Shown here: positions 1-59,971 of the stretch, in pieces
Layout: each line of letters begins with the position of its first letter
Position numbering within the stretch: position 1 is the first letter of the stretch
NCBI GenBank assembly: GCA_902618175.1
Contig: CACMZN010000009.1
Span: 1-59,971, forward strand
Length of the DNA stretch: 59,971 bases
Source of the DNA: an uncultured Verrucomicrobiota bacterium
GTDB taxonomy: Bacteria > Verrucomicrobiota > Verrucomicrobiia > Opitutales > Seribacteraceae
Direction: 5' to 3'
The notes under the pieces: model-generated
Database searches by the model: none
Seen by the model: the letters and a program-made list of their open reading frames with translations, nothing else
What the model was told of the DNA's origin: nothing
Program-made: the position numbers and the translations under genes

Positions 1-994
1 TCTGAAGAGGTTGGGCTGGGGGAACTTCTTCCGCTTTGACCGGAGCGGAGTCTTCGGGATCTTTTGATTCTTCAGGTTCTGAGGGAGGAGTTTCAACCAG
101 TTCATCGAATTCATCATCCGGCAAAATTCGTTTGCCGGTAGTCAAGTCCTGGACGGGAATTCCATCTTCGAAGCGGATTTGAGAAATCTTTTCACCGGCT
201 TCATTCCATTCAACGCACACCCCATGTTCCAAATTGTTTCTGAAATTGTAGTTGAATTGCTGCTGTCCATTGGGAAACCAACCTTTTGCATTACCTTCCA
301 TTTTGTCATCGACGAATTGGGCAACCAATCTTTGCGTACCATCTTCGTACCATATCGTTCTTAAGCCGTGTTGTTGATCCTTTTCATAGAAAAGACCCAA
401 TTTTTGCTTTCCGGATGGATACCATTCGGAGGCCGGACCTTCACGAATTCCATATCGATAGGTGGTGGACGATTTCTTTACCCCGTCATCATACCATGCG
501 ACCATGTCGCCGTGAGGTGCGCCGTCCTTCATTTCAACTTCTAGAATCATGACATCATTGGCATTCCATTCCTTGAGAACTCCATTCAATTCGTCGTTCG
601 AGTATACCATTTCCTTGGATAGTTCTCCAGTTATTCGATACTCTCTGGAGACGCCTTCCTTGATGCCATTCGAGTAATTGGTTTCTTTTCTCTTTCTTCC
701 ATTGTAGAAGTATTCGGTGGTTTTTCCATGCCTCAAACCGTCCTTCCAGCCAGTCACCGATTTTGTCGGGCTTTGTTCGTAGGTTTCTATGGCATTTCCG
801 GAAAAAAGCTTGTTTTTTTCGGATACGTTTCCATCGTCCATCGTCAGCCTGACCATGCCATCTTCGTCAACGTCCAACCAATGAAGCATGACCGTGCTCT
901 CAGGGCTCTTGGCAATCCTGATGGGGGTTTGCAGGCAGGAGGTTATGCAAAAGCAAAGGGACAGGCAAAAGGCGGGCGCAAATGTCTTTTTCAT
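1..994 (-). CDS. YwqK/MORN-2 repeat lipoprotein, 3' end cut by the window edge
   Basis: The minus-strand frame is open from an ATG at 994 to the left edge, giving about 331 residues with no stop, so the C terminus is missing. The first 20 residues form a lipoprotein signal ending in the lipobox ITSC, so a lipid-anchored envelope protein is expected. From about residue 80 there are roughly eight short repeats of the YwqK/MORN-2 type (pattern W-x-x-G-x-x-x-x-x-x-x-Y-x-x-G-x-x-x-G), for example around WKDGLRHGKTTEYFYNG and WYPSGKQKLGLFYE. The visible tail turns proline- and glutamate-rich. YwqK was named as an antitoxin in Bacillus, but the repeat is widespread and says little about function here. 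It lies downstream of the tatC-xre-hslR group with a gap of about 215 bases, so it may have its own promoter. Family assignment is firm; the role is unknown. Confidence 0.8.
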   Translation of the reverse strand, partial: MKKTFAPAFCLSLCFCITSCLQTPIRIAKSPESTVMLHWLDVDEDGMVRLTMDDGNVSEKNKLFSGNAIETYEQSPTKSVTGWKDGLRHGKTTEYFYNGRKRKETNYSNGIKEGVSREYRITGELSKEMVYSNDELNGVLKEWNANDVMILEVEMKDGAPHGDMVAWYDDGVKKSSTTYRYGIREGPASEWYPSGKQKLGLFYEKDQQHGLRTIWYEDGTQRLVAQFVDDKMEGNAKGWFPNGQQQFNYNFRNNLEHGVCVEWNEAGEKISQIRFEDGIPVQDLTTGKRILPDDEFDELVETPPSEPEESKDPEDSAPVKAEEVPPAQPLQ

Positions 995-1210
995 CAACTT
1001 GATTAATGTATTGGCCATTAACTTCTGGCAAGAGGTTTTTCTTTTGCCCGGTTCTGAACCGTCTTCGGCATGAACTGAGGTCAGGTTCAGGACAAATGAA
1101 TACAATCCTTACATAACTGGATTATTGAAAAACCAACTCTGGAGTGGCCCCGGTTTAATTTTCTTGTAATGCATGGGGCAACTGGCTGACCCCCTCGAAT
1201 TACAGGACAA

Positions 1211-1606
1211 TTAGAATTCTTTGTTTTTACCAAAGAGAAATTCTTCGAGATCCCGTCTTTGTTTTTTGGAAGGTCTGCCTTTTGTAGTGGACAAAATTTG
1301 TCCGACTTTGACTTTGGAAAAATGAATTTTTGCCCGTTCGTATTCGGCATCTGGAGTCAAATCCTCCATGAATTCGCAGACTTTGCTGGCGGAAACTCTC
1401 TTATCAAGCAGTTGAAGGACTCGGACTTTCTGCTTGATCGGACCTTTCCTGATTCCCAGCAAGTCACCCACTCGAATTTCTCGGGAAGGCTTGGAGACCA
1501 TGTCATTCACTGTTATCCAACTTCTTTTGCACGCATCCGTAGCCAAGGATCGGGTTTTGAAATTCCGGGTGCACCACAACCATTTGTCTAATCGAACGCA
1601 TTCCAT
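1211..1606 (-). CDS. hslR: S4-domain RNA-binding protein, Hsp15 type
   Basis: This 131-residue protein opens with the S4 signature VRLDKWLWCTRNFKTRS, followed by a basic RNA-binding fold and a Lys/Arg-rich tail (KGRPSKKQRRD). Length and layout match Hsp15 (HslR), which binds free 50S subunits carrying a stalled nascent chain. The ATG at 1606 was chosen because the S4 core begins two residues later; TTG and GTG codons just upstream are less likely. It follows the XRE gene by 22 bases on the same strand and is probably co-transcribed with it and tatC. Assignment to the Hsp15-like family is good; the ribosome-rescue role is inferred from E. coli. Confidence 0.85.
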   Translation of the reverse strand: MECVRLDKWLWCTRNFKTRSLATDACKRSWITVNDMVSKPSREIRVGDLLGIRKGPIKQKVRVLQLLDKRVSASKVCEFMEDLTPDAEYERAKIHFSKVKVGQILSTTKGRPSKKQRRDLEEFLFGKNKEF

Positions 1607-1628
1607 CACCAAATGGGAAGACTCCCCG

Positions 1629-2066
1629 TCATATCCTTTTCGTTAGGCGAATTTCGAGAGCTACTTTCTCTTTCGATTTTAGAGTGATTTCAAGATTCTT
1701 TCTCTTGTGATCAGGCAAATCAATGCGTTTGATCGCACTTGCCTTGATTCCGGCTCGATTTAGGGCGTAAGGCAAAAAATTGAGCAATTCAGGGGGATAG
1801 GAGGAGAAATCAGGAATCAGAAAATCTCTTTTTGATAAGGTAAGTCCAGCCAGCAGAAAGAGAAAGCGTTCGTTATCTGGAAGCTGCAAACCCATGGCAA
1901 TTCGATTCAAGGTTTTGCTTCCTGCGGATCTGATTCCATTTTCAACATCGTTGACGATGGAAGTCGCAACCCCACTGGCTGAGGCAAGTTCGGGCTGGGT
2001 CATTCCAGCTTTGCCACGGAGTTGTTTGAGGTTTTTACCGAATGCCTTTTTGCTCTTCACTGGCAC
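1629..2066 (-). CDS. XRE-family helix-turn-helix regulator
   Basis: A 145-residue protein with a Cro/C1-type helix-turn-helix at about residues 10-65. The segment includes GMTQPELASASGVATSIVNDVE, shown here only by its key residues: T23, E26, A29, G32 and the recognition helix after it. The C-terminal 80 residues are unassigned and contain no recognisable effector domain. The start is a GTG at 2066, since no in-frame ATG precedes the HTH. It sits 49 bases downstream of tatC and 22 bases upstream of the S4-domain gene, all on one strand. It may control its neighbours or an unlinked target; nothing in the sequence tells which. Confidence 0.8.
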   Translation of the reverse strand: MPVKSKKAFGKNLKQLRGKAGMTQPELASASGVATSIVNDVENGIRSAGSKTLNRIAMGLQLPDNERFLFLLAGLTLSKRDFLIPDFSSYPPELLNFLPYALNRAGIKASAIKRIDLPDHKRKNLEITLKSKEKVALEIRLTKRI

Positions 2067-2115
2067 ACATTGTGTCGCGAAAATCCATCATGCAAGCCAA
2101 TCCGACAGGCAAGTT

Positions 2116-3516
2116 TCATTTTTCAATGATCAAACCTTTGAACAGTCTGGTCCCGGTTGCGTTGCTCTCACCTGAGGCAGATGAGTTTTCGTCGACTGCA
2201 GGTGTGAGTTCGATGAAAAAATACTCGTTGGGAATCGCTGAAGACTCTGTTTTGTCTTCGGTAATTCTTTGCTTTGCCAAGGAAGTGCCGTTGTTCTCCT
2301 GCAGGGACCGTTTGCTTTCTTCATCCCAGGAAAAATCCAATCCTTTTCGCAGGGAGTCCTGGTATTTCAATCCTACGAATAAAAGGGAGAGCAAAACCAC
2401 GGCAACAAGGAAATAGAACAACCTAGCCCCTTTGTCTGATGCCGGGTAGACCGGTCGTGGTCCCTGTATTTGAACGTCCCAGTCATTCCATTCCTTGATT
2501 CGTTTTCTGTTTTCCATGACCGAACCGGTCAGAATGGCTAATTCATAAAGGATGTACAGCGGTATGGTCAGAATGCACAAACTGACCGGATCTCCCCCTG
2601 GAGTGATCAGCGCCGCGGAAACCATGAGGATTACCAGAACGATGCGCCTGCTCTCCCTGAGTTTGCTGACGGAAAGAATGCCGATTCTAACCAGTAGAAT
2701 CAGAACTAGAGGAAATTGAAAGGCCACTCCGACCGCAAAGGTCATCCAAATGACGGTGCTGTAGTAATTCCCTGCTTCAGGTCGGTAGACGTCCAATCCC
2801 AGGACATTGAATGAAAATTCTATGGTGAAGGCCAGTGACAGCGGCAGGATGAAGAAATAGGTCATCGAGACTCCTGCCAAGAAAAGGAAGGTGGCGGCTA
2901 CACATCCGGGAAAGAACACTCTCTTCTCTTGTTTGGTAAGACCTGGAACGACAAAGCCTCCGACAAAGTAGAGAATCATGGGAAGAGATATCCCCAAACC
3001 TCCCAGGAAGCAGATTTTCATGGCAATGAAGATGGGGGAATAGGAACGGATTACTTGAAGCAAGTTTCGGTTGTTTCCCCCGTCAAAGTGAGCAAGTATT
3101 CGTGTTTGGTGGTGTGGATCTGAGATTCCCCATTCAATGAGTTGTTCTTCTCTCGCTGTTCGGAGTGTTCCCAGGCTCACTTTTTTTTCTTCCAGGGTTT
3201 CGATGTATTGCTCCAAGCCGATGCTTTGCAGATCAATGCTGATTTCCCCGATGTCATCGACTGCCTTGATCAGTGGCACTTGTAGAATCTTGACCGAATC
3301 CTGCATAAAGATGGCAATGCTTACGCAACCAATCAGGAACGCAGCAAATCCCTTGAAGATCACCCATCGTAATTCCTCCAGATGGTCCAGAAAATGCATG
3401 GCGTTGGGATCAGGTTTGGAAGAAGCGCTTTTTTTGCCGAAAGCACCGATCAAGCCCTGGTCGCGAAACCTTTCGCCAAAACTCTTGGGTCTGTTTTCTT
3501 TTTCGACTGAACTCAT
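2116..3516 (-). CDS. tatC: Sec-independent protein translocase TatC with loop insertion and C-terminal extension
   Basis: TatC is the multi-spanning receptor of the twin-arginine translocase and exports folded proteins. The core is clear: HFLDHLEELRWVIFKG before TM1, then SLPMILYFVGGFVVPGL, TKQEKRVFFPG, and AALITPGGDPVS before TM6. The ATG at 3516 is preferred over a TTG at 3576, which would add 20 residues unlike TatC. Two oddities are visible. Between TM1 and TM2, on the extracytoplasmic side, about 70 extra residues include a segment resembling a SAM domain (IGLEQYIETLEE ... LIEWGIS ... TRILAHF; roughly 3082-3234). After TM6 there is an extra membrane segment (LFYFLVAVVLLSLLFVGL) and a polar tail of about 80 residues. 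No tatA/B is adjacent. Identification is secure; the extra domain is inferred by eye. Confidence 0.95.
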   Translation of the reverse strand: MSSVEKENRPKSFGERFRDQGLIGAFGKKSASSKPDPNAMHFLDHLEELRWVIFKGFAAFLIGCVSIAIFMQDSVKILQVPLIKAVDDIGEISIDLQSIGLEQYIETLEEKKVSLGTLRTAREEQLIEWGISDPHHQTRILAHFDGGNNRNLLQVIRSYSPIFIAMKICFLGGLGISLPMILYFVGGFVVPGLTKQEKRVFFPGCVAATFLFLAGVSMTYFFILPLSLAFTIEFSFNVLGLDVYRPEAGNYYSTVIWMTFAVGVAFQFPLVLILLVRIGILSVSKLRESRRIVLVILMVSAALITPGGDPVSLCILTIPLYILYELAILTGSVMENRKRIKEWNDWDVQIQGPRPVYPASDKGARLFYFLVAVVLLSLLFVGLKYQDSLRKGLDFSWDEESKRSLQENNGTSLAKQRITEDKTESSAIPNEYFFIELTPAVDENSSASGESNATGTRLFKGLIIEK

Positions 3517-3643
3517 AATACGAGGATAACCATCACTGACTTTTTCGAAGGGACAAACATTTGTAATATGTCCCAATTCTGATCTTCAGTCCATGCAAAA
3601 CGCATTCAGCTTAGGAACTGGCATATCTAGTCCAAGTCATCCG

Positions 3644-3673
3644 TTGACAAAGCCACTGAAAAATAAGATGCTA
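3644..3673 (+). promoter_or_regulatory. Candidate promoter upstream of ppdK
   Basis: A perfect -35 hexamer TTGACA lies at 3644-3649 in the divergent tatC/ppdK spacer. The -10 element is weak: TAAGAT at 14 bases spacing or GATGCT at 17 bases. Only the -35 match is convincing, so this is a tentative call. Confidence 0.3.
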
Positions 3674-3751
3674 ATTCTTTATTTTCCAAAACTGAATTCA
3701 TCGAGAATTTTTGTTTCGGATTTCTTCAGTAGCTAACCAAAACCTCAGAAA

Positions 3752-6535
3752 ATGGCACAAAAAAAGAAGGCAATCCCAGCCAAGAGCAAACCGATGGGGA
3801 AGAAGACGAAATCGTCGACTTCCGCCAAATCCAATGAGCGCAAGTACGTTTACGACTTCGGAAAGAAAACCGATGGCGATGCGAAGCAAAGAGAACTTCT
3901 CGGAGGTAAGGGAGCGAATCTTGCCGAGATGGCCAAGATCGGATTGCCGGTACCTCCCGGATTTACCATTACCACCGAGGTATGCACCTACTTCTATTCC
4001 AATAAAAAATCATATCCTAAGATTCTTGATGCTCAGATTCATGCATCCGTGGAATTGATGGAAAAGCAACTGGGCAAGAAGTTGGGAGACATGAAGAACC
4101 CACTCCTTTTGTCCGTACGTTCCGGCGCCCGTGATTCCATGCCCGGCATGATGGATACAATCCTGAACCTGGGCCTGAATGATGACACGGTGAAGGCTCT
4201 TTCTGATTTTTCCGGCAATGAACGATTCGCCTGGGATTGTTACCGTCGTTTCATTCAGATGTATGGCGACGTGGTCATGGGTGTGCAAAAGCTTCCCTCC
4301 GAAGATCATGATCCTTTTGAAGCCATCATTGAGGATTACAAAAAGGAGATTTTCCCAGAGGAAAAGGGCGAAGTGGACGATTCCCGCATCACTTCGGATC
4401 AGATGAAGGAACTTGTGGCGCGATTCAAGCATTTGGTAAAGGAGCGAGCGGGAGTAGAATTTCCCACCTGTCCTTGGAAACAACTGGAAGGATCCGTTGG
4501 AGCAGTGTTTAGTTCGTGGATGAATGACCGAGCGATCGTTTATCGTCGGAAGTATGGAATTCCTGCGGAGTGGGGAACGGCGGTGAACGTACAGGCCATG
4601 GTTTTTGGAAACACGGGTAAGAAATCTGGTTCCGGTGTCGGATTCACCCGTGATCCCGCGACTGGACAAAAAGTGTTGTATGGAGAATTCCTCACCGATG
4701 CCCAAGGAGAAGACGTAGTGGCTGGCGTACGCACACCTCAACCGGTCGCAAAACTCAAACGCGTCTTGCCCAAGCCTTTCAAAGAGCTCGAACAAGTGCA
4801 GAAAAAATTGGAAAAGCACTTTAAGGATATGCAGGATTTTGAATTTACCATAGAAAATGAGAAACTCTACATGTTGCAGACTCGAAATGGCAAACGTACC
4901 GGACTTGCCGCTTTGCGTATCGCGGCGGAAATGGTGAAGGAAAAATTGATTACTTGGAAGACTGCGATCAATCGCGTGCCTGCCGATCAATTGGATCAGG
5001 TTTTGGCTCCGGTGTTCGATGCGGCTGCACAAAAGGCAGCTGATCGTTTGTGCAAGGGGCTGCCTGCGGGACCGGGGGCTGCATCCGGAAAGATTTCCCT
5101 GAATGCGGAAAGAGCCGTGGAGGCAGCCAAAGAAGGTAATGTTCTGCTGGTTCGTCAGGAGACTTCACCGGAAGATTTGCGCGGCATGATTGCCGCCGAG
5201 GGCATTCTCACCGCTCGAGGTGGAGTTTCCTCACATGCCGCTTTGGTGGCTCGTCAAATGGGTAAGGTCTGTGTTTGTGGGGCAGCTGATTTGGAAGTCG
5301 ATTACAATGCCCAAACCGTCAAGGTTGCAGGCAAGACTTTCAAGGAAGGAGATTACATGTCGATCAACGGAACTACCGGGGAAGTATTTGCCGGAGAATT
5401 GAAGACCGCTCCATCGGAAATCATTCAAGTATTGATCGACAAAAAGCTCGATCCAAAGAAAAGCAAGGATTACAAATTCTTCGCTCAACTTATGGAATGG
5501 TGCGAAAAAGCCACCAAGCTGTCCGTCCGTACGAATGCAGACTCTCCCTCACAGGTGGCCAATGCCATTGCTTTCGGGGCTTCCGGAATTGGTTTGTGCA
5601 GGACCGAACATATGTTCTTCGAAGGCGACCGGATTGATGCCATGCGTGAAATGATTCTAGCCGAAGACGAACCTACTCGTCGGGCAGCCCTGGCCAAGCT
5701 TCTTCCCTTCCAACGCAAGGATTTTCATGGAATCTTCAAGACTTTGGACGGACGTCCGGCCACCATTCGTCTACTCGATCCGCCTTTGCATGAATTTCTT
5801 CCCAACGACCAAAATTCTCAACGAGACTTGGCCAAGAAACTTGGCGTATCCATGGCTTCGATCAAGCGACGGGTGGAAGATTTGCATGAATTCAATCCCA
5901 TGCTGGGTCATCGGGGTTGTCGTTTGGGCATTTCCTATTCCGAGGTTACCGAGATGCAGACGCAAGCCATTTTGGAAGCTGCCATTCAAGTGCAGAAAAA
6001 TGGTATTGAAGTGAATCCGGAAATCATGGTTCCCTTGGTTGGTTTTCCCCGCGAGTTGGAATTGCAGGTCGAAGTAATCCACCAGACTGCGAAGAAAGTA
6101 TTTGAGGCAAAGGGGGAGAAAGTGAAATACTTGGTCGGAACCATGATTGAGATACCTCGCGCTGCCTTGGTCGCCGATGAAATTGCGGAAACTGCTCAAT
6201 TCTTCAGTTTTGGAACCAACGATCTCACTCAGACCACCATGGGTATGAGCCGCGATGATTCTGGAAGTTTTCTTCCAAACTACACGGAACTCGACATTAT
6301 TGATGCTAATCCCTTTGCCAGCGTGGATCAGAGCGGTGTAGGTCAACTGATGGAAATTGCGGTGAAGAAGGGAAAGAGCTCGAGACGAACAATCAAGTTG
6401 GGCATATGCGGTGAACACGGGGGTGATCCCAGAAGTGTGGAATTCTGTCATGACATTGGATTGAACTACGTCAGTTGTTCACCTTTTCGAGTTCCTACTG
6501 CTCGACTTGCCGCGGCGCAGGCGGCAGTGGGCTGA
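3752..6535 (+). CDS. ppdK: Pyruvate, phosphate dikinase
   Basis: Pyruvate, phosphate dikinase interconverts pyruvate + ATP + Pi with PEP + AMP + PPi. At 927 residues the length fits the bacterial enzyme. The order of domains is complete. The nucleotide-binding start is [20 protein letters not shown] (about 51-70). The phosphohistidine segment is [16 protein letters not shown], with the transferring His at about 495. The PEP/pyruvate barrel has [16 protein letters not shown], and the catalytic Cys is at about 886 in ICGEHGGDP. The first 30 residues are an unusual Lys/Ser/Ala-rich extension before YVYDFGKK. It is a single-gene unit, divergent from tatC and closed by a strong hairpin. Expected roles are gluconeogenic PEP formation or PPi-linked glycolysis. 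Confidence 0.97.
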
Positions 6536-6565
6536 GAAAATCTTATCTTTGAATTTCTGCAAATT

Positions 6566-6602
6566 GGGGTTCGGGTGTTTTATGCCCGAACCCCTTGGCT
6601 TC
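6566..6602 (+). terminator. Hairpin terminator after ppdK
   Basis: A perfect 10-bp stem (ggggttcggg at 6566-6575 and cccgaacccc at 6585-6594) with a 9-base loop lies 30 bases after the ppdK stop. It is followed by a short T-containing stretch. It separates ppdK from hflX and ends just before the hflX start region. Confidence 0.75.
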
Positions 6603-6615
6603 TTTGATCAGCTGG

Positions 6616-7902
6616 ATGTTTGAGGTTAAGGAAAAACCAAGGCTTGTGGAAAGAGCTTATCTGGTTTCCGTCATCCAGCGTGAGGATGAACGACTCAATG
6701 CCCTGTCCATGGTTGAGGAGTTGGAGGAATTGGTCGCTAATTTGGGAATTCAAGTCGTCAGGAAAGAAGTCGTTCGTACTCGAAAAACATTTCCCGGTCA
6801 TCTTTTGGGAAAAGGAAAGTTTGAAGAAACCATCAGGCAAGTGGCCAGACACAATTGCGACGTCATCATTTTCGACAATGAAATTTCTCCCAGTCAACAG
6901 AGGAATTGGGAAGAAGCCAGCAAGGTATTGGTCATTGATCGCCACGAAATCATTCTGGACGTTTTTGCCGAGCGTGCCCAAACCAGGGAGGCAAGCCTGC
7001 AGGTGCGTCTTGCCCGGTTGGAATATTCTTTGCCCAGACTGCGCAGGGCATGGACCCATCTGGGTCGGCAAAGAGGGGGTGGCGTGACTCAGAGAGGAGA
7101 GGGAGAGGCTCAGATCGAGCTTGATCAAAGAATGTTGAGGGACAAGATCGCCTCGACCAAAAGAGAAATTGCTCAAGTAGCCGTCAGACGAAAGGTTAGT
7201 CGAAAGAAAAGACACCGCATACCCTTGCCCATCATCGCTTTGGTCGGGTATACGAATGCGGGAAAATCGACTTTGCTGAATGCGCTGTCGGGTTCATCGG
7301 TACTTTCAGCAGACAAGTTGTTTGCAACTTTGGATCCAACCAGTCGAAAAGTTTCCCTGCCCGGGGGTAAACCTGTGGTCCTGACTGACACCGTCGGATT
7401 CATCCGCAAATTGCCTCATCGTTTGGTTGATGCGTTTCGAGCAACACTGGAAGAAACCCTGGTTTCCGATCTTTTGCTTCACGTGGTGGATTTGTCGAAT
7501 CCTGAGTTTGAGGAACAAATGAATACGACTTCGGAACTTCTGACTGAATTGGGAGCTGAGGAAAAAACCATTCTCACGGTGTTCAATAAAATTGATCTTG
7601 ATGAAACCTCAACGAATGCGATTCGTGGAAAGGTTTTGTCTCCGGATGCGGTCTTCATCAGTTCCCATACTGGAGAAGGCATTGAAGAACTGCTTAAACG
7701 AATGGATCTTTTGCTGGGTGGAAAAATCGCAGTCAAGCGGTATCTGATTCCACATAAGGACTATTCCTTGGTTTCCCGAATGAGAATGGAAGGGTGTTTG
7801 ATATCCGAGCAAACGGATCAGGATGGAGTGTGGGTCGAAGCCAACCCAAAGGGCAGGTTGTCCTCCGACTTGGAGGCATACTGCGTGTCCCTAGTCAAAT
7901 AG
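6616..7902 (+). CDS. hflX: GTPase HflX, ribosome-associated
   Basis: HflX is a ribosome-binding GTPase that helps split or rescue stalled 70S ribosomes. The N-terminal glycine-rich HflX domain is present (FPGHLLGKGKFEE, VIFDNEISPSQQRN), followed by the coiled segment with RGGGVTQRGEGEAQIELD. The G domain has G1 GYTNAGKSTLLNAL, G3 DTVGFIRKLP and G4 NKID. The length of about 428 residues is normal. The ATG at 6616 was chosen; a TTG at 6595 overlaps the 3' arm side of the preceding terminator and is unlikely. The gene ends 5 bases from a convergent small membrane protein gene. Confidence 0.95.
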   Translation: MFEVKEKPRLVERAYLVSVIQREDERLNALSMVEELEELVANLGIQVVRKEVVRTRKTFPGHLLGKGKFEETIRQVARHNCDVIIFDNEISPSQQRNWEEASKVLVIDRHEIILDVFAERAQTREASLQVRLARLEYSLPRLRRAWTHLGRQRGGGVTQRGEGEAQIELDQRMLRDKIASTKREIAQVAVRRKVSRKKRHRIPLPIIALVGYTNAGKSTLLNALSGSSVLSADKLFATLDPTSRKVSLPGGKPVVLTDTVGFIRKLPHRLVDAFRATLEETLVSDLLLHVVDLSNPEFEEQMNTTSELLTELGAEEKTILTVFNKIDLDETSTNAIRGKVLSPDAVFISSHTGEGIEELLKRMDLLLGGKIAVKRYLIPHKDYSLVSRMRMEGCLISEQTDQDGVWVEANPKGRLSSDLEAYCVSLVK

Positions 7903-7907
7903 AACGA

Positions 7908-8171
7908 TTATTTCTCTTTGCGTCTCCTTTTGTGATCTACCAGGGTTACCCGAAACATATTCGTCGCTATCCAAAATACACCGGTCATGCACAAAGCGCT
8001 CATCCCGGCAACAAGGTTTACGGCAAGCGGGTCCTGAAAGGGAACATGATCAGCCAAAACATAATGCATGAAAAGGAAAAACAGAATGGAAATGAACAAA
8101 TCAATCACAATTCCCAATTTGGAAACGAGTGGCTTTTCATTTTCTTCATTCATGAAGTTGTGATCATGCAA
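7908..8171 (-). CDS. Small two-helix membrane protein, unknown
   Basis: An 87-residue protein not recognised as a named family. It has a polar start and two hydrophobic helices (LGIVIDLFISILFFLFMHYV and LVAGMSALCMTGVFWIATN). It ends in a strongly basic tail (DHKRRRKEK) that would sit in the cytoplasm by the positive-inside rule. It lies between convergent hflX (5-base gap) and the downstream end of gcvP, 22 bases after the gcvP stop at 8193 is read on the other side. It could be the last gene of the gcvP transcript. Coding is supported by its composition and by the basic tail pattern. Confidence 0.55.
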   Translation of the reverse strand: MHDHNFMNEENEKPLVSKLGIVIDLFISILFFLFMHYVLADHVPFQDPLAVNLVAGMSALCMTGVFWIATNMFRVTLVDHKRRRKEK

Positions 8172-8192
8172 ATGCCAGACCTTGGGTCAAAC

Positions 8193-11100
8193 CTAACCTT
8201 TCTTTAAAATACCCGCCGTCTCGAGAATCTTTCTTTTGATCTCGTCAACCTCCCAATGCATCAAAAGAGAAGGTTTGATTCGGTTGAATGGAAGGGCAGG
8301 CAAGTGAGATAGATTTTCACGGAGGACCAGATTGCGGTTGGCGGAAACCTCATCGACTCGATCAACTGGGGTAAAATGGGGTACGCTCTGGAGAACCTGA
8401 GGAAAATCCATAATGATTTCCTTAATGGCGATCACGGCATCAGCGAAGCGATCCAATTCGGCTTTCGTGTAACTCTCAGTGGGTTCGATCATCAAACCGT
8501 GAATTTCAGGAAAAGCCACGGTCGGAGCATGAAATCCAAAATCCAGAAAAAGTTTTCCAATTTGAGGAATGGCTCTGCTTTTTGGAATTCCGGCTTTTTC
8601 CAAGTGTTCGAACTCCTCATCGTTGAGGGTAAGGATGAATTCATGCATGCGGGGCGCATGCTGGGCTTGCTCGGGCAGGGTGTGATAATGGGGACGTAAT
8701 CTCTCAAGCAGATAACGAGAGGAAAGAACCGCAAGTGTTGAAATTCTCGGTACGCCTTCTTTCCCGAGTCGAAGTAAATAGCTGAAGGCCCGTACCTTGT
8801 GACCGAAATTTCCCCAGTTTCGATGGAAGGATCCGATGCTTTGAGCCGGGCGAACCGCATCGTAGCTACCATCTTGCTGGCGTTCAATTTGCCTGCCGGG
8901 TAGGAAATCAACCAATTTTTCCGAAACTGCCACGATGGCATCTCCCGGTCCGCCACCACCATGTGGAATGGTCCATGTCTTGTGCAAATTGTTGTGCACG
9001 GCGTCGACTCCCAGTGCTCCCAAGTCGACGATTCCGGCAATGGCATTCATATTGGCTCCGTCCATGTAAACCAAGCCGCCGGCATCATGCACTTCCTTGG
9101 CAATTCTTTGAAAATCACTTTCAAAAATACCCGAGGTGTTGGGATTGGTGATCATTACGCCGCACAGTCTTTCGGAGTGTTCCCGTAACTTCATCTGAAA
9201 ATCCTCGAGGTCTATGGTACCGTCTTCATTGGCCTGCAGGTAGACGATACCCTCCGGATAGCCCGCCATGGCGGCGGTGGCGAAATTGGTTCCGTGAGCT
9301 GAGCGTGGAATGAAGATGATGCGTCTGTCCGTATCCCCCCTGCTTCGATGGTAGGCTTGGAATAACTTTAAGCCGACCAGTTCGCCCTGGGCCCCGGCCA
9401 CTGGTTGAGTGGTCACCCCAGCCAATCCGGTGATTTTTTTAAACCATTCCTGTATCTCATACAAAACCGAAAGCGGACCTTGGCAATCTGCAAGGGGGGC
9501 TTGCGGGTGCACTTTTGAGAAACCGGGCAAAGCAGCAGCCCAGTCATTCAGAAGTGGGTTGTATTTCATGGTGCAGGAGCCAAGTGGATAGCATCCGTCA
9601 TCCGGACTGACGTTCAATTCAGCCAGTTTTTCATAGTAGTTGGAAAGTTCGTCAAAGGAGTGGGAAAACAGATCGGGCGAGTTGGTTCGGAGAAAAGAAT
9701 TCGGGATTTCTGAATTCATTGACTTGGAAAATCTTTGTTCCGATCGAGGAAACTCATCGGACAGAAATGCAAGCAGGTTTTCCATATGACTTGTTTCATG
9801 AATGTCGGTGAACGAAATCTTGATGAGGTTTCGATTTTCTTCGCCAGAAAATCGGTTTGATACGTCCACTCCAATTTGCAATCCGACCTTGCGAGCGGAG
9901 CGGATGAATTCGGAAGCAGGCCGGTCGGTTTCCACGACCACTTCGTTGAAACTGGGAGATTCGGGATAAGCTAAGTCAATTCCCTTCAAAGGCTCGATGG
10001 CTGCAAGAAAGGAAGATTTGTGTTCAAGAGCCAATCGCAGACTGTCCGCGAGTCCCTCGTCGCCTCGGGATAAGAGACTGGCACCGGCAAGGGTGGCGAG
10101 AAAAGCTTGGTTCGAGCAAACGTTGGAAGTGGCTTTTTCTTTGCGGATATGTTGCTCGCGGGTGGAAAGCACCATAACGAAACAATCTCGATCATTGACG
10201 TCCTTGGCTTTTCCGATGTATCTGCCGGGTGAATGTCTGAGGTCAGATTTCTTTTTCTCGTTGTGTCGGCATCCAAAAAGTCCCAAGCCGGGCCCTCCGA
10301 AGGAAGGGGGAATGGCCAGATGCTGAGCGTCCCCGGCAATGAAGTCCGCCCCGCCTCTTCCGAATTCCACGGGGGGTTTGAGTCCCCCTGAAGCAAGCAG
10401 AATCGGATCAATGCAGGCAATGGAACGCATACCCCTTTCTTCGCAGTAGTTCGTCAATTCATCAACACGCTCAAGAAGTCCAAGAGCATTGACTTGCGGG
10501 AAAACGAAGGCGGAGAAGCGATCTGTTGATTCCTTGCTGAACTGCGCCAACTTAGAAAGATCCAACAAGCCCGTCTCCGCCTTGATTTCAGCCAATGTGA
10601 AGGTGATGCCCGTTTCCTTGACCAAGGTATTCAAAACTTCCAGGTCCTGGGGAAAAAGTGAACCTGCAAGCAATACCTCGCGGTTTGCCTTCCTGGATGT
10701 GCGAATGGCACAGGCGACTGCCTCATAAATGGCGAAAGAACGATCGTAAAGAGACGTATTTATGGCCTCAAACCCGGTCAGCGCGGAAAGAGCGCATTGA
10801 TAGATCCAATGAGTGATCAAGGTACCTTGGCTACGTTCCGGTTGATAGGGTGTGTAGGAAGTGCTTAGAGGACGCAGACCGGATACGAATTCCACAATCG
10901 GATCGGTTTTCCAAACGGGAAGTTGGTCCCCTATGAAGGATGGCGTTAAATTGGTTTTCTCGGAAAGATTCGTGAGTTCGTCAATGGCTTCTCCGTAGTC
11001 AAGTTCGTCGGGTAAATCCAAGTTCCCGGCATTGAACATCACTCCTTTGGATATGTGATGGAAGAGATCCGACTCCTTATTCAATCCAATGGCATTCAGC

Positions 11101-11222
11101 ATAGCCGAGATGTCTTCTTGGGAAGCTGAAACGTAGTGACGCTCGAATTCTCTCGGAAATTCTCTCGGATTGAAAGGGAGTTTAGTTAAAGAATCAGTTT
11201 TTCCACCAGTTGAACTAATCAT
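8193..11222 (-). CDS. gcvP: Glycine dehydrogenase (P protein), PA-PB fusion type
   Basis: The P protein of the glycine cleavage system decarboxylates glycine and loads the aminomethyl group onto GcvH lipoamide. The N-terminal half resembles the separate GcvPA subunit (YTPYQPERSQGTL, ALTGFEAINTSLYD). The C-terminal half resembles GcvPB (DDGCYPLGSCTMKYNP, QPVAGAQGELVGL). The PLP lysine is in NNLHKTWTIPHGGGGPGD at about residue 749. The protein is therefore a single chain made of two-subunit-type halves. The start is taken as ATG 11222; a TTG is immediately upstream. gcvT and gcvH are not in the window. A pair of nested inverted repeats lies just upstream and may be regulatory. Confidence 0.95.
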   Translation of the reverse strand: MISSTGGKTDSLTKLPFNPREFPREFERHYVSASQEDISAMLNAIGLNKESDLFHHISKGVMFNAGNLDLPDELDYGEAIDELTNLSEKTNLTPSFIGDQLPVWKTDPIVEFVSGLRPLSTSYTPYQPERSQGTLITHWIYQCALSALTGFEAINTSLYDRSFAIYEAVACAIRTSRKANREVLLAGSLFPQDLEVLNTLVKETGITFTLAEIKAETGLLDLSKLAQFSKESTDRFSAFVFPQVNALGLLERVDELTNYCEERGMRSIACIDPILLASGGLKPPVEFGRGGADFIAGDAQHLAIPPSFGGPGLGLFGCRHNEKKKSDLRHSPGRYIGKAKDVNDRDCFVMVLSTREQHIRKEKATSNVCSNQAFLATLAGASLLSRGDEGLADSLRLALEHKSSFLAAIEPLKGIDLAYPESPSFNEVVVETDRPASEFIRSARKVGLQIGVDVSNRFSGEENRNLIKISFTDIHETSHMENLLAFLSDEFPRSEQRFSKSMNSEIPNSFLRTNSPDLFSHSFDELSNYYEKLAELNVSPDDGCYPLGSCTMKYNPLLNDWAAALPGFSKVHPQAPLADCQGPLSVLYEIQEWFKKITGLAGVTTQPVAGAQGELVGLKLFQAYHRSRGDTDRRIIFIPRSAHGTNFATAAMAGYPEGIVYLQANEDGTIDLEDFQMKLREHSERLCGVMITNPNTSGIFESDFQRIAKEVHDAGGLVYMDGANMNAIAGIVDLGALGVDAVHNNLHKTWTIPHGGGGPGDAIVAVSEKLVDFLPGRQIERQQDGSYDAVRPAQSIGSFHRNWGNFGHKVRAFSYLLRLGKEGVPRISTLAVLSSRYLLERLRPHYHTLPEQAQHAPRMHEFILTLNDEEFEHLEKAGIPKSRAIPQIGKLFLDFGFHAPTVAFPEIHGLMIEPTESYTKAELDRFADAVIAIKEIIMDFPQVLQSVPHFTPVDRVDEVSANRNLVLRENLSHLPALPFNRIKPSLLMHWEVDEIKRKILETAGILKKG

Positions 11223-11241
11223 CAATTTAGACTATGCAATA

Positions 11242-11301
11242 TTATCGGATGTTGTGAATGAAGTATCATTCACGTTCACAAATAAATTTAATATCCGATA
11301 A
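11242..11301. promoter_or_regulatory. Nested inverted repeats upstream of gcvP
   Basis: Two perfect inverted repeats are nested. The outer arms are ttatcggat (11242-11250) and atccgataa (11293-11301). The inner arms are gtgaatga (11254-11261) and tcattcac (11266-11273), with a 4-base loop. They lie 20-80 bases upstream of the gcvP start, where an operator or a leader structure would be. The sequence lacks the conserved core of a glycine riboswitch. Confidence 0.45.
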
Positions 11302-11418
11302 GTTGGACAATTACAAAAAAAACTAATTTCTCCGGAGAAAAGATTACATGTCGCCCATTTTAACAACTTGGGGAGACAATCCACATTGGGAATTATGTTG
11401 TTTGAAACCGAAGTCGGA

Positions 11419-12492
11419 CTATTCGACGATCTTTCCGTTTGCCCAAACGTTTCTGTCCACCACGGATCCAGATTCATCGAAGAAGATCTCTTCGCCGTGC
11501 AACTTGCCGTTCAGCAAATTCACTTCCCCTTTCAATTCGCCCGATTCGTTCAAGATTCTCATTTTCCCGGTGTAGGGTTCCAGGGTATTTCGATCCGAAA
11601 CCGTATCCACACCGTCAATTAAATCGGTTTCAAATTCCATTTCAGCCTGGCGTAGGGTGCCTGTCCAGACGTTTTCTTCCGATACCACGGACTTGGGAGA
11701 AGGAACTGGAGCAGGAGCATCATTTGTTTCTTCATATGGAATCGATGGTTTTTCAATCGTTGACGCAATCGCGACTGTTTCCACGAATTCGTCCGTCAAA
11801 AAGGATTCGACTTCGGCAGAGGAATCGCTAGCCGCATCAACGGAGATGGACGATGAATCCATCGCTTTGGAAATTTCCACTTCACCAGGCTTCCCGGGTT
11901 GTATGTTTTCCGAGGTTGGATCCTTTGATTCGTCGTTCAATCCCACAGGCAGGTTTATCGACGGTTTGGAAGCGGAAGGAGGTACTTTAACAGGTACGGT
12001 GGTAAGCTCGCCCTTTTTCCAGATTCCTTCCATGATCCGTCCGTCGGGGAAGATCAACTTTCCGTTTCCGTTTTGCCGGTCGTCGAACCAATTTCCTTCA
12101 TAACGAACGCCGTCGCTGGAGGTGAAAATGCCTTTTCCCTGCCTTTTGCCACGAAGAAAATCTCCTTCATAGGTGGAACCATCCGGCCATGTGTAGACCC
12201 CGTCTCCGGTTCTTTCATCCTGTAGGTAATCTCCTTTGTAAGTTTCTCCATTGGCCCATTCGAACAACCCATTGCCATGTCTCTTGTCCAGCAGGAAGTC
12301 TCCGTTGTAGGAAGATCCGTCTTTCCAGAAATACGAACCCTGTCCATGTTTGATTCCATCCTCATTCACTTCTCCCCGATAGGAACCGTCCTCGAAGTCA
12401 ACCGAAACCAATTTCTTGGACTGACAGGAAGCAAACGCAAGAGCCAAAAGCAAAACGCAGGGCCTTGGGACAAAGTTGAGCATGAAATACAT
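11419..12492 (-). CDS. MORN-repeat lipoprotein
   Basis: The product is a predicted lipoprotein. A hydrophobic leader (VLLLALAFASC) ends in lipobox ASC, giving a lipid-anchored envelope protein. Five to six classical MORN repeats follow, such as WPDGSTYEGDFLRGKRQGKG and WANGETYKGDYLQDERTGDG. After these come a Ser/Glu/Pro-rich linker of about 120 residues and a final YwqK-like repeat pair (NGKLHGEEIFFDESG). The ATG at 12492 (or 12483) was preferred because longer reading adds polar residues before the signal peptide. The upstream sequence has a GGAAA purine run. MORN repeats in bacteria mark surface or scaffold proteins but do not define a function. It is the second of three MORN-type lipoproteins in the window. 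Confidence 0.85.
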   Translation of the reverse strand: MYFMLNFVPRPCVLLLALAFASCQSKKLVSVDFEDGSYRGEVNEDGIKHGQGSYFWKDGSSYNGDFLLDKRHGNGLFEWANGETYKGDYLQDERTGDGVYTWPDGSTYEGDFLRGKRQGKGIFTSSDGVRYEGNWFDDRQNGNGKLIFPDGRIMEGIWKKGELTTVPVKVPPSASKPSINLPVGLNDESKDPTSENIQPGKPGEVEISKAMDSSSISVDAASDSSAEVESFLTDEFVETVAIASTIEKPSIPYEETNDAPAPVPSPKSVVSEENVWTGTLRQAEMEFETDLIDGVDTVSDRNTLEPYTGKMRILNESGELKGEVNLLNGKLHGEEIFFDESGSVVDRNVWANGKIVE

Positions 12493-12603
12493 CAAATCAT
12501 CATTTCCTTTTCGGGCAAGCGTGGAAATAACCAAAGTATTGAATGTCATGGAAGTTAAAGGATTGCTCGTCCAACTGAGATTTGCATGATCAAACTCATT
12601 CTT

Positions 12604-12691
<88 letters not shown>

Positions 12692-12842
12692 TAGGAATTT
12701 CTTTGGGGACATGGAGAAAAAATTCACTTTCTTTCATCTTATTTTGAAAAATCAATCCTCATGTACTCAAAGGCCGTTAAAAAAAATCTCGAGTAATTTT
12801 TATCTCAAGTTTGAATAAAAACTGAATGGAATGACTTGTCCT

Positions 12843-13271
12843 ATGCAAACCGGATTAAAAATATCTGCCCGCGTATCGATCCCGATGCGGGAAATTCACT
12901 TGCAGGCGGTTCGTTCACAGGGACCTGGGGGGCAAAACGTGAACAAAGTATCCACCGCGGTTCATTTGTTTTTCGATGTCCGGGCCTCTTCACTTCCCGA
13001 AATTTACAAGCAACGCTTGCTGGAAAGAAAAGACCGTCGCATCAGTCCCGGGGGTATCGTGATCATCAAGTCCCAGGAAGGTCGTACACACGAGACCAAC
13101 CGGGAAAAGGCATTGGTCCGGTTGAAGGAATTAATCATGGATGCGATGATGGTGCAGAAAATTCGGAGAGCAACGGCACCCACAAAATCTTCCGAGGAAC
13201 GTCGTCTAAAAACAAAGGAAAACCGTTCCAAGACCAAAAAATTAAGACAGCGTCCAAGATCGGATGGCTGA
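12843..13271 (+). CDS. arfB: Peptidyl-tRNA hydrolase ArfB (YaeJ), ribosome rescue
   Basis: ArfB hydrolyses peptidyl-tRNA on ribosomes stalled without a stop codon. The catalytic motif is RSQGPGGQNVNKVSTAVHL, with the GGQ in the normal place. The C-terminal tail is basic (RRLKTKENRSKTKKLRQR) and would enter the empty mRNA channel. The length of about 142 residues matches the family. The ATG at 12843 aligns best with known ArfB starts; an in-frame ATG at 12831 would add four residues. It lies just downstream of tRNA-Ser and is probably transcribed alone. Confidence 0.93.
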   Translation: MQTGLKISARVSIPMREIHLQAVRSQGPGGQNVNKVSTAVHLFFDVRASSLPEIYKQRLLERKDRRISPGGIVIIKSQEGRTHETNREKALVRLKELIMDAMMVQKIRRATAPTKSSEERRLKTKENRSKTKKLRQRPRSDG

Positions 13272-13492
13272 AGAAATACTCGAGGGATTTTTCTCTTTCA
13301 ATTAAAGTTTTGGCTTGGAAAGATTTCACATTCCTTTTTTTAGCCGAATCTTCATATCTTGTTTAGCCAAAAACCCTCAAACCCCTGCCGTCTTTCCCTT
13401 TCTTTTGCGATTTTCGGATGCCTCTGTTTAATGTTTGTAATTACGGTCAATCTTTCATCATCAACGATGCTCAATTTTTAATAATACCCCCC

Positions 13493-13852
13493 ATGGCCTA
13501 CCTTCAATCATCCGCTCAAATCATCCTCATTCTGATCTTTGCCCTCGGCGGATGCATTCGCTTTTTCCAACCCATCGAAGTGCTCGCCAAAAGAATGCGT
13601 TGGGTAACCTATTTCAGTCCTCGCATCGTTCGCTCGATTGCCCTGATCGAAGTACTTTGTGGTGTTTGCATCATCCTTTCCTTCTTTTTTCCCAATCATT
13701 CGTCTGCCATTCTCCTTTCGTGCGGATGCTTGCTGATCACAACTATGGTGGGAGCAGTCATTACTCATTTCGTCATCGGGGATTACAAGGAAATCTTTGG
13801 AAACGTTTGCCTTATCGGTCTCATCTGCTTCGTCACCCTCCCCATAGGCTAA
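13493..13852 (+). CDS. DoxX-like small membrane protein
   Basis: A 119-residue protein with four hydrophobic helices and the DoxX-like pattern: a glycine-containing first helix (ILIFALGGCIRFFQP), a short polar loop with LAKRMRW, then ALIEVLCGVCIIL. DoxX-like proteins are membrane proteins of mostly unknown role. The ATG at 13493 removes an unlikely N-terminal stretch that begins at 13418. It ends 52 bases before rapA on the same strand. Family assignment is moderate. Confidence 0.65.
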   Translation: MAYLQSSAQIILILIFALGGCIRFFQPIEVLAKRMRWVTYFSPRIVRSIALIEVLCGVCIILSFFFPNHSSAILLSCGCLLITTMVGAVITHFVIGDYKEIFGNVCLIGLICFVTLPIG

Positions 13853-13904
13853 TTTCTCAATATTCTTCTCGCCACATCCTCGCTTTGCCAATCTATATTC
13901 CTCG

Positions 13905-16649
13905 ATGGAAGTAGTGGACATTAGGCCCGGACAGCGTTGGGTGAGTGATGCCGAACCCGAACTAGGTCTTGGAGTGGTCGTGGGTGCGGGTAGTGGACGT
14001 GTATCCATTCTCTTTCCAGCGGCGGATGACAGAAGGGAATATGCCCTAGACAGCGCACCGGTCCGCCGGGTCGCATTTGAAGTGGGGGATCATTTAAAAT
14101 CGCACAATGGAATCTCCGGTTCCATCGAAGAGGTCAAGGAAGAGGGTGGCTTTTTGCACTATCAGGTAAAAGGGGCATGGATCCCCGAAGCCGCCTTGGC
14201 GGACACCATCAGTTTCTCCAATCCGCTTGATCGTCTCATGGGCAGGCAATTGGACGACCCTCATCTGTTTAATGTCCGTAATGAGGCCCTAACCTGGCAG
14301 TCCAAGATTCGCAAAGCCCCCAACCGTGGCTTCACCGGTGGCCGGGTCGATCTGATTGAGCATCAGTTCTATCTCACCCAGGAAGTCACTAGTCGCCTGC
14401 AGCCACGCGTACTCCTAGCCGATGAGGTCGGTCTGGGCAAAACCATTGAGGCTTGCCTCATTCTGCACCGCTTGCATTTGACCGGTCGGGCTGAGCGGAC
14501 CCTGATCATTTTGCCGGAGTCCCTGATGCATCAATGGTTCATCGAGCTGCTCCGCCGGTTCAACCTGGTCGCCAGTCTCTTCGATGAGGAACGCTGCCAG
14601 GCCATCGAAAGCTCCGACCCGGAAACCAACCCCTTTCTCGATAGTCAGATCGTCTGCGTCAGCCTTGATTATTTAACCCGTTCCATGGAGCGCTACGCCC
14701 AAGTACTGGAGACACAGTGGGACCTCCTGATTGTCGACGAAGCTCACCACCTCGAATGGACACCGGCTAAAGCCAGTACCGCCTACCAGATCGTGGAAAG
14801 CCTCGCCCAGAAGATTCCCTCCGTCCTGCTCCTCACTGCCACTCCTCAACAACTCGGACCCGAGGGCCACTTCGCACGGCTTCGCCTGCTCGACCCCGCA
14901 CGCTATAACGACTTGGAAACCTTTATCGAGGAGAGCGGGCACTACCAGGAAATGGCCGAACTCGTAGACCGGATCGAAGGGCAGGATGAACTCACCTCCT
15001 CCGATTCGGAGATGATCAAAAAGAGCTCCTCTCATCTTCATGACCAATATTCCGATAAGAAATCTTTATCTAAAGCCGACCGAACTCAACTGATTGAAAA
15101 CATCATCGACAGTTTTGGGCCCGGGCGGGTCATGTTTCGCAATACCCGCAAAGAACTCAAAGGATTTCCAAAGCGCCAGCCCGTGCTTCACCCGCTCGAT
15201 CCCACCACCGATGATAACACCCCCTTCGAACAAAAGATTACATGGCTGGTTGAATGGTTGTGTGAGCACCGCGATGAAAAAGTCCTGCTCATCTGCCAAA
15301 CTCGTTCCCTCGTTGAGGAAATTTACCAAGCCGTCCAGGAACAAGTTAATCTCAACCTTAGCCAATTTCACGAAGGCTTGAATTTAATCCAGCGTGACCG
15401 CCAGGCCGCCTACTTTGCCGATCCCGAAGGGGCCCGAGTGCTCATCTGCTCCGAGATCGGAAGCGAAGGTCGCAACTTCCAATTTGCCCACCACCTCATC
15501 CTTTGGGACCTCCCCGGAAACCCCGAGCTCGTGGAGCAACGAATCGGGCGGCTCGATCGTATCGGCCAGACCAGCGCCATCCATATTCATCTCCCCTACA
15601 TTCCCGGAACCTCTGAAGAAGTATGGGTGCACTTTTACCACCAGGGAGTAGGAATTTTTAATCAGCCTGTGCCCACCTCTCTCATTCTCGCCCATCAATT
15701 TGGGGAAAAGCTCACCAGATTATCAGAGAAATTTGATACGGATACTCTCGAGGCTCTGGTCTCGGATGTTTCCGATGCCCGCAAAGATTTGGGCGAACAA
15801 CTGGAAAATGGCTACCTTCGGCTGCTTGCCCGCAATTCCAATAAACCCGGCCAGAGCGAAGTGCTTCGCGAACAAATCCAGGCATGCGATACCGACTCCG
15901 AATTTGAGACCTTTGCCACCGACCTCATGGAATATGTTGGCCTACGCGTGGAAGACCTGGGCGACCGCCGCTATTTGTTCAAGCCAGAGTACGGGCAGAT
16001 GGACAGCCTGCCTGGGCTTGACCCCAAAGGCATGATGGCTACCTTCGACCGCACCGATGCCCTCAACCGGGACGATATCCAATTTTTTACTCCGGATCAT
16101 CCACTCCTTCGCAACTCGCTCGATTCCCTTATCAGCAGCGAAAAAGGCAACGCCGTACTCTCCGTCTACCAGGGCACCGAAGCCCCCGGTATTTTCCTGC
16201 AAGTCACCTACCTGGTTGAATGTGTGGCTCCCCGCCATTTACACGTTGATCGCTACCTGCCCATCACCCCCACCACTCTCTGGCTTGATCATACCGGAGA
16301 GATCGTATCCGCTCCCGATTTTTCTGCCGGAAAGATCAACCCCACACCGGACACCGACGATATCCTGGGAAATGCGAGGATTAAGCGCCTCGTAAAAAAA
16401 ATGCTCCGATCCGCTGAGGGCCATATGTTCGAATTGAAGCAGGGACTCGTTGATGAATCCAGCATCGCGGTCGAGCAGGAGCTCCACTCCGAGATCTCCC
16501 GCTTACAAAACCTCGCCCGTCTCAACCCATCGGTTGACCAATCGGACATTAAAAACTTACAAATCCACCTAGCGGAAATTGAAGAAGCCCTCGCCGAAAC
16601 TCGCTTTCGCTTGGACTCGCTGCACCTAGTGGTGGTGGAAAGTTGCTGA
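13905..16649 (+). CDS. rapA: RNA polymerase-associated SNF2 ATPase RapA
   Basis: RapA is a SWI2/SNF2 translocase that binds RNA polymerase and recycles post-termination complexes. The N-terminal Tudor-like region starts with RPGQRWVSDAEPELGLG. The helicase core has Walker A LLADEVGLGKTIEACLI, DEAH box LLIVDEAHHLEW and motif VI EQRIGRLDRIGQT. The RapA-specific C-terminal domain is present (RDDIQFFTPDHPLL). The length of 914 residues is close to the E. coli protein. It borders the defence island on its left. Its third codon positions look richer in C than those of ppdK or hflX, a visual impression only. It should be distinguished from the second SNF2 protein in the window (DrmD). Confidence 0.93.
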   Translation: MEVVDIRPGQRWVSDAEPELGLGVVVGAGSGRVSILFPAADDRREYALDSAPVRRVAFEVGDHLKSHNGISGSIEEVKEEGGFLHYQVKGAWIPEAALADTISFSNPLDRLMGRQLDDPHLFNVRNEALTWQSKIRKAPNRGFTGGRVDLIEHQFYLTQEVTSRLQPRVLLADEVGLGKTIEACLILHRLHLTGRAERTLIILPESLMHQWFIELLRRFNLVASLFDEERCQAIESSDPETNPFLDSQIVCVSLDYLTRSMERYAQVLETQWDLLIVDEAHHLEWTPAKASTAYQIVESLAQKIPSVLLLTATPQQLGPEGHFARLRLLDPARYNDLETFIEESGHYQEMAELVDRIEGQDELTSSDSEMIKKSSSHLHDQYSDKKSLSKADRTQLIENIIDSFGPGRVMFRNTRKELKGFPKRQPVLHPLDPTTDDNTPFEQKITWLVEWLCEHRDEKVLLICQTRSLVEEIYQAVQEQVNLNLSQFHEGLNLIQRDRQAAYFADPEGARVLICSEIGSEGRNFQFAHHLILWDLPGNPELVEQRIGRLDRIGQTSAIHIHLPYIPGTSEEVWVHFYHQGVGIFNQPVPTSLILAHQFGEKLTRLSEKFDTDTLEALVSDVSDARKDLGEQLENGYLRLLARNSNKPGQSEVLREQIQACDTDSEFETFATDLMEYVGLRVEDLGDRRYLFKPEYGQMDSLPGLDPKGMMATFDRTDALNRDDIQFFTPDHPLLRNSLDSLISSEKGNAVLSVYQGTEAPGIFLQVTYLVECVAPRHLHVDRYLPITPTTLWLDHTGEIVSAPDFSAGKINPTPDTDDILGNARIKRLVKKMLRSAEGHMFELKQGLVDESSIAVEQELHSEISRLQNLARLNPSVDQSDIKNLQIHLAEIEEALAETRFRLDSLHLVVVESC

Positions 16650-16764
16650 TTTAACTAAATGGCATTGGTTTCAAAGCACAAAACTATGTTTTGTAATCAA
16701 TCCAATCTTAATGATAGACAATTTGATTTTTATGCAAAAAAATATTTATATAGTTGTTTTCGAT

Positions 16765-17071
16765 TTAGCCTGAACAGGAATAGCATACATCCGAACCTGG
16801 TATAGGAGGAGTACTATTACAAGATCTGCACATCTTAAGGCCGTTTTTTCTTGGTTTTGAAACTTGTCTCTTACTTCTTTTTTTGGTGGATTTTCTTGCC
16901 TCCCCTCGTGCTTGATTTCCATAACTTTTGTCCTGATTTCAGGAAGATTTAAGGGGTCATTTGCAAGTCCAAAAGCAACTGATAACCTATTGAAATATTT
17001 CTGCTTATCTTTCTCAGGTAGACCGGAAACTTCAGCGGGAATTGGAAAGGTTTGAGGCTTAATTTTACTGG
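16765..17071 (-). pseudogene. Remnant of an unknown zinc-ribbon protein, frameshifted
   Basis: Read on the minus strand, this AT-rich stretch contains two protein-like frames. The upstream frame (about 17071 to 16870) gives PQTFPIPAEVSGLPEKDKQ and then AFGLANDPLNLPEI. The other frame (about 16870 to the stop at 16765) gives a very basic run (KSTKKRSKRQVSKPRKNG) and ends in CRSCNST ... CYSCSG, a CxxC-CxxC pair typical of a zinc ribbon. Neither has a usable start. The likeliest reading is the C-terminal end of one gene broken by a frameshift and a 5' deletion. The family was not recognised. Confidence 0.4.
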
Positions 17072-17335
17072 AGAAAACAAGGGCTAGTGTAGCTTCACTG
17101 ATTAATTGTTCTGCGAATGAAATTATTTTTACCAGCGGTGGAACAGAATCAATTAATTCAGTGATTGATGGATCACTCTATGATGAGCCAAGAAAGAAAC
17201 TAGTAACTTCTACGGTTGAGCATGCTGCAGTTCAAGATTTCGCAACAGCACGGGAAATAACCGGATCGTCTGTAATAAGAATTAGGGTGAATGAAAAGGG
17301 ATGCTTGGATTTAGAAAAGTTAGATGATTCAGAAA
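17056..17335 (+). pseudogene. Cysteine desulfurase fragment (IscS/NifS/DndA family)
   Basis: About 90 residues of a class V aminotransferase survive. The frame reads KTRASVASLIN, NEIIFTSGGTESINSVI, KKLVTSTVEHAAV and VNEKGCLDLEKL, matching residues of about 40-130 of NifS/IscS/DndA proteins. It includes the histidine of the VEHAAV segment. The start, PLP-lysine region and catalytic cysteine loop are missing, so it cannot be active. It runs in frame into a piece of an HNH protein, which shows a deletion that joined two genes. In defence islands such desulfurases usually serve DNA phosphorothioation (DndA), but the fragment alone does not prove that origin. Confidence 0.7.
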
Positions 17336-17838
17336 AGAGAATGAAAATCCGGCAAGCTTTGGTTTGCCGGTACTTTCCCGACCATGCCACAAGCCTTGGC
17401 TACTCAGATGCCACATCAGGCTCTGGCGATGAAGAGGAGGATGAAACCCCAACTTAGGAACCACCGGCCCGCATGGGGGCATTCCGTAAAATCGTAACTA
17501 GAATTTATGACTATCGCTGCTGTGCCAGCGGTCTACGCGTCATGGTCGATAACATTGCCATGGTTGATGCAGCCCACCTCATCCCTTTTTCGGAAAGTCA
17601 AAACGATAATCCATCGAATGGACTTGCCCTCTGCAAGAACCATCATTGTGCGATGGATCGTAACTGGATTGCTCCGTGCCCCGATATGCGTTGGAAGGTT
17701 TCCAGTCGTCTTAATTCAAGAATACCCGACCTTAAGGACTTCGTGAATTTGAATGGCCAACGGGTTATACCATCGGACGAGTCCATGTTCCATCCAGCCG
17801 AAGCAAGCCTCGCTTGGCGAGAGGCCAGTCTTCTTTAA
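17336..17838 (+). pseudogene. HNH endonuclease piece with in-frame stop
   Basis: The frame continues from the desulfurase fragment. It has a short helix (KIRQALVCRYFPDHAT), an acidic linker and an in-frame TAG at 17455-17457. It then resumes at 17458 as an HNH nuclease domain: IYDYRCCASGL, DAAHLIPFSES, NGLALCKNHHCAMDRNWI. The His-Asn-His core (AAHLIP, NGLALC, HHCAMD) looks intact. The distal part could in principle be translated from ATG 17473 as 121 residues, but the N-terminal domain is gone. It is most likely the C-terminal nuclease domain of a lost restriction-type protein. It ends 77 bases from the convergent mcrC gene. Confidence 0.65.
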
Positions 17839-17915
17839 ATACCGCTATCGCCCTTGGCGAACTTTGAGCCGACCGAATCGTTAACCTGAATTCTTTGATT
17901 ATCTCTCTTTTTGGA

Positions 17916-18944
17916 TCAAGAGCTCAAGACGCTGAGCAGTTGCTCCTCGATCTTTTCCCAATGCTGGTCCAAATCGATGCTGGAAACACAAATGGAAAAA
18001 GAGTTGAGTATGAATTTCAAGTCCAAGTTGTGCTGAACGGCAGGGTAGAGCAGTTGACCAGTAACGTTTTCCCATCCCGGTTCGATGGATGCGTTACGTA
18101 GGTAGGCCGTTAACTGGTAGAGATGTCCGGAGTGCACTTTCTCCCTGTCATAACGGTTGGAGAGCGCGTTCTTGTAGAACTTGCAGTCTAGAATTTTCTT
18201 AGACTCTTTCGAAGCTAGTGTAATGTCTGTTCTCATGATCGGGATAAAGGCCTTGGTATCCTCATCGAATTCGCCATCCCACGGAATATTCATCGCACTA
18301 ACCTTGAATTGCGGAAGATGAATCTTTGCGAAATTGCGCACGAAGTTTTCGAACAAGGCGGGCATCTCCTCCATCAATGGATCGTAAAATTCGAAGCGGC
18401 CCGTTTTTTCGTTTGGCATAACAACCCTGATGATGAGCCTGCAAATTCCGATCGGCATTCGATAGCGCCTGTTGTTCCTGTGTATTCTTATTCTCGCGCA
18501 CATCGATTCGGTCACCCGTACGGGACGCACGGCCAGGAGCATTTTTCTGGCCGTACGCACTTCCTTTCTGACTTGGGAGCTCAGTCCGGCGGCTCTTACA
18601 AGCAAATCGCAGGTGCCCCGAAGAATCCGGTTTGAAGGACAATCGACGCTCAATTCATCGAAGATGCAAAGCATCCTCCCTTGCCGGTCTATTAACCTTC
18701 TACGGCTTTCATGAACGAGCACCCGCCCTTGGAGCCTCGGTGTTTCCTCTGTTTTTTCCAAGTATTGCCTTTCGAGGCCTTTTTTCGCCAGGCTGCGTAT
18801 CGATCGGGTCAGGGCGAGGGCCAGAAGGTTGAGGGAGTCCGGACAGTTCTCTGCATCAATGTTAGTCAGATCCCTCTCGGGCAATTGATCATACGAATAG
18901 CAAAGCAAATAATAGAGGTTCTCTATCGGGATGGCCCGTTCCAT
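17916..18944 (-). CDS. mcrC: McrC-type nuclease subunit of an McrBC system
   Basis: McrC is the PD-(D/E)xK nuclease that partners the McrB AAA+ motor to cut modified DNA. The N-terminus IPIENLYYLLCYSYDQLP is typical. The catalytic region carries MRTDITL, then ILDCKFYK, giving the D...DxK active site. The length of 342 residues fits the family. The ATG at 18944 was chosen because it lies 4 bases after the mcrB stop (18949-18951) and begins right at the conserved start; longer starts would overlap mcrB. The pair is clearly co-translated. Confidence is high for the family and moderate for the substrate. Confidence 0.92.
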   Translation of the reverse strand: MERAIPIENLYYLLCYSYDQLPERDLTNIDAENCPDSLNLLALALTRSIRSLAKKGLERQYLEKTEETPRLQGRVLVHESRRRLIDRQGRMLCIFDELSVDCPSNRILRGTCDLLVRAAGLSSQVRKEVRTARKMLLAVRPVRVTESMCARIRIHRNNRRYRMPIGICRLIIRVVMPNEKTGRFEFYDPLMEEMPALFENFVRNFAKIHLPQFKVSAMNIPWDGEFDEDTKAFIPIMRTDITLASKESKKILDCKFYKNALSNRYDREKVHSGHLYQLTAYLRNASIEPGWENVTGQLLYPAVQHNLDLKFILNSFSICVSSIDLDQHWEKIEEQLLSVLSS

Positions 18945-18948
18945 ATCT

Positions 18949-21900
18949 TCAGGATTCGAGTCCGAGAATTGCACGCGCTTCGGTAAGCCCGGAAGGATCA
19001 TCCATCCAATACTCCTCGATCAGGGGAAGAATTTCGAACTCGATGATACCATTGAACCATTCCTTTTCATCCAAAACTTTAGACATTGGAACGAAGAAGC
19101 TATGACCGACCCGAAACCCCTTGCCCAGGTTCATTGCGTCCTCCTCGATCTTTTTGTTGAGCTCGCTCATCATTGTCCTGATCCTTTTTATCATGTCGGA
19201 TGAAACCCCACGCTTGGACAAGGTTTCCTTGAATACGGGTGATTGGAAACTCGGTTCCATCTCAAGAAAGGCAAACCTTCGACGCAAGGCGTAGTCGACT
19301 AGCGAAAGCGAACGGTCCGCCGTATTCATCGTTCCTATCATATACAAGTTTTCCGGAACGTAAAACGGCTCGTTTTCGCCCTCGGAGTAGCTCAACTGCA
19401 TGGCATACTTCGGGTCGCGCTTGTCCGGCTCGATCAACATCATTAATTCACCGAATACCTTGGACAAATTCCCCCGGTTGATCTCGTCGATGATAAAGAC
19501 GAAATCATCGTCCGGACTTCCCTTGGCCAGTTGGCAGAATTGATGGAATACCCCGTCGCGCAGGACGAACTGGCCATCCGCATTCGGCCGGAATCCCTGG
19601 ATGAAGTCCTCGTAGCTTGAGCTTTGGTGGAACTGGATCATCCGTGCTCGGGAATCGTCTCTTACCCCCATCAGGGTGAACGCAACCCGCTTGGCAATAA
19701 AAGTCTTGCCCGTACCCGGTGCCCCTTGAAGCACGAGGTTTTTCTTCCTGTGCAAAGTTTGGATGATCTTGTCGAACTTGTCCTCGCCTAGGAAAAGTTC
19801 CTTCAGGGCTTCCTCCTTAGAGTAGCCCGGAAGTTCGACAATCTCCGCATTTTCTTCCCTTAGGTATTTTTCGATTAAAAGGTTGTAAACTTCTTCTCCC
19901 TCATTGTAGCCTGTCAGGCTTTTTTCTGGAAGGAGTTTGGTGCCCTCGGGCAAATCCCAGCGTTCATTTGACTTCCAGTCAACATCACGAATGTGGTGGT
20001 GTGGATCACTGTTCTTCGCGTCAACTTTTGTATCGAGTCTGTAATCTGACGAGACAACTCCCCAACCGACTACTGCTTTCCTTCCGTCCTTTGCGAAAAT
20101 CAAATCACCCGATTCCATTACCTTGCCGAAGTCGTGGAGCATTTTGACTACTTGGTCGGAGCAATTGACAGGGTCATTATTGTCCAATGCCTCGCGAATG
20201 CTTTTCTTGTCACCAAGGTTTTCCATGTCTCCGCTAGCATTCCAGCCAATTGAGGCAATGCCTTCCGATTGATAGGTCTCCCATTTTTTTGCTCCTTCGC
20301 CAGGAGCCAGTAGCCAAAGGGTTTTGCTTGCCTGCCCGAGATTGGTTTCTCCAGAAAACCCCTTTCTTAGGATATCTGCTCTTTTCTCCCGTGAAATCGT
20401 AGCCTCGTACAGAAGAGAATGGTGTGTGCGGCTGTATGGCGTGCCTTGCCAATCTGAATATTTCTCGGCAATTTTCGTAACCGTTTTCTCGTACTCCTTG
20501 AGTACTTCTCTCAAGTCGAAATCCTGTTCTTCGAATGAGCAGAAGGAATACATTACGCCGTCTATGTCGCTGGAGAAACTTTCAAGTTGATTGCCGGTTA
20601 GTTCCTCTGCAAATGGAGTGGGTAAGGTTATTCTCCAACCTTTATTGTATTGAAAGCGAAGAACAGCCCAGTGCCCAAAGTTGAGGGTTATCCAGTTTCC
20701 CGCTCTTTTGGTTCTAAAGCTCAGAGCGAGTTGGTTTTGTCTTTGTTTTTCGTCATCTTGCAAAAGAAGAATTGATTTTCTGAACAAATCGAGCACCTTG
20801 TACGCATGCTCAGGGTTATCGAAAGTTTTGTCGAACGGATGTCCCAGTCCCCCCTTGGAGCTTTCTTGGACAATTTGCGGAAGGGCGCATGTCCCAATCA
20901 CGAACTTAGAGAGCGGAAATTCCTCTGCCTCTCTAGTTTTGAGCGAAAACTGCTCCCCTTTAGACTTAACCAAATGGCAACGGTGATCCTCATTGACTCT
21001 TATCTTGTCTAGCCAGTGTATGGCTTCCTTGATCGGAACTGCGATGACGGTTGCCGGATGTCCGACGACCAAAACGATATAATTGTCATGACCATTTTCA
21101 ATAAGCTCCGTTTCTAGCTTCAAGGGACACCAAAGTTTGTAAGGTTCTTCAAGGGAAGTCATGCAAGCCGCTCTCAAGTTTCCGGATTCATCGGTAACGC
21201 TTCTGCTCTTGGCTTTGCAATGTAGGGTCGTATTCAGTTTCTGACTGAGCATTTCGACCGCTTGGTTTCTGTAAGCTTTGTCGTAGTGATATTTTTCAGC
21301 CATGTTTTTCCAGGGAACGCCGGGATCAATATCTTGCTCGACTACCTTTGAACCGATTGCTTCAAGATGCGCATCGGCCGAGAAAGCCATAGTCTTACCC
21401 TCCAACTTCTCCAAAAGGGTGATCAACCAGGCCTGGTAGTCGGAAGCAGTTTCAACGGCACTCGATATTCCAAGTTTGGAAGCTTTTTCACGATTCTTCC
21501 GGTCCGCCGACACAAAGGTCTTGGGTCGAATCCAGTACATCCCAATGGTCAGGTTGGCAAGTCCGACCCCCGATTTTTCCAAGCAGCGATCCATCATGTC
21601 GAGATCAAGCTCTTCCGGGGTAGTCGTCAAAACATGTGCGAAAAATTCCCAAAGTAAGGGGATGTGATCTTCGTCTCTGTCCGGAGCATGCCAGAAGAGC
21701 CTTGCGTTTTGCATGTTGTAAGTGGGCAAACCGTTGAAATTCGTTGGTATTTCGGATGACAGATTCAACTCATCTTTCACCATTCTCCACATTCCCTTCC
21801 GGCTTTCTTCCGTCACGCCGCGGTTGAAATTCGAATAGAACGTAAACGGATCCAGCTCTTCCAAGTACTTGAAAACCGGTTCGTCTTTCCCGTCATCCAG

Positions 21901-22344
21901 CGGGATGACGGGAAGACCTTTTTCCTTCATCCTACTTAAGATTTCCACAAGTTCTCCGCTACGGTCCTTGTATTCTCCAAGTTTTTCGGCCAATTCGGAA
22001 TGAATGGGTACCCAAGTGAATTCTCCATTCTTTAACTCAAGAAATTCCTGATAGCTCTTCAATGCAGCTCTACAGTGGCCTTTGAGTAGATAACTACTGG
22101 GAAGCTCAGGTAGTAACCAATCGCTCTTATCACCCAAATTAGTTTGCTTGTTGGCAATTTGGTAAAGCTCATTGATTCTTGTTGCTGAATCCACATCCCA
22201 GATCTTTACGCAATCCGAAAACCCCAAAGGTTCCTTTTCTAGCATTGAGCAAAGTAGATCCAATGCTCTTATATAGGAACTGGCTTTACCACTTTGGTCC
22301 TTGTTGTTTGCAAGAACATAATTCGAATAAGCGTTTTTGTTCAT
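18949..22344 (-). CDS. mcrB: McrB-type AAA+ GTPase with EVE-like domain
   Basis: The C-terminal third is the McrB motor: Walker A GAPGTGKT (874-881), Walker B VFIIDEINRG (949-958) and the McrB signature MNTADRS (1006-1012), which marks a GTP-using McrB. At about 674-800 there is a PUA-superfamily, EVE-like reader (TLWLLAPGEGAKKWE, SGDLIFAKDGRKAVVGWGVV). Such domains read modified bases in other McrB proteins. The first 650 residues are unassigned, with one part resembling an MrcB N-terminal (DUF3578-like) domain around WITLNFGHWAVLRFQYNKGW. At 1131 residues it is long for McrB. It lies 208 bases after drmC on the same strand and 4 bases before mcrC. Confidence 0.92.
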   Translation of the reverse strand: MNKNAYSNYVLANNKDQSGKASSYIRALDLLCSMLEKEPLGFSDCVKIWDVDSATRINELYQIANKQTNLGDKSDWLLPELPSSYLLKGHCRAALKSYQEFLELKNGEFTWVPIHSELAEKLGEYKDRSGELVEILSRMKEKGLPVIPLDDGKDEPVFKYLEELDPFTFYSNFNRGVTEESRKGMWRMVKDELNLSSEIPTNFNGLPTYNMQNARLFWHAPDRDEDHIPLLWEFFAHVLTTTPEELDLDMMDRCLEKSGVGLANLTIGMYWIRPKTFVSADRKNREKASKLGISSAVETASDYQAWLITLLEKLEGKTMAFSADAHLEAIGSKVVEQDIDPGVPWKNMAEKYHYDKAYRNQAVEMLSQKLNTTLHCKAKSRSVTDESGNLRAACMTSLEEPYKLWCPLKLETELIENGHDNYIVLVVGHPATVIAVPIKEAIHWLDKIRVNEDHRCHLVKSKGEQFSLKTREAEEFPLSKFVIGTCALPQIVQESSKGGLGHPFDKTFDNPEHAYKVLDLFRKSILLLQDDEKQRQNQLALSFRTKRAGNWITLNFGHWAVLRFQYNKGWRITLPTPFAEELTGNQLESFSSDIDGVMYSFCSFEEQDFDLREVLKEYEKTVTKIAEKYSDWQGTPYSRTHHSLLYEATISREKRADILRKGFSGETNLGQASKTLWLLAPGEGAKKWETYQSEGIASIGWNASGDMENLGDKKSIREALDNNDPVNCSDQVVKMLHDFGKVMESGDLIFAKDGRKAVVGWGVVSSDYRLDTKVDAKNSDPHHHIRDVDWKSNERWDLPEGTKLLPEKSLTGYNEGEEVYNLLIEKYLREENAEIVELPGYSKEEALKELFLGEDKFDKIIQTLHRKKNLVLQGAPGTGKTFIAKRVAFTLMGVRDDSRARMIQFHQSSSYEDFIQGFRPNADGQFVLRDGVFHQFCQLAKGSPDDDFVFIIDEINRGNLSKVFGELMMLIEPDKRDPKYAMQLSYSEGENEPFYVPENLYMIGTMNTADRSLSLVDYALRRRFAFLEMEPSFQSPVFKETLSKRGVSSDMIKRIRTMMSELNKKIEEDAMNLGKGFRVGHSFFVPMSKVLDEKEWFNGIIEFEILPLIEEYWMDDPSGLTEARAILGLES

Positions 22345-22552
22345 AAATAATCATTTCAATGTGCGATACGGCGGGTGGCCTTCACATCAATGAGCATTAC
22401 TTTTAACTGGGGTTTGGAAGAGGGGTAATAGGTATTGACTATTTGTATTTACAGGCAATTACATGACTATTACAACTTGAATTTTTTTAAGTCCCCATGC
22501 CTGACCTCGACGAAATATGGTATCAACTGAACCGGCAACAGGTTAATGAAGT
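22345..22552. other. Spacer between drmC and mcrB
   Basis: This 208-base AT-rich gap breaks the otherwise contiguous minus-strand gene run, so mcrBC may have its own promoter here. No convincing -35/-10 pair was found. A 19-codon plus-strand frame (22498-22557, beginning MPDLDEIWYQLN) looks protein-like but is too short to judge and may be a gene remnant. Confidence 0.4.
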
Positions 22553-23302
22553 TTAACGCCAAGGGGTGACGATTTGAGTCGTAACCAGAGCGTCCAAGTG
22601 GGCACGAAGCGTCTTTGGAGTGGGTCCTTCCCGAAACAGGACTCCCAGTTCCATGTTCCTATCTAAAGCTGCAGAGGTGAGGTTTGCACTGGTAATGAAA
22701 GCGAGAGTATCGTCAGCTACCACGCATTTTGCATGTACGGATGCTCTGACTTCGCGATCTGAAGGATTCCATACATAGAGCTTTGCCTGAGGGACTGCTC
22801 GCTTTAGTTCGGAAAGGCCATCCTGTGATACATTGCCGCCAGAGCTTTCAGGAGATTCAAGCAATACGGATACCTCAATTCCACGAGATATAGCTTCTGC
22901 AAGAGAATCCAAAACTCCATCTACTCGATACAGTACATAGCTTACCAAAAAAAGAGATTTTTGGGCCGAGCCAATAACCTGCTCAATTACCTGTCTAGTG
23001 TCTCGAGAGGGTACGAGAGTTGTATCTGGACCTGTCCAAACCAGTTCAACACTTTCTTTGTTTTTAGTTTCTTTGGTGATTGCAGAAACCAAAATAGCCG
23101 AAGAAATTTCTGCTGGGGTAATATTTGGATTTTCAAACCATGCAGCCTCCAGGGCTCGCAGTTCTCGATTACCAAAATCCTCAACAATAGTAGGAAATCC
23201 GCGACAGGAATCTAAGCGTCCAATGTTTTCAGAAAGAACCTTGAGCTTATCTGGGTGCAAGCTCTCTGTCGCCTGAACAAGCTTTTGCCAAAACTCAGAC
23301 AT
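22553..23302 (-). CDS. drmC: DISARM phospholipase D-like protein DrmC
   Basis: DrmC is the phospholipase D-superfamily protein of DISARM anti-phage systems. The 249 residues contain one HKD motif, HAKCVVADDTLAFITSANLT, with H190, K192 and D197, close to the C-terminus. An upstream PLD-type half begins around SLFLVSYVLYRVDGVLDSL. A single HKD implies dimerisation if it is a nuclease, though DrmC is reported as dispensable in some DISARM systems. Its ATG shares one base with the drmB stop (TAATG), so it is translationally coupled. It is the last gene of the DISARM operon. Assignment rests on the fold plus the drmB neighbour. Confidence 0.9.
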   Translation of the reverse strand: MSEFWQKLVQATESLHPDKLKVLSENIGRLDSCRGFPTIVEDFGNRELRALEAAWFENPNITPAEISSAILVSAITKETKNKESVELVWTGPDTTLVPSRDTRQVIEQVIGSAQKSLFLVSYVLYRVDGVLDSLAEAISRGIEVSVLLESPESSGGNVSQDGLSELKRAVPQAKLYVWNPSDREVRASVHAKCVVADDTLAFITSANLTSAALDRNMELGVLFREGPTPKTLRAHLDALVTTQIVTPWR

Positions 23303-25131
23303 TAAAAATCCTTGAAGAATGCAGCATCTTCGGAGCCGAAGGTCTTAACCAAGAGTGAGCGGTCAAGAAAACGGTTTCCAATTTCACAGGAGGTTTCGCC
23401 AACAAAGCTACATGCATGGCAAGCTGCTGAATGAAGGGATCTATCCTTGGCAGGATCGTGTTCGAAGCAAAGTGGATCAGAAGAGCAGATCGTGGCCCGC
23501 TCAAGTGCCTTACTTAAAATATTTTCAAGGTTCTCCTTTTTACCGAGTTCAACTAGTCCACCCAGTGTGCCATCTGAGTCAGCCGCTGCTGTATATAAAA
23601 GAATCCCAGCCATAGCTAGTGTGTCATTAGTGGAGTAAATGCGTTCGCGTATACTTGCGGCGTTGTAACCACATTCCAGTGCCATTTCACGGATCAAGAG
23701 ATGTGATAGGGTATGAAGCATAGCAAAGCGTACACCGGGAAATCCTTTTTCTGGATCTAGTTTTCTCGCATCCCTCCAGCCTTTGTATCCAGCCACAAGA
23801 AGTTCTTCTCTTTCTTTTACCGGAACTAAGTTCTCCCACTGTGCCAAGACGCTCTCATTGAATTTTATGAATATTCCCTCTCCGTGAACTTCATTTGCGG
23901 GTACCCAATCTGGCTGGCCATTGCTAAGTGCTGCCATCGGTGCGCGTTCGTCGGGGTCCAAGGTTTCCTCGGGTGCTTCCACACGGGTGAATCCGATAAG
24001 TGCATTCACTTCCCGTAATCTTTTAAGCAAAAGTACTTCCTCAACGACGGATGAATACCTTTGGGGCACATCCGTTTTTTCACTTAGGAAATGGGGTAGA
24101 TCAGCGGGTGCATCTGGCTTTGTGAGTACTTCCCACTCCGGGCTTTTTAAATCGCTGAAATGAACATTTGCACGATTGTTGCCAGATCTCTTTTTTTCAA
24201 TGCCTGCCCAAATTTCATCATTTGTGAATCGTTCTATTCCAGGAAGGGCATTTGTGCTCTTTAAAACATTAACCACGAGCTCAACTTGTTCTGCTTGTGT
24301 GATCATATTGAGACTACCCCAACCATCATCAATGATTTGAGACAAAGTATCTCCCTGCAGAGGAATAGCTAAGACAGAACGCTGTATGGGGAACCACCCG
24401 TTTGATGCACCAAGCAATACTGTTCTGCAGTTTTCAGTACATTCTTCGTACGAATCAAGATGCGGGTTTCTTCCCCTGCATCGTGGAAGATATTTCTCTG
24501 CGTTCTCTCCAAAGGCATTAACAAGAGATCTTCCTTTTCCACAGCCTTCGCATTTTACCCAAAGGTTTTCAGTCTGAAGAGAAGCTCCCCTTTCAAAAAA
24601 TCTTAATGTACCCGTACATGTGGATGGCCCACCATGCACATACCAATGCCAGGGGAAATCATCCAAATGTCCATTTCTGCAAGCCACAAGAAAACGGGCA
24701 GCCACCGCATCTGAATTTCCCCGATGCTTACAATTTTCATGGATGAAATGAATTTGGTCACGTCTATGAGGATTGTCCGCACCCTTTAATTTGAAGAGCC
24801 CACTGTCGTAGGAACCTAAAAGACCGCAGCGAACGCAACGTAGCCATCTGGGGAACGGATATACGGGGACCCCAATCTTTGCCTCAGCAGAAAAAGGATC
24901 AACCTTGTCATCTTCCACTACGGGTGGCTTTAAAAGTCGTTTAACCTGATCACCCAGTACCGATTGGACTTCTGCCAGTAGTCTGGCTTCCTGCAAAGGT
25001 TTGCACCTAGAAGGATCCCATTTATCCGTTCCCATCGTTAGGACGGAGATATTGGGTAGATCAATCAACGCACCTGGTCCGAAAGTCCAAAGCAGTTGGC
25101 TTGGGCGTACATCTCCAACAACTGTGCTCAT
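23302..25131 (-). CDS. drmB: DISARM DUF1998 protein DrmB
   Basis: DrmB is the DUF1998 protein that forms the core complex with helicase DrmA. The N-terminus (RPSQLLWTFGPGALIDLPN) is characteristic. Several cysteine pairs could bind zinc: CVRC at about 99-102, CEGCG in the middle, and the DUF1998 signature near the end (ACHACSFVGETSCEIGNRFL). The length of 609 residues matches known DrmB. The ATG overlaps the drmA stop in an ATGA junction, and the stop overlaps drmC. Together this supports a stoichiometric DrmAB complex as in described DISARM systems. Confidence 0.93.
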   Translation of the reverse strand: MSTVVGDVRPSQLLWTFGPGALIDLPNISVLTMGTDKWDPSRCKPLQEARLLAEVQSVLGDQVKRLLKPPVVEDDKVDPFSAEAKIGVPVYPFPRWLRCVRCGLLGSYDSGLFKLKGADNPHRRDQIHFIHENCKHRGNSDAVAARFLVACRNGHLDDFPWHWYVHGGPSTCTGTLRFFERGASLQTENLWVKCEGCGKGRSLVNAFGENAEKYLPRCRGRNPHLDSYEECTENCRTVLLGASNGWFPIQRSVLAIPLQGDTLSQIIDDGWGSLNMITQAEQVELVVNVLKSTNALPGIERFTNDEIWAGIEKKRSGNNRANVHFSDLKSPEWEVLTKPDAPADLPHFLSEKTDVPQRYSSVVEEVLLLKRLREVNALIGFTRVEAPEETLDPDERAPMAALSNGQPDWVPANEVHGEGIFIKFNESVLAQWENLVPVKEREELLVAGYKGWRDARKLDPEKGFPGVRFAMLHTLSHLLIREMALECGYNAASIRERIYSTNDTLAMAGILLYTAAADSDGTLGGLVELGKKENLENILSKALERATICSSDPLCFEHDPAKDRSLHSAACHACSFVGETSCEIGNRFLDRSLLVKTFGSEDAAFFKDF

Positions 25132-28100
25132 GATGCGTCCTCCGTTTCTTCGTTATCCTTCTTTTTGGGAACTGGATGAGTCCAGCTAGGTTCTCGATTT
25201 TGCGTCCTGTCTTGCATTACCAATCTTACTCCAGGTTCAACTTCACGCATCGATGTTGGAACGGTAAAATTATCCCATGTTTTAGAACCCGGTTGGTCCA
25301 GCAAACTAACGGTGTTATCTGATTGTTTCTTTGCTTTGTAGGCAAGATGCCCCTGCCGTGAGGTAACTCTTCTTACCCATTCATCAAATCTTTCCCGAGC
25401 CATATCTTTGGCAAGATTGGAAATTTCATTTTTATCCGTCACTTTGTGAGCACGATCTCCAAATGAGTTGGTTACTTCATCCACAGTCGGATCTGTTACG
25501 GAATTAAGGTTTTCGGCACCCAAGTTTGGAGCCAGTTGGTTTTTCTTCAGTCTGGCCATACTTACCATACCACCGGTCAATCCTCTGTCCATTGCTCTAG
25601 GCGTAAATGGGGTTACAGATTGTGCTTCCACATGCTTGTAGAAAGCACTGTGGTAATGTTCAAAAGTCTCGTAATGAGACAAGTCTCTGGGGCGAGCCCA
25701 AGTTAATGAAGTGAACACGAGCCCAGGGAATGACCGTCCGACCCGGCTGGTTGCCTGAATGTATTCTGCGGTATTCTTTGGCTGTCCGTTTACCAACATC
25801 AGACCTAACCGGTTCACATCCACTCCCACAGAAAGCATATTGGTAGCCAGTACGATATCGATTGCACGGGTTTCTTCCTTATCCCATTGAGAAACATAAA
25901 TATCTCCATTTGTGTCGTAATCCGCCCGAAATTGAACTTCCAAAGTGTCGAGTTTTTTGGGAATCGACGCACTGGATACCCGGGAGGTTAATTCCTCGAC
26001 CACGCTCACTTTTCTTTGTTTTAAACCGGGCCGTCTAACATGGCCCATCTCCACGCGGAAGGAACGCGTCTGCACATCATCCTCTGCGAGTCTTTTCATG
26101 CCCCCTAGCTCTCGCAAGGAGTTGAAGTACCCAACGGATGTCATCCATGGATCTGCCAATTTTCCGAACTTGCGGAAAACATCCTGGGAGGCAGTCAGTA
26201 GGGCTGTATAGAGTCTGATGAGTACGGCGGGTCTTGCACTTCCTGGTGAGCAAACACCAAGATACTGTCTGCCTGGCTTATCCTTAATCGATCTCTGTAC
26301 AGAAAAGAAATTATCCTCCACATCCAAACCATTGGGTGGAAAGATTGATACCTTGCGCATGAACACATTCTTCACCTGGTCCTGTGCCTTGCGAACCGTT
26401 GCCGTGGAAGCGATGATCTTTGGTCGGACAGATAATTCATCAAATGACCAAGTGGAAAGTTCGTCCACAGCCGTTTCGTACAATCCAACCATGGTTCCAA
26501 GTGGGCCACTGATCAGGTGAAACTCATCCTGAATAATCAGATCAGGCGGACGAATAGGAATAATCGACTGAGTGCTGGCAGGAGGTAATCCATTTTGAGA
26601 TCTGTGGCTTTGCTTGCACTCACAATCAGGCCAGGTCAATCCGTGCCTGCTGCATTCATGAGAGGCTATTCCAAAAAGATTCCGGATGGCATCATTCCAC
26701 GCCATCTGAGCAAACTTATCCACCGTCGCAATCATCATACTTGGTGGCTTGCGGTACATCTCTTCATCGACGACTTTCATCGGTATACCCAGATTGGGAG
26801 AGTTGCGTTCGGTAAACTCGCACCTGCTCAATTTGTCACCACAGAAGATCATTGTTCTTCCATATCCTCCGTTGTATTTGCTTACCTTAACATCTCTTTT
26901 TTCCAAGACCTCGCTACCACACCATGGGCAACTGTTGATCTGGCAGGGAGAAGAACCATAAGTTCTCTGTCCGTTCCTTACTGCATTGATGTAGTTTTCC
27001 GATTGCTCTGTCTTGTTTGGGGTAACGGATCCACCCACCCACAAGCCAATTGTAAAAGGCTCCTTGCCCCAGGTATCCTCCTCATTTCTTCGAATGACTT
27101 CCATAGCACAGATCAAAGTCGATGCCCGTTGGAATTGCTGGAGGGTTAGCAGACGAAGGGTATAACGCATGATGACCGACAAGCCCCTGGATGCATCGTA
27201 GCCACCAAGATTTCCCTGCAATCTACGAATCCCCATGGTAAATGCTGCTACGCCCAGGTATGCTTCCGTTTTACCACCACCTGTGGGGAACCACAGCAAG
27301 TCAGCATAAGCATCTAATGGTTCGGTTCTGTCCTTATGCTTAGGGTCTGCCAATGATGGAATGGACAAAAGAATGAACGCCAGCTGGAAGGGTCTCCACG
27401 AATGGTTCTTTCGGATGTTTACATCATCAAATGTTTTATTTGTCCCCCTGCGTGTTTCCATGGCAAACATACCACGCACGCGTTGGTCTGCCATGGACCG
27501 GTTGGCAAATTGAAAGGCCTGCAGTGCAATGGGATCATTTTCAAGTAGGTCTATCCCTTCCCTCAATCGGCTTAGTACTTTTCTGCACCTGTCTATGGCT
27601 ACTCCAGCAGCCCGATTATGTCCGACTACCTCTGTGCCTACACGGGCTTCCTGTTCTGCAATCCAATTTTCATAATCATCGGTGAGGACCGAGAGTGCTT
27701 GCTTTAATTGCTCCTTGTTCATGGATGCAAGCTGGCGCATATCCAGGAATCCCTCCTTTACCATGCGTTGCATTTCCGGCCTGTCCTCGGTGTTTAGACC
27801 AGGTGTCTCAGTTGTGGGTACCTCGTATTCAGGTACAACCACTGTTCGTACCTCGGTTGCTCTTTCACGATCCTCTTCGGTAGGGGAGGCATGAACAGAA
27901 ATTGTGTGGCCAACGGCAAACTCCACCTGCTTGCGATAGATCATTTCCAAAGTCTCCCTTTCGATCTCATCGACCGATGCATCCGTCTGTATTGGACGTT
28001 TACAAAAGATAGCCCCACCATCTTTGTCCCGTACAATGATCTCCGGCTGGAAGAGCCAAGCCTCATCCTGGTTTTCCTTGGGTAGCACCTGATTGTTCAC

Positions 28101-30380
28101 CAGGAAGATAGTGATCATGCGGTATTTTCCATCCACATCCTCACGGATTACTCCCTGTATACATACATTGGGACAAAGGCCATCTATCGCTACAGGTTTG
28201 ATCCATCCGGGTTTCAACTCCACGGATATTATTCCACCAGCAGATCTTCTTTTCCATGCCCGCAAGGGTGTGCCATCTTCTTTGGTCTCCGTCTCACTTG
28301 CCTGCTTGGTGTACCTTCCCCAAGTCGCCTCAATTTGCAATTCATTGACCGTTGCATCAACACATACCGTCATGCCCACGGATGAGGGGACGAAAGATTG
28401 ATTTTTTGCCGCATCTATCTGGCTGCTGTCATCATCATCTGGTTCATAAGCTTTTCCCGAGGTTGCTCCAAATTCCTGTCCGGGCAATGTCTGCCTGTTC
28501 GCATCATTTACTTTTTCAAAGGGCTGCAAATCCTCCGGCTCCTCTTCGGTTTCCTCCTCGTCCGGAGCGCCTGCACCCTGCAGGCCTTCGATGTTTTCCT
28601 CGGCTCCTCCATCCTTTCTTGGGGCCAGTTTCCCAACCAGGTAGCGATCGCGCACACTCATGCCCACAATCTCCTCTTCGGGGCCACAGGCCGGGCCGAG
28701 CAAGTCATCCATTGCGGCCAGCTTTACCAGTCTACGTGCATAGTTTTGGCTAGCTACAGATTTTTCATCCAGCATGGGGAGCCCGGTGTAATCCTTTCCT
28801 GTGGTTGCCTTGTATGCATTCTGGAAATCCGGCCAGGCTACTCGAGAAGTGATGCCTTTTTCTTCAACCTTTGAAAACCCAGCTTCTAAGACAGGTTTAT
28901 TATTTTCCAATCGTTCAATCCGATCGAAGTAAAAACCTGTATTTTCATTTCCGGCTCTTTTTCTGTAGAGCCTGCCAAACCCTATAATTTCTAAATTTTT
29001 ATTAAGAAGAATAAGAATGTCTTCCCTTAACGCACTGATGGCACTAAAGAGTGATCCGGCATAGGGTAGATCCAGTGAGAACCAATCAGTGGGGTTTTCC
29101 CACTCAGTTTTTACAAGCCATGCGTTTGGAGTGCTTTTTATCTCAACTGACTGCTCTGAGGTATTTTCATTGTTTATTTCCTCCTCCATCTCGATTTCTC
29201 CCGCCCGTTGTGCGATTACCACATTGGCAATTCTGCGAACAGTTTCAGTCATGCCATTTAGCTTTATTTTCTCTTTAAATACATCGGTCCCAAATTTAAC
29301 TGACAGTCTCCCAAGAAGTTCATCTAAAAAACTGCTTGAAGCTGAATTAACTTCGGAAAAGTCCATAACTAGCGGTGCCTCCATTTCAGGAAGGACCGCT
29401 TCAATCTTTCTTCTCAAGTATTTCGCAGGGGGGCGGCTACCCGTATTAGCACATTCAGCGGCAATATTCATTCCTCCCTGTTCCTCCAAGTCCTGTGCGG
29501 ATGCATCAATATAGCTCCAATTTCCACCTGCAATCCAGGTATCCCTCAAGTTCACCGGATTATCGGTTTTCATCTCCAGGCATAGTCCAGTTCCTTGAAC
29601 TTCTTCTATGTTGCGGGTGGAATTATTCTGACCATCAACCATATTAAACATGGCTCCACCACTCCACAAGGACAGGGTTCCTTCGTTTGCCCTGCAGATC
29701 TCAAGCGACCCTGCCATTCCATTGCCTTGTCCTACCTCAGGGTCACGAGTTACTCCTCGCTTCAATGCCTGTTCCAGTGCCTGAGCGTCAGATTCAATCT
29801 CACGAGTTGTTGCCAATGAGCCCCTTATACCTCGGCCCATATCGCATATGGCAACGCTCAATCGATTGAGCCGAGGGTAAGATTGAGCACACACCACTCC
29901 GGGGACGGGGGATTCCGCATGGATAACAATGTTGTCGATCAATTCGTTCACTGCCCATTCCATGGCCGGTACAAATTTATCACCGTCCCTGAACTGCCGA
30001 ATGACCAGCTCGCAAATCAAGTTTACCGTCTTGGCTACATCGTCACCGTCTTGGATTAGGCTGATTGGTATAAACCTCCCGATTTCTGGGTTGGTAGCCA
30101 AATTCTGTTCATCCAAGCCAAGTATTCGATGAAAGCCCATTCGCTGAAGGTAGTTGATTCTACCGTAATCTCCGCTGATTTTAAATTGGGTACCTTTGTT
30201 CTTTAGGTCTAAACAATGTGCAGTCAGAAAAGCCAATCCATCGACTTTTACGAAACTGGTAGCATTTACTCGAATTTCAACTTCATCGGGAGTTTCAACT
30301 CCCGTTACTGTCTCTTTCCATTTTTTTGAAGCAAGGGAGAAATCCAAATCTGGATTTGATGGAATTTCAAATAGTGCCAT
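25128..30380 (-). CDS. drmA: DISARM helicase DrmA with N-terminal STAS-GHKL-STAS module
   Basis: DrmA is the DNA-translocating helicase of DISARM. The canonical part starts near residue 555 (DLLGPACGPEEE, then RDRYLVGKLAPR at 577-588). It has Walker A LWFPTGGGKTEAYLG (1029-1043), a DEFH box IIQDEFHLISGPLG (1283-1296), zinc-type cysteines (CPWCG at 1151) and motif VI QATSRVGRSFPGL (1542-1554). The first 550 residues are additional. Residues 20-110 resemble a STAS domain (INYLQRMGFHRIL). Residues 125-275 form a GHKL ATPase with N box NELIDNIVIHA (145-155), G1 CDMGRGIRG (179-187) and G2 GQGNGMAGSLEI (217-228). Residues 318-380 resemble DUF4325 (LVMDFSEVNSASSSFLDELL). Residues 415-540 are unassigned. 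The total of 1750 residues is much longer than usual. The gene follows drmMI by 12 bases. Confidence 0.9.
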   Translation of the reverse strand: MALFEIPSNPDLDFSLASKKWKETVTGVETPDEVEIRVNATSFVKVDGLAFLTAHCLDLKNKGTQFKISGDYGRINYLQRMGFHRILGLDEQNLATNPEIGRFIPISLIQDGDDVAKTVNLICELVIRQFRDGDKFVPAMEWAVNELIDNIVIHAESPVPGVVCAQSYPRLNRLSVAICDMGRGIRGSLATTREIESDAQALEQALKRGVTRDPEVGQGNGMAGSLEICRANEGTLSLWSGGAMFNMVDGQNNSTRNIEEVQGTGLCLEMKTDNPVNLRDTWIAGGNWSYIDASAQDLEEQGGMNIAAECANTGSRPPAKYLRRKIEAVLPEMEAPLVMDFSEVNSASSSFLDELLGRLSVKFGTDVFKEKIKLNGMTETVRRIANVVIAQRAGEIEMEEEINNENTSEQSVEIKSTPNAWLVKTEWENPTDWFSLDLPYAGSLFSAISALREDILILLNKNLEIIGFGRLYRKRAGNENTGFYFDRIERLENNKPVLEAGFSKVEEKGITSRVAWPDFQNAYKATTGKDYTGLPMLDEKSVASQNYARRLVKLAAMDDLLGPACGPEEEIVGMSVRDRYLVGKLAPRKDGGAEENIEGLQGAGAPDEEETEEEPEDLQPFEKVNDANRQTLPGQEFGATSGKAYEPDDDDSSQIDAAKNQSFVPSSVGMTVCVDATVNELQIEATWGRYTKQASETETKEDGTPLRAWKRRSAGGIISVELKPGWIKPVAIDGLCPNVCIQGVIREDVDGKYRMITIFLVNNQVLPKENQDEAWLFQPEIIVRDKDGGAIFCKRPIQTDASVDEIERETLEMIYRKQVEFAVGHTISVHASPTEEDRERATEVRTVVVPEYEVPTTETPGLNTEDRPEMQRMVKEGFLDMRQLASMNKEQLKQALSVLTDDYENWIAEQEARVGTEVVGHNRAAGVAIDRCRKVLSRLREGIDLLENDPIALQAFQFANRSMADQRVRGMFAMETRRGTNKTFDDVNIRKNHSWRPFQLAFILLSIPSLADPKHKDRTEPLDAYADLLWFPTGGGKTEAYLGVAAFTMGIRRLQGNLGGYDASRGLSVIMRYTLRLLTLQQFQRASTLICAMEVIRRNEEDTWGKEPFTIGLWVGGSVTPNKTEQSENYINAVRNGQRTYGSSPCQINSCPWCGSEVLEKRDVKVSKYNGGYGRTMIFCGDKLSRCEFTERNSPNLGIPMKVVDEEMYRKPPSMMIATVDKFAQMAWNDAIRNLFGIASHECSRHGLTWPDCECKQSHRSQNGLPPASTQSIIPIRPPDLIIQDEFHLISGPLGTMVGLYETAVDELSTWSFDELSVRPKIIASTATVRKAQDQVKNVFMRKVSIFPPNGLDVEDNFFSVQRSIKDKPGRQYLGVCSPGSARPAVLIRLYTALLTASQDVFRKFGKLADPWMTSVGYFNSLRELGGMKRLAEDDVQTRSFRVEMGHVRRPGLKQRKVSVVEELTSRVSSASIPKKLDTLEVQFRADYDTNGDIYVSQWDKEETRAIDIVLATNMLSVGVDVNRLGLMLVNGQPKNTAEYIQATSRVGRSFPGLVFTSLTWARPRDLSHYETFEHYHSAFYKHVEAQSVTPFTPRAMDRGLTGGMVSMARLKKNQLAPNLGAENLNSVTDPTVDEVTNSFGDRAHKVTDKNEISNLAKDMARERFDEWVRRVTSRQGHLAYKAKKQSDNTVSLLDQPGSKTWDNFTVPTSMREVEPGVRLVMQDRTQNREPSWTHPVPKKKDNEETEDAS

Positions 30381-30392
30381 AGATTATAAAGT

Positions 30393-33300
30393 TTAGAAAA
30401 GTTCGGTTTGGCCTTGGGAAGATTTTTCCGCTTTGGCTTTTGGTTTCTTTTTGTCGTGCAGACCTTGGGCGACTTCTTCTTCGTAGCGTTTTTGGTTGAG
30501 CTCAAGCAGGCGGGCGAGGACTTCGTCATGCACTTCCTCGGGCCAGCGGTAACGCCAGGGTACCTTCTTTCCTTCTTCTACCTCGTAATCGGCGATGAAC
30601 TCGCAATCGGTTGAAATGTCTGTCCAACCATAGGCATCAAGCACCGCTCGGTCCATGGCGGCGTGGAGTTCGCGAAGCTTAAGAATGTCGGGGTGTGTTT
30701 CCTCAGGGTCATGAAAACGATTGTAAGTCTTGGTTAACCCTTCGTCGTTTCGGACCATCAGGTCAGCTCGAAACTCGTAGTAGGTTTTGCCTACTACCTC
30801 AAGGGTGGGCTCATTCTGCCAGTTTTCTAAAAAAGGAAAGTTTTCAAAGCAAGTAGTAGGTGTATATACAAGGTCATCTTTAAGTGTCGTCATGAAAAAA
30901 CGAGACCAAACTTCATGTACACTTGACTGAATAGTAGCAAAACTTGAATAAGTTTCGGCTGCAATTATCGTTAGATTACTTGAGAAAATCATTTTGCTGT
31001 CAAGAAAAGCAAAAGTGAAGTGTGCTGATGCTTGGGCACCTGCAACCAGTACTCTATTCAAATTTCTTAACGCTGAATAAAGAGCAGGTCTTGGATTCCA
31101 ATATTTCCACCACTCATAGACCATTCTAGGATACTTATCGCCATCTTTTTTAATTCTCTCAGGCTTAACTTTTTCCTCAATAATCTTCATGAGATCAGGC
31201 CATTGACGAGCGACATTTTCGTTCATTTCTTCAAAGTTGATAATGTATCTGGAATGATTGTGTTTTGGATGGTTTGCTACTTCTGCATAACCAATAAATG
31301 GGAAAATCCTTTCCTTATTTTTTGGATCGGATTGAACTAGCCTTTCCATCTCACTTACAGGTGTAGATTCGTTTTTCTTGTCTTTGTCGTTAAAAACAAA
31401 TCCTTTACTAAGAGGGATGACACCTTGAAAGCTTTTTGAGTTATTTGCCTCTAGGGACTCTGGACTTTCGCTTCCGCCAGTATGAAACAAGAATGCTGTA
31501 ATGTTTTTTACCTTTCTTATACCTATGGTTTTTTCTCCCCTGTAACGGCCTTTATAAACAAATACTAAGCTGACAATAACAGCAGCCTTTCCAGGCCAGT
31601 TAATCCTCTTTTGAGCTCTGTAAATTGTGCCAGAGTTAATGCAGATCCATGTAAGACCTGATTGTCTGGTATCTCCCTGGCTAATTGTATTAGTTGTCAC
31701 AAAGCCATCACAACCATTACTAGAAGTTAACTTAAAAGCTTTCCTGAAAAAATGTGCGGCTAGGTCAGCATTTTTTTTAGAATCAGGGTTCGTATAGACT
31801 AGCAAATCGTTATATCGACTCCCTAATATTTCTGAAACTCTTTTTCCTCCCTGATAAGGCGGATTCCCCACAAAGCCATTAAACCCACCATTTTCAAAAA
31901 CCTCCGGAAACTCCAATGCCCAATGAAATGGTTTTCGGGGAGCCTTCCCTGGCAATTGATCGATCGAGAGGTTGATCATAGTCTGAGTCTTGATCTCTTC
32001 TGCCGCATCCTCATTCAAGCGAAGGATGCCATCTGCCCGGGTAGATAATTGATCCAAGGATTCCTTGAGTTTCTTTTCCTTTCCTCCACAAATCAAGGCT
32101 TCTCCAATCATGGCATCAGATAGGAGTTCAACAGGGACGAGCTTACTCTTTGCCTCGGTATTTAGCTCGGCCATCTTCTCGACGTCGTGAACATCCCGAA
32201 TGGTAATCTCGCGAAGTTGCTTGCGTAACTCAACGGCAGAGCGAACGACCTCTCGAATCTCGTCTGCCGCATAGAGGGCTTGCTCATCTTCTTTGGGATG
32301 CATGGAAAGTGTGGTCAATTGCCTCAGGTCATGCAACCCGAGCAAGGCGTCTCCGCTGCGCAGGTTGTGATCGAGAAACCCGAAAGGCCGGCCTTTCTGT
32401 AGGGTCACTAACCAAATAGAGAGCTTGGCAAGCTCGACCGCCATAGGGTTCATGTCCACACCATAGATGCAACGCTCTGCGATGAGGCGACGTGCAACGA
32501 GCAAGCGATCATCTAATTCCTTGGGCATGAGCTCGGCACCGGATCCGGGCTCAAGAGCCAGTCCGTCCACATTTATTTCCTTGCCAGAATCTTCCTCAGT
32601 CTTCCACGCGTTTATAAGTTTTTCGCTGAGGTATCTGCAGGTGGCTACGAGGAAGGCGGCTGAACCCATCGCAGGGTCGCAAACCTTGAGGTCGAGAAGT
32701 TCGGCGGAGGAGCGGAGCTTCCATTGTTCCTCAGGCCAGCCCTCGGCGGGGCCTTCGTAAATGACGGGTGTTAAAGTTTTCTCCACGATGTCCCGGGCGA
32801 ACTCGGCCGGGGTGTAGTGGGCACCGGTGGCTCGCCTGCCTTCTCCGGGAACAATGGCAAACGAATTGGCCGGGTAGACCATGAGGGTGCCCCAGCTATC
32901 CTTACGAATCAGTCCGGCTAGGGGCAGAAGTTTGCGTGCGGATTCCTCGTCATTACCAAGGGCTTGAATGAGTGCTGGTAAGGCGGACTCCTCGGGCTCC
33001 TTTTTCAAAGCATTCTTGATTGCGGATACGGTCTTACCTGTTTCATCTGCTAGTTTCTTTGCTAGCTTAGCTTCATCCAAATCCAGAAGTTCAGATATGG
33101 GAATAATGGGGTTGGTTACAGTTTTGGAGCCGGAGAAGCCAATACTGAGCTCGTCCACTCGGTCGACGGTGTATTCCAAAAGACCTTCATAGACATGGCC
33201 GATCTGCTCCACATCTAGCCCTTTGTAGGAGAGCATTTGAGCACCTCCTTTTTGCTGGAGTACCTGAAGGGAGCGGAGAAGTAGAAGAACAGTGTGATTA

Positions 33301-34433
33301 TCAATGGGCAAAGGGTTGGCCGGTTCATCTTTCCAGTTTGTTCCGGGGGCACGGCCCTCGAGAAAGGGAAAGCGATCGGGATAGAAGAGACTGCCTCCGA
33401 GGGCAGGCAGGCGTAGCCCTTCATGCTCGGCACCCCCGTAGATCATACGAAAAGTTGAGAGTAAGCGGGACCATGCATCGAAGCGTTTTTCGAGAACCTC
33501 CGGGCCATGCTGATCGGAATCTTCCCGAAGCTGAGCACGAAGGTTGGAGAGGGCGTAGTTTTGATCGTAGAGGGGATCGCCAAGTAATAAAAGTTCGCGC
33601 TCTTCGGCACAAAGGGTGAAGACCAGGCGCATCATCACAGTGAGCCCAGCCTCGTACAATTGTTTGGGATCTACATCTTTTAGGAGTTCTCCATTTCTGT
33701 CCTGATCGGCACGGCCAAGGGCCCGCACAAGAACTTCCACGGCATGGCGGACCTGCTCGCCCAAAGTGTCGGTGACTTCTTCATGAAATTCGGTGGAGCG
33801 CTCAAGCAATTGATCCATCGTTTCCTCAGGAGGACCAAAGGCTCGACGAATATTTAAGAGAGAGCTGAAGGCTTTGAGAGTGACTGGTTCCTGCCACCAG
33901 ATACGGGCGTGCCACATGGCATAGCCAGATGTCTTGCCCACTGGGGCATTGACCAGCATCCATTCCTCCCCATTGGTGACGATACCGATTCGTACTTCTT
34001 CCGTCTTGCACCGTGCACGCATGATCTCCTCAGGAGATTCAACCGAGAGCGAGCCGGGGACGGGTTTGAGCAGGTTGGTGCCGGGGGCATAGGCGGTAAC
34101 GATGATGGCCGGCTTGTTCTCCCTTCCAATGGCCCTCATTTCCAAGGGCTCGTGAAGCTCGGAGGTGTCGACCTTGAGTTCTTCCCCATATTCCAGGGCA
34201 TCCTTCATGACCATGAGGATCCATTCACGATGAATGCCAAGTAAATCTGATTCCTTGTTTTCAACGACTTCCACCCATTCCTCGTAAGCTTGGCGAAGTC
34301 GTTGGCGGTCGTTGGTTACCAAGCCGTCAAGTCCCTGCGGGAAGACTTGTTGTAAAACAGGGATGGCAAGAAAGGGCCCGGCAATCTCAATGAGGTTAAA
34401 CCATTCGTAATGTTGATCGTTGGTAGCAGGCAT
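30393..34433 (-). CDS. drmMI: DISARM adenine-specific DNA methyltransferase DrmMI
   Basis: A 1346-residue N6-adenine methyltransferase of the large Eco57I/class 1 DISARM type. It has the linker GAHYTPAEFARDIVEKTL and AdoMet motif I DPAMGSAAFLVATCR (about 586-600). YGVDMNPMAVELAKLSIWL follows, and catalytic motif IV is FVGNPPYQGGKR (NPPY at about 857-860). A long N-terminal region precedes the methylase, and a C-terminal region probably recognises the target. The ATG at 34433 lies 4 bases after the drmD stop and starts at the conserved sequence, so the longer start at 34466 is rejected. In class 1 DISARM this enzyme marks self DNA. Its size and neighbours argue for DrmMI over an isolated type IIG enzyme. 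Confidence 0.9.
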   Translation of the reverse strand: MPATNDQHYEWFNLIEIAGPFLAIPVLQQVFPQGLDGLVTNDRQRLRQAYEEWVEVVENKESDLLGIHREWILMVMKDALEYGEELKVDTSELHEPLEMRAIGRENKPAIIVTAYAPGTNLLKPVPGSLSVESPEEIMRARCKTEEVRIGIVTNGEEWMLVNAPVGKTSGYAMWHARIWWQEPVTLKAFSSLLNIRRAFGPPEETMDQLLERSTEFHEEVTDTLGEQVRHAVEVLVRALGRADQDRNGELLKDVDPKQLYEAGLTVMMRLVFTLCAEERELLLLGDPLYDQNYALSNLRAQLREDSDQHGPEVLEKRFDAWSRLLSTFRMIYGGAEHEGLRLPALGGSLFYPDRFPFLEGRAPGTNWKDEPANPLPIDNHTVLLLLRSLQVLQQKGGAQMLSYKGLDVEQIGHVYEGLLEYTVDRVDELSIGFSGSKTVTNPIIPISELLDLDEAKLAKKLADETGKTVSAIKNALKKEPEESALPALIQALGNDEESARKLLPLAGLIRKDSWGTLMVYPANSFAIVPGEGRRATGAHYTPAEFARDIVEKTLTPVIYEGPAEGWPEEQWKLRSSAELLDLKVCDPAMGSAAFLVATCRYLSEKLINAWKTEEDSGKEINVDGLALEPGSGAELMPKELDDRLLVARRLIAERCIYGVDMNPMAVELAKLSIWLVTLQKGRPFGFLDHNLRSGDALLGLHDLRQLTTLSMHPKEDEQALYAADEIREVVRSAVELRKQLREITIRDVHDVEKMAELNTEAKSKLVPVELLSDAMIGEALICGGKEKKLKESLDQLSTRADGILRLNEDAAEEIKTQTMINLSIDQLPGKAPRKPFHWALEFPEVFENGGFNGFVGNPPYQGGKRVSEILGSRYNDLLVYTNPDSKKNADLAAHFFRKAFKLTSSNGCDGFVTTNTISQGDTRQSGLTWICINSGTIYRAQKRINWPGKAAVIVSLVFVYKGRYRGEKTIGIRKVKNITAFLFHTGGSESPESLEANNSKSFQGVIPLSKGFVFNDKDKKNESTPVSEMERLVQSDPKNKERIFPFIGYAEVANHPKHNHSRYIINFEEMNENVARQWPDLMKIIEEKVKPERIKKDGDKYPRMVYEWWKYWNPRPALYSALRNLNRVLVAGAQASAHFTFAFLDSKMIFSSNLTIIAAETYSSFATIQSSVHEVWSRFFMTTLKDDLVYTPTTCFENFPFLENWQNEPTLEVVGKTYYEFRADLMVRNDEGLTKTYNRFHDPEETHPDILKLRELHAAMDRAVLDAYGWTDISTDCEFIADYEVEEGKKVPWRYRWPEEVHDEVLARLLELNQKRYEEEVAQGLHDKKKPKAKAEKSSQGQTELF

Positions 34434-34437
34434 GTCT

Positions 34438-37400
34438 CTAGCGGGTAAAAAGATGTTCGGGTACAAGGAACTCCACGGCTACAGGGAAGGTGCGGTCGGT
34501 TGGTTCTTCATAACGGCGAAGGAGGTTTTTCTTTTCCTCTTGGCGTTCCTCAGGAATACGATCCAAGCGGGATTTTAAAGCATTGAGGTCGCGTTGCAGG
34601 GTCTCTCTCTCATCAGGCTGGAGCTTATCCATGAAGTCCAACTGTTCTGGCTTCTTGGAATTTTCCAATTCTTTATTGATCATTTTCTCCAGCTCATCGA
34701 GAAGCTTTTCCACATCATCGAGTTCTTTATCCCGTCGGCGTTCCAGGGTATTCATCAAAAACTGCAAACGTTCACGAGAGCGGGCATTGACGGCTTGCAT
34801 CACATTATCCTTGTTGGCCTGGAAACCACTTTGCAAGCGGTGAAAGAGGGAGTCGTCCGGAGTGGCAGGCTGGGCGGCCTCAAGCATTTCTTCTAATCTT
34901 CCAATGGTTCGCTCGCGAGCAAAGCCACTAGCTTTTAATTCGCCCCCGGCAAAGGTAAGTTCTTCATGCAAGCGGTAGCGTGTACCACCGGTAACCACGA
35001 GGCGGGACCAAACGATGACTTGTGGTTCCTGTGCGAGTGAGGATGGAATCATGCGAATGGAAACTCGGTGTAGATTGGCACTTTCAGGGGGTGCCCATAC
35101 TTCCATACGAAGCAGTCGAAGGCACATTTGCACCAGCTTGTGCTGGAGATGGGCAAGCACGACATCATCTCGACCTTCAACAATTTCATGATCAAAGGTG
35201 ATGGGCCGGCGTTTACCGTCGTGTGGGTCGATCAAACCAACGGTGGCTTGTTCCCAGGAACCAGTGAGCATGGGAACCTCAAAAGCATTGGACGAGCCAT
35301 TGAGGCCAGAGAGTGTGACTGGTTTGAGGGTTGGTTTCTCCGCAATTTCCAGAGCGATGGATACGGCACGCTCAATACGATCGGGGGTAATGTGAAAGTC
35401 TTTACGGGTCTGAAGAACTCGTTCATGCAAACGATCGATCCTTTGTTTGAGCTCTTTTTCAGCGGCCACATAGCGACGGGCAACCTCTGCTTTTTCTTCC
35501 ACGGATTTTGTATCCAGGGTGCGGCGGTTACCAAGCATGACTTCCTCGGCCTGCTTAATCAGTACAGGAGAAAGAGCACCGAGGTCTTCCCGCTGATTGT
35601 TTACCTTGCGGGCAAGAATGAGAAGGAACTCAAGATCGCCGTCGAGGTCGCCAGGGTTGGTCTCTTCTCCAACAGCATCCTGTGGGAGCTTACTACCGAC
35701 AGGGTGCCAAATGTGTACCTTGTCCTGCTTCTGTCCAAAGCGGTCGATCCTACCGTTGCGCTGCTCCAGCACATTGGGGTTCCAGGGTATCTCCACATGA
35801 ATCATGTAGTTACAATGATTCTGGAGGTCGATCCCTTCAGAGGCAGCATCGGTGGCTAAAAGAATACGGACGGGTGCTTTGCCGGGATGTGCCTGAAAGG
35901 CGGCCTTGATCTTTTCGCGCTCTTTGTCGTCGGTTCCGCCGTGGAGAGATTCGATTAAGTCACCTCCCCATCCATTGGAGGTAAGAATCTCGAAGAGCCA
36001 GGAATGAGTGGCACGATACTCAGTAAAGAGGATGACCCGGTTTTCATTGATTTGTCCGTTTGTCTTGAGATGTTGCTCAAGCCATTGAAGAATGGCATCG
36101 GCCTTGGAGTCCTTGCGATTGGCATTTTGATTGGCCCAGCCAAGAAGCTGATCGAGGATTTGTACCTGATCGACGGTCAGAGAATCTTCATTCTCAGTGG
36201 CGGCTACAATGGCATCCTCGATAGCCTGTTCGAACCTGGAGTCGCTAGCATAATCTTCTTCCGCCCGTTCGAGCGCTTTACGAAGAATACGCTCCTTCAT
36301 GGAGCCCTTAGTCCGGGGAGAAGCATTATGTTTCCCCTCGATGGTATCTTTGTGTTTTTGCAGGGTGGAGGCAAAAGCACGGGGAGAACTAAAGAGTCTC
36401 TTCTTTAACAGTTTTTGAATAAAGGCGGAACCGAGGCCTTGGCCGGATCGCATATCGCTGTATTGCTTGAGCAAGGAGTGAGCATTTTTTTCCTCGGCCG
36501 AATAGTTTACCTGAAGGGCATGGAGCTCGCGTTGAGCAAAGCCCGGGAGATCGCTTTTGAGACGGCGAACAATTAGACGCTTGCGAACTTTTTCTTCTGG
36601 CATGACACCACGCACGCAACTTTGGTCATCTAGTAGTTCAAGCAGTGCAGTGAAGGATTGCTGAAATCCATTGTGAGGAGTTGCACTTAAAAAGAGACGA
36701 TGCTCGAAATGGGGAGCAATTGTGCGAATGAGCTGAGTGCGGAGGCTTGGAATTGCGTAATTAAGAGAGCCGGAGGGAGAAACATTATGAGCTTCATCCA
36801 CTACCAGCACATCAAACTTGCGGGGGTAATTCGCTTGAGGAGGAAGGCAATCCTTCATCAGGCGTAATCCTTCCCCGGTCTTCATCCAATCCATCGATGC
36901 AATGAGGCGAGGGAAACTGGACCATGGGTTTGCGGTGATTCCTCTTTCCCTTCGTAACAGTTTGATAAACTCGGTATTAACGATTTTAAAATCCAGACCG
37001 AAACGGGAGTGCATTTCCACTTTCCATTTTTCCTGAAGGGAAGCGGGGCAGACGATAAGAACACTGCGTGCACGGTGGCGAGAAATCAGTTCCTGAATGA
37101 CTAGGCCTGCCTCAATCGTTTTTCCCAGACCCACATCATCAGCAATGAGCAGTTTCACTCGAGCCATATCAATTGCACGGACCAGGGGATCCAATTGGTA
37201 GTCCTTGATTTGTATACCACTACGGAAAGGGGCCTGAATGAAGGAACGATCGGCATTTACGGAACCACCCCAGCGGATGGCATCAAGAAAGGCTTCCATT
37301 CTCTGGTGCTCATCCCACCCGCTAATCGTTGGTAAACCTGCAGACTCTAGGATACGGGCACCAGGCTCAATTTCCCAAACGACTTGCAGCGTTTCATCGG

Positions 37401-37542
37401 ATGCATCTTCATCGAGTGAGACAAGGGTGACCAAATGCTGGGCATTGCTACCGCCGAATGCAGATTTACTGATTTCAGTAACGACCCATTGTCGCTTTCG
37501 TACTTCGACCAATTGGCCGCATTCGATGTTTGCAGTAATCAT
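34438..37542 (-). CDS. drmD: DISARM SNF2-family helicase DrmD
   Basis: A 1034-residue SWI2/SNF2 ATPase. Walker A is IADDVGLGKTIEAGLVI (about 133-149) and the Walker B box is VLVVDEAHNVSPSG (about 246-258). The C-terminal RecA lobe contains LLATDAASEGIDLQNHCNY and motif VI EQRNGRIDRFGQKQ. DrmD is the marker of class 1 DISARM and precedes drmMI there, as it does here. A predicted coiled-coil, Glu/Lys-rich region lies near the C-terminus (ELDDVEKLLDELEKMINKEL). Its ATG overlaps the stop of the cytosine methyltransferase gene (ATGA), so the two are coupled. It resembles RapA in the motor only; the RapA C-terminal domain is absent. Confidence 0.9.
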   Translation of the reverse strand: MITANIECGQLVEVRKRQWVVTEISKSAFGGSNAQHLVTLVSLDEDASDETLQVVWEIEPGARILESAGLPTISGWDEHQRMEAFLDAIRWGGSVNADRSFIQAPFRSGIQIKDYQLDPLVRAIDMARVKLLIADDVGLGKTIEAGLVIQELISRHRARSVLIVCPASLQEKWKVEMHSRFGLDFKIVNTEFIKLLRRERGITANPWSSFPRLIASMDWMKTGEGLRLMKDCLPPQANYPRKFDVLVVDEAHNVSPSGSLNYAIPSLRTQLIRTIAPHFEHRLFLSATPHNGFQQSFTALLELLDDQSCVRGVMPEEKVRKRLIVRRLKSDLPGFAQRELHALQVNYSAEEKNAHSLLKQYSDMRSGQGLGSAFIQKLLKKRLFSSPRAFASTLQKHKDTIEGKHNASPRTKGSMKERILRKALERAEEDYASDSRFEQAIEDAIVAATENEDSLTVDQVQILDQLLGWANQNANRKDSKADAILQWLEQHLKTNGQINENRVILFTEYRATHSWLFEILTSNGWGGDLIESLHGGTDDKEREKIKAAFQAHPGKAPVRILLATDAASEGIDLQNHCNYMIHVEIPWNPNVLEQRNGRIDRFGQKQDKVHIWHPVGSKLPQDAVGEETNPGDLDGDLEFLLILARKVNNQREDLGALSPVLIKQAEEVMLGNRRTLDTKSVEEKAEVARRYVAAEKELKQRIDRLHERVLQTRKDFHITPDRIERAVSIALEIAEKPTLKPVTLSGLNGSSNAFEVPMLTGSWEQATVGLIDPHDGKRRPITFDHEIVEGRDDVVLAHLQHKLVQMCLRLLRMEVWAPPESANLHRVSIRMIPSSLAQEPQVIVWSRLVVTGGTRYRLHEELTFAGGELKASGFARERTIGRLEEMLEAAQPATPDDSLFHRLQSGFQANKDNVMQAVNARSRERLQFLMNTLERRRDKELDDVEKLLDELEKMINKELENSKKPEQLDFMDKLQPDERETLQRDLNALKSRLDRIPEERQEEKKNLLRRYEEPTDRTFPVAVEFLVPEHLFTR

Positions 37543-38594
37543 ACTTTGCTTAAAAGGGATTCAGTGTGTTTGACCATCGCCTTGCCGAGAGATTTTCCGA
37601 GAGCGGGAGGAACGGCATTACCAATCATCCTGCCAACAGCTCCACGAACAAGCGGCTCCCCAGGTTTTATAAACTTGTAGTTTTTGGGAAAACTCTGGAG
37701 TAGGGCGGCTTCCCGCAAAGTCATGGCCCGATCTTGTTCCGGGTGGCCAAAGCGCCCATTACCCAGACCCATGCAGAGGGTAGTGATGGTTGGAGCGGGA
37801 CGATCCCACCACATACGACCGTAAATCGAAACGTAGCGTGAGCCACTCTCCCTTCTGTAACAATCTGGCAGTAGTTCATCCGGCCAATCTTTACGACTGC
37901 CTCCATCGTGCGGGGTATGCCTGATTCGACGGAGGTTCATGTCCGAGAGTTTTGCCGCAACATGTAGGTGGTCGGATGCATGTTCCTGTCCACTTTCTAG
38001 TGAAGGAAGGTCTTGAATCGCAGAGCGGACGGTTTTTTGCTTCTTTTCGTTTGAGAAGTCTCCGGAAGGGATACTGATTGGTCCGAGTTTGGATGCAATG
38101 AGTACAAATCTCCTTCTAAATTGAGGAACCCCGTGCTCTTCACACTTAACAATCCCATGATCAAATTGATAACCCAATGATTTCAGTACCTTAAGAAGAT
38201 TGCTAAAGAGTAGGGCACCTTTTTGAGGAAGCTCAGGTACATTTTCCATCAAAACCAATTCCGGCTCTGTGGATTTTACCAATCGAGTAAAATGGCTTAA
38301 TAATCCCCAGTCCTCGTGCTTTTTCTGGCCATTGGTTAGCTTGGAAAAAGGCTGGCATGGGCAGCACCCGGCGAGTAGGCGCACCTCAGCATCTTTCCAA
38401 AGTGCACTTAGCTCAGATGCCGTTACTTTTGAAACACACTGACGGATGAATTTGGTCTTTTTATGATTTGCCTCAAAGGGAAAGCGAGAATCTTCATCTA
38501 TATCGATACCTGCAATAACATCTATACCAGCCTTCAATAGCCCATGAGTCAGGCCACCTGCACCACAAAATAGATCTACCGCTTTAATATGCAC
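37539..38594 (-). CDS. C5-cytosine DNA methyltransferase (DrmMII-like)
   Basis: A 351-residue 5-methylcytosine methyltransferase with all main motifs. Motif I is VDLFCGAGGLTHG. The catalytic motif IV is GCCPCQPFS, with the nucleophile Cys at 80. Motif VI is ENV at about 117-119, motif IX is RPAPTITT, and motif X is RMIGNAVPPALG. The start is a GTG at 38594; no in-frame ATG is available. It heads the DISARM operon and is coupled to drmD by a 4-base overlap. Class 2 DISARM uses a cytosine methylase (DrmMII), while class 1 uses DrmMI and DrmD, so having it here is a mixed layout. It may protect host DNA from DISARM, or belong to a separate restriction activity. Confidence 0.93.
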   Translation of the reverse strand: MHIKAVDLFCGAGGLTHGLLKAGIDVIAGIDIDEDSRFPFEANHKKTKFIRQCVSKVTASELSALWKDAEVRLLAGCCPCQPFSKLTNGQKKHEDWGLLSHFTRLVKSTEPELVLMENVPELPQKGALLFSNLLKVLKSLGYQFDHGIVKCEEHGVPQFRRRFVLIASKLGPISIPSGDFSNEKKQKTVRSAIQDLPSLESGQEHASDHLHVAAKLSDMNLRRIRHTPHDGGSRKDWPDELLPDCYRRESGSRYVSIYGRMWWDRPAPTITTLCMGLGNGRFGHPEQDRAMTLREAALLQSFPKNYKFIKPGEPLVRGAVGRMIGNAVPPALGKSLGKAMVKHTESLLSKV

Positions 38595-38605
38595 ACCATA
38601 ATGAT

Positions 38606-38619
38606 GTAAAATATTTTAC
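38606..38619. promoter_or_regulatory. 14-bp perfect palindrome before the DISARM operon
   Basis: The sequence gtaaaatattttac is perfectly self-complementary and lies 12 bases upstream of the cytosine methyltransferase start. Read on the minus strand it contains a -10-like TAAAAT, but no good -35 was seen. It may be an operator for the DISARM operon or a chance AT-rich palindrome. Confidence 0.35.
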
Positions 38620-38658
38620 CTATTCCCCAATAAAAAAAGATTAATCCTTTTTCTTCAT

Positions 38659-39084
38659 TTAGATTGTAACCGAATTTTGAAGGGATAGGTACGCCGAGTC
38701 AGCTCCTTCGTTGACATATTTCTTTTCAATGTAATTAACGACGCGGTCCTCGGGCCAAACGGTCCAGCCGGCGGGTGAGCAGTTTATCCGATCGTCCAAT
38801 AAGCGAATCGAATTCCAGGTGCAGGCAACTTGCCAGATTTTATGCTCTGCCAGTCGTTTGGCGTATTCAGGAAGATGAATGATATTGAGTCGCCAGACAT
38901 TGGCACGGAAGCCACGCTCGTCACATTCGACATCGAAGAGTACCACAAAGGCGACCATGCGTGCCCTGTAGATTACCATTTTTTCCTCGAGGGCCCCGGT
39001 TTTTTTACTCGGGTGACTTGGAATTTGGATCGTTTTGGATTCCACTAAAAATTGACGACCAATTCCTAAACCGAGTGCGGACAA
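38659..39084 (-). CDS. Hypothetical protein between adenylate cyclase and DISARM
   Basis: About 141 residues, not recognised. The composition is mixed polar, with no signal peptide or membrane segment. It contains an aromatic patch (WQVACTWNSIRLLDD and AGWTVWPEDRVV). The protein-like sequence seems to continue upstream of the assigned TTG start at 39084 (KDLRYFDN), but no ATG or GTG is available there. The true start is therefore uncertain and the 5' end may be damaged. The gene begins 29 bases after the cyclase stop and ends 64 bases before the cytosine methyltransferase, all on the minus strand. It might be the last gene of the cyclase transcript. Confidence 0.5.
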   Translation of the reverse strand: MSALGLGIGRQFLVESKTIQIPSHPSKKTGALEEKMVIYRARMVAFVVLFDVECDERGFRANVWRLNIIHLPEYAKRLAEHKIWQVACTWNSIRLLDDRINCSPAGWTVWPEDRVVNYIEKKYVNEGADSAYLSLQNSVTI

Positions 39085-39113
39085 ATTGTCGAAGTAGCGA
39101 AGATCTTTTATAG

Positions 39114-40436
39114 TCAGGGGCCAGCGTTTTCCTGGACTAGGAAGAAAGTTTGCATTGGTCCTTTTCCTTTCACTTCGATTTCTCCGCGGTCCTCGCAGGA
39201 AAACCCGGAGCCGAGCAAATCGCGTAGCTCTTTGGATATGTGAACCCGTCCCACTTCTCCATGGGACTCCATGCGGCTGGCGACATTGACGGTATCTCCC
39301 CAGAGATCGTAAATGAATTTCCTTTCTCCAATTACCCCGGCCACTACCGTTCCGGTGTGAACGCCCACCCGAATGGTCAGGTTCACACCAAGGCGCTCAC
39401 CGGAGTTCTCCAGGCTTTCGCAAAAGGCTAGGGCGGTGCGGGCGGCGTTGGCGGCATGATCAGAATCTGCTTCGGGAACACCGGTGGCGGCCATGTAGCC
39501 GTCTCCGATGGTCTTGATCTTTTCCGCCCCAAATCGTTCGCAAATCAAATCAAATTGTCGAAAGATCGAGTCGAGAATCGATACCAACTTACTTGGCTTG
39601 AGCTTGGAAGACAATTCGGTGAAGCCAACGATATCGACGAAGATGATGCTCACTCCCGAGTAGCGTTCGGCTATGTATTGCTCGCCTTCCTTAAGCCGAT
39701 CGGCAATGGATTCCGGAAGGACATTGCGCAGGAGCTGATCGGCCCGGGCTTCGGCCAGGACGGAATTTCGGTAAATCATCCGGGCTACGATCGCCATGAA
39801 GCAAAAGATGACCGGGCTGAAAAACCATTCGATCATAAAGGTTAGTTCCGGTCCTACCGGATACCTTTCGGGCAGGGTCATGAAACGGGGCAGCAGGGCA
39901 AGAACGAGCATGCAAGCGACTCCGGTGAGCAGAGCTCCGGCAAGATAGGTTCGTTCACGGACTCCAAAGAGAACCAGAGAAATCATCATGAAACCGGTGA
40001 TGGTCATCCAGGTGTCAGCCGGGTCGTACCCATACAGGTAGAGAAGCCATACGGTCATCAGAATGGGGGTGCCGTAGGAGAGCAGGATCTTTCCCCAGAA
40101 AAAACGTCCACATGCGTTGAGCAGAAGAATGGATGCGCAAAAGAGTAGGAGACTGATCCCTGCGATACTGAGCATCCCTTGGTCCGCTCCGAGAATCAGA
40201 AGGAGAGCCTGTCGAATGACGAGACAGAGCCCGAAGAGGCTAATCATGCGGTTGACGATGATCAGGCGTCGGCGTTCCTTGGGCCGGAAGTTACCCTGTT
40301 GTCCGATCCGATCGATGGGGCGGAGCAGGCGATGCAGCCAAGCAGACCAAGTTCCAGTTGGCGACGGATTCGAATCTTCGTCGCTTCGCTTCGTTTTCCT
40401 GGACTGAGCAAGAGACAAGCCTGATGCATACTGCAT
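39114..40436 (-). CDS. Membrane-bound class III adenylate/guanylate cyclase
   Basis: The N-terminal half has about six membrane helices (e.g. LVIRQALLLILGADQGML and LLTGVACMLVLALLPRF). A short linker (LRNVLPESIADRLKEGE) leads into the catalytic domain. Metal-binding aspartates are in IIFVDIVGFTELSSKL and KIKTIGDGYMAATG. The transition-state segment is LWGDTVNVASRMESHG. The Lys in EKIKTIGD and the Asp in LWGD suggest ATP over GTP, so an adenylate cyclase is favoured. It lies just upstream of the DISARM genes on the same strand. It may be an ordinary signalling gene next to the island; no cAMP effector is seen nearby. Confidence 0.9.
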   Translation of the reverse strand: MQYASGLSLAQSRKTKRSDEDSNPSPTGTWSAWLHRLLRPIDRIGQQGNFRPKERRRLIIVNRMISLFGLCLVIRQALLLILGADQGMLSIAGISLLLFCASILLLNACGRFFWGKILLSYGTPILMTVWLLYLYGYDPADTWMTITGFMMISLVLFGVRERTYLAGALLTGVACMLVLALLPRFMTLPERYPVGPELTFMIEWFFSPVIFCFMAIVARMIYRNSVLAEARADQLLRNVLPESIADRLKEGEQYIAERYSGVSIIFVDIVGFTELSSKLKPSKLVSILDSIFRQFDLICERFGAEKIKTIGDGYMAATGVPEADSDHAANAARTALAFCESLENSGERLGVNLTIRVGVHTGTVVAGVIGERKFIYDLWGDTVNVASRMESHGEVGRVHISKELRDLLGSGFSCEDRGEIEVKGKGPMQTFFLVQENAGP

Positions 40437-41006
40437 TTTTCCAATCTACGTCGAACAAATCATTCCGATTTCAGGAAGAAATTTATGACTTATATGAAAG
40501 GCCCTTGTGTGACGATTCAAGAGCGGAGGCTGTAGGCTACTTGGATCCAATCATTCAAAATCCATCAAAGAGAGGAAATCAATTATGACTCAAAACCGAA
40601 TACCCGAACCGAACCAACCGAAGCACCGTCCAAGGGATATTCCGTTAGTCGAAACTTTTCATCTCAGGGAGCATGCGATCCTGGCCGAGTACATCGGAGC
40701 AGTCGAAGACTTTTGATCCTTATGAATTCATTCCCATTGAGGAGCATCATAAGGATGCGGACAAGGGAATTGTTTGCCGACCGGGGTACCGATGGGGACG
40801 ATCAAGATGAGGCTCTGAGGAATGTGTTTACCTGGATTGTCTAAGCTCCAGTGCCATTTAGCCAGCCAGCCCGAGCGGAGGTAATTTCTGGAATCTGTTG
40901 GAGAATTTACCTTTTGAAAGGAATAACGCGAAGCAAATGGACTTTCATTGTCTTTGCGACACATCTAGGATATCCCTTATCGTCATGAAATCATTCAGTC
41001 TTTGAA
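40437..41006 (+). other. 570-base stretch with possible decayed small gene
   Basis: No intact gene of convincing length is present. A plus-strand frame starts at ATG 40585, preceded by the purine run agagga, and reads 43 residues to a TGA at 40714 (HRPRDIPLVETFHLREHAIL). Removing one T from the TTTT run at 40711-40714 would let it continue as DFDPYEFIPIEEHHKDADKG for about 30 more residues. This suggests a small gene broken by a single-base insertion. The remainder, up to the EVE gene, shows nothing I could assign. Confidence 0.35.
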
Positions 41007-41492
41007 ATGAACTCCTCCAAGATTCGTCACTGGCTCGCGCAGGCAAGCATGACTTACTACGACGTCACTCGGTACGTTTCCGATCATCCGATGATCTACC
41101 ACCCGGTTAATGTAGGCAAGCACCAGCGGGAGATGAGCATTGGAGATCCCGTATTCATTTGGAGGGCAAAGGGAAACTCAAAGGATACGTCGGGAGTCAT
41201 TGCTCTTGCGGAGGTGGTTGAGACGGCTTGCAAATTAAGCGACGTTGCTTCGCCCGAATATCTTTTGCCTGCGGACAGGGGTAAGATGAATGACCCGCCG
41301 GGGAAAGATCTTAAGGTCGGTTTGAAGATCATTGAGCGTCGGGTCACACCCGAAAAGGGAATGATCCTGCGGGAAACCGTGGCATCTCATCCAATCCTGG
41401 GTAAGACTGCCATAATCAAAGTGGGAACCGGAAGCAGCTTTGCCTTGAGCGAGGATCGTTTTGCCGCCTACTTGGATTTATGGAAGGATTGA
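41007..41492 (+). CDS. EVE-domain protein
   Basis: A 161-residue protein made of one EVE domain of the PUA superfamily. It shows the paired signature MSIGDPVFIWRAKGN and SGVIALAEVVE, plus a C-terminal LWKD end. EVE proteins bind modified nucleotides and often sit in defence islands beside McrBC. A typical EVE start (HWLAQAS) follows the ATG directly. It is transcribed divergently from the cyclase-DISARM run and stands alone. It probably reads modified DNA or RNA bases. The link to the McrB EVE-like domain 19 kb away is contextual only. Confidence 0.85.
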   Translation: MNSSKIRHWLAQASMTYYDVTRYVSDHPMIYHPVNVGKHQREMSIGDPVFIWRAKGNSKDTSGVIALAEVVETACKLSDVASPEYLLPADRGKMNDPPGKDLKVGLKIIERRVTPEKGMILRETVASHPILGKTAIIKVGTGSSFALSEDRFAAYLDLWKD

Positions 41493-41539
41493 AATGCGGG
41501 TTTGTTCTAAGATCAGACCCGTACTCAATTTGATTCGTT

Positions 41540-41971
41540 TCAATTCTTGAATTCTCTGCGAATGCTGGTCAGGTATTCATCCCGACTGTCATCAGCGGAT
41601 GCCTTCAGGGCAGCCACAAAGGCTTTACAAAATTCTTCCATCGCATCTTTGTTCTCCCGGTTCGGCGTCCGCCGCGCTATTCCCGGATTAACGATTCTCT
41701 TATAGAGGTGAACGTGATAGCCCTTTGCTTTTCGAAGCAGATCATTCCTGCGCCAGGAATTCGCAAGCTGAAGCGCGGTTTCTTCAACGGGTTTGGGCCA
41801 GCGTTTGGAAAAGCGTATCTCCAATTCGATGATTTCGTTCTCGTAGGAGAGGAGATATGAGGAGAGACCGGCAAACATTCTGTAAAATTTGTCAACACCA
41901 TGAATGTGTTTGTCGCTCACCGTGGAGAGCTCAGGGGAAAGTGGCTTGCGTATGAATTCCATTTTTTTCAT
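41540..41971 (-). CDS. Hypothetical protein, 143 residues
   Basis: Not recognised. The start ATG at 41971 opens MKKMEFIRKPLSPEL. The sequence is helix-rich and charged, with no signal peptide or membrane helix. Stretches such as DKFYRMFAGLSSYLLSYENE and FCKAFVAALKASADDSRDEY suggest an alpha-helical soluble protein. It is convergent with the EVE gene (47-base gap) and stands next to a pseudogene, so it belongs to the less conserved edge of the island. Coding is judged from composition and frame length only. Confidence 0.5.
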   Translation of the reverse strand: MKKMEFIRKPLSPELSTVSDKHIHGVDKFYRMFAGLSSYLLSYENEIIELEIRFSKRWPKPVEETALQLANSWRRNDLLRKAKGYHVHLYKRIVNPGIARRTPNRENKDAMEEFCKAFVAALKASADDSRDEYLTSIRREFKN

Positions 41972-42037
41972 GAGATAAAGATAAACGATTTTGGAAAGAT
42001 GGAAAAACCAGATCTTTCGTAATCTGTGTCATAAAGC

Positions 42038-42877
42038 GGGGTCGTTCTGCAGAATTATAAAAGGTCCACCTGGCAGGAATTCATCAAGAGTAAGAAATTG
42101 CCACAAGAGGAGGCTTTTCATAGGGAATGATCCATGGGCCTGGCGAAAGGAAATCTCCTGGGCGATTTCAGACGAGGAATTAGGAGGATAAAAAACATGA
42201 AGAAGACAGCACTTTAAGAAGAAATACTTGAAGATATACATCGTTTGAAGGAGGAATGGGGGATTGAGGAACCGCTGCGGTTAAGCGGTGGGTTTTACCA
42301 GAACTATTGCAACATATCCGCAACCAATCGGAAGATTCGAAAGAAGAAGAGGCAGACCTGGGCGGGAGTGCTGACTCAGGAACTGGGGTATTTGCCGGAG
42401 ACGGAGAGGGAATGGATGTAGGCCTTTAATCTGATCGGGGTTTTACCACCCAAGAAGTTCACCAAGCTACGCAACCGGTTTTGGGATTATGATCACTGCA
42501 TCGAACTGCAGGACCTCAGTGAGCCGGTAGGAGAGAATCATTTGGGGCAGTCCTTCGTAAGCCCGACACCCTCGGCAATGGGTTATGATCTGATCAAGAC
42601 CCTGCGGGTATGGGAATGGTTTGAACGGAAAAAACTGAGTAATTGGAAGGGTTTTCAATTTTGCGAAGATGGATTTCCCAAAAATCCGGAACGAAGAATT
42701 ATCCTGATCAGTCGAAGTTTTGGCTGGGACCTCGCAAAGGAATTGAAGGCACGCTTCGGGATCCTGCTCAACCTGCGGCCTGGTCGTGACGAGACGAGAA
42801 AAGGGCAACCAAAAACTTCTGCAATCCATCATGTAGAGGGGATTGTAAAAATCGCACCTGAAAAAATTCGAGAGTGA
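42038..42877 (+). pseudogene. Unknown gene with three in-frame stops
   Basis: A single plus-strand frame stays protein-like for about 280 codons but is broken three times: TGA at about 42128, TAA at 42215-42217 and TAG at 42419-42421. Protein-like parts include RSTWQEFIKSKKLPQEEAF, EILEDIHRLKEEWGIEEPL, GVLTQELGYLPETEREWM and GYDLIKTLRVWEWFERKKL. An ATG at 42197 has a perfect AGGAGG Shine-Dalgarno 8 bases upstream, followed six codons later by the TAA. The last 111 residues (from 42542) could still be expressed. No family was recognised. Decay by point mutations is the simplest explanation. Confidence 0.6.
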
Positions 42878-43077
42878 CAATTTTATTCCTGTAAATGTTT
42901 CTAATGATTGAATGTACATATGGGTGAGGTTTACTCCAAAAGGGGTTTTATTTCTTGATTGTCCACAAAGACAGTACTTAAAGAAATCAATGTATATTGA
43001 AGATTTATTACACTTTCACTCGGGGAACTTGTACGGGCGAGAGAATTTTGAGCTCACTGGTTAAATAAAAAAATCCA

Positions 43078-44340
43078 ATGAGCACGATTCCCCAATTACC
43101 CGAACCTCTTTCCAGACTAGCCGAGAGTTCTCCATTGGAGTTTTCAGCAACCAATCCTGATCATCAAGAATTCGTTCAACAAGCCGCTCTTTCTATTTTG
43201 GAAGATCAATCCGGGCTTTCAACCGTGGAGACGGAAAATATGCTCGTGCACCATGCCGATCAAGTTCCACTCGCCCTGCAGTTGGGAGCCAAACTGGCCC
43301 GGTCTAAACAGGTAATTACGGAACTTTCCCAACCCATTCATGTCGATGTTGTATTTGCAGCTTATAATGAAAATAATCGAATTCTCAGACCGGAGGAGCA
43401 TCCATCCGGGGAAGATTTTCTACGCAAAAAAGTAGCCCAGTTAAATTGGCTGGGTGAAGCATCCAAACATTTCCACTGGCATATGACCGTAGTGGATGAT
43501 GGTTGTCCGGAAAAATGCGGTGACATTATTGAGAACTTGGCAAAAAAGGAAGGCTATAAGGAAGTGAGCGTACTACGATTGTCGGATGCCATAGATAAGA
43601 AATTGCCGGTAACGGCCGGTCTCTCCTCGACTGACGACAGCCGTAAAGGTGGATCCATTTTGTACGGGATGTGGAATGCCTGCAATAAGAAGGTAAACGG
43701 GGAACACATTATCGTATTCACCGATGCCGATTTATCGACCCATCTTGGCCAGGTTGGTCTGTTGGTTGATCCTATTCTCAACCAAGGTAAGGATGTCGCG
43801 ATCGGTTCCCGCCGGGAGGCAAATTCTATCGTGGTCAAGCAAGGTACGCGAAATGTTCGCGGCAAGCTATTTATCTATCTCTGGAAACGGATGCTTTCGC
43901 CTGCTTTAAGTGAGGTTGTTGATACTCAATGCGGCTTTAAGGGTTTCCGGGCAAGCAAAGTAAAAGCAGTGGTGGAGGACTGCCTGGAGCATGGTTTCGC
44001 CTTTGACGTCGAGCTATTGCTTAAAAGTGAACTTCAAAATTCCCGGGGCATCGCCAAGTCAGCCATTGCCTGGATAGACAGCGAGGCTGAATCGACCACT
44101 ACCGCACTCTCGCCCTACTTGAACATGTTAAAAAGTATTGCCGCGATGAGCCGAAAATACTTGCCTTCCCAAGATTCGGGAAATGAATTTGCTCAACTGG
44201 TTGAATCGCTTGATGAGGAAAACTGGAATAGCCTGGTCGATCGGACACCTTCCGAAATAGCGAATGGAGATCCGCTGACTTTTGAAAGTTTTTCCGGGGT
44301 TTCTTCCGATGATCTTCGGGCTCTCTTACCTGAAAAATAA
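43078..44340 (+). CDS. Family 2 glycosyltransferase
   Basis: A 420-residue GT-A fold glycosyltransferase. The nucleotide-sugar part starts at VDVVFAAYNENNRI, with an acidic pair VVDDG. The metal-binding DxD motif is VFTDADLSTHLGQV. SRREANS and the acceptor-side TQCGFKGFRASK resemble dolichyl-phosphate glucose/mannose synthases (DPG/DPM type). About 100 N-terminal residues precede the catalytic domain. No transmembrane helix is evident, so it is probably cytosolic or peripheral. Acceptor and sugar cannot be told from sequence. It is followed by the beta-lactamase-like gene on the same strand after 165 bases. Confidence 0.85.
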   Translation: MSTIPQLPEPLSRLAESSPLEFSATNPDHQEFVQQAALSILEDQSGLSTVETENMLVHHADQVPLALQLGAKLARSKQVITELSQPIHVDVVFAAYNENNRILRPEEHPSGEDFLRKKVAQLNWLGEASKHFHWHMTVVDDGCPEKCGDIIENLAKKEGYKEVSVLRLSDAIDKKLPVTAGLSSTDDSRKGGSILYGMWNACNKKVNGEHIIVFTDADLSTHLGQVGLLVDPILNQGKDVAIGSRREANSIVVKQGTRNVRGKLFIYLWKRMLSPALSEVVDTQCGFKGFRASKVKAVVEDCLEHGFAFDVELLLKSELQNSRGIAKSAIAWIDSEAESTTTALSPYLNMLKSIAAMSRKYLPSQDSGNEFAQLVESLDEENWNSLVDRTPSEIANGDPLTFESFSGVSSDDLRALLPEK

Positions 44341-44505
44341 ATTTTGATTTTCGGCCCGGTAAATCAGTCGATGGCTTGTTGAAAACGGGGCTAGACGAAT
44401 TAAAACTTCACTTCAGAATAATTATTATTCTCAGCCCAACTGGGAAGTACCTGAGACGGAAGTAAGCGGTTGCCAACCTTCGTGGGTAAGCGTAGGGGAG
44501 AGAGT

Positions 44506-45762
44506 ATGAAGATTTCATCCCTTGCCCTGCTCATTTCATCAGCCTGTTTCTCACTTTTTTCAGCGGCATATTCCCTCGATTCGCTCCCAATGGCCGAGCC
44601 GGGAAGTGTTGGGATGAACGCGGACAAACTCGAGGTGGTGAATGAAAAGATGGAAAATTTGTTGGCTGAAAATCGCCTGGCCGGGGGAGTCGTGGTGGTG
44701 GCCAGAAGAGGAAAGGTGGTCCACTTTGAAGCGTATGGAAAAAGAAACCTGGCCACCAACGAACCGATGGAAAAGGATACGATCTTTCGGATCTATTCGA
44801 TGACTAAGGCAATCACTTCGGCGGCGGCCTTGATGCTCTGGGAAGAGGAGAAACTGGATCTGGATGATCCATTGTCCAAGTTTTTTCCACCTCTAAAAAG
44901 GATGAAGGTTTGGAAGGATGGAAACTTGATCGATATCGAGAGGGAAGCGACGGTGAGGGATTTGATGCGGCATACTTCCGGGCTGACTTATGGATGGATG
45001 TCGAGCAAACCGATCCGTGAAGCCCTGCGTTCCGCCGGGGTTTTGGACCGAAATAAAAAACTGGTGACTATGATCAATGGCATGGACAAAGTGCCCCTGC
45101 AATTTCAGCCGGGTTCGGACTGGGTGTATGGTTGCTCCACTGATGTGTTGGGGGGTGTGGTGGAAGTGTCCTCGGGCATGCCTTTCGATGAGTTTCTGGA
45201 GGAGCGAATTTTTAAGCCCCTGAAAATGATGGATACCGGGTTTTACGTACCGGCAAATAAAGTGAAACGGTTTGCCGCCAATTACAGTTACAAGGACGGA
45301 AAGCTGACCTTGAAGGATGATCCCAAGACCAGTCGATATCTGGAAAATCCGGCATTTAAATCGGGCGGGGGTGGGCTGTGCTCGACTGCGACGGATTACA
45401 TGAGGTTTCTCCTGATGATTGAAAATGGAGGAAAATTTGAGGGGAAGAAATATTTAACAAAAAAGAGCGTGAAGCTGATGACCACCAATCAGGTGCCGAA
45501 GAAGGCGGGATGGGTGACCATTGGCAAGCGGGAGAGGGAAGGAATCGGGTATGGACTGGGATTTTCGGTCCGGGAAAAAATGAGTAAGTGGGACCCCGAC
45601 AGGCGTTTGGGGGAATATGGATGGGGCGGGGCGGCAAGCACGCACTACTGGATATCGCCCAAGGATGAATTGGTAGTGCTGACTTTGGAACAGGTGATGC
45701 CTTATTCCTTCAACACCGAATGGGCGATCAAGGGATTGGTTTATGATGCCCTGATGGATTGA
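44506..45762 (+). CDS. Exported serine beta-lactamase/EstB-like hydrolase
   Basis: The product is a class C beta-lactamase-fold serine hydrolase (Pfam Beta-lactamase type), more likely an esterase or peptidase than an antibiotic enzyme. A signal peptide (KISSLALLISSACFSLFSAA) is followed by the catalytic SxxK motif YSMTKAIT with Ser98 and Lys101. The second motif is Tyr-containing (WVYGCSTDVLGG). The third element is WGWGGAAS in the C-terminal part. The ATG at 44506 has a purine-rich ribosome site (aggggagag) and begins the signal peptide directly; the TTG at 44470 is rejected. It ends 7 bases from a convergent esterase gene. Confidence 0.9.
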   Translation: MKISSLALLISSACFSLFSAAYSLDSLPMAEPGSVGMNADKLEVVNEKMENLLAENRLAGGVVVVARRGKVVHFEAYGKRNLATNEPMEKDTIFRIYSMTKAITSAAALMLWEEEKLDLDDPLSKFFPPLKRMKVWKDGNLIDIEREATVRDLMRHTSGLTYGWMSSKPIREALRSAGVLDRNKKLVTMINGMDKVPLQFQPGSDWVYGCSTDVLGGVVEVSSGMPFDEFLEERIFKPLKMMDTGFYVPANKVKRFAANYSYKDGKLTLKDDPKTSRYLENPAFKSGGGGLCSTATDYMRFLLMIENGGKFEGKKYLTKKSVKLMTTNQVPKKAGWVTIGKREREGIGYGLGFSVREKMSKWDPDRRLGEYGWGGAASTHYWISPKDELVVLTLEQVMPYSFNTEWAIKGLVYDALMD

Positions 45763-45769
45763 ATAATTT

Positions 45770-47080
45770 TCAGGGAGTGGACAAGGGTCCGTCGAGACCG
45801 TGTTGAGAAAAGAAATCCCAGATCAGGCGATTGACGTCGGTCCCGTTGAGATCGAGGTCGAGCCAAACATGTTCGCCCCCGAGCACTTTGTAATGTTGGA
45901 CCCATGAAATGCCAGTATCGTCGGCGTAGATTGATTCTTCCACGGTCGTATCGGAGCCTGAAGTCAGAGTGGTCGTGATGGGAGTGGGGCTGGCCCCATT
46001 GGTTTCCGCCCAGTAGGATAGAACGTCAGGGATGGAAATGAGTCCCTCGCCGCCTTCATACGGGACGGTGTAGTCGGCGGTTCCATGGAGATTGATCATG
46101 GGTACGGGGTTGGTGGGATCGGGGTTTCCATCAAGCATGGTGCCTGAGACGGATCCGATGGCGGCAATTCGATCGCTCATGAAACCACCCAGGAAATAGG
46201 AAAAGAAACCACCATTTGAATAACCACAGGCGTAGATGCGGTTGGTGTCCAAAGGATAATTTTCCGATATTTGCTCGATCATTGCTTCCACAAATCCAAC
46301 GTCGTCGCTCGAACTTTTATTGTCCCCCCCCGGTAGGGCAGCGTTCCAGTGTCCTGATCCGTCGAGTAGGGTTCCCTGCGGATAAGCGAGCAGAAAAAGT
46401 TCCTCTTCGGCCAGGGAACGCATGTCTGCGGAGTACAGATGCCAAGCATTGCTTCCACCAAAACCATGAAAATTGAAAAGCAGGGGCAGTGGAGTGGATT
46501 CGTCGTATCCGGAAGGAACATAGAGCAGGTATTCGCGGGTAATGCCGTCTAGTTCGACGGACAAACTCAGTACGTCGCTGGGGACCTCGGCATCGAGATA
46601 GGATTCGTCTTTCTCGTACTCGACGCCTTCTTTGTCGGACCAGTCCCAGTCTTCATCTTTTTCCCAAGTCTCGTCCTTCTCCCAAGTTCCCCAATCCCAA
46701 TCCCCGTCCTTTTCGGTGATGAGTTCCTTATCCGAATATTCCGATTTTTCGGCGGAATCTTCCTCAATGGGAATCTCTTCCTCTTCTTCCGGATTGGATT
46801 CGGAAATGGAATCCGTAGCCATCAACGAGGTCCAGACACCTTCCGTCTCCTCGAAGCAATACCAGGAACTGTCCGCCTGTTTCCACTGGTAGAACTTGCC
46901 GTCATTGCCAACCCGCCAGTATTGCCATGCTTTTTCATAATCGCTGTAGACCCATGGAAATTGCTGGTGCCAACTCCAACTTGTGGCATGTTCCGTGGCA
47001 TTCAGACCAAAAAAGAAAAAAAAGAGCGAGGCCAGGGAAAAAAGCCTCCTACCAAAGGGGGTAGCGAAAAAAATTCTCAT
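45770..47080 (-). CDS. Exported PHB-depolymerase-like esterase with aromatic N-terminal module
   Basis: The catalytic half (from about residue 170) is an alpha/beta hydrolase of the LpqC/PHB-depolymerase type: YLLYVPSGYD, FNFHGFGGSN (oxyanion region), nucleophile ACGYSNGGFFSY and a late His in GGEHVWLD. A signal peptide precedes it (RLFSLASLFFFFFGLNA). The first mature 50 residues are very aromatic (WSWHQQFPWVYSDYEKAWQY), a module seen in secreted verrucomicrobial proteins. Between the two lies an acidic, Trp-rich linker of about 65 residues with repeats of the type KDEDWDW. It is probably secreted or surface-located and acts on polyester or ester-linked polysaccharide. Substrate is unknown. 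Confidence 0.85.
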   Translation of the reverse strand: MRIFFATPFGRRLFSLASLFFFFFGLNATEHATSWSWHQQFPWVYSDYEKAWQYWRVGNDGKFYQWKQADSSWYCFEETEGVWTSLMATDSISESNPEEEEEIPIEEDSAEKSEYSDKELITEKDGDWDWGTWEKDETWEKDEDWDWSDKEGVEYEKDESYLDAEVPSDVLSLSVELDGITREYLLYVPSGYDESTPLPLLFNFHGFGGSNAWHLYSADMRSLAEEELFLLAYPQGTLLDGSGHWNAALPGGDNKSSSDDVGFVEAMIEQISENYPLDTNRIYACGYSNGGFFSYFLGGFMSDRIAAIGSVSGTMLDGNPDPTNPVPMINLHGTADYTVPYEGGEGLISIPDVLSYWAETNGASPTPITTTLTSGSDTTVEESIYADDTGISWVQHYKVLGGEHVWLDLDLNGTDVNRLIWDFFSQHGLDGPLSTP

Positions 47081-47181
47081 GAATGCAACTAAGCACCTAG
47101 ATCATTGACCGTCAAATGGTTTGGACAAAATAATTTGGGTCGTTCTTGACGATTTTCAATCCAATCCTTTGTCTTTGGATC

Positions 47182-47877
47182 ATGAAAGCTTTCGTTGCCT
47201 CTTTTTCCCGGAAGGTGGTTTGTATCTCAATGGGTTGCGTGTTGGTTTTATGTTCTCTGGTTTTTTCGCAGGAAACCACAAACTTGCCCAACGACGTTCG
47301 TTGGGTTCGTAAGTCCATGGAATATCAAAATCTATGCATTCAGATATATCGAAATGCCGGAGAAAAAATGACTGAATATGCGAAAGGAAAAAAAGAAAGG
47401 TTGGCAGTGGTGTTGGACTTGGATGAAACCGTCCTGGACAACAGTCCATACCAAGTGCAACTTTGGCAAAACAAGCAGAGTTTTACCCAGGAATCGTGGA
47501 ACATATGGGTGAACCGGGTAGAGGCCGGTTTGGTGCCGGGAGCAAAGAATTTTCTTTCACAGGCGGAAAGACTGGGCATGCAAGTGGTTTTTCTAAGCAA
47601 TCGGATGGAGAGCAATCTGAAGCCTACGAAGCGGAATCTCAAAGCCTTGGGTGTACTCGGACCGAAGGATCTTTTTCTACTTCGAAAAAACAAACAGGAT
47701 ACGAAAGAGCTACGAAGGAAGGAAATATTGGAGGGAACAGGCAGAATGAAAACTGTGGGCATGCATGAAGTGGTAGTCTATCTGGGGGATCAAATCGGCG
47801 ATTTCCCTTCTCAGCAACCGACGAAATTCGGTGACCGGTTTTTCCTCTTTCCCAATCCAACCTATGGAAAATGGTGA
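47182..47877 (+). CDS. HAD-family acid phosphatase, e(P4)/class B type
   Basis: A secreted HAD phosphatase of the lipoprotein e(P4)/class B acid phosphatase type. The catalytic motif I is VVLDLDETVLDN (nucleophile and acid Asp). Motif II is VVFLSNRME. The late region VVYLGDQIGDF supplies motif IV aspartates. The N-terminal hydrophobic segment ends VLVLCSLVFS, which could be a lipobox (LVLC). The ATG at 47182 is preferred over 47146 because it directly precedes the basic-plus-hydrophobic leader. It likely releases phosphate from nucleotides in the periplasm. It is divergent from the esterase gene. Confidence 0.88.
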   Translation: MKAFVASFSRKVVCISMGCVLVLCSLVFSQETTNLPNDVRWVRKSMEYQNLCIQIYRNAGEKMTEYAKGKKERLAVVLDLDETVLDNSPYQVQLWQNKQSFTQESWNIWVNRVEAGLVPGAKNFLSQAERLGMQVVFLSNRMESNLKPTKRNLKALGVLGPKDLFLLRKNKQDTKELRRKEILEGTGRMKTVGMHEVVVYLGDQIGDFPSQQPTKFGDRFFLFPNPTYGKW

Positions 47878-47941
47878 GTGTGGACGGACCTTTGAACCGA
47901 ACCTGGCTGGTCTTTGCGACCTAAACGGAGGGATTCGAGGG

Positions 47942-48211
47942 TTAGTAGTCCTCCCGCCGATGGCGGAAGAGCTTTTGATGCTTCAGACTTTGGGTGTTTG
48001 CCCGTTTGCGCCAAAGACGAAAACTTGAGGGCTTGAGGGATTTTCTCATGTGATCAATCACCTGTCGTTCGGTCAGACCGGATACTTTTCTTATTTCCTC
48101 GAAAGTAATCCGATCTGCCCAAGCCGCCCAAATGACCCATTCCGGACTGTCCTTGGCAGGTTCGGGATTTTTCACCCGGGTGATGGGTACTTTAGCTCGT
48201 TTGGGATTCAT
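47942..48211 (-). CDS. DUF2805/TIGR03643 family protein
   Basis: An 89-residue protein with the family signature: VIWAAWADRITFEEIRKVSG, LTERQVIDHMRKSLKPSS and FRLWRKRA. The layout suggests a small helix-turn-helix fold with a basic C-terminus, and family members are of unknown function. The leader (PKRAKVPITRVKN) is basic. It is convergent with the acid phosphatase gene after 64 bases and 222 bases downstream of the TPR gene stop, with nothing assigned in between. Confidence 0.8.
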   Translation of the reverse strand: MNPKRAKVPITRVKNPEPAKDSPEWVIWAAWADRITFEEIRKVSGLTERQVIDHMRKSLKPSSFRLWRKRANTQSLKHQKLFRHRREDY

Positions 48212-48433
48212 TGCATCGTATACTCCATAAGTTCAGCTGGGTGGAGTCGCAAACTTCCCTGTCCAAATGCTTAAACATTGTATGGTTTTGCCCAGGCGAA
48301 TCCAATTCGGAAAAAGCATGTAACATCATAAGGTTGATTCATGGGATGGAAAAAAAACATTTGGTTTTTTCCTGTTTGGAATCGGAAAAACAAGAATTAT
48401 TCGACCAATTTGCTTTTCTCGGATTTTGGTCCG

Positions 48434-49834
48434 TCAGGCTGCGGAATTATAGAATGAATTGATCTTATCAGCGACGTCACGGAAGGAAATGTCGGCAGAG
48501 TAGACCAACTTGTATTCTTCGATCGCCTTTTCCTTTTTGCCCATGGATTCATAGCAACAACCCAATTCGTAGATAGCTTCTTTTTTGCGATCATCCATCA
48601 CTTGGATTTCAGTTTTCAGAATATTGAACTGTTCAATGGCCAAATCGTGGAAATTCTTTCTGCTGTATGCTCGACCCAGATGAAGAATCGCATCCAAGCG
48701 AACCTTTGCGTTTCGTTGAGCAAGTTGGAAGTGGGGCAAAGAACCATCGAAATCTTTCTCTTCGTAGAGTATCATTCCGAGTTCGTAACGGTACCCATAG
48801 TCGTTGGGATATCTCTGCACGAGATCCTCCAGTTGATTTCTCTGAAATAATTTTTTGTTCTGCAAGGCTTCCTCCCATGAATTCCGAATGCCTTCATCGT
48901 TCGGATTCGTCTGATAAGCAGTTTCCCACTGTTCGATCGCCTGATCAAAATATTCCAGAGTCAATTGTCTTTCCTTTTCCTCAAGGGAGACGTCGGCTTG
49001 CCCGGCTTCCTGTTTGCGGGCTTCTTGAATCCAGGCAATGGCATTTTCCAAGTCGCCGTATCTCTGATAATAATCGCTGAGTTTTTTGTAGTGATTGATG
49101 TTTTCAGGTTCCTGCTCGAATTTTTCGTAGGTTTGTCGGATCAGTTCCTCCAGACCTTTGGAATCAGTCACCGCCTTTGCCGCTTGCTCCAGAGATTGAG
49201 CTTCGGCTTCGTCTTTGAGTTGGGCCCGGAAGTCTTCCGATTCTTCCCACTTTCCCTTATTCATGGCAACGGCGACCGAGGCTCTCTTCATCAAGTCCTC
49301 GGCGTCTCCATCACTGGGATTGATTTTCATGATCTCTCCACCAATGCCAATGGCGCTTTCAGTGTCTCCGGCATCCAGATAGGCATCACCCAAATCCTTG
49401 AGGTTGCGCAAATCCTTGGGTTGAATCCTTCTTATGGTTTCATAGGCAAACACTGCAGTATTCATCATTCCCAAGTTTGCGGCTGCATCGGCGAGCATTT
49501 GATGAGCCAGGACATTACCCGGAGATTTGGCGATCAGGTCTTCGGCTTTGTTCAGCATGCCTTCAGGATCTTTGTCGCTCTTGCCTCGAAGCATAAACGG
49601 AGCGGCCGTGACTTTGCCAAGGAGACCGGAAAAGCCTTTGGTTGAATTCTGGGCCATTCTTAGCTGCAGAGCGCGAAGTTTTTTTCTGAGTTCCAGGCAA
49701 CCGATGCTTTGTTTGAGAATGGCCGAATAAATTTCAGTCGAATAATTCGAATCCGTCTGGCATGCCTTGTCGGCTGCCTCCAACTGTTTGACCAGCCTGG
49801 GGTCGAGTTGGGAAATTGGAAATTCTTCAATCAT
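48434..49834 (-). CDS. TPR-repeat protein, cytoplasmic
   Basis: About 466 residues of tetratricopeptide repeats with no signal peptide. Repeats are visible around NVLAHQMLADAAANLGMMNT, LRNLKDLGDAYLDAGDTESA, NHYKKLSDYYQRYGDLENAI, ALLHLGRAYSRKN-like text near the C-terminus, and YELGCCYESMGKKEKAIEEY. The ATG at 49834 is used; the upstream TTG at 49843 adds three residues. It follows glmM by 62 bases on the same strand and may be part of the trpD-glmM transcript. TPR proteins are scaffolds; a partner cannot be named. Confidence 0.85.
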   Translation of the reverse strand: MIEEFPISQLDPRLVKQLEAADKACQTDSNYSTEIYSAILKQSIGCLELRKKLRALQLRMAQNSTKGFSGLLGKVTAAPFMLRGKSDKDPEGMLNKAEDLIAKSPGNVLAHQMLADAAANLGMMNTAVFAYETIRRIQPKDLRNLKDLGDAYLDAGDTESAIGIGGEIMKINPSDGDAEDLMKRASVAVAMNKGKWEESEDFRAQLKDEAEAQSLEQAAKAVTDSKGLEELIRQTYEKFEQEPENINHYKKLSDYYQRYGDLENAIAWIQEARKQEAGQADVSLEEKERQLTLEYFDQAIEQWETAYQTNPNDEGIRNSWEEALQNKKLFQRNQLEDLVQRYPNDYGYRYELGMILYEEKDFDGSLPHFQLAQRNAKVRLDAILHLGRAYSRKNFHDLAIEQFNILKTEIQVMDDRKKEAIYELGCCYESMGKKEKAIEEYKLVYSADISFRDVADKINSFYNSAA

Positions 49835-49896
49835 GGATACCAAAACTTAAACTGAACATATGGAGCAAAATTCGAATTCATCGTTTTGTGGGAAAA

Positions 49897-51219
49897 TTAC
49901 AATGTTTTTTGAATTGTTTTTACCAAATCTTCAAAAATTGCATCGGCTTTGTCTTTCTCTTTTGCTTCAACCAACAACCTTACCTTGTTTTCAGTGCCGG
50001 AATATCGAAGTAAAATACGCCCTTGATCCATCAATTTATGGTTGCATTCCCCAAGGACTTCTTGAAGTTCATGGCATTCCTCAAGCGGTTTTTTGTCCAT
50101 CACTCGGAAGGATCCGGATTTGGAGGGCCAGAGCGTAATCTCCTTGGCCAATTCGCTTAGCTTCCCCCCACATTCGACGAGATGCAGAGCAAGCGTCAGG
50201 GCGATGAACAAGCCATCTCCCGTCGGCAGGTAGTCTGAGGCGATGACGTGCCCGGAAGATTCGCCACCCCAATTACAACCGACTTCCTTCATCATGGACG
50301 CGACGTTTCGATCCCCCACTGATGCCCGATGAAAATCGACGCCCAATTGATTCAGAAATTCCCCCAGTCCGGAATTGCTGTGCACCGTGGCAACAAAAGC
50401 ATTTCCTTTGAGTCTATTTTTTTCCCTGGCTGTTTGAGCAAGGAGACCGAGGATCTTGTCACCGTCAATGATCTTCCCGTCCGAACCAACGAAAATGACT
50501 CGATCTCCATCCCCATCATGGGCAATTCCCATTTCGGCTTTCTTTTCAATTACCTCTTTCGCCAAGAATGTGGGGAATTCCGAACCGACTCCCTCGTTGA
50601 TTCTTCCGTCTCCGTTACTCAGTAGACCCAGGTCTGCGCCAAATGATTCGAAAGCCTGTCTAGAAGTATCCATTGTTGCTCCGTTAGCAAGATCAAGGAC
50701 GATTTTTGTTCCCGCCAGAAAAGAGGGTGGGAATCGCTTTCTAAGGTTTTCAAGGTAGGGTAAGCATAGATTTCGGGATTTGAGATTGGAAGGAGCCAAA
50801 GTGGTTGGGGATCCCAGTTTGATCAATGATTCGATTCGCATTTCCTCCGCGATTGAAAATTTGGCTCCCTTACCGGAAAAAAGTTTGATTCCATTGTCGG
50901 TGTGCGGATTATGCGAGGCAGTGATCATAACACCCAGCGATGATTGGGTAAAGAGTACGGCAAAAGCCAGAGCAGGCGATGGAAGAATGCCCGCATCCGT
51001 GCAAGAAACCCCTTTTTCCTCCAAGCCCAGGGCACATGCTTCAAGAAGCGCTTTTCCGGACGGACGGGTGTCTCTGCCCAGCACGACGGAATGGGGCCCA
51101 TCTAAACCTTTCTCCAACAAGTATGCACCCAAGGCGAGTCCAATGGAATAAGCGAAATCCAAGTTGATCACGGATTCTCCGAAGCGACCCCGGATGCCAT
51201 CGGTGCCAAAGTATCTCAC
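49897..51219 (-). CDS. glmM: Phosphoglucosamine mutase
   Basis: GlmM converts glucosamine-6-phosphate to glucosamine-1-phosphate for peptidoglycan and LPS precursors. The start VRYFGTDGIRG is the family start with a GTG at 51219; that GTG overlaps the trpD stop as GTGA. With this start the catalytic serine in TASHNPHTDNGIKLF falls at residue 102, as in E. coli GlmM, which confirms the choice. Metal-binding DGDGDR and the sugar loop GGESSGH are present, as is the phosphate loop RYSGTE. A longer start at 51249 would add ten unlikely residues. Confidence 0.97.
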   Translation of the reverse strand: MRYFGTDGIRGRFGESVINLDFAYSIGLALGAYLLEKGLDGPHSVVLGRDTRPSGKALLEACALGLEEKGVSCTDAGILPSPALAFAVLFTQSSLGVMITASHNPHTDNGIKLFSGKGAKFSIAEEMRIESLIKLGSPTTLAPSNLKSRNLCLPYLENLRKRFPPSFLAGTKIVLDLANGATMDTSRQAFESFGADLGLLSNGDGRINEGVGSEFPTFLAKEVIEKKAEMGIAHDGDGDRVIFVGSDGKIIDGDKILGLLAQTAREKNRLKGNAFVATVHSNSGLGEFLNQLGVDFHRASVGDRNVASMMKEVGCNWGGESSGHVIASDYLPTGDGLFIALTLALHLVECGGKLSELAKEITLWPSKSGSFRVMDKKPLEECHELQEVLGECNHKLMDQGRILLRYSGTENKVRLLVEAKEKDKADAIFEDLVKTIQKTL

Positions 51220-52274
51220 GCAAAGAATTTTCCAGCCCGATCGAGCCAATTTTTGACTATTCCTCCTCTAATCAGAGAATCAGCCAATTCAATCCCCTCC
51301 TCAAGAGTGGAGACGCGACCACAGACTTTGAATGCCGAAGACGCATTAATCAAAATTGCAGCGAGCAATCCAGGCGGGCACTGGCAGGATAAGATCTGGT
51401 TTGTGAGGCGCAGGTTATGATCTAGGTCTCCACCTTTCAGATCTTCGAACGGATGAATGGATTGACTCCACCTTTCAGGATTCCATCTTTCGATTTCCTC
51501 GGTGGAGAATTGTCCGTATCCGAGAAGAAGATTTTCACCGCAGGCGGTAAGTTCGTCAACGCCTTGAATCCTTTCGTTGGAAATGTGTCCATGTACGATC
51601 AAAGCATTGGAGCATCCGTTTTTACTCAAGGCATGACTGATTTTCTTTATATGTTCGGGAGCAAATACGCCCAGGATCTGATGGGCTGGTCTGGCTGGAT
51701 TTAGGGTTGGTCCGAGGAGGTTGAAAATTGTGATGATTCCCTCTTGGGCCAATAGCTTCCTGACGGGCGCGATGTGCTTGAAGGCAGGATGAAACTCCGG
51801 GGCGAAAAGAAAGGCGAAGTTGATCTCTTCCAGACTCGATCGAAGAATTTCCGGTCTTGCCTGCAGGGGAATGCCAAAGGCTTGCAGAAGATCGGCGCTT
51901 CCACATTTTGAACTGATTGAACGATTTCCGTGTTTGATGACTTTCACTCCCGCAGAGGCGACCACAAAGGAAACGAAAGTTGAGATATTGAAGCTTCCCG
52001 CCTTATCGCCTCCGGTTCCACAAAGATCGATTGCGTTGGGGGCGAAGTCCTGAAGTTGGGGATCGATTGACCGGTTTCTGAATTCAGCGACGAATTGAGA
52101 AAATTCCCGATCGCTTTCTCCTTTTTGAGAAAGAGCGATGAGGAAATTTTTCTTGAGTCCGGCGTTGATCTCTTCGGAAGTCAATTGGTCTACGCAGTGA
52201 GCAATTTGTTCGGCAGACAAATCCTCACCATCCAGCAACTGTTCGGTTTCGGTAACAAGGTTTTGTGAATCCAT
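51216..52274 (-). CDS. trpD: Anthranilate phosphoribosyltransferase
   Basis: TrpD transfers phosphoribose to anthranilate, the second step of tryptophan synthesis. Diagnostic motifs are DLCGTGGDKAGSFNIST, KHGNRSISSKCGSADLL, and FNLLGPTLNPARP in the order expected. The ATG at 52274 gives 352 residues, a normal length; the ORF could be read back to 52376 but that adds a basic stretch absent from TrpD. No other trp genes are in the window. It is divergent from uppP (87-base gap) and translationally coupled to glmM, an unusual pairing. Confidence 0.95.
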   Translation of the reverse strand: MDSQNLVTETEQLLDGEDLSAEQIAHCVDQLTSEEINAGLKKNFLIALSQKGESDREFSQFVAEFRNRSIDPQLQDFAPNAIDLCGTGGDKAGSFNISTFVSFVVASAGVKVIKHGNRSISSKCGSADLLQAFGIPLQARPEILRSSLEEINFAFLFAPEFHPAFKHIAPVRKLLAQEGIITIFNLLGPTLNPARPAHQILGVFAPEHIKKISHALSKNGCSNALIVHGHISNERIQGVDELTACGENLLLGYGQFSTEEIERWNPERWSQSIHPFEDLKGGDLDHNLRLTNQILSCQCPPGLLAAILINASSAFKVCGRVSTLEEGIELADSLIRGGIVKNWLDRAGKFFA

Positions 52275-52361
52275 TAAAGAGGGTAGGTTGTTTTGACGTT
52301 GGTTGATTGTGAGAAAGTTAGGTCTTGCTCTCACAGGGGATCTGTTCTTGTAGAGGTTTTG

Positions 52362-53483
52362 ATGCCGGCTCGACAATCTTATTCATCGTTCTTTCTTATA
52401 CTGTGCTCAATTTGCCACTTTCCCCTTTGTGAAGCGAATGAGAAGGAAACCGACGGGAACGGAAAGAAAGTTGCCGGAAGCATGGACTATGGAGACGCCG
52501 TGGTCTATGGATTGGTGGAAGGAATAACGGAGTTTCTGCCCATTTCCTCGACCGGTCATTTGATTCTCACCAAAGAATGGCTCACCGAAGGCGAAAACCT
52601 TAGTGAATGGACCTTGCAGGATGGTTCGAAATTCCAAGGACGATTCATTCGGATGGATCCAAACCGAGAGAGTGTTTTGGTTTCGATTGAAGGGGGCGAG
52701 GGGGAGAGAAAATTCGATTTGAATGAGCTCAGCATGAAATCAAGAAATTTTGCAAGGTCCTCATTCCATGGAAACCGGGCTTTGGATGCTTATCTGATTG
52801 TCATCCAAGCGGGTGCCATTCTTGCCGTCACCCTGGTCTACCGCAAGCAAGTCTGGGCGATTCTGCTGGGTTTCCTAGGTTTGGATCCCAGAGGCAGACG
52901 ACTGGGCAAGCATCTCCTTTTTGCCTTTTTGCCAGCAGCCCTCGCAGGACCGTTTCTGGATGACTGGATCGAGGGTTATCTTCTCTTTCCCGTTCCCATC
53001 GCCTTGGCGTTGTTCGTAGGCGCCCTACTGATGCATTGGGTGGAACGCAAAAGAAAAAGGGAAAACTCGTTCGCAATGCCTGATTCCGGGAAAACGCTTG
53101 ATGATCTGACGATTCGTTCCGCCTTGTGGATCGGATGTCTGCAATGCTTTGCCATGTGGCCTGGAACGAGCCGTTCCATGATGACGATCGTGGGAGGATA
53201 TCTGGTCGGATTAACGAGGGCCAAAGCAGCCGAATTCAGTTTTTTGCTAGGTTTGGTCACACTCACCGCAGCGGCGGGTTACAAGGGACTGACCCATTGG
53301 GAGGTGATGCAGGCTCATTTGGAAATCGGACCTGTTTTACTTGGTTGCTTGGTGGCTGGCGGATCGGCGGCGGCGGCGGTGATATGGCTGGTTGGTTATT
53401 TGAACCGACATGGCTTGGGAATTTTTGTTTGGTATCGAATCATACTATCCATTCTTGTGCTTGCTTTTCATCTTGGTTTTTGA
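52362..53483 (+). CDS. uppP: Undecaprenyl-diphosphate phosphatase with loop insertion
   Basis: UppP (BacA) dephosphorylates undecaprenyl diphosphate at the outer face of the inner membrane, recycling the lipid carrier. The two catalytic blocks are present: VEGITEFLPISSTGHLIL and MWPGTSRSMMTIVGGYL. The rest is polytopic and ends VWYRIILSILVLAFHLGF. After the first block, in the outward-facing loop, about 65 extra residues include EWTLQDGSKFQGRFIRMDP, VLVSIEGG and FDLNELS. These match the pattern of an SHD1-like domain (52602-52758). An extra N-terminal hydrophobic leader precedes the core. The ATG at 52362 has the purine-rich tagagg upstream. Confidence 0.93.
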   Translation: MPARQSYSSFFLILCSICHFPLCEANEKETDGNGKKVAGSMDYGDAVVYGLVEGITEFLPISSTGHLILTKEWLTEGENLSEWTLQDGSKFQGRFIRMDPNRESVLVSIEGGEGERKFDLNELSMKSRNFARSSFHGNRALDAYLIVIQAGAILAVTLVYRKQVWAILLGFLGLDPRGRRLGKHLLFAFLPAALAGPFLDDWIEGYLLFPVPIALALFVGALLMHWVERKRKRENSFAMPDSGKTLDDLTIRSALWIGCLQCFAMWPGTSRSMMTIVGGYLVGLTRAKAAEFSFLLGLVTLTAAAGYKGLTHWEVMQAHLEIGPVLLGCLVAGGSAAAAVIWLVGYLNRHGLGIFVWYRIILSILVLAFHLGF

Positions 53484-53508
53484 AGAAAGCATAAGGATTT
53501 TCTATTTC

Positions 53509-53537
53509 TTGACGGAGTGAAAATAATAAGTAGTGTA
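53509..53537 (+). promoter_or_regulatory. Candidate promoter of the rpmF operon
   Basis: TTGACG at 53509-53514 resembles a -35 box. At 16-17 bases spacing lies TAGTGT/AGTGTA, a weak -10. It sits 12 bases upstream of rpmF, after the uppP stop, where a promoter of the long fatty-acid/envelope operon is expected. Confidence 0.3.
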
Positions 53538-53548
53538 CTGGACTTACC

Positions 53549-53725
53549 ATGGGACAGCCTAAAAGAAAACAATCCAAGCAACGCAGTCGCAAAAGACGCG
53601 GAGCAAATCGTTTCCAAGCCCCTTTGCTCGCCAAGGAAGCCGACGGCAGTCTATTTCGTCCGCACCGCGTAAATCCCGAAACCGGGCAATATCGCGGTAA
53701 ACAAGTTCTGGATCTAGAGGTTTAA
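53549..53725 (+). CDS. rpmF: Ribosomal protein bL32
   Basis: A 58-residue basic protein starting GQPKRKQSKQRSRKRRG, the hallmark of bL32. It continues with the family-type C-terminal HRVNPETGQYRGKQVL. The zinc-binding cysteines of some bL32 proteins are absent, so this is the cysteine-free form. The ATG is at 53549 and the TAA at 53723-53725. It is followed 20 bases later by plsX, the widely conserved rpmF-plsX-fabH order, which supports the assignment. Confidence 0.93.
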   Translation: MGQPKRKQSKQRSRKRRGANRFQAPLLAKEADGSLFRPHRVNPETGQYRGKQVLDLEV

Positions 53726-53745
53726 TTTGCCCAACTCGCTTCGGC

Positions 53746-54816
53746 ATGGATAGAACCGAGGCTCGGATCACTCTTGCAATTGATGCGATGGGTAGTGATC
53801 AAGGTCCGCATGAAGTCCTTGCGGGTGTTTCTCTGGCCTTGGAGGTGGCTCCAAGGAATTCGGACTTTCTGCTCTTCGGCAAAGAAGATCTTCTTACTCC
53901 CATAATGGATGAATATCCAAATCTTATGGGTGGACAAGTTACCGTGCACCATGCTCCTGAGGTGGTGGAAATGGATGAAAAACCCATTGCCGGAATCAAA
54001 GGAAAGAGAAAATCTTCCATGTCCACTGCCCTGGAGTCTTTGAAGGACGGTGTATCCGACGCCCTCTTGAGTTGCGGAAACACGGGTTGTCTGATGGCGG
54101 GAAGCGCCATACGACTACGCACGCTCGAAGGAGTCGAGCGACCCGCTTTGTGCACAATTTGGCCTGGGAGAGAAAGATATTTCACCTTATTGGATGCAGG
54201 AGCCAATCCTCACGCCAAGCCCTTTCATATTGTGCAAAGCGCAATCTTAGGAAGTAACTATGCCCGCGTAGCTTTGGGTCTGGTTCGCCCCAAAGTCGGA
54301 TTGCTGACCATAGGCACCGAGGAGGGGAAAGGCAATGAGGTCATTCATGAAACACATTCGATGCTGAAGGAAATAAACGGAAGCATCATTAACTATGCGG
54401 GATTGATTGAGGGGTTCCAGATTTTTGACAATGTCGTGGATGTGGTGGTGTGTGATGGATTTGTGGGCAACATCGTACTCAAAGCATGCGAATCCTTGAG
54501 TAAATTAATTCGATCCTTTTTGGACGAAGAGTTACGACGCAATGCCCTCAGAAAAACCGGGGCATTGCTTTCGAAAGGTGCATTCCGTAGTTTGAAACAG
54601 AGAATAAATCCTGAGCAATTTGGAGGAGCTCCCTTGCTTGGACTTACCAAAAACGTCATCAAAGCCCATGGATCGTCCAATCGAAACCACATTAGTGGAG
54701 CCATCAAAATCGCCTTGGATCTGGTGCAGCATGATATGCTGACGCAGGTGGTGGAAGACATACGCGAATCAAATGAAATTCTTCGTCCAGAAACTCTCAA
54801 CTCCTTCCAAGAATAA
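53746..54816 (+). CDS. plsX: Phosphate acyltransferase PlsX
   Basis: PlsX makes acyl-phosphate from acyl-ACP for phospholipid synthesis. The N-terminus ITLAIDAMGSDQGPHEVLAG is diagnostic, followed by the conserved KGKRKSSMSTALESLKDG and LSCGNTGCLMAGS region. The C-terminal part VVCDGFVGNIVLKACE completes the fold. The length of 356 residues is normal. It is directly followed by fabH (3-base gap), so it is in the same operon as rpmF and fabH. Confidence 0.96.
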   Translation: MDRTEARITLAIDAMGSDQGPHEVLAGVSLALEVAPRNSDFLLFGKEDLLTPIMDEYPNLMGGQVTVHHAPEVVEMDEKPIAGIKGKRKSSMSTALESLKDGVSDALLSCGNTGCLMAGSAIRLRTLEGVERPALCTIWPGRERYFTLLDAGANPHAKPFHIVQSAILGSNYARVALGLVRPKVGLLTIGTEEGKGNEVIHETHSMLKEINGSIINYAGLIEGFQIFDNVVDVVVCDGFVGNIVLKACESLSKLIRSFLDEELRRNALRKTGALLSKGAFRSLKQRINPEQFGGAPLLGLTKNVIKAHGSSNRNHISGAIKIALDLVQHDMLTQVVEDIRESNEILRPETLNSFQE

Positions 54817-54819
54817 AGC

Positions 54820-55809
54820 ATGATTCCATTGATCCCAACAAGGATTCTGGGTATGGGTTCATTCGTTCCTCCAAATTGCGTAGACAACACGGAATTGAGC
54901 AAAAGAGTGGACACTTCGGATGAGTGGATCCGAACTAGAACCGGAATCTTGGAAAGGTGCATCGCTGAGGACGACCAAGCGACCAGTGACTTGGCTTTTG
55001 AGGCATCCGTCTCCGCAATCAGAGATGCCGACGTCCGGCCGGAGGAGATTGACTTGGTCATTGTGGCAACGATCACACCCGACATGGCCTTTCCCGCCAC
55101 TGCTTGCCTTCTTCAACATAAGCTTGGATTGGGTAAGGTCGCATGCTTTGACTTGGAAGCGGCTTGTTCAGGATTTTTGTACGCCTTGGACGTCGCTGAT
55201 GGCATGCTGGCTTCCGGTCGTTACTCCTGCGCCTTGGTGGTGGGAGCGGAAAAGATGTCCAGCATTTTAGACTGGGAAGATCGAACGACTTGCGTTCTTT
55301 TTGGTGATGCGGCAGGAGCTGCCGTAGTGAGCAAAAAAGGGAAGGGACCTGAACTTCTTGGCTTCCAATGCGGTGCGGACGGTTCCGATCCATCTCTTTT
55401 GCACAAGCCCGGAGGAGGTTCCAGAATGCCGGCTACTTCGGAAACCATCCTCAAGCGTGAACACTTTCTCAAAATGAACGGCAGGGAGATTTTCAAGTCA
55501 GCGGTACGAGTGATGGAACGAGCGGTTCGGGAATTGCTGGACAAACACTCCATGAACATGAAAGAGGTGGATCATGTGATTCCTCATCAGGCAAACGCCC
55601 GGATCGTGGAAAGTTTGGCTCAAAGATTAGAAGTACCGATTGAGAAGTTTTTCTGTAATTTGGATAAATACGGAAATACTTCCGCTGCCTCCGTTCCCCT
55701 GGCCATTGACCAAGGTCGGAAAGAAAAAAAATTCACAACTGGTGAAGTTGGCATATTGGTTGCGTTTGGTGCAGGCTTGACTTGGTCGGCAACCCTTGTT
55801 CGATTCTAA
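54820..55809 (+). CDS. fabH: Beta-ketoacyl-ACP synthase III
   Basis: FabH condenses acetyl-CoA with malonyl-ACP to start fatty acid synthesis. The catalytic triad is visible: Cys116 in DLEAACSGFLYALD, His in VIPHQANARIVES and Asn in DKYGNTSAASVP. The length of 329 residues is typical. The ATG at 54820 follows plsX by 3 bases and the stop lies 17 bases before the bamD-like gene. No acpP or fabD/fabG is nearby. Confidence 0.97.
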   Translation: MIPLIPTRILGMGSFVPPNCVDNTELSKRVDTSDEWIRTRTGILERCIAEDDQATSDLAFEASVSAIRDADVRPEEIDLVIVATITPDMAFPATACLLQHKLGLGKVACFDLEAACSGFLYALDVADGMLASGRYSCALVVGAEKMSSILDWEDRTTCVLFGDAAGAAVVSKKGKGPELLGFQCGADGSDPSLLHKPGGGSRMPATSETILKREHFLKMNGREIFKSAVRVMERAVRELLDKHSMNMKEVDHVIPHQANARIVESLAQRLEVPIEKFFCNLDKYGNTSAASVPLAIDQGRKEKKFTTGEVGILVAFGAGLTWSATLVRF

Positions 55810-55826
55810 GCATACAGAATAACAAG

Positions 55827-56948
55827 ATGAATTTTTCCAAAAAGATTTTCTCCAACCTATTCTTGGTTTTTCTCGTCTTTTTGCTGTCGGGCACATACGC
55901 GGACGCCAATGTGAGGACTCAAGGCAGATCCAATCCCGCAAGCAAGGAACACCTTTTCTCGGGTACTGGTTTCTTCGTAAAGGATCGGTCCCCTTATCCG
56001 GACAAGGAGGCAAAGGCATGGTTCTTGGAGGCAGAGAAATTCCGAAAGAATAATGATTTTTCAAAAGCTCTTGAATTCTATGAAAAGTTTTCCAAAAGAA
56101 GATCCGATGCCGAACTGGAGACAAAGACCAACTCCGTAATGATCGGTCCGGAAGCACTCTATCGAGCTGCCGTCATTCGCGAACAAAGGGGAGACTGGCA
56201 AAAAGCCTTTGAACACCTCCGCCTGATTGCCCAGGCATACATCAACTATGATTTCGAAAGAGTGGCAGAATCACTTATGAGATTGGCGGAGAGGTTGGCC
56301 AAGGAAGATTTGCCGAATAAATGGGGAATTTTTCCTCGTCTTCGATCCGGAAGCGCCGACAGGCTTAGACTCAATCAAATCGTTGAACTTGCCAGAGGAC
56401 CGAAATTCGCCCCTCGTGCTCTGATGGCGTTGGCGGAGATATCGTTGAAAGACAAAAAGGAGGAGGATGCAGTGGATGGACTCGAAAGACTCATTAATTT
56501 GTATCCCGACAGTTATCTTTGCGAGAAGGCATACTTTTTACTGGCGACGATTTATGAAAGTCGAGTGACTGGTCCTTCCTATGATCAGGGTTCTACCATG
56601 AAAGCCTTGAATTTCTATGAGGATTTTCTCATCCTTTTCCCTTCTCCTCCCCCGATAAGCAAACATGAGTCGAAAGTGGACTTCCTGCAAAGGAGTGCTG
56701 ATTTTAAGGAACGTCGAAAAGCGGCGGAACAGGGAAGGAAAGAAATGCGTGAAAATTTAGCCGCCAGTAAGGTTGAAGTCGGCCAATACATGCAAAATTA
56801 TGGAAAGTATTTCTTGATCCGCTGGAAGGAACTTGGCAACCGGCCAAGTCTTCAATTCTACAACGAAGCCATCACGGTCGCCCCTGAATCCCAAGCCGCT
56901 CGCATTGCAGAAGAAAAAGTCGCTCAACTGCGAGCATCTGATGAATAA
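55827..56948 (+). CDS. BamD-like outer membrane assembly protein
   Basis: A secreted tetratricopeptide protein resembling BamD/YfiO of the BAM complex that inserts outer membrane beta-barrels. A signal peptide (SNLFLVFLVFLLSGTYA) is present, but there is no clear lipobox Cys, so anchoring differs from E. coli BamD. TPR-like repeats occur at KAWFLEAEKFRKNNDFSKAL, EALYRAAVIREQRGDWQKAF and YLCEKAYFLLATIYESR. The ATG at 55827 removes an overlap with fabH. The gene overlaps the lptE-like gene by 8 bases. Family fit is good; the BAM role is inferred. Confidence 0.8.
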   Translation: MNFSKKIFSNLFLVFLVFLLSGTYADANVRTQGRSNPASKEHLFSGTGFFVKDRSPYPDKEAKAWFLEAEKFRKNNDFSKALEFYEKFSKRRSDAELETKTNSVMIGPEALYRAAVIREQRGDWQKAFEHLRLIAQAYINYDFERVAESLMRLAERLAKEDLPNKWGIFPRLRSGSADRLRLNQIVELARGPKFAPRALMALAEISLKDKKEEDAVDGLERLINLYPDSYLCEKAYFLLATIYESRVTGPSYDQGSTMKALNFYEDFLILFPSPPPISKHESKVDFLQRSADFKERRKAAEQGRKEMRENLAASKVEVGQYMQNYGKYFLIRWKELGNRPSLQFYNEAITVAPESQAARIAEEKVAQLRASDE

Positions 56949-57468
56949 AGGTAGGATTTTTGCATTCCTTTGCGTTGGGTTTTGCATTCTTCAATCATCC
57001 TGTCGATATAAGATCGTTAATCACTCCGATCGCTCGGGAAAAAAAATATCTCTTGAAGTTCGAAACGATTCCTTGGCCCAGCAACTCGGAGGAACGCTTA
57101 GAAGAGCATTGCGCGAAGAACTTCTCAAATCCTCTTTGCATCGATTGACCGATGATTTGCAAGAAGCCGATTTGCGGGCGGTGATCTCCCTTTCCAATTA
57201 TTCGAATACTCCTGAATCCTTTTCAGCCAACGATTCCTTGTCTGCCATTGGTTTCAGATTAAATTTAAACGCAACACTAGTTTTAAGCAGTGGGGGAAAG
57301 ACGATTTTGAAGGAAAATTTTGAAGTCTCCGGTTCCACATTGGGTGATGGCTCAAAAGAACCGCATACGAGACAGCCAAACGTAGCCTTGGCTAGGGAAC
57401 TTGCCCGAAGAGTGGTGTTTTCAATTGATTATAAATCAAATTTAGACCCAGTGATTCGAAATCCATGA
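56941..57468 (+). CDS. LptE-like LPS-assembly lipoprotein
   Basis: About 175 residues with a lipoprotein signal (FLCVGFCILQSSC, lipobox QSSC) and an LptE-type fold: LAQQLGGTLRRALREELLKS, VISLSNYSNTPESFSANDSL and NATLVLSSGGKTILKENF. LptE plugs the LptD barrel and delivers LPS to the outer leaflet. The ATG at 56941 overlaps the bamD-like stop by 8 bases, showing translational coupling. The stop overlaps rpe by 4 bases (ATGA). The identification is by pattern and context, with moderate certainty. Confidence 0.7.
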   Translation: MNKGRIFAFLCVGFCILQSSCRYKIVNHSDRSGKKISLEVRNDSLAQQLGGTLRRALREELLKSSLHRLTDDLQEADLRAVISLSNYSNTPESFSANDSLSAIGFRLNLNATLVLSSGGKTILKENFEVSGSTLGDGSKEPHTRQPNVALARELARRVVFSIDYKSNLDPVIRNP

Positions 57469-58121
57469 AGATTCTGGCGCCATCTCTCTTAGCAGGCAAC
57501 CACGCTTATCTTGGCGAAGCTTTGAAAGAGGCCCAAGAAGATGGAAGAAAATGGATACATCTTGATATCATGGATGGCCATTTTGTACCCAATTTAAGTT
57601 TTGGTCCCCAAACGGTGGTTGATTTGAGAAAGAATTCAGATCTTTTCTTCGACGTTCATCTTATGCTCGAACAACCTGACAAATATTTGGATGCATTCCT
57701 ACGTGCGGGTTCTGATTTAATAAGCATTCATCTCGAGCCTACCTATGATCAAGAGGCGGCCCTGAAAAAAATTAAGAATGCCGGAGTGCAAACGGGCATG
57801 GCCCTCAATCCGGACACTCCGATAGAAGGACTCATTCCTTTCATCGATCAACTTGACTTGGTTTTGCTGATGACCGTTCATCCAGGTTTCGGAGGACAGA
57901 AGTTCATTGAATCGGTTCTTGAAAAAGCCAAGCAGGTTTCCGAAATCAGAAGGGATTCGAAGGCCGAATTCCTTCTTGAGGTGGATGGAGGAGTTGGACC
58001 CGAACATATTGAACCATGCATGGATGCAGGGGTTGACGTGTTCGTAGCCGGCACTTCGTATTTTCAAGCGAATTCTTTGGAAAGGCAAAAATTTGCTGAA
58101 GAGGTTGGTGAAGGATGTTAG
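57465..58121 (+). CDS. rpe: Ribulose-phosphate 3-epimerase
   Basis: Rpe interconverts ribulose-5-phosphate and xylulose-5-phosphate in the pentose phosphate pathway. The TIM-barrel motifs are complete: IHLDIMDGHFVPNLSFGP (metal His/Asp), DVHLMLEQP, MTVHPGFGGQKF (catalytic region) and EVDGGVGPEHIEP. The length of 218 residues is normal. It ends the rpmF-plsX-fabH-bamD-lptE run, whose junctions overlap or lie 3-20 bases apart. A 667-base spacer follows. Confidence 0.96.
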   Translation: MKILAPSLLAGNHAYLGEALKEAQEDGRKWIHLDIMDGHFVPNLSFGPQTVVDLRKNSDLFFDVHLMLEQPDKYLDAFLRAGSDLISIHLEPTYDQEAALKKIKNAGVQTGMALNPDTPIEGLIPFIDQLDLVLLMTVHPGFGGQKFIESVLEKAKQVSEIRRDSKAEFLLEVDGGVGPEHIEPCMDAGVDVFVAGTSYFQANSLERQKFAEEVGEGC

Positions 58122-58788
58122 ATACTAAACAAAGGATTTTAAATCAAAGACACTCAAGCCATCCTCCGGGGACAAAAGTTTCATGTTCGACTCAGAGGTA
58201 TCCTTTAATGAATCTCCACTCTTTTAAAGAATTCCGAAAAGACAGTTTTCGAACTTTTCGCTAGTGCTTGCGATTTACGCTCCCTGTAAGATGGTGTAGA
58301 AATCCATAATCGGAAATAGTGATCATGGACGAAGGAACATGCGAAAACTTCGCCGTTCGGAATTTTGCCCGGGTTCCAATCATTTTTCCAACCAAGGAAG
58401 AAAATGATTGCGGTTGAAGCAAAGGTTCCAATCGCTCAGATAAGAAATTCAGTCATCAGAGAGCCATCTCTTCTTATGGTTGCGTGATCCATCATCCGCC
58501 ATTTTTTTGGAATGCTTGTAGATCTGGCTGATTACTTTTTGTTTTCCCAAAAGAAATGAAAGCAAGGATGGCGAATAGAGAGTGGGGATGAATGAGAATA
58601 TCAGATAACAAATTTGTAAGGGATTGTAATCTAATCGAACAAGAGTTTCGAATCATTCCCTTGGATAGGACTTGGTTTCAACCGAAGGAATGGGGTAAGG
58701 GAACACCGAAAGATTTCAAATCTTTCAAAAATTCCTTGGACAAACCTTCAAACTTGCAAAAAAAAAATCCATCCCCACCATTGAAATC
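58122..58788. other. 667-base spacer after rpe
   Basis: No convincing gene is visible. A 66-residue plus-strand frame (58592-58792) overlaps the next gene's start by 4 bases but has weak coding character. A perfect palindrome-like repeat, gaaagattt-c-aaatctttc, lies at 58708-58726. The remainder is AT-rich and looks like decayed or regulatory DNA. Confidence 0.45.
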
Positions 58789-59955
58789 ATGAGAAATGCC
58801 CAATTAATATCCTTAGTCGTTGTCGTGACAATTTTTCTTTTTTCGTGCGAAAACCGATACAGACGCACAAACACCTTCAGCAAATCTTCTTCCCCGACTG
58901 TGGACGTTCGTACAGAAGCCGCCGCTTCGAAAGACCAAATCATCGGAAAAGCGGGTGAGGCTTACCAAGTGACGACTGATGAATACGACGATTATTTCAA
59001 CAGCCGCTATGGTCTCCTTTACAAAAAGCATTCCAACCAGCCATTCACCGGTAGAATTGTCTCAATCGATCAAAGTGGAGCCACAGAGTTCGTTTCTTCC
59101 GATGAATCATGGTCAGAAGGCAGAAAAAATGGTGTCAGTACGAAGTGGTTTTCCAACGGCGTGAAAATGTACGAGAGAAATTACAAGATGGGCAAATGGA
59201 ACGGAACCGTAACCAGGTGGTGGCCAAACGGACAAAAAATGTACGTCCGCGCCTACACCGACGGAAAGAGACATGGAAAGGAGGCAACATGGCGTTCAGA
59301 TGGGACCCAGATCGACTTGTCCGTTCCCGAGAAGATTCCTTCCGTCGTCAAGCCGGCCACTTCTGACATGCAAACTCTGACCGATGGACAAGATGTGCCT
59401 GCACCATCAACTGAATCAGGACAACCAACGCCAACTTTCTTTGAACCTTCTGCTTCTATGCAGCCTGATGAAATTGTCCCGCTTGCCGGGGAGGATTTGC
59501 CTGCTCTTCCTTCGTCCGATTTGTCTGTTCCTGAGACCGAAGTTTTTTCCGCCCCCATTGATTCGCCAATCTTCCCTCCCATGGAAAGCGAACCTGTTCC
59601 TGAATTGGCTTCTCCAATTGATTCGGAAGCATTGCCTCCTCTTGATGAAATGCCTTCCACTTTTCCGGACGCTGAGGGACTCCCCCCCCTTCCAGGGATG
59701 GATCCTGTTCCAGCAACTTCTCCTACTGATCTGCCCAGTTTCACTGAGGCGCCCGATGAAGAATTGCCACCCTTGCCTGGGATGTCCGATCCAATGAGTG
59801 ACGATCTGCCTGATCTTCCCGGCTTTCCAGAACCCGCGGATGGAACACTGCCTCCCCTGCCCGGCATGTCGGCAGAACCTTCAGATGTTCTGCCTCCCCT
59901 GCCGCAGGACGATGCCTTTGACGGTTTGCCCCCTCTCCCTGGATTTCCCGAATAA
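58789..59955 (+). CDS. YwqK-type lipoprotein with LPPLPG repeat tail
   Basis: A predicted lipoprotein: leader VVVVTIFLFSC ends in lipobox FFSC-like FLFSC and is lipid-anchored. Residues of about 60-170 carry YwqK/MORN-2 units (WFSNGVKMYERNYKMGKWNG, WWPNGQKMYVRAYTDGKRHG). From about residue 210 the chain becomes Pro/Glu/Asp-rich and, near the C-terminus, repeats LPPLPGM/LPPLPGF about five times, ending LPPLPGFPE. Such a tail may form an extended polyproline surface for a partner or span the peptidoglycan. The ATG at 58789 begins the leader directly. It is the third MORN-type lipoprotein here and resembles the one at the left edge in layout. Confidence 0.85.
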   Translation: MRNAQLISLVVVVTIFLFSCENRYRRTNTFSKSSSPTVDVRTEAAASKDQIIGKAGEAYQVTTDEYDDYFNSRYGLLYKKHSNQPFTGRIVSIDQSGATEFVSSDESWSEGRKNGVSTKWFSNGVKMYERNYKMGKWNGTVTRWWPNGQKMYVRAYTDGKRHGKEATWRSDGTQIDLSVPEKIPSVVKPATSDMQTLTDGQDVPAPSTESGQPTPTFFEPSASMQPDEIVPLAGEDLPALPSSDLSVPETEVFSAPIDSPIFPPMESEPVPELASPIDSEALPPLDEMPSTFPDAEGLPPLPGMDPVPATSPTDLPSFTEAPDEELPPLPGMSDPMSDDLPDLPGFPEPADGTLPPLPGMSAEPSDVLPPLPQDDAFDGLPPLPGFPE

Positions 59956-59971
59956 CCTCTCTATACGCTGA

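Follow-up and report, generated by a model that had tools for sequence, protein, structure and literature searches.

Gene content of the DISARM locus

The window (the whole stretch of DNA that was analysed, 59,971 nucleotides) carries an operon of six genes on the minus strand, for which PADLOC, Pfam and NCBIfam gave the order C5 methyltransferase, drmD, drmMI, drmA, drmB and drmC (Table 1). The genes drmD and drmMI are marks of class 1 DISARM, and a C5 methyltransferase is a mark of class 2. Flanked by drmMI and drmB in the PADLOC assignment, drmA is fused at its 5' end to a STAS-GHKL-STAS module. The locus represents a genuine but rare class 1 DISARM variant, seen twice; what is new is the combination, not the system.

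Straight behind drmC, Pfam and PADLOC identified genes for an McrB-type AAA protein and McrC (17916-22344, minus strand), which places an McrBC-type restriction system in the same island as the DISARM operon. A small EVE-domain protein is encoded near the island (41007-41492, plus strand; PF01878, E 9e-7), and a class III cyclase gene (PF00211; 39114-40436, minus strand) lies between the EVE-domain gene and the DISARM operon.

Table 1. Features of the DISARM operon and of the fused DrmA protein in the window (residue numbers are those of the fused protein).
Feature	Position	Strand	Basis
C5 cytosine methyltransferase, also DrmMII-like, operon head	37539..38594	(-)	PF00145 E 1.8e-54; PADLOC MTase_II + DrmMII
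drmD, SNF2-like helicase	34438..37542	(-)	PADLOC DrmD 1357 bits
drmMI, type IIG-like methyltransferase	30393..34466	(-)	PADLOC DrmMI 1673 bits
drmA, fused, 1750 aa	25128..30380	(-)	ORF open throughout; NCBIfam NF038325 DISARM_DrmAS 1429 bits vs cut-off 950; PADLOC DrmA PDLC02567
drmB	23302..25131	(-)	PADLOC DrmB
drmC, PLD nuclease-like	22553..23302	(-)	PADLOC DrmC; PF13091
N-terminal STAS-like domain, residues 1-92	30105..30380	(-)	
Phe43	30252..30254	(-)	hhalign: aligned with Trp53 of one VapK-like kinase
GHKL kinase-like domain (SpoIIAB/CapK/VapK-type), residues 100-274	29559..30083	(-)	N box 146-154, G1 180-184, G2 218-221
C-terminal STAS-like domain (DUF4325, VapS-like), residues 311-400	29181..29450	(-)	Pfam E 2.5e-11; Escherichia VapS 9z7o E 1.1e-5
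Ser349-Ser350, predicted phospho-acceptor site	29331..29336	(-)	start of helix 349-363 in model; Ser349 in VapS Ser column
In-frame ATG (Met398) behind GGGAG, near start point of unfused DrmA proteins	29187..29189	(-)	sequence; unfused DrmA starts
Ordinary DrmA part, residues 415-1750	25131..29138	(-)	7s9v alignment, 1528 bits
Class 1 DrmA N-terminal domain, residues ~415-545, end approximate	28746..29138	(-)	7s9v chain A aligned from its residue 8; EVE-like per available part of PMC12458937

Boundary between the module and the DrmA core

The original prediction had proposed a STAS-GHKL-STAS module covalently attached to the DISARM helicase, and this was confirmed by the domain matches, the NF038325 family and the alignment with the structure of Serratia DrmA (7s9v, 1325 aa), which aligns over nearly its full length with residues 415-1743 of the window protein. 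The eight closest unfused orthologues among 387 genomes of the phylum, which are 53-60% identical and encoded in open frames of 1254-1433 residues, aligned from at least residue 402 onwards, and the starts of two unfused orthologues (MSDIIEQNAWLI and MDDNKNSNAWLV) locate the beginning of DrmA relative to the window motif NAWLV at residues 418-422. Class 1 DrmA, a member of the YprA-family helicases of defence systems, opens with an EVE-like domain followed by a trigger loop (available part of PMC12458937). The 7s9v alignment, the unfused starts and the EVE-like N-terminus together delimit the extra module to residues 1 to about 405, and by the same evidence the 145 residues before position 560 belong to ordinary DrmA. 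The canonical start, which had been placed near residue 560, is therefore corrected to about 408-415 on the basis of the 7s9v alignment and the unfused starts. GHKL and STAS matches were obtained and the module is no ordinary DrmA N-terminal domain, the two points on which the prediction had been set beforehand to stand or fall.

As judged from the sequence, the ATG of Met398 may be a relic or a live internal start; in the second fused gene described below (locus L029), a Met is likewise situated where DrmA would begin.

The PADLOC-DB model for DrmA, PDLC02567, has 1750 positions and matched residues 1-1750 at 4231 bits, while the window protein scored 4037 against itself in a separate search. 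We infer that the model was built from the window protein itself or from one nearly identical to it, and the fused protein is probably already catalogued in PADLOC-DB, where no remark on the fused architecture was seen for the matching DrmA model. The claim that no DISARM with this layout had been described agrees with the full-text literature as far as listed, where papers joining DISARM or DrmA with helicase, kinase, GHKL, STAS, CapK or R-M gave no recognisable description of the fusion, and has to be qualified for PADLOC-DB, whose DrmA model spans the fusion. 'DUF4325' occurs in 2 papers. The available main text of PMC12458937 contains no GHKL, STAS, HATPase, histidine kinase, DUF4325 or Bergerat, and the available text of PMC13373217 names DISARM once, for other regulators, and contains neither 'fusion' nor 'DUF4325'.

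The N-terminal STAS and GHKL domains

The GHKL ATPase was found to be complete, as predicted, with its N, G1 and G2 boxes intact and with six key residues (N150, D180, G182, G184, G219 and G221) invariant in all 26 rows of the module alignment. In a structure comparison of the model, the fold of this domain most resembled that of the anti-sigma kinases SpoIIAB/RsbW, with only 15-17% identity to the SpoIIAB chains over the aligned part. The order of Foldseek E-values was headed by the MutL N-terminal domain (5.3e-5, with a poor overlay) before SpoIIAB (4.0e-4), and GyrB and topoisomerase ATPases were also among the structural matches. Searches of the PDB with the module profile gave E 0.06 for SpoIIAB and E 0.1 for SpoIIAA, the latter on the N-terminal part. 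The likeness to RsbW-type anti-sigma factors suspected from the outset is borne out at the level of the fold, with CapK-CapS and VapK-VapS as the closer studied relatives (see below). An N-terminal HTH of the CapK type is absent, as the modelled chain opens with the first STAS-like strand.

Single-stranded DNA (ssDNA) is contacted by W68 of CapK and F54 of VapK, both aromatic (available part of PMC13373217). Phe43 is possibly the counterpart of these residues; its alignment column is aromatic in seven of nine close members and in one of 15 distant rows that have a residue at this position. As a trigger of the module, ssDNA is only loosely supported by this column.

The DUF4325 domain and a predicted phospho-acceptor site

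The second STAS-like segment, already noted as DUF4325, was recovered by Pfam, and the best PDB match of the module profile, Escherichia VapS (9z7o), falls on this part. Ser349 and Ser350 are invariant in all 26 rows, a count subject to search bias (see below). The VapS serine aligned to Ser349 is residue 66 of the 9z7o chain, which we count as the Ser48 phospho-acceptor of PMC13373217 because the chain has 134 residues and VapS ends at 116 in the available part of that paper. Among eight separate STAS proteins, six carry S in the Ser349 column, and the remaining two (L020 and L098) carry Q there with S one position on, which points to Ser350 as an alternative acceptor. The last helix of the model (residues 379-409) stops near the ordinary DrmA part at 415, in a region of lower confidence where the modelled piece ended (410), so that a change in DUF4325 could be passed on to DrmA.

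Relationship to kinase and substrate pairs of immune loci

The 26-row alignment of the module was compared by hhalign with a profile of nine kinase-like proteins (probability 99.9, E 9.8e-37, residues 8-282), and the DUF4325 part with a profile of the eight separate STAS proteins (probability 98.3, E 2.5e-14, residues 311-400); each profile comparison was single, and most of the compared kinase and STAS rows came from searches that used the module or relatives of it. An independent test of the module against a VapK-like Deinococcus kinase gave E 6e-13 with 29% identity over residues 143-273, and plasmid P5 of Deinococcus gobiensis carries a kinase-STAS-PIN gene row that was found with a VapS piece and not via the module. 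A small STAS gene lies directly behind the kinase-like gene in six of the nine cases, with none behind L021, L099 and L100. The search of the phylum yielded ten other genomes with a module-like match, and in five of these (L019, L020, L022, L025 and L026) a small STAS gene comes after a kinase-like gene. Inspection by eye revealed a PIN-like gene next in L022 and L026 and an HTH-like stretch at the beginning of the L025 kinase. In L026 (1037-7810), HsdR/HsdM-like genes precede genes for a kinase, a STAS protein and a PIN-like protein, with a set resembling vapKSC immediately after one resembling type I R-M, likewise as read by eye.

Of the studied systems, those found to be most closely related are two pairs of kinase and substrate from immune loci, CapK-CapS and VapK-VapS, as described in the available part of PMC13373217. 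CapK responds to ssDNA arising from DNA repair by phosphorylating a serine of a STAS domain (PMC13373217). For VapK (STAS-GHKL, F54) and VapS (S48), control of the PIN toxin VapC has been proposed, and the vapKSC operon gave about 2-log protection against one phage that was lost in F54A and S48A, the ssDNA response of VapK not being examined in the part of PMC13373217 available. Phosphorylation de-represses or frees the effector in both systems, and 88 of 443 capKS pairs adjoin R-M systems (PMC13373217).

Genomic neighbourhoods of the separate module

The close module clade comprises nine members (support 100), and six of these (the window, L029, L027, L028, L030 and L031) are situated within or next to DISARM or other restriction-like loci. 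L027 has the methyltransferase, specificity and restriction genes of a type I system with a type IV-like enzyme; L028 has hsdR-hsdM-hsdS; L030 has an SNF2 helicase like DpdE/DrmD, a DrmMI-like gene and PDC-M07AB; and L031, which shares its contig with L017, has PDC-M27ABC (PLD and SNF2 helicase). No PADLOC family was detected among the four ORFs tested in L032 and L033. Outside the close clade, one nearby ORF in each of eight loci was tested, giving four housekeeping genes, two without a family, one ResIII and one IrrE-like peptidase. These housekeeping neighbours indicate that in general the module is not specific to defence, and the linkage holds for the close clade.

The modules of L027 and L028 are 90% identical, and apart from a single 1412-base stretch at the module gene (9669-11080 in L027, 3718-5127 in L028), where the DNA is 85% identical, no DNA likeness was found between the two loci. 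Such alike modules in otherwise unlike loci suggest that R-M loci of Myxococcota and Acidobacteriota exchange the module as a cassette. The module stop codon of L028 overlaps a candidate start of hsdR (ATGA), an arrangement that is one step short of fusion.

Two further gene arrangements were noted. Before the module gene of L030 (2-9877), an ORF resembling the DruE C-terminus, the DpdE/DrmD-like SNF2 helicase, the DrmMI-like gene and PDC-M07AB follow one another, possibly as an undescribed mixed system. On the Microvirga terrae plasmid pR24_2 (L015, 6402-8816), a different GHKL gene (HATPase_c_3) and Methyltransf_35 lie between an MmeI-like gene and drmA in a DISARM operon.

Frequency and origin of the fusion

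A second fused gene was found among 35 loci in Robiginitomaculum sp. NORP61 (L029), a host of another phylum, where it encodes 1736 aa within the same six-gene operon, and was confirmed in the whole genome. Both fused loci have two methyltransferases per operon, the C5 enzyme first besides DrmMI, and the C5 enzymes of the window and of L029 (1403-2614) are 51% identical.

DrmA was sampled in four sets (16 DrmA-bearing genomes of 387, 9 of 385, 21 of 376 and 54 of 349, in sum 100), mostly by scoring the two best candidates per genome; fragments were counted, some of them cut at contig ends with the N-terminus out of view. The 387 genomes of the window's phylum gave 17 matches at E <=1e-30, 16 with DrmA and one (G132) with the module only; this and the other module-only genomes (G742, G814, G1268 and G1402) were left out of the 100. 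DrmA was fused in two of the 100, both being the genomes around which samples were drawn, and no fusion was seen among the other 98, some N-termini lying beyond contig ends. On plasmids, 88 records matched DrmA, and the three records matching residues 1-560 far enough to reach the module did so outside genes annotated drmA. Searches of the genus (26 other genomes) and of the family (a further 41), many of these genomes being incomplete, gave no match. The fused gene is accessory. The lack of a fusion in 98 of the 100 DrmA-bearing genomes counted indicates that the module is not essential to DISARM.

The fused modules of the window and L029 pair with support 87, which is not decisive (25 of the 26 rows of alignment A2, L049 left out), and the L029 DrmA core groups with Microvirga and G682 (support 99). 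Placing the fused DrmA cores in one clade was rejected (p-AU 0.002; quick tree of 15 rows, L072 dropped beforehand). The trees are compatible both with two acquisitions from the same module branch and with an old fusion lost many times, and the data do not decide between these.

A proposed phospho-switch on DrmA and its alternatives

We propose, with about even confidence, that a class 1-type DrmA has gained an N-terminal kinase and substrate switch of the CapK/VapK-CapS/VapS type that would gate DrmAB. The proposal draws on the architecture, the homologies, the preserved motifs and fold of the GHKL domain, a serine in the acceptor position, the recurrence of the fusion and the defence linkage of the close clade. 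We infer kinase activity, its action on the protein's own DUF4325 domain, a trigger by ssDNA and release rather than block of DrmAB. The STAS-GHKL half would be the kinase and the DUF4325 half its STAS substrate. At rest, unphosphorylated DUF4325 would touch the rest of DrmAB or DrmC and hold the complex off. By analogy with CapK, ssDNA might bind in the groove between STAS and GHKL, and the triggered kinase would phosphorylate Ser349 (or Ser350) either in cis or between the subunits of a dimer; loss of the contact would then free DrmAB to load on phage DNA. DrmAB is autoinhibited by a trigger loop that 5'-overhang DNA dislodges (PMC9142583), so that module and helicase may read the same kind of DNA.

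Alternatively, the module could be the kinase of a separate protein (a host STAS protein, repressor or anti-sigma factor) and control expression, the fusion being a tether to the operon product. Such an arrangement is familiar from RsbW-type kinases, whose partners are separate proteins, and from CapK, whose target is the separate repressor CapS (PMC13373217). We nevertheless regard it as unlikely, given that the chain already contains a VapS-like domain in the window protein, in L029 and in those relatives of alignment A2 that are encoded by separate genes, and that the modelled module ends with a STAS domain without a CapS-like wHTH.

The rank of MutL in the Foldseek comparison, the GyrB and topoisomerase matches and the action of DrmA on DNA suggest another reading, in which GHKL would be an ATP-driven clamp like MutL/GyrB that dimerises DrmA around DNA and the STAS domains would be dimer or scaffold parts only. 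This reading appears decidedly unlikely.

A restriction-like system needs restraint, and as CapK reads ssDNA from repair, the module might limit self-damage by switching DISARM off, not on, when host ssDNA builds up during repair. This is improbable, as phosphorylation has the opposite, releasing effect in both studied systems (PMC13373217).

An artefact, that is a missed stop codon or an assembly join of two neighbouring genes, is hardly conceivable even though the join coincides with the termini of both proteins and an in-frame ATG remains close to it, since the same in-frame fusion occurs in the same operon in a second genome of another phylum and the 1750-position PADLOC model matches end to end.

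In the published account, as far as available, the off state of DISARM in the uninfected cell is attributed to the trigger loop and DNA methylation; the module on DrmA suggests a built-in on/off control for this defence. A kinase/substrate pair attached to DrmA would amount to phosphorylation control of a restriction-type motor, in contrast to the transcriptional control by CapKS and the control of a toxin by VapKSC described in the available part of PMC13373217. The fusion also suggests a helicase/translocase as the partner of the separate modules beside type I R-M genes. More tentatively, and with some doubt, a one-chain ssDNA-activated kinase might license the DISARM helicase, and the same module, where it is encoded separately in overlap with hsdR, might do so for type I restriction motors. 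If true, restriction-type defence would possess a portable phospho-switch.

Comparison with known systems

The window operon shares its common gene set and DrmA core with class 1 DISARM as represented by Serratia DrmAB (PMC9142583), with DrmB, DrmC, DrmD and DrmMI all present. It differs in the extra kinase/substrate module of about 405 residues on DrmA and, as in the other fused operon, in the C5 methyltransferase before drmD. The section on extra domains of YprA-family helicases in the available part of PMC12458937 names none with GHKL or STAS. While the GHKL domain has the fold of the SpoIIAB/RsbW family, the module differs from SpoIIAB/SpoIIAA and RsbW/RsbV in being fused to a DNA helicase, and no sigma factor is present among the identified operon genes. 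With CapK-CapS and VapKSC it shares the STAS-GHKL homology over residues 8-282, the homology of the STAS substrate, the position of the acceptor serine and the linkage to immune and R-M loci. Unlike in these systems, the kinase-like and substrate-like parts form one chain that is fused to a helicase, with no separate substrate gene. Compared to CapKS the module has neither the CapK-type HTH nor the CapS-type wHTH, and compared to VapKSC the neighbours of the fused gene identified by Pfam and PADLOC are DISARM genes and not vapC.
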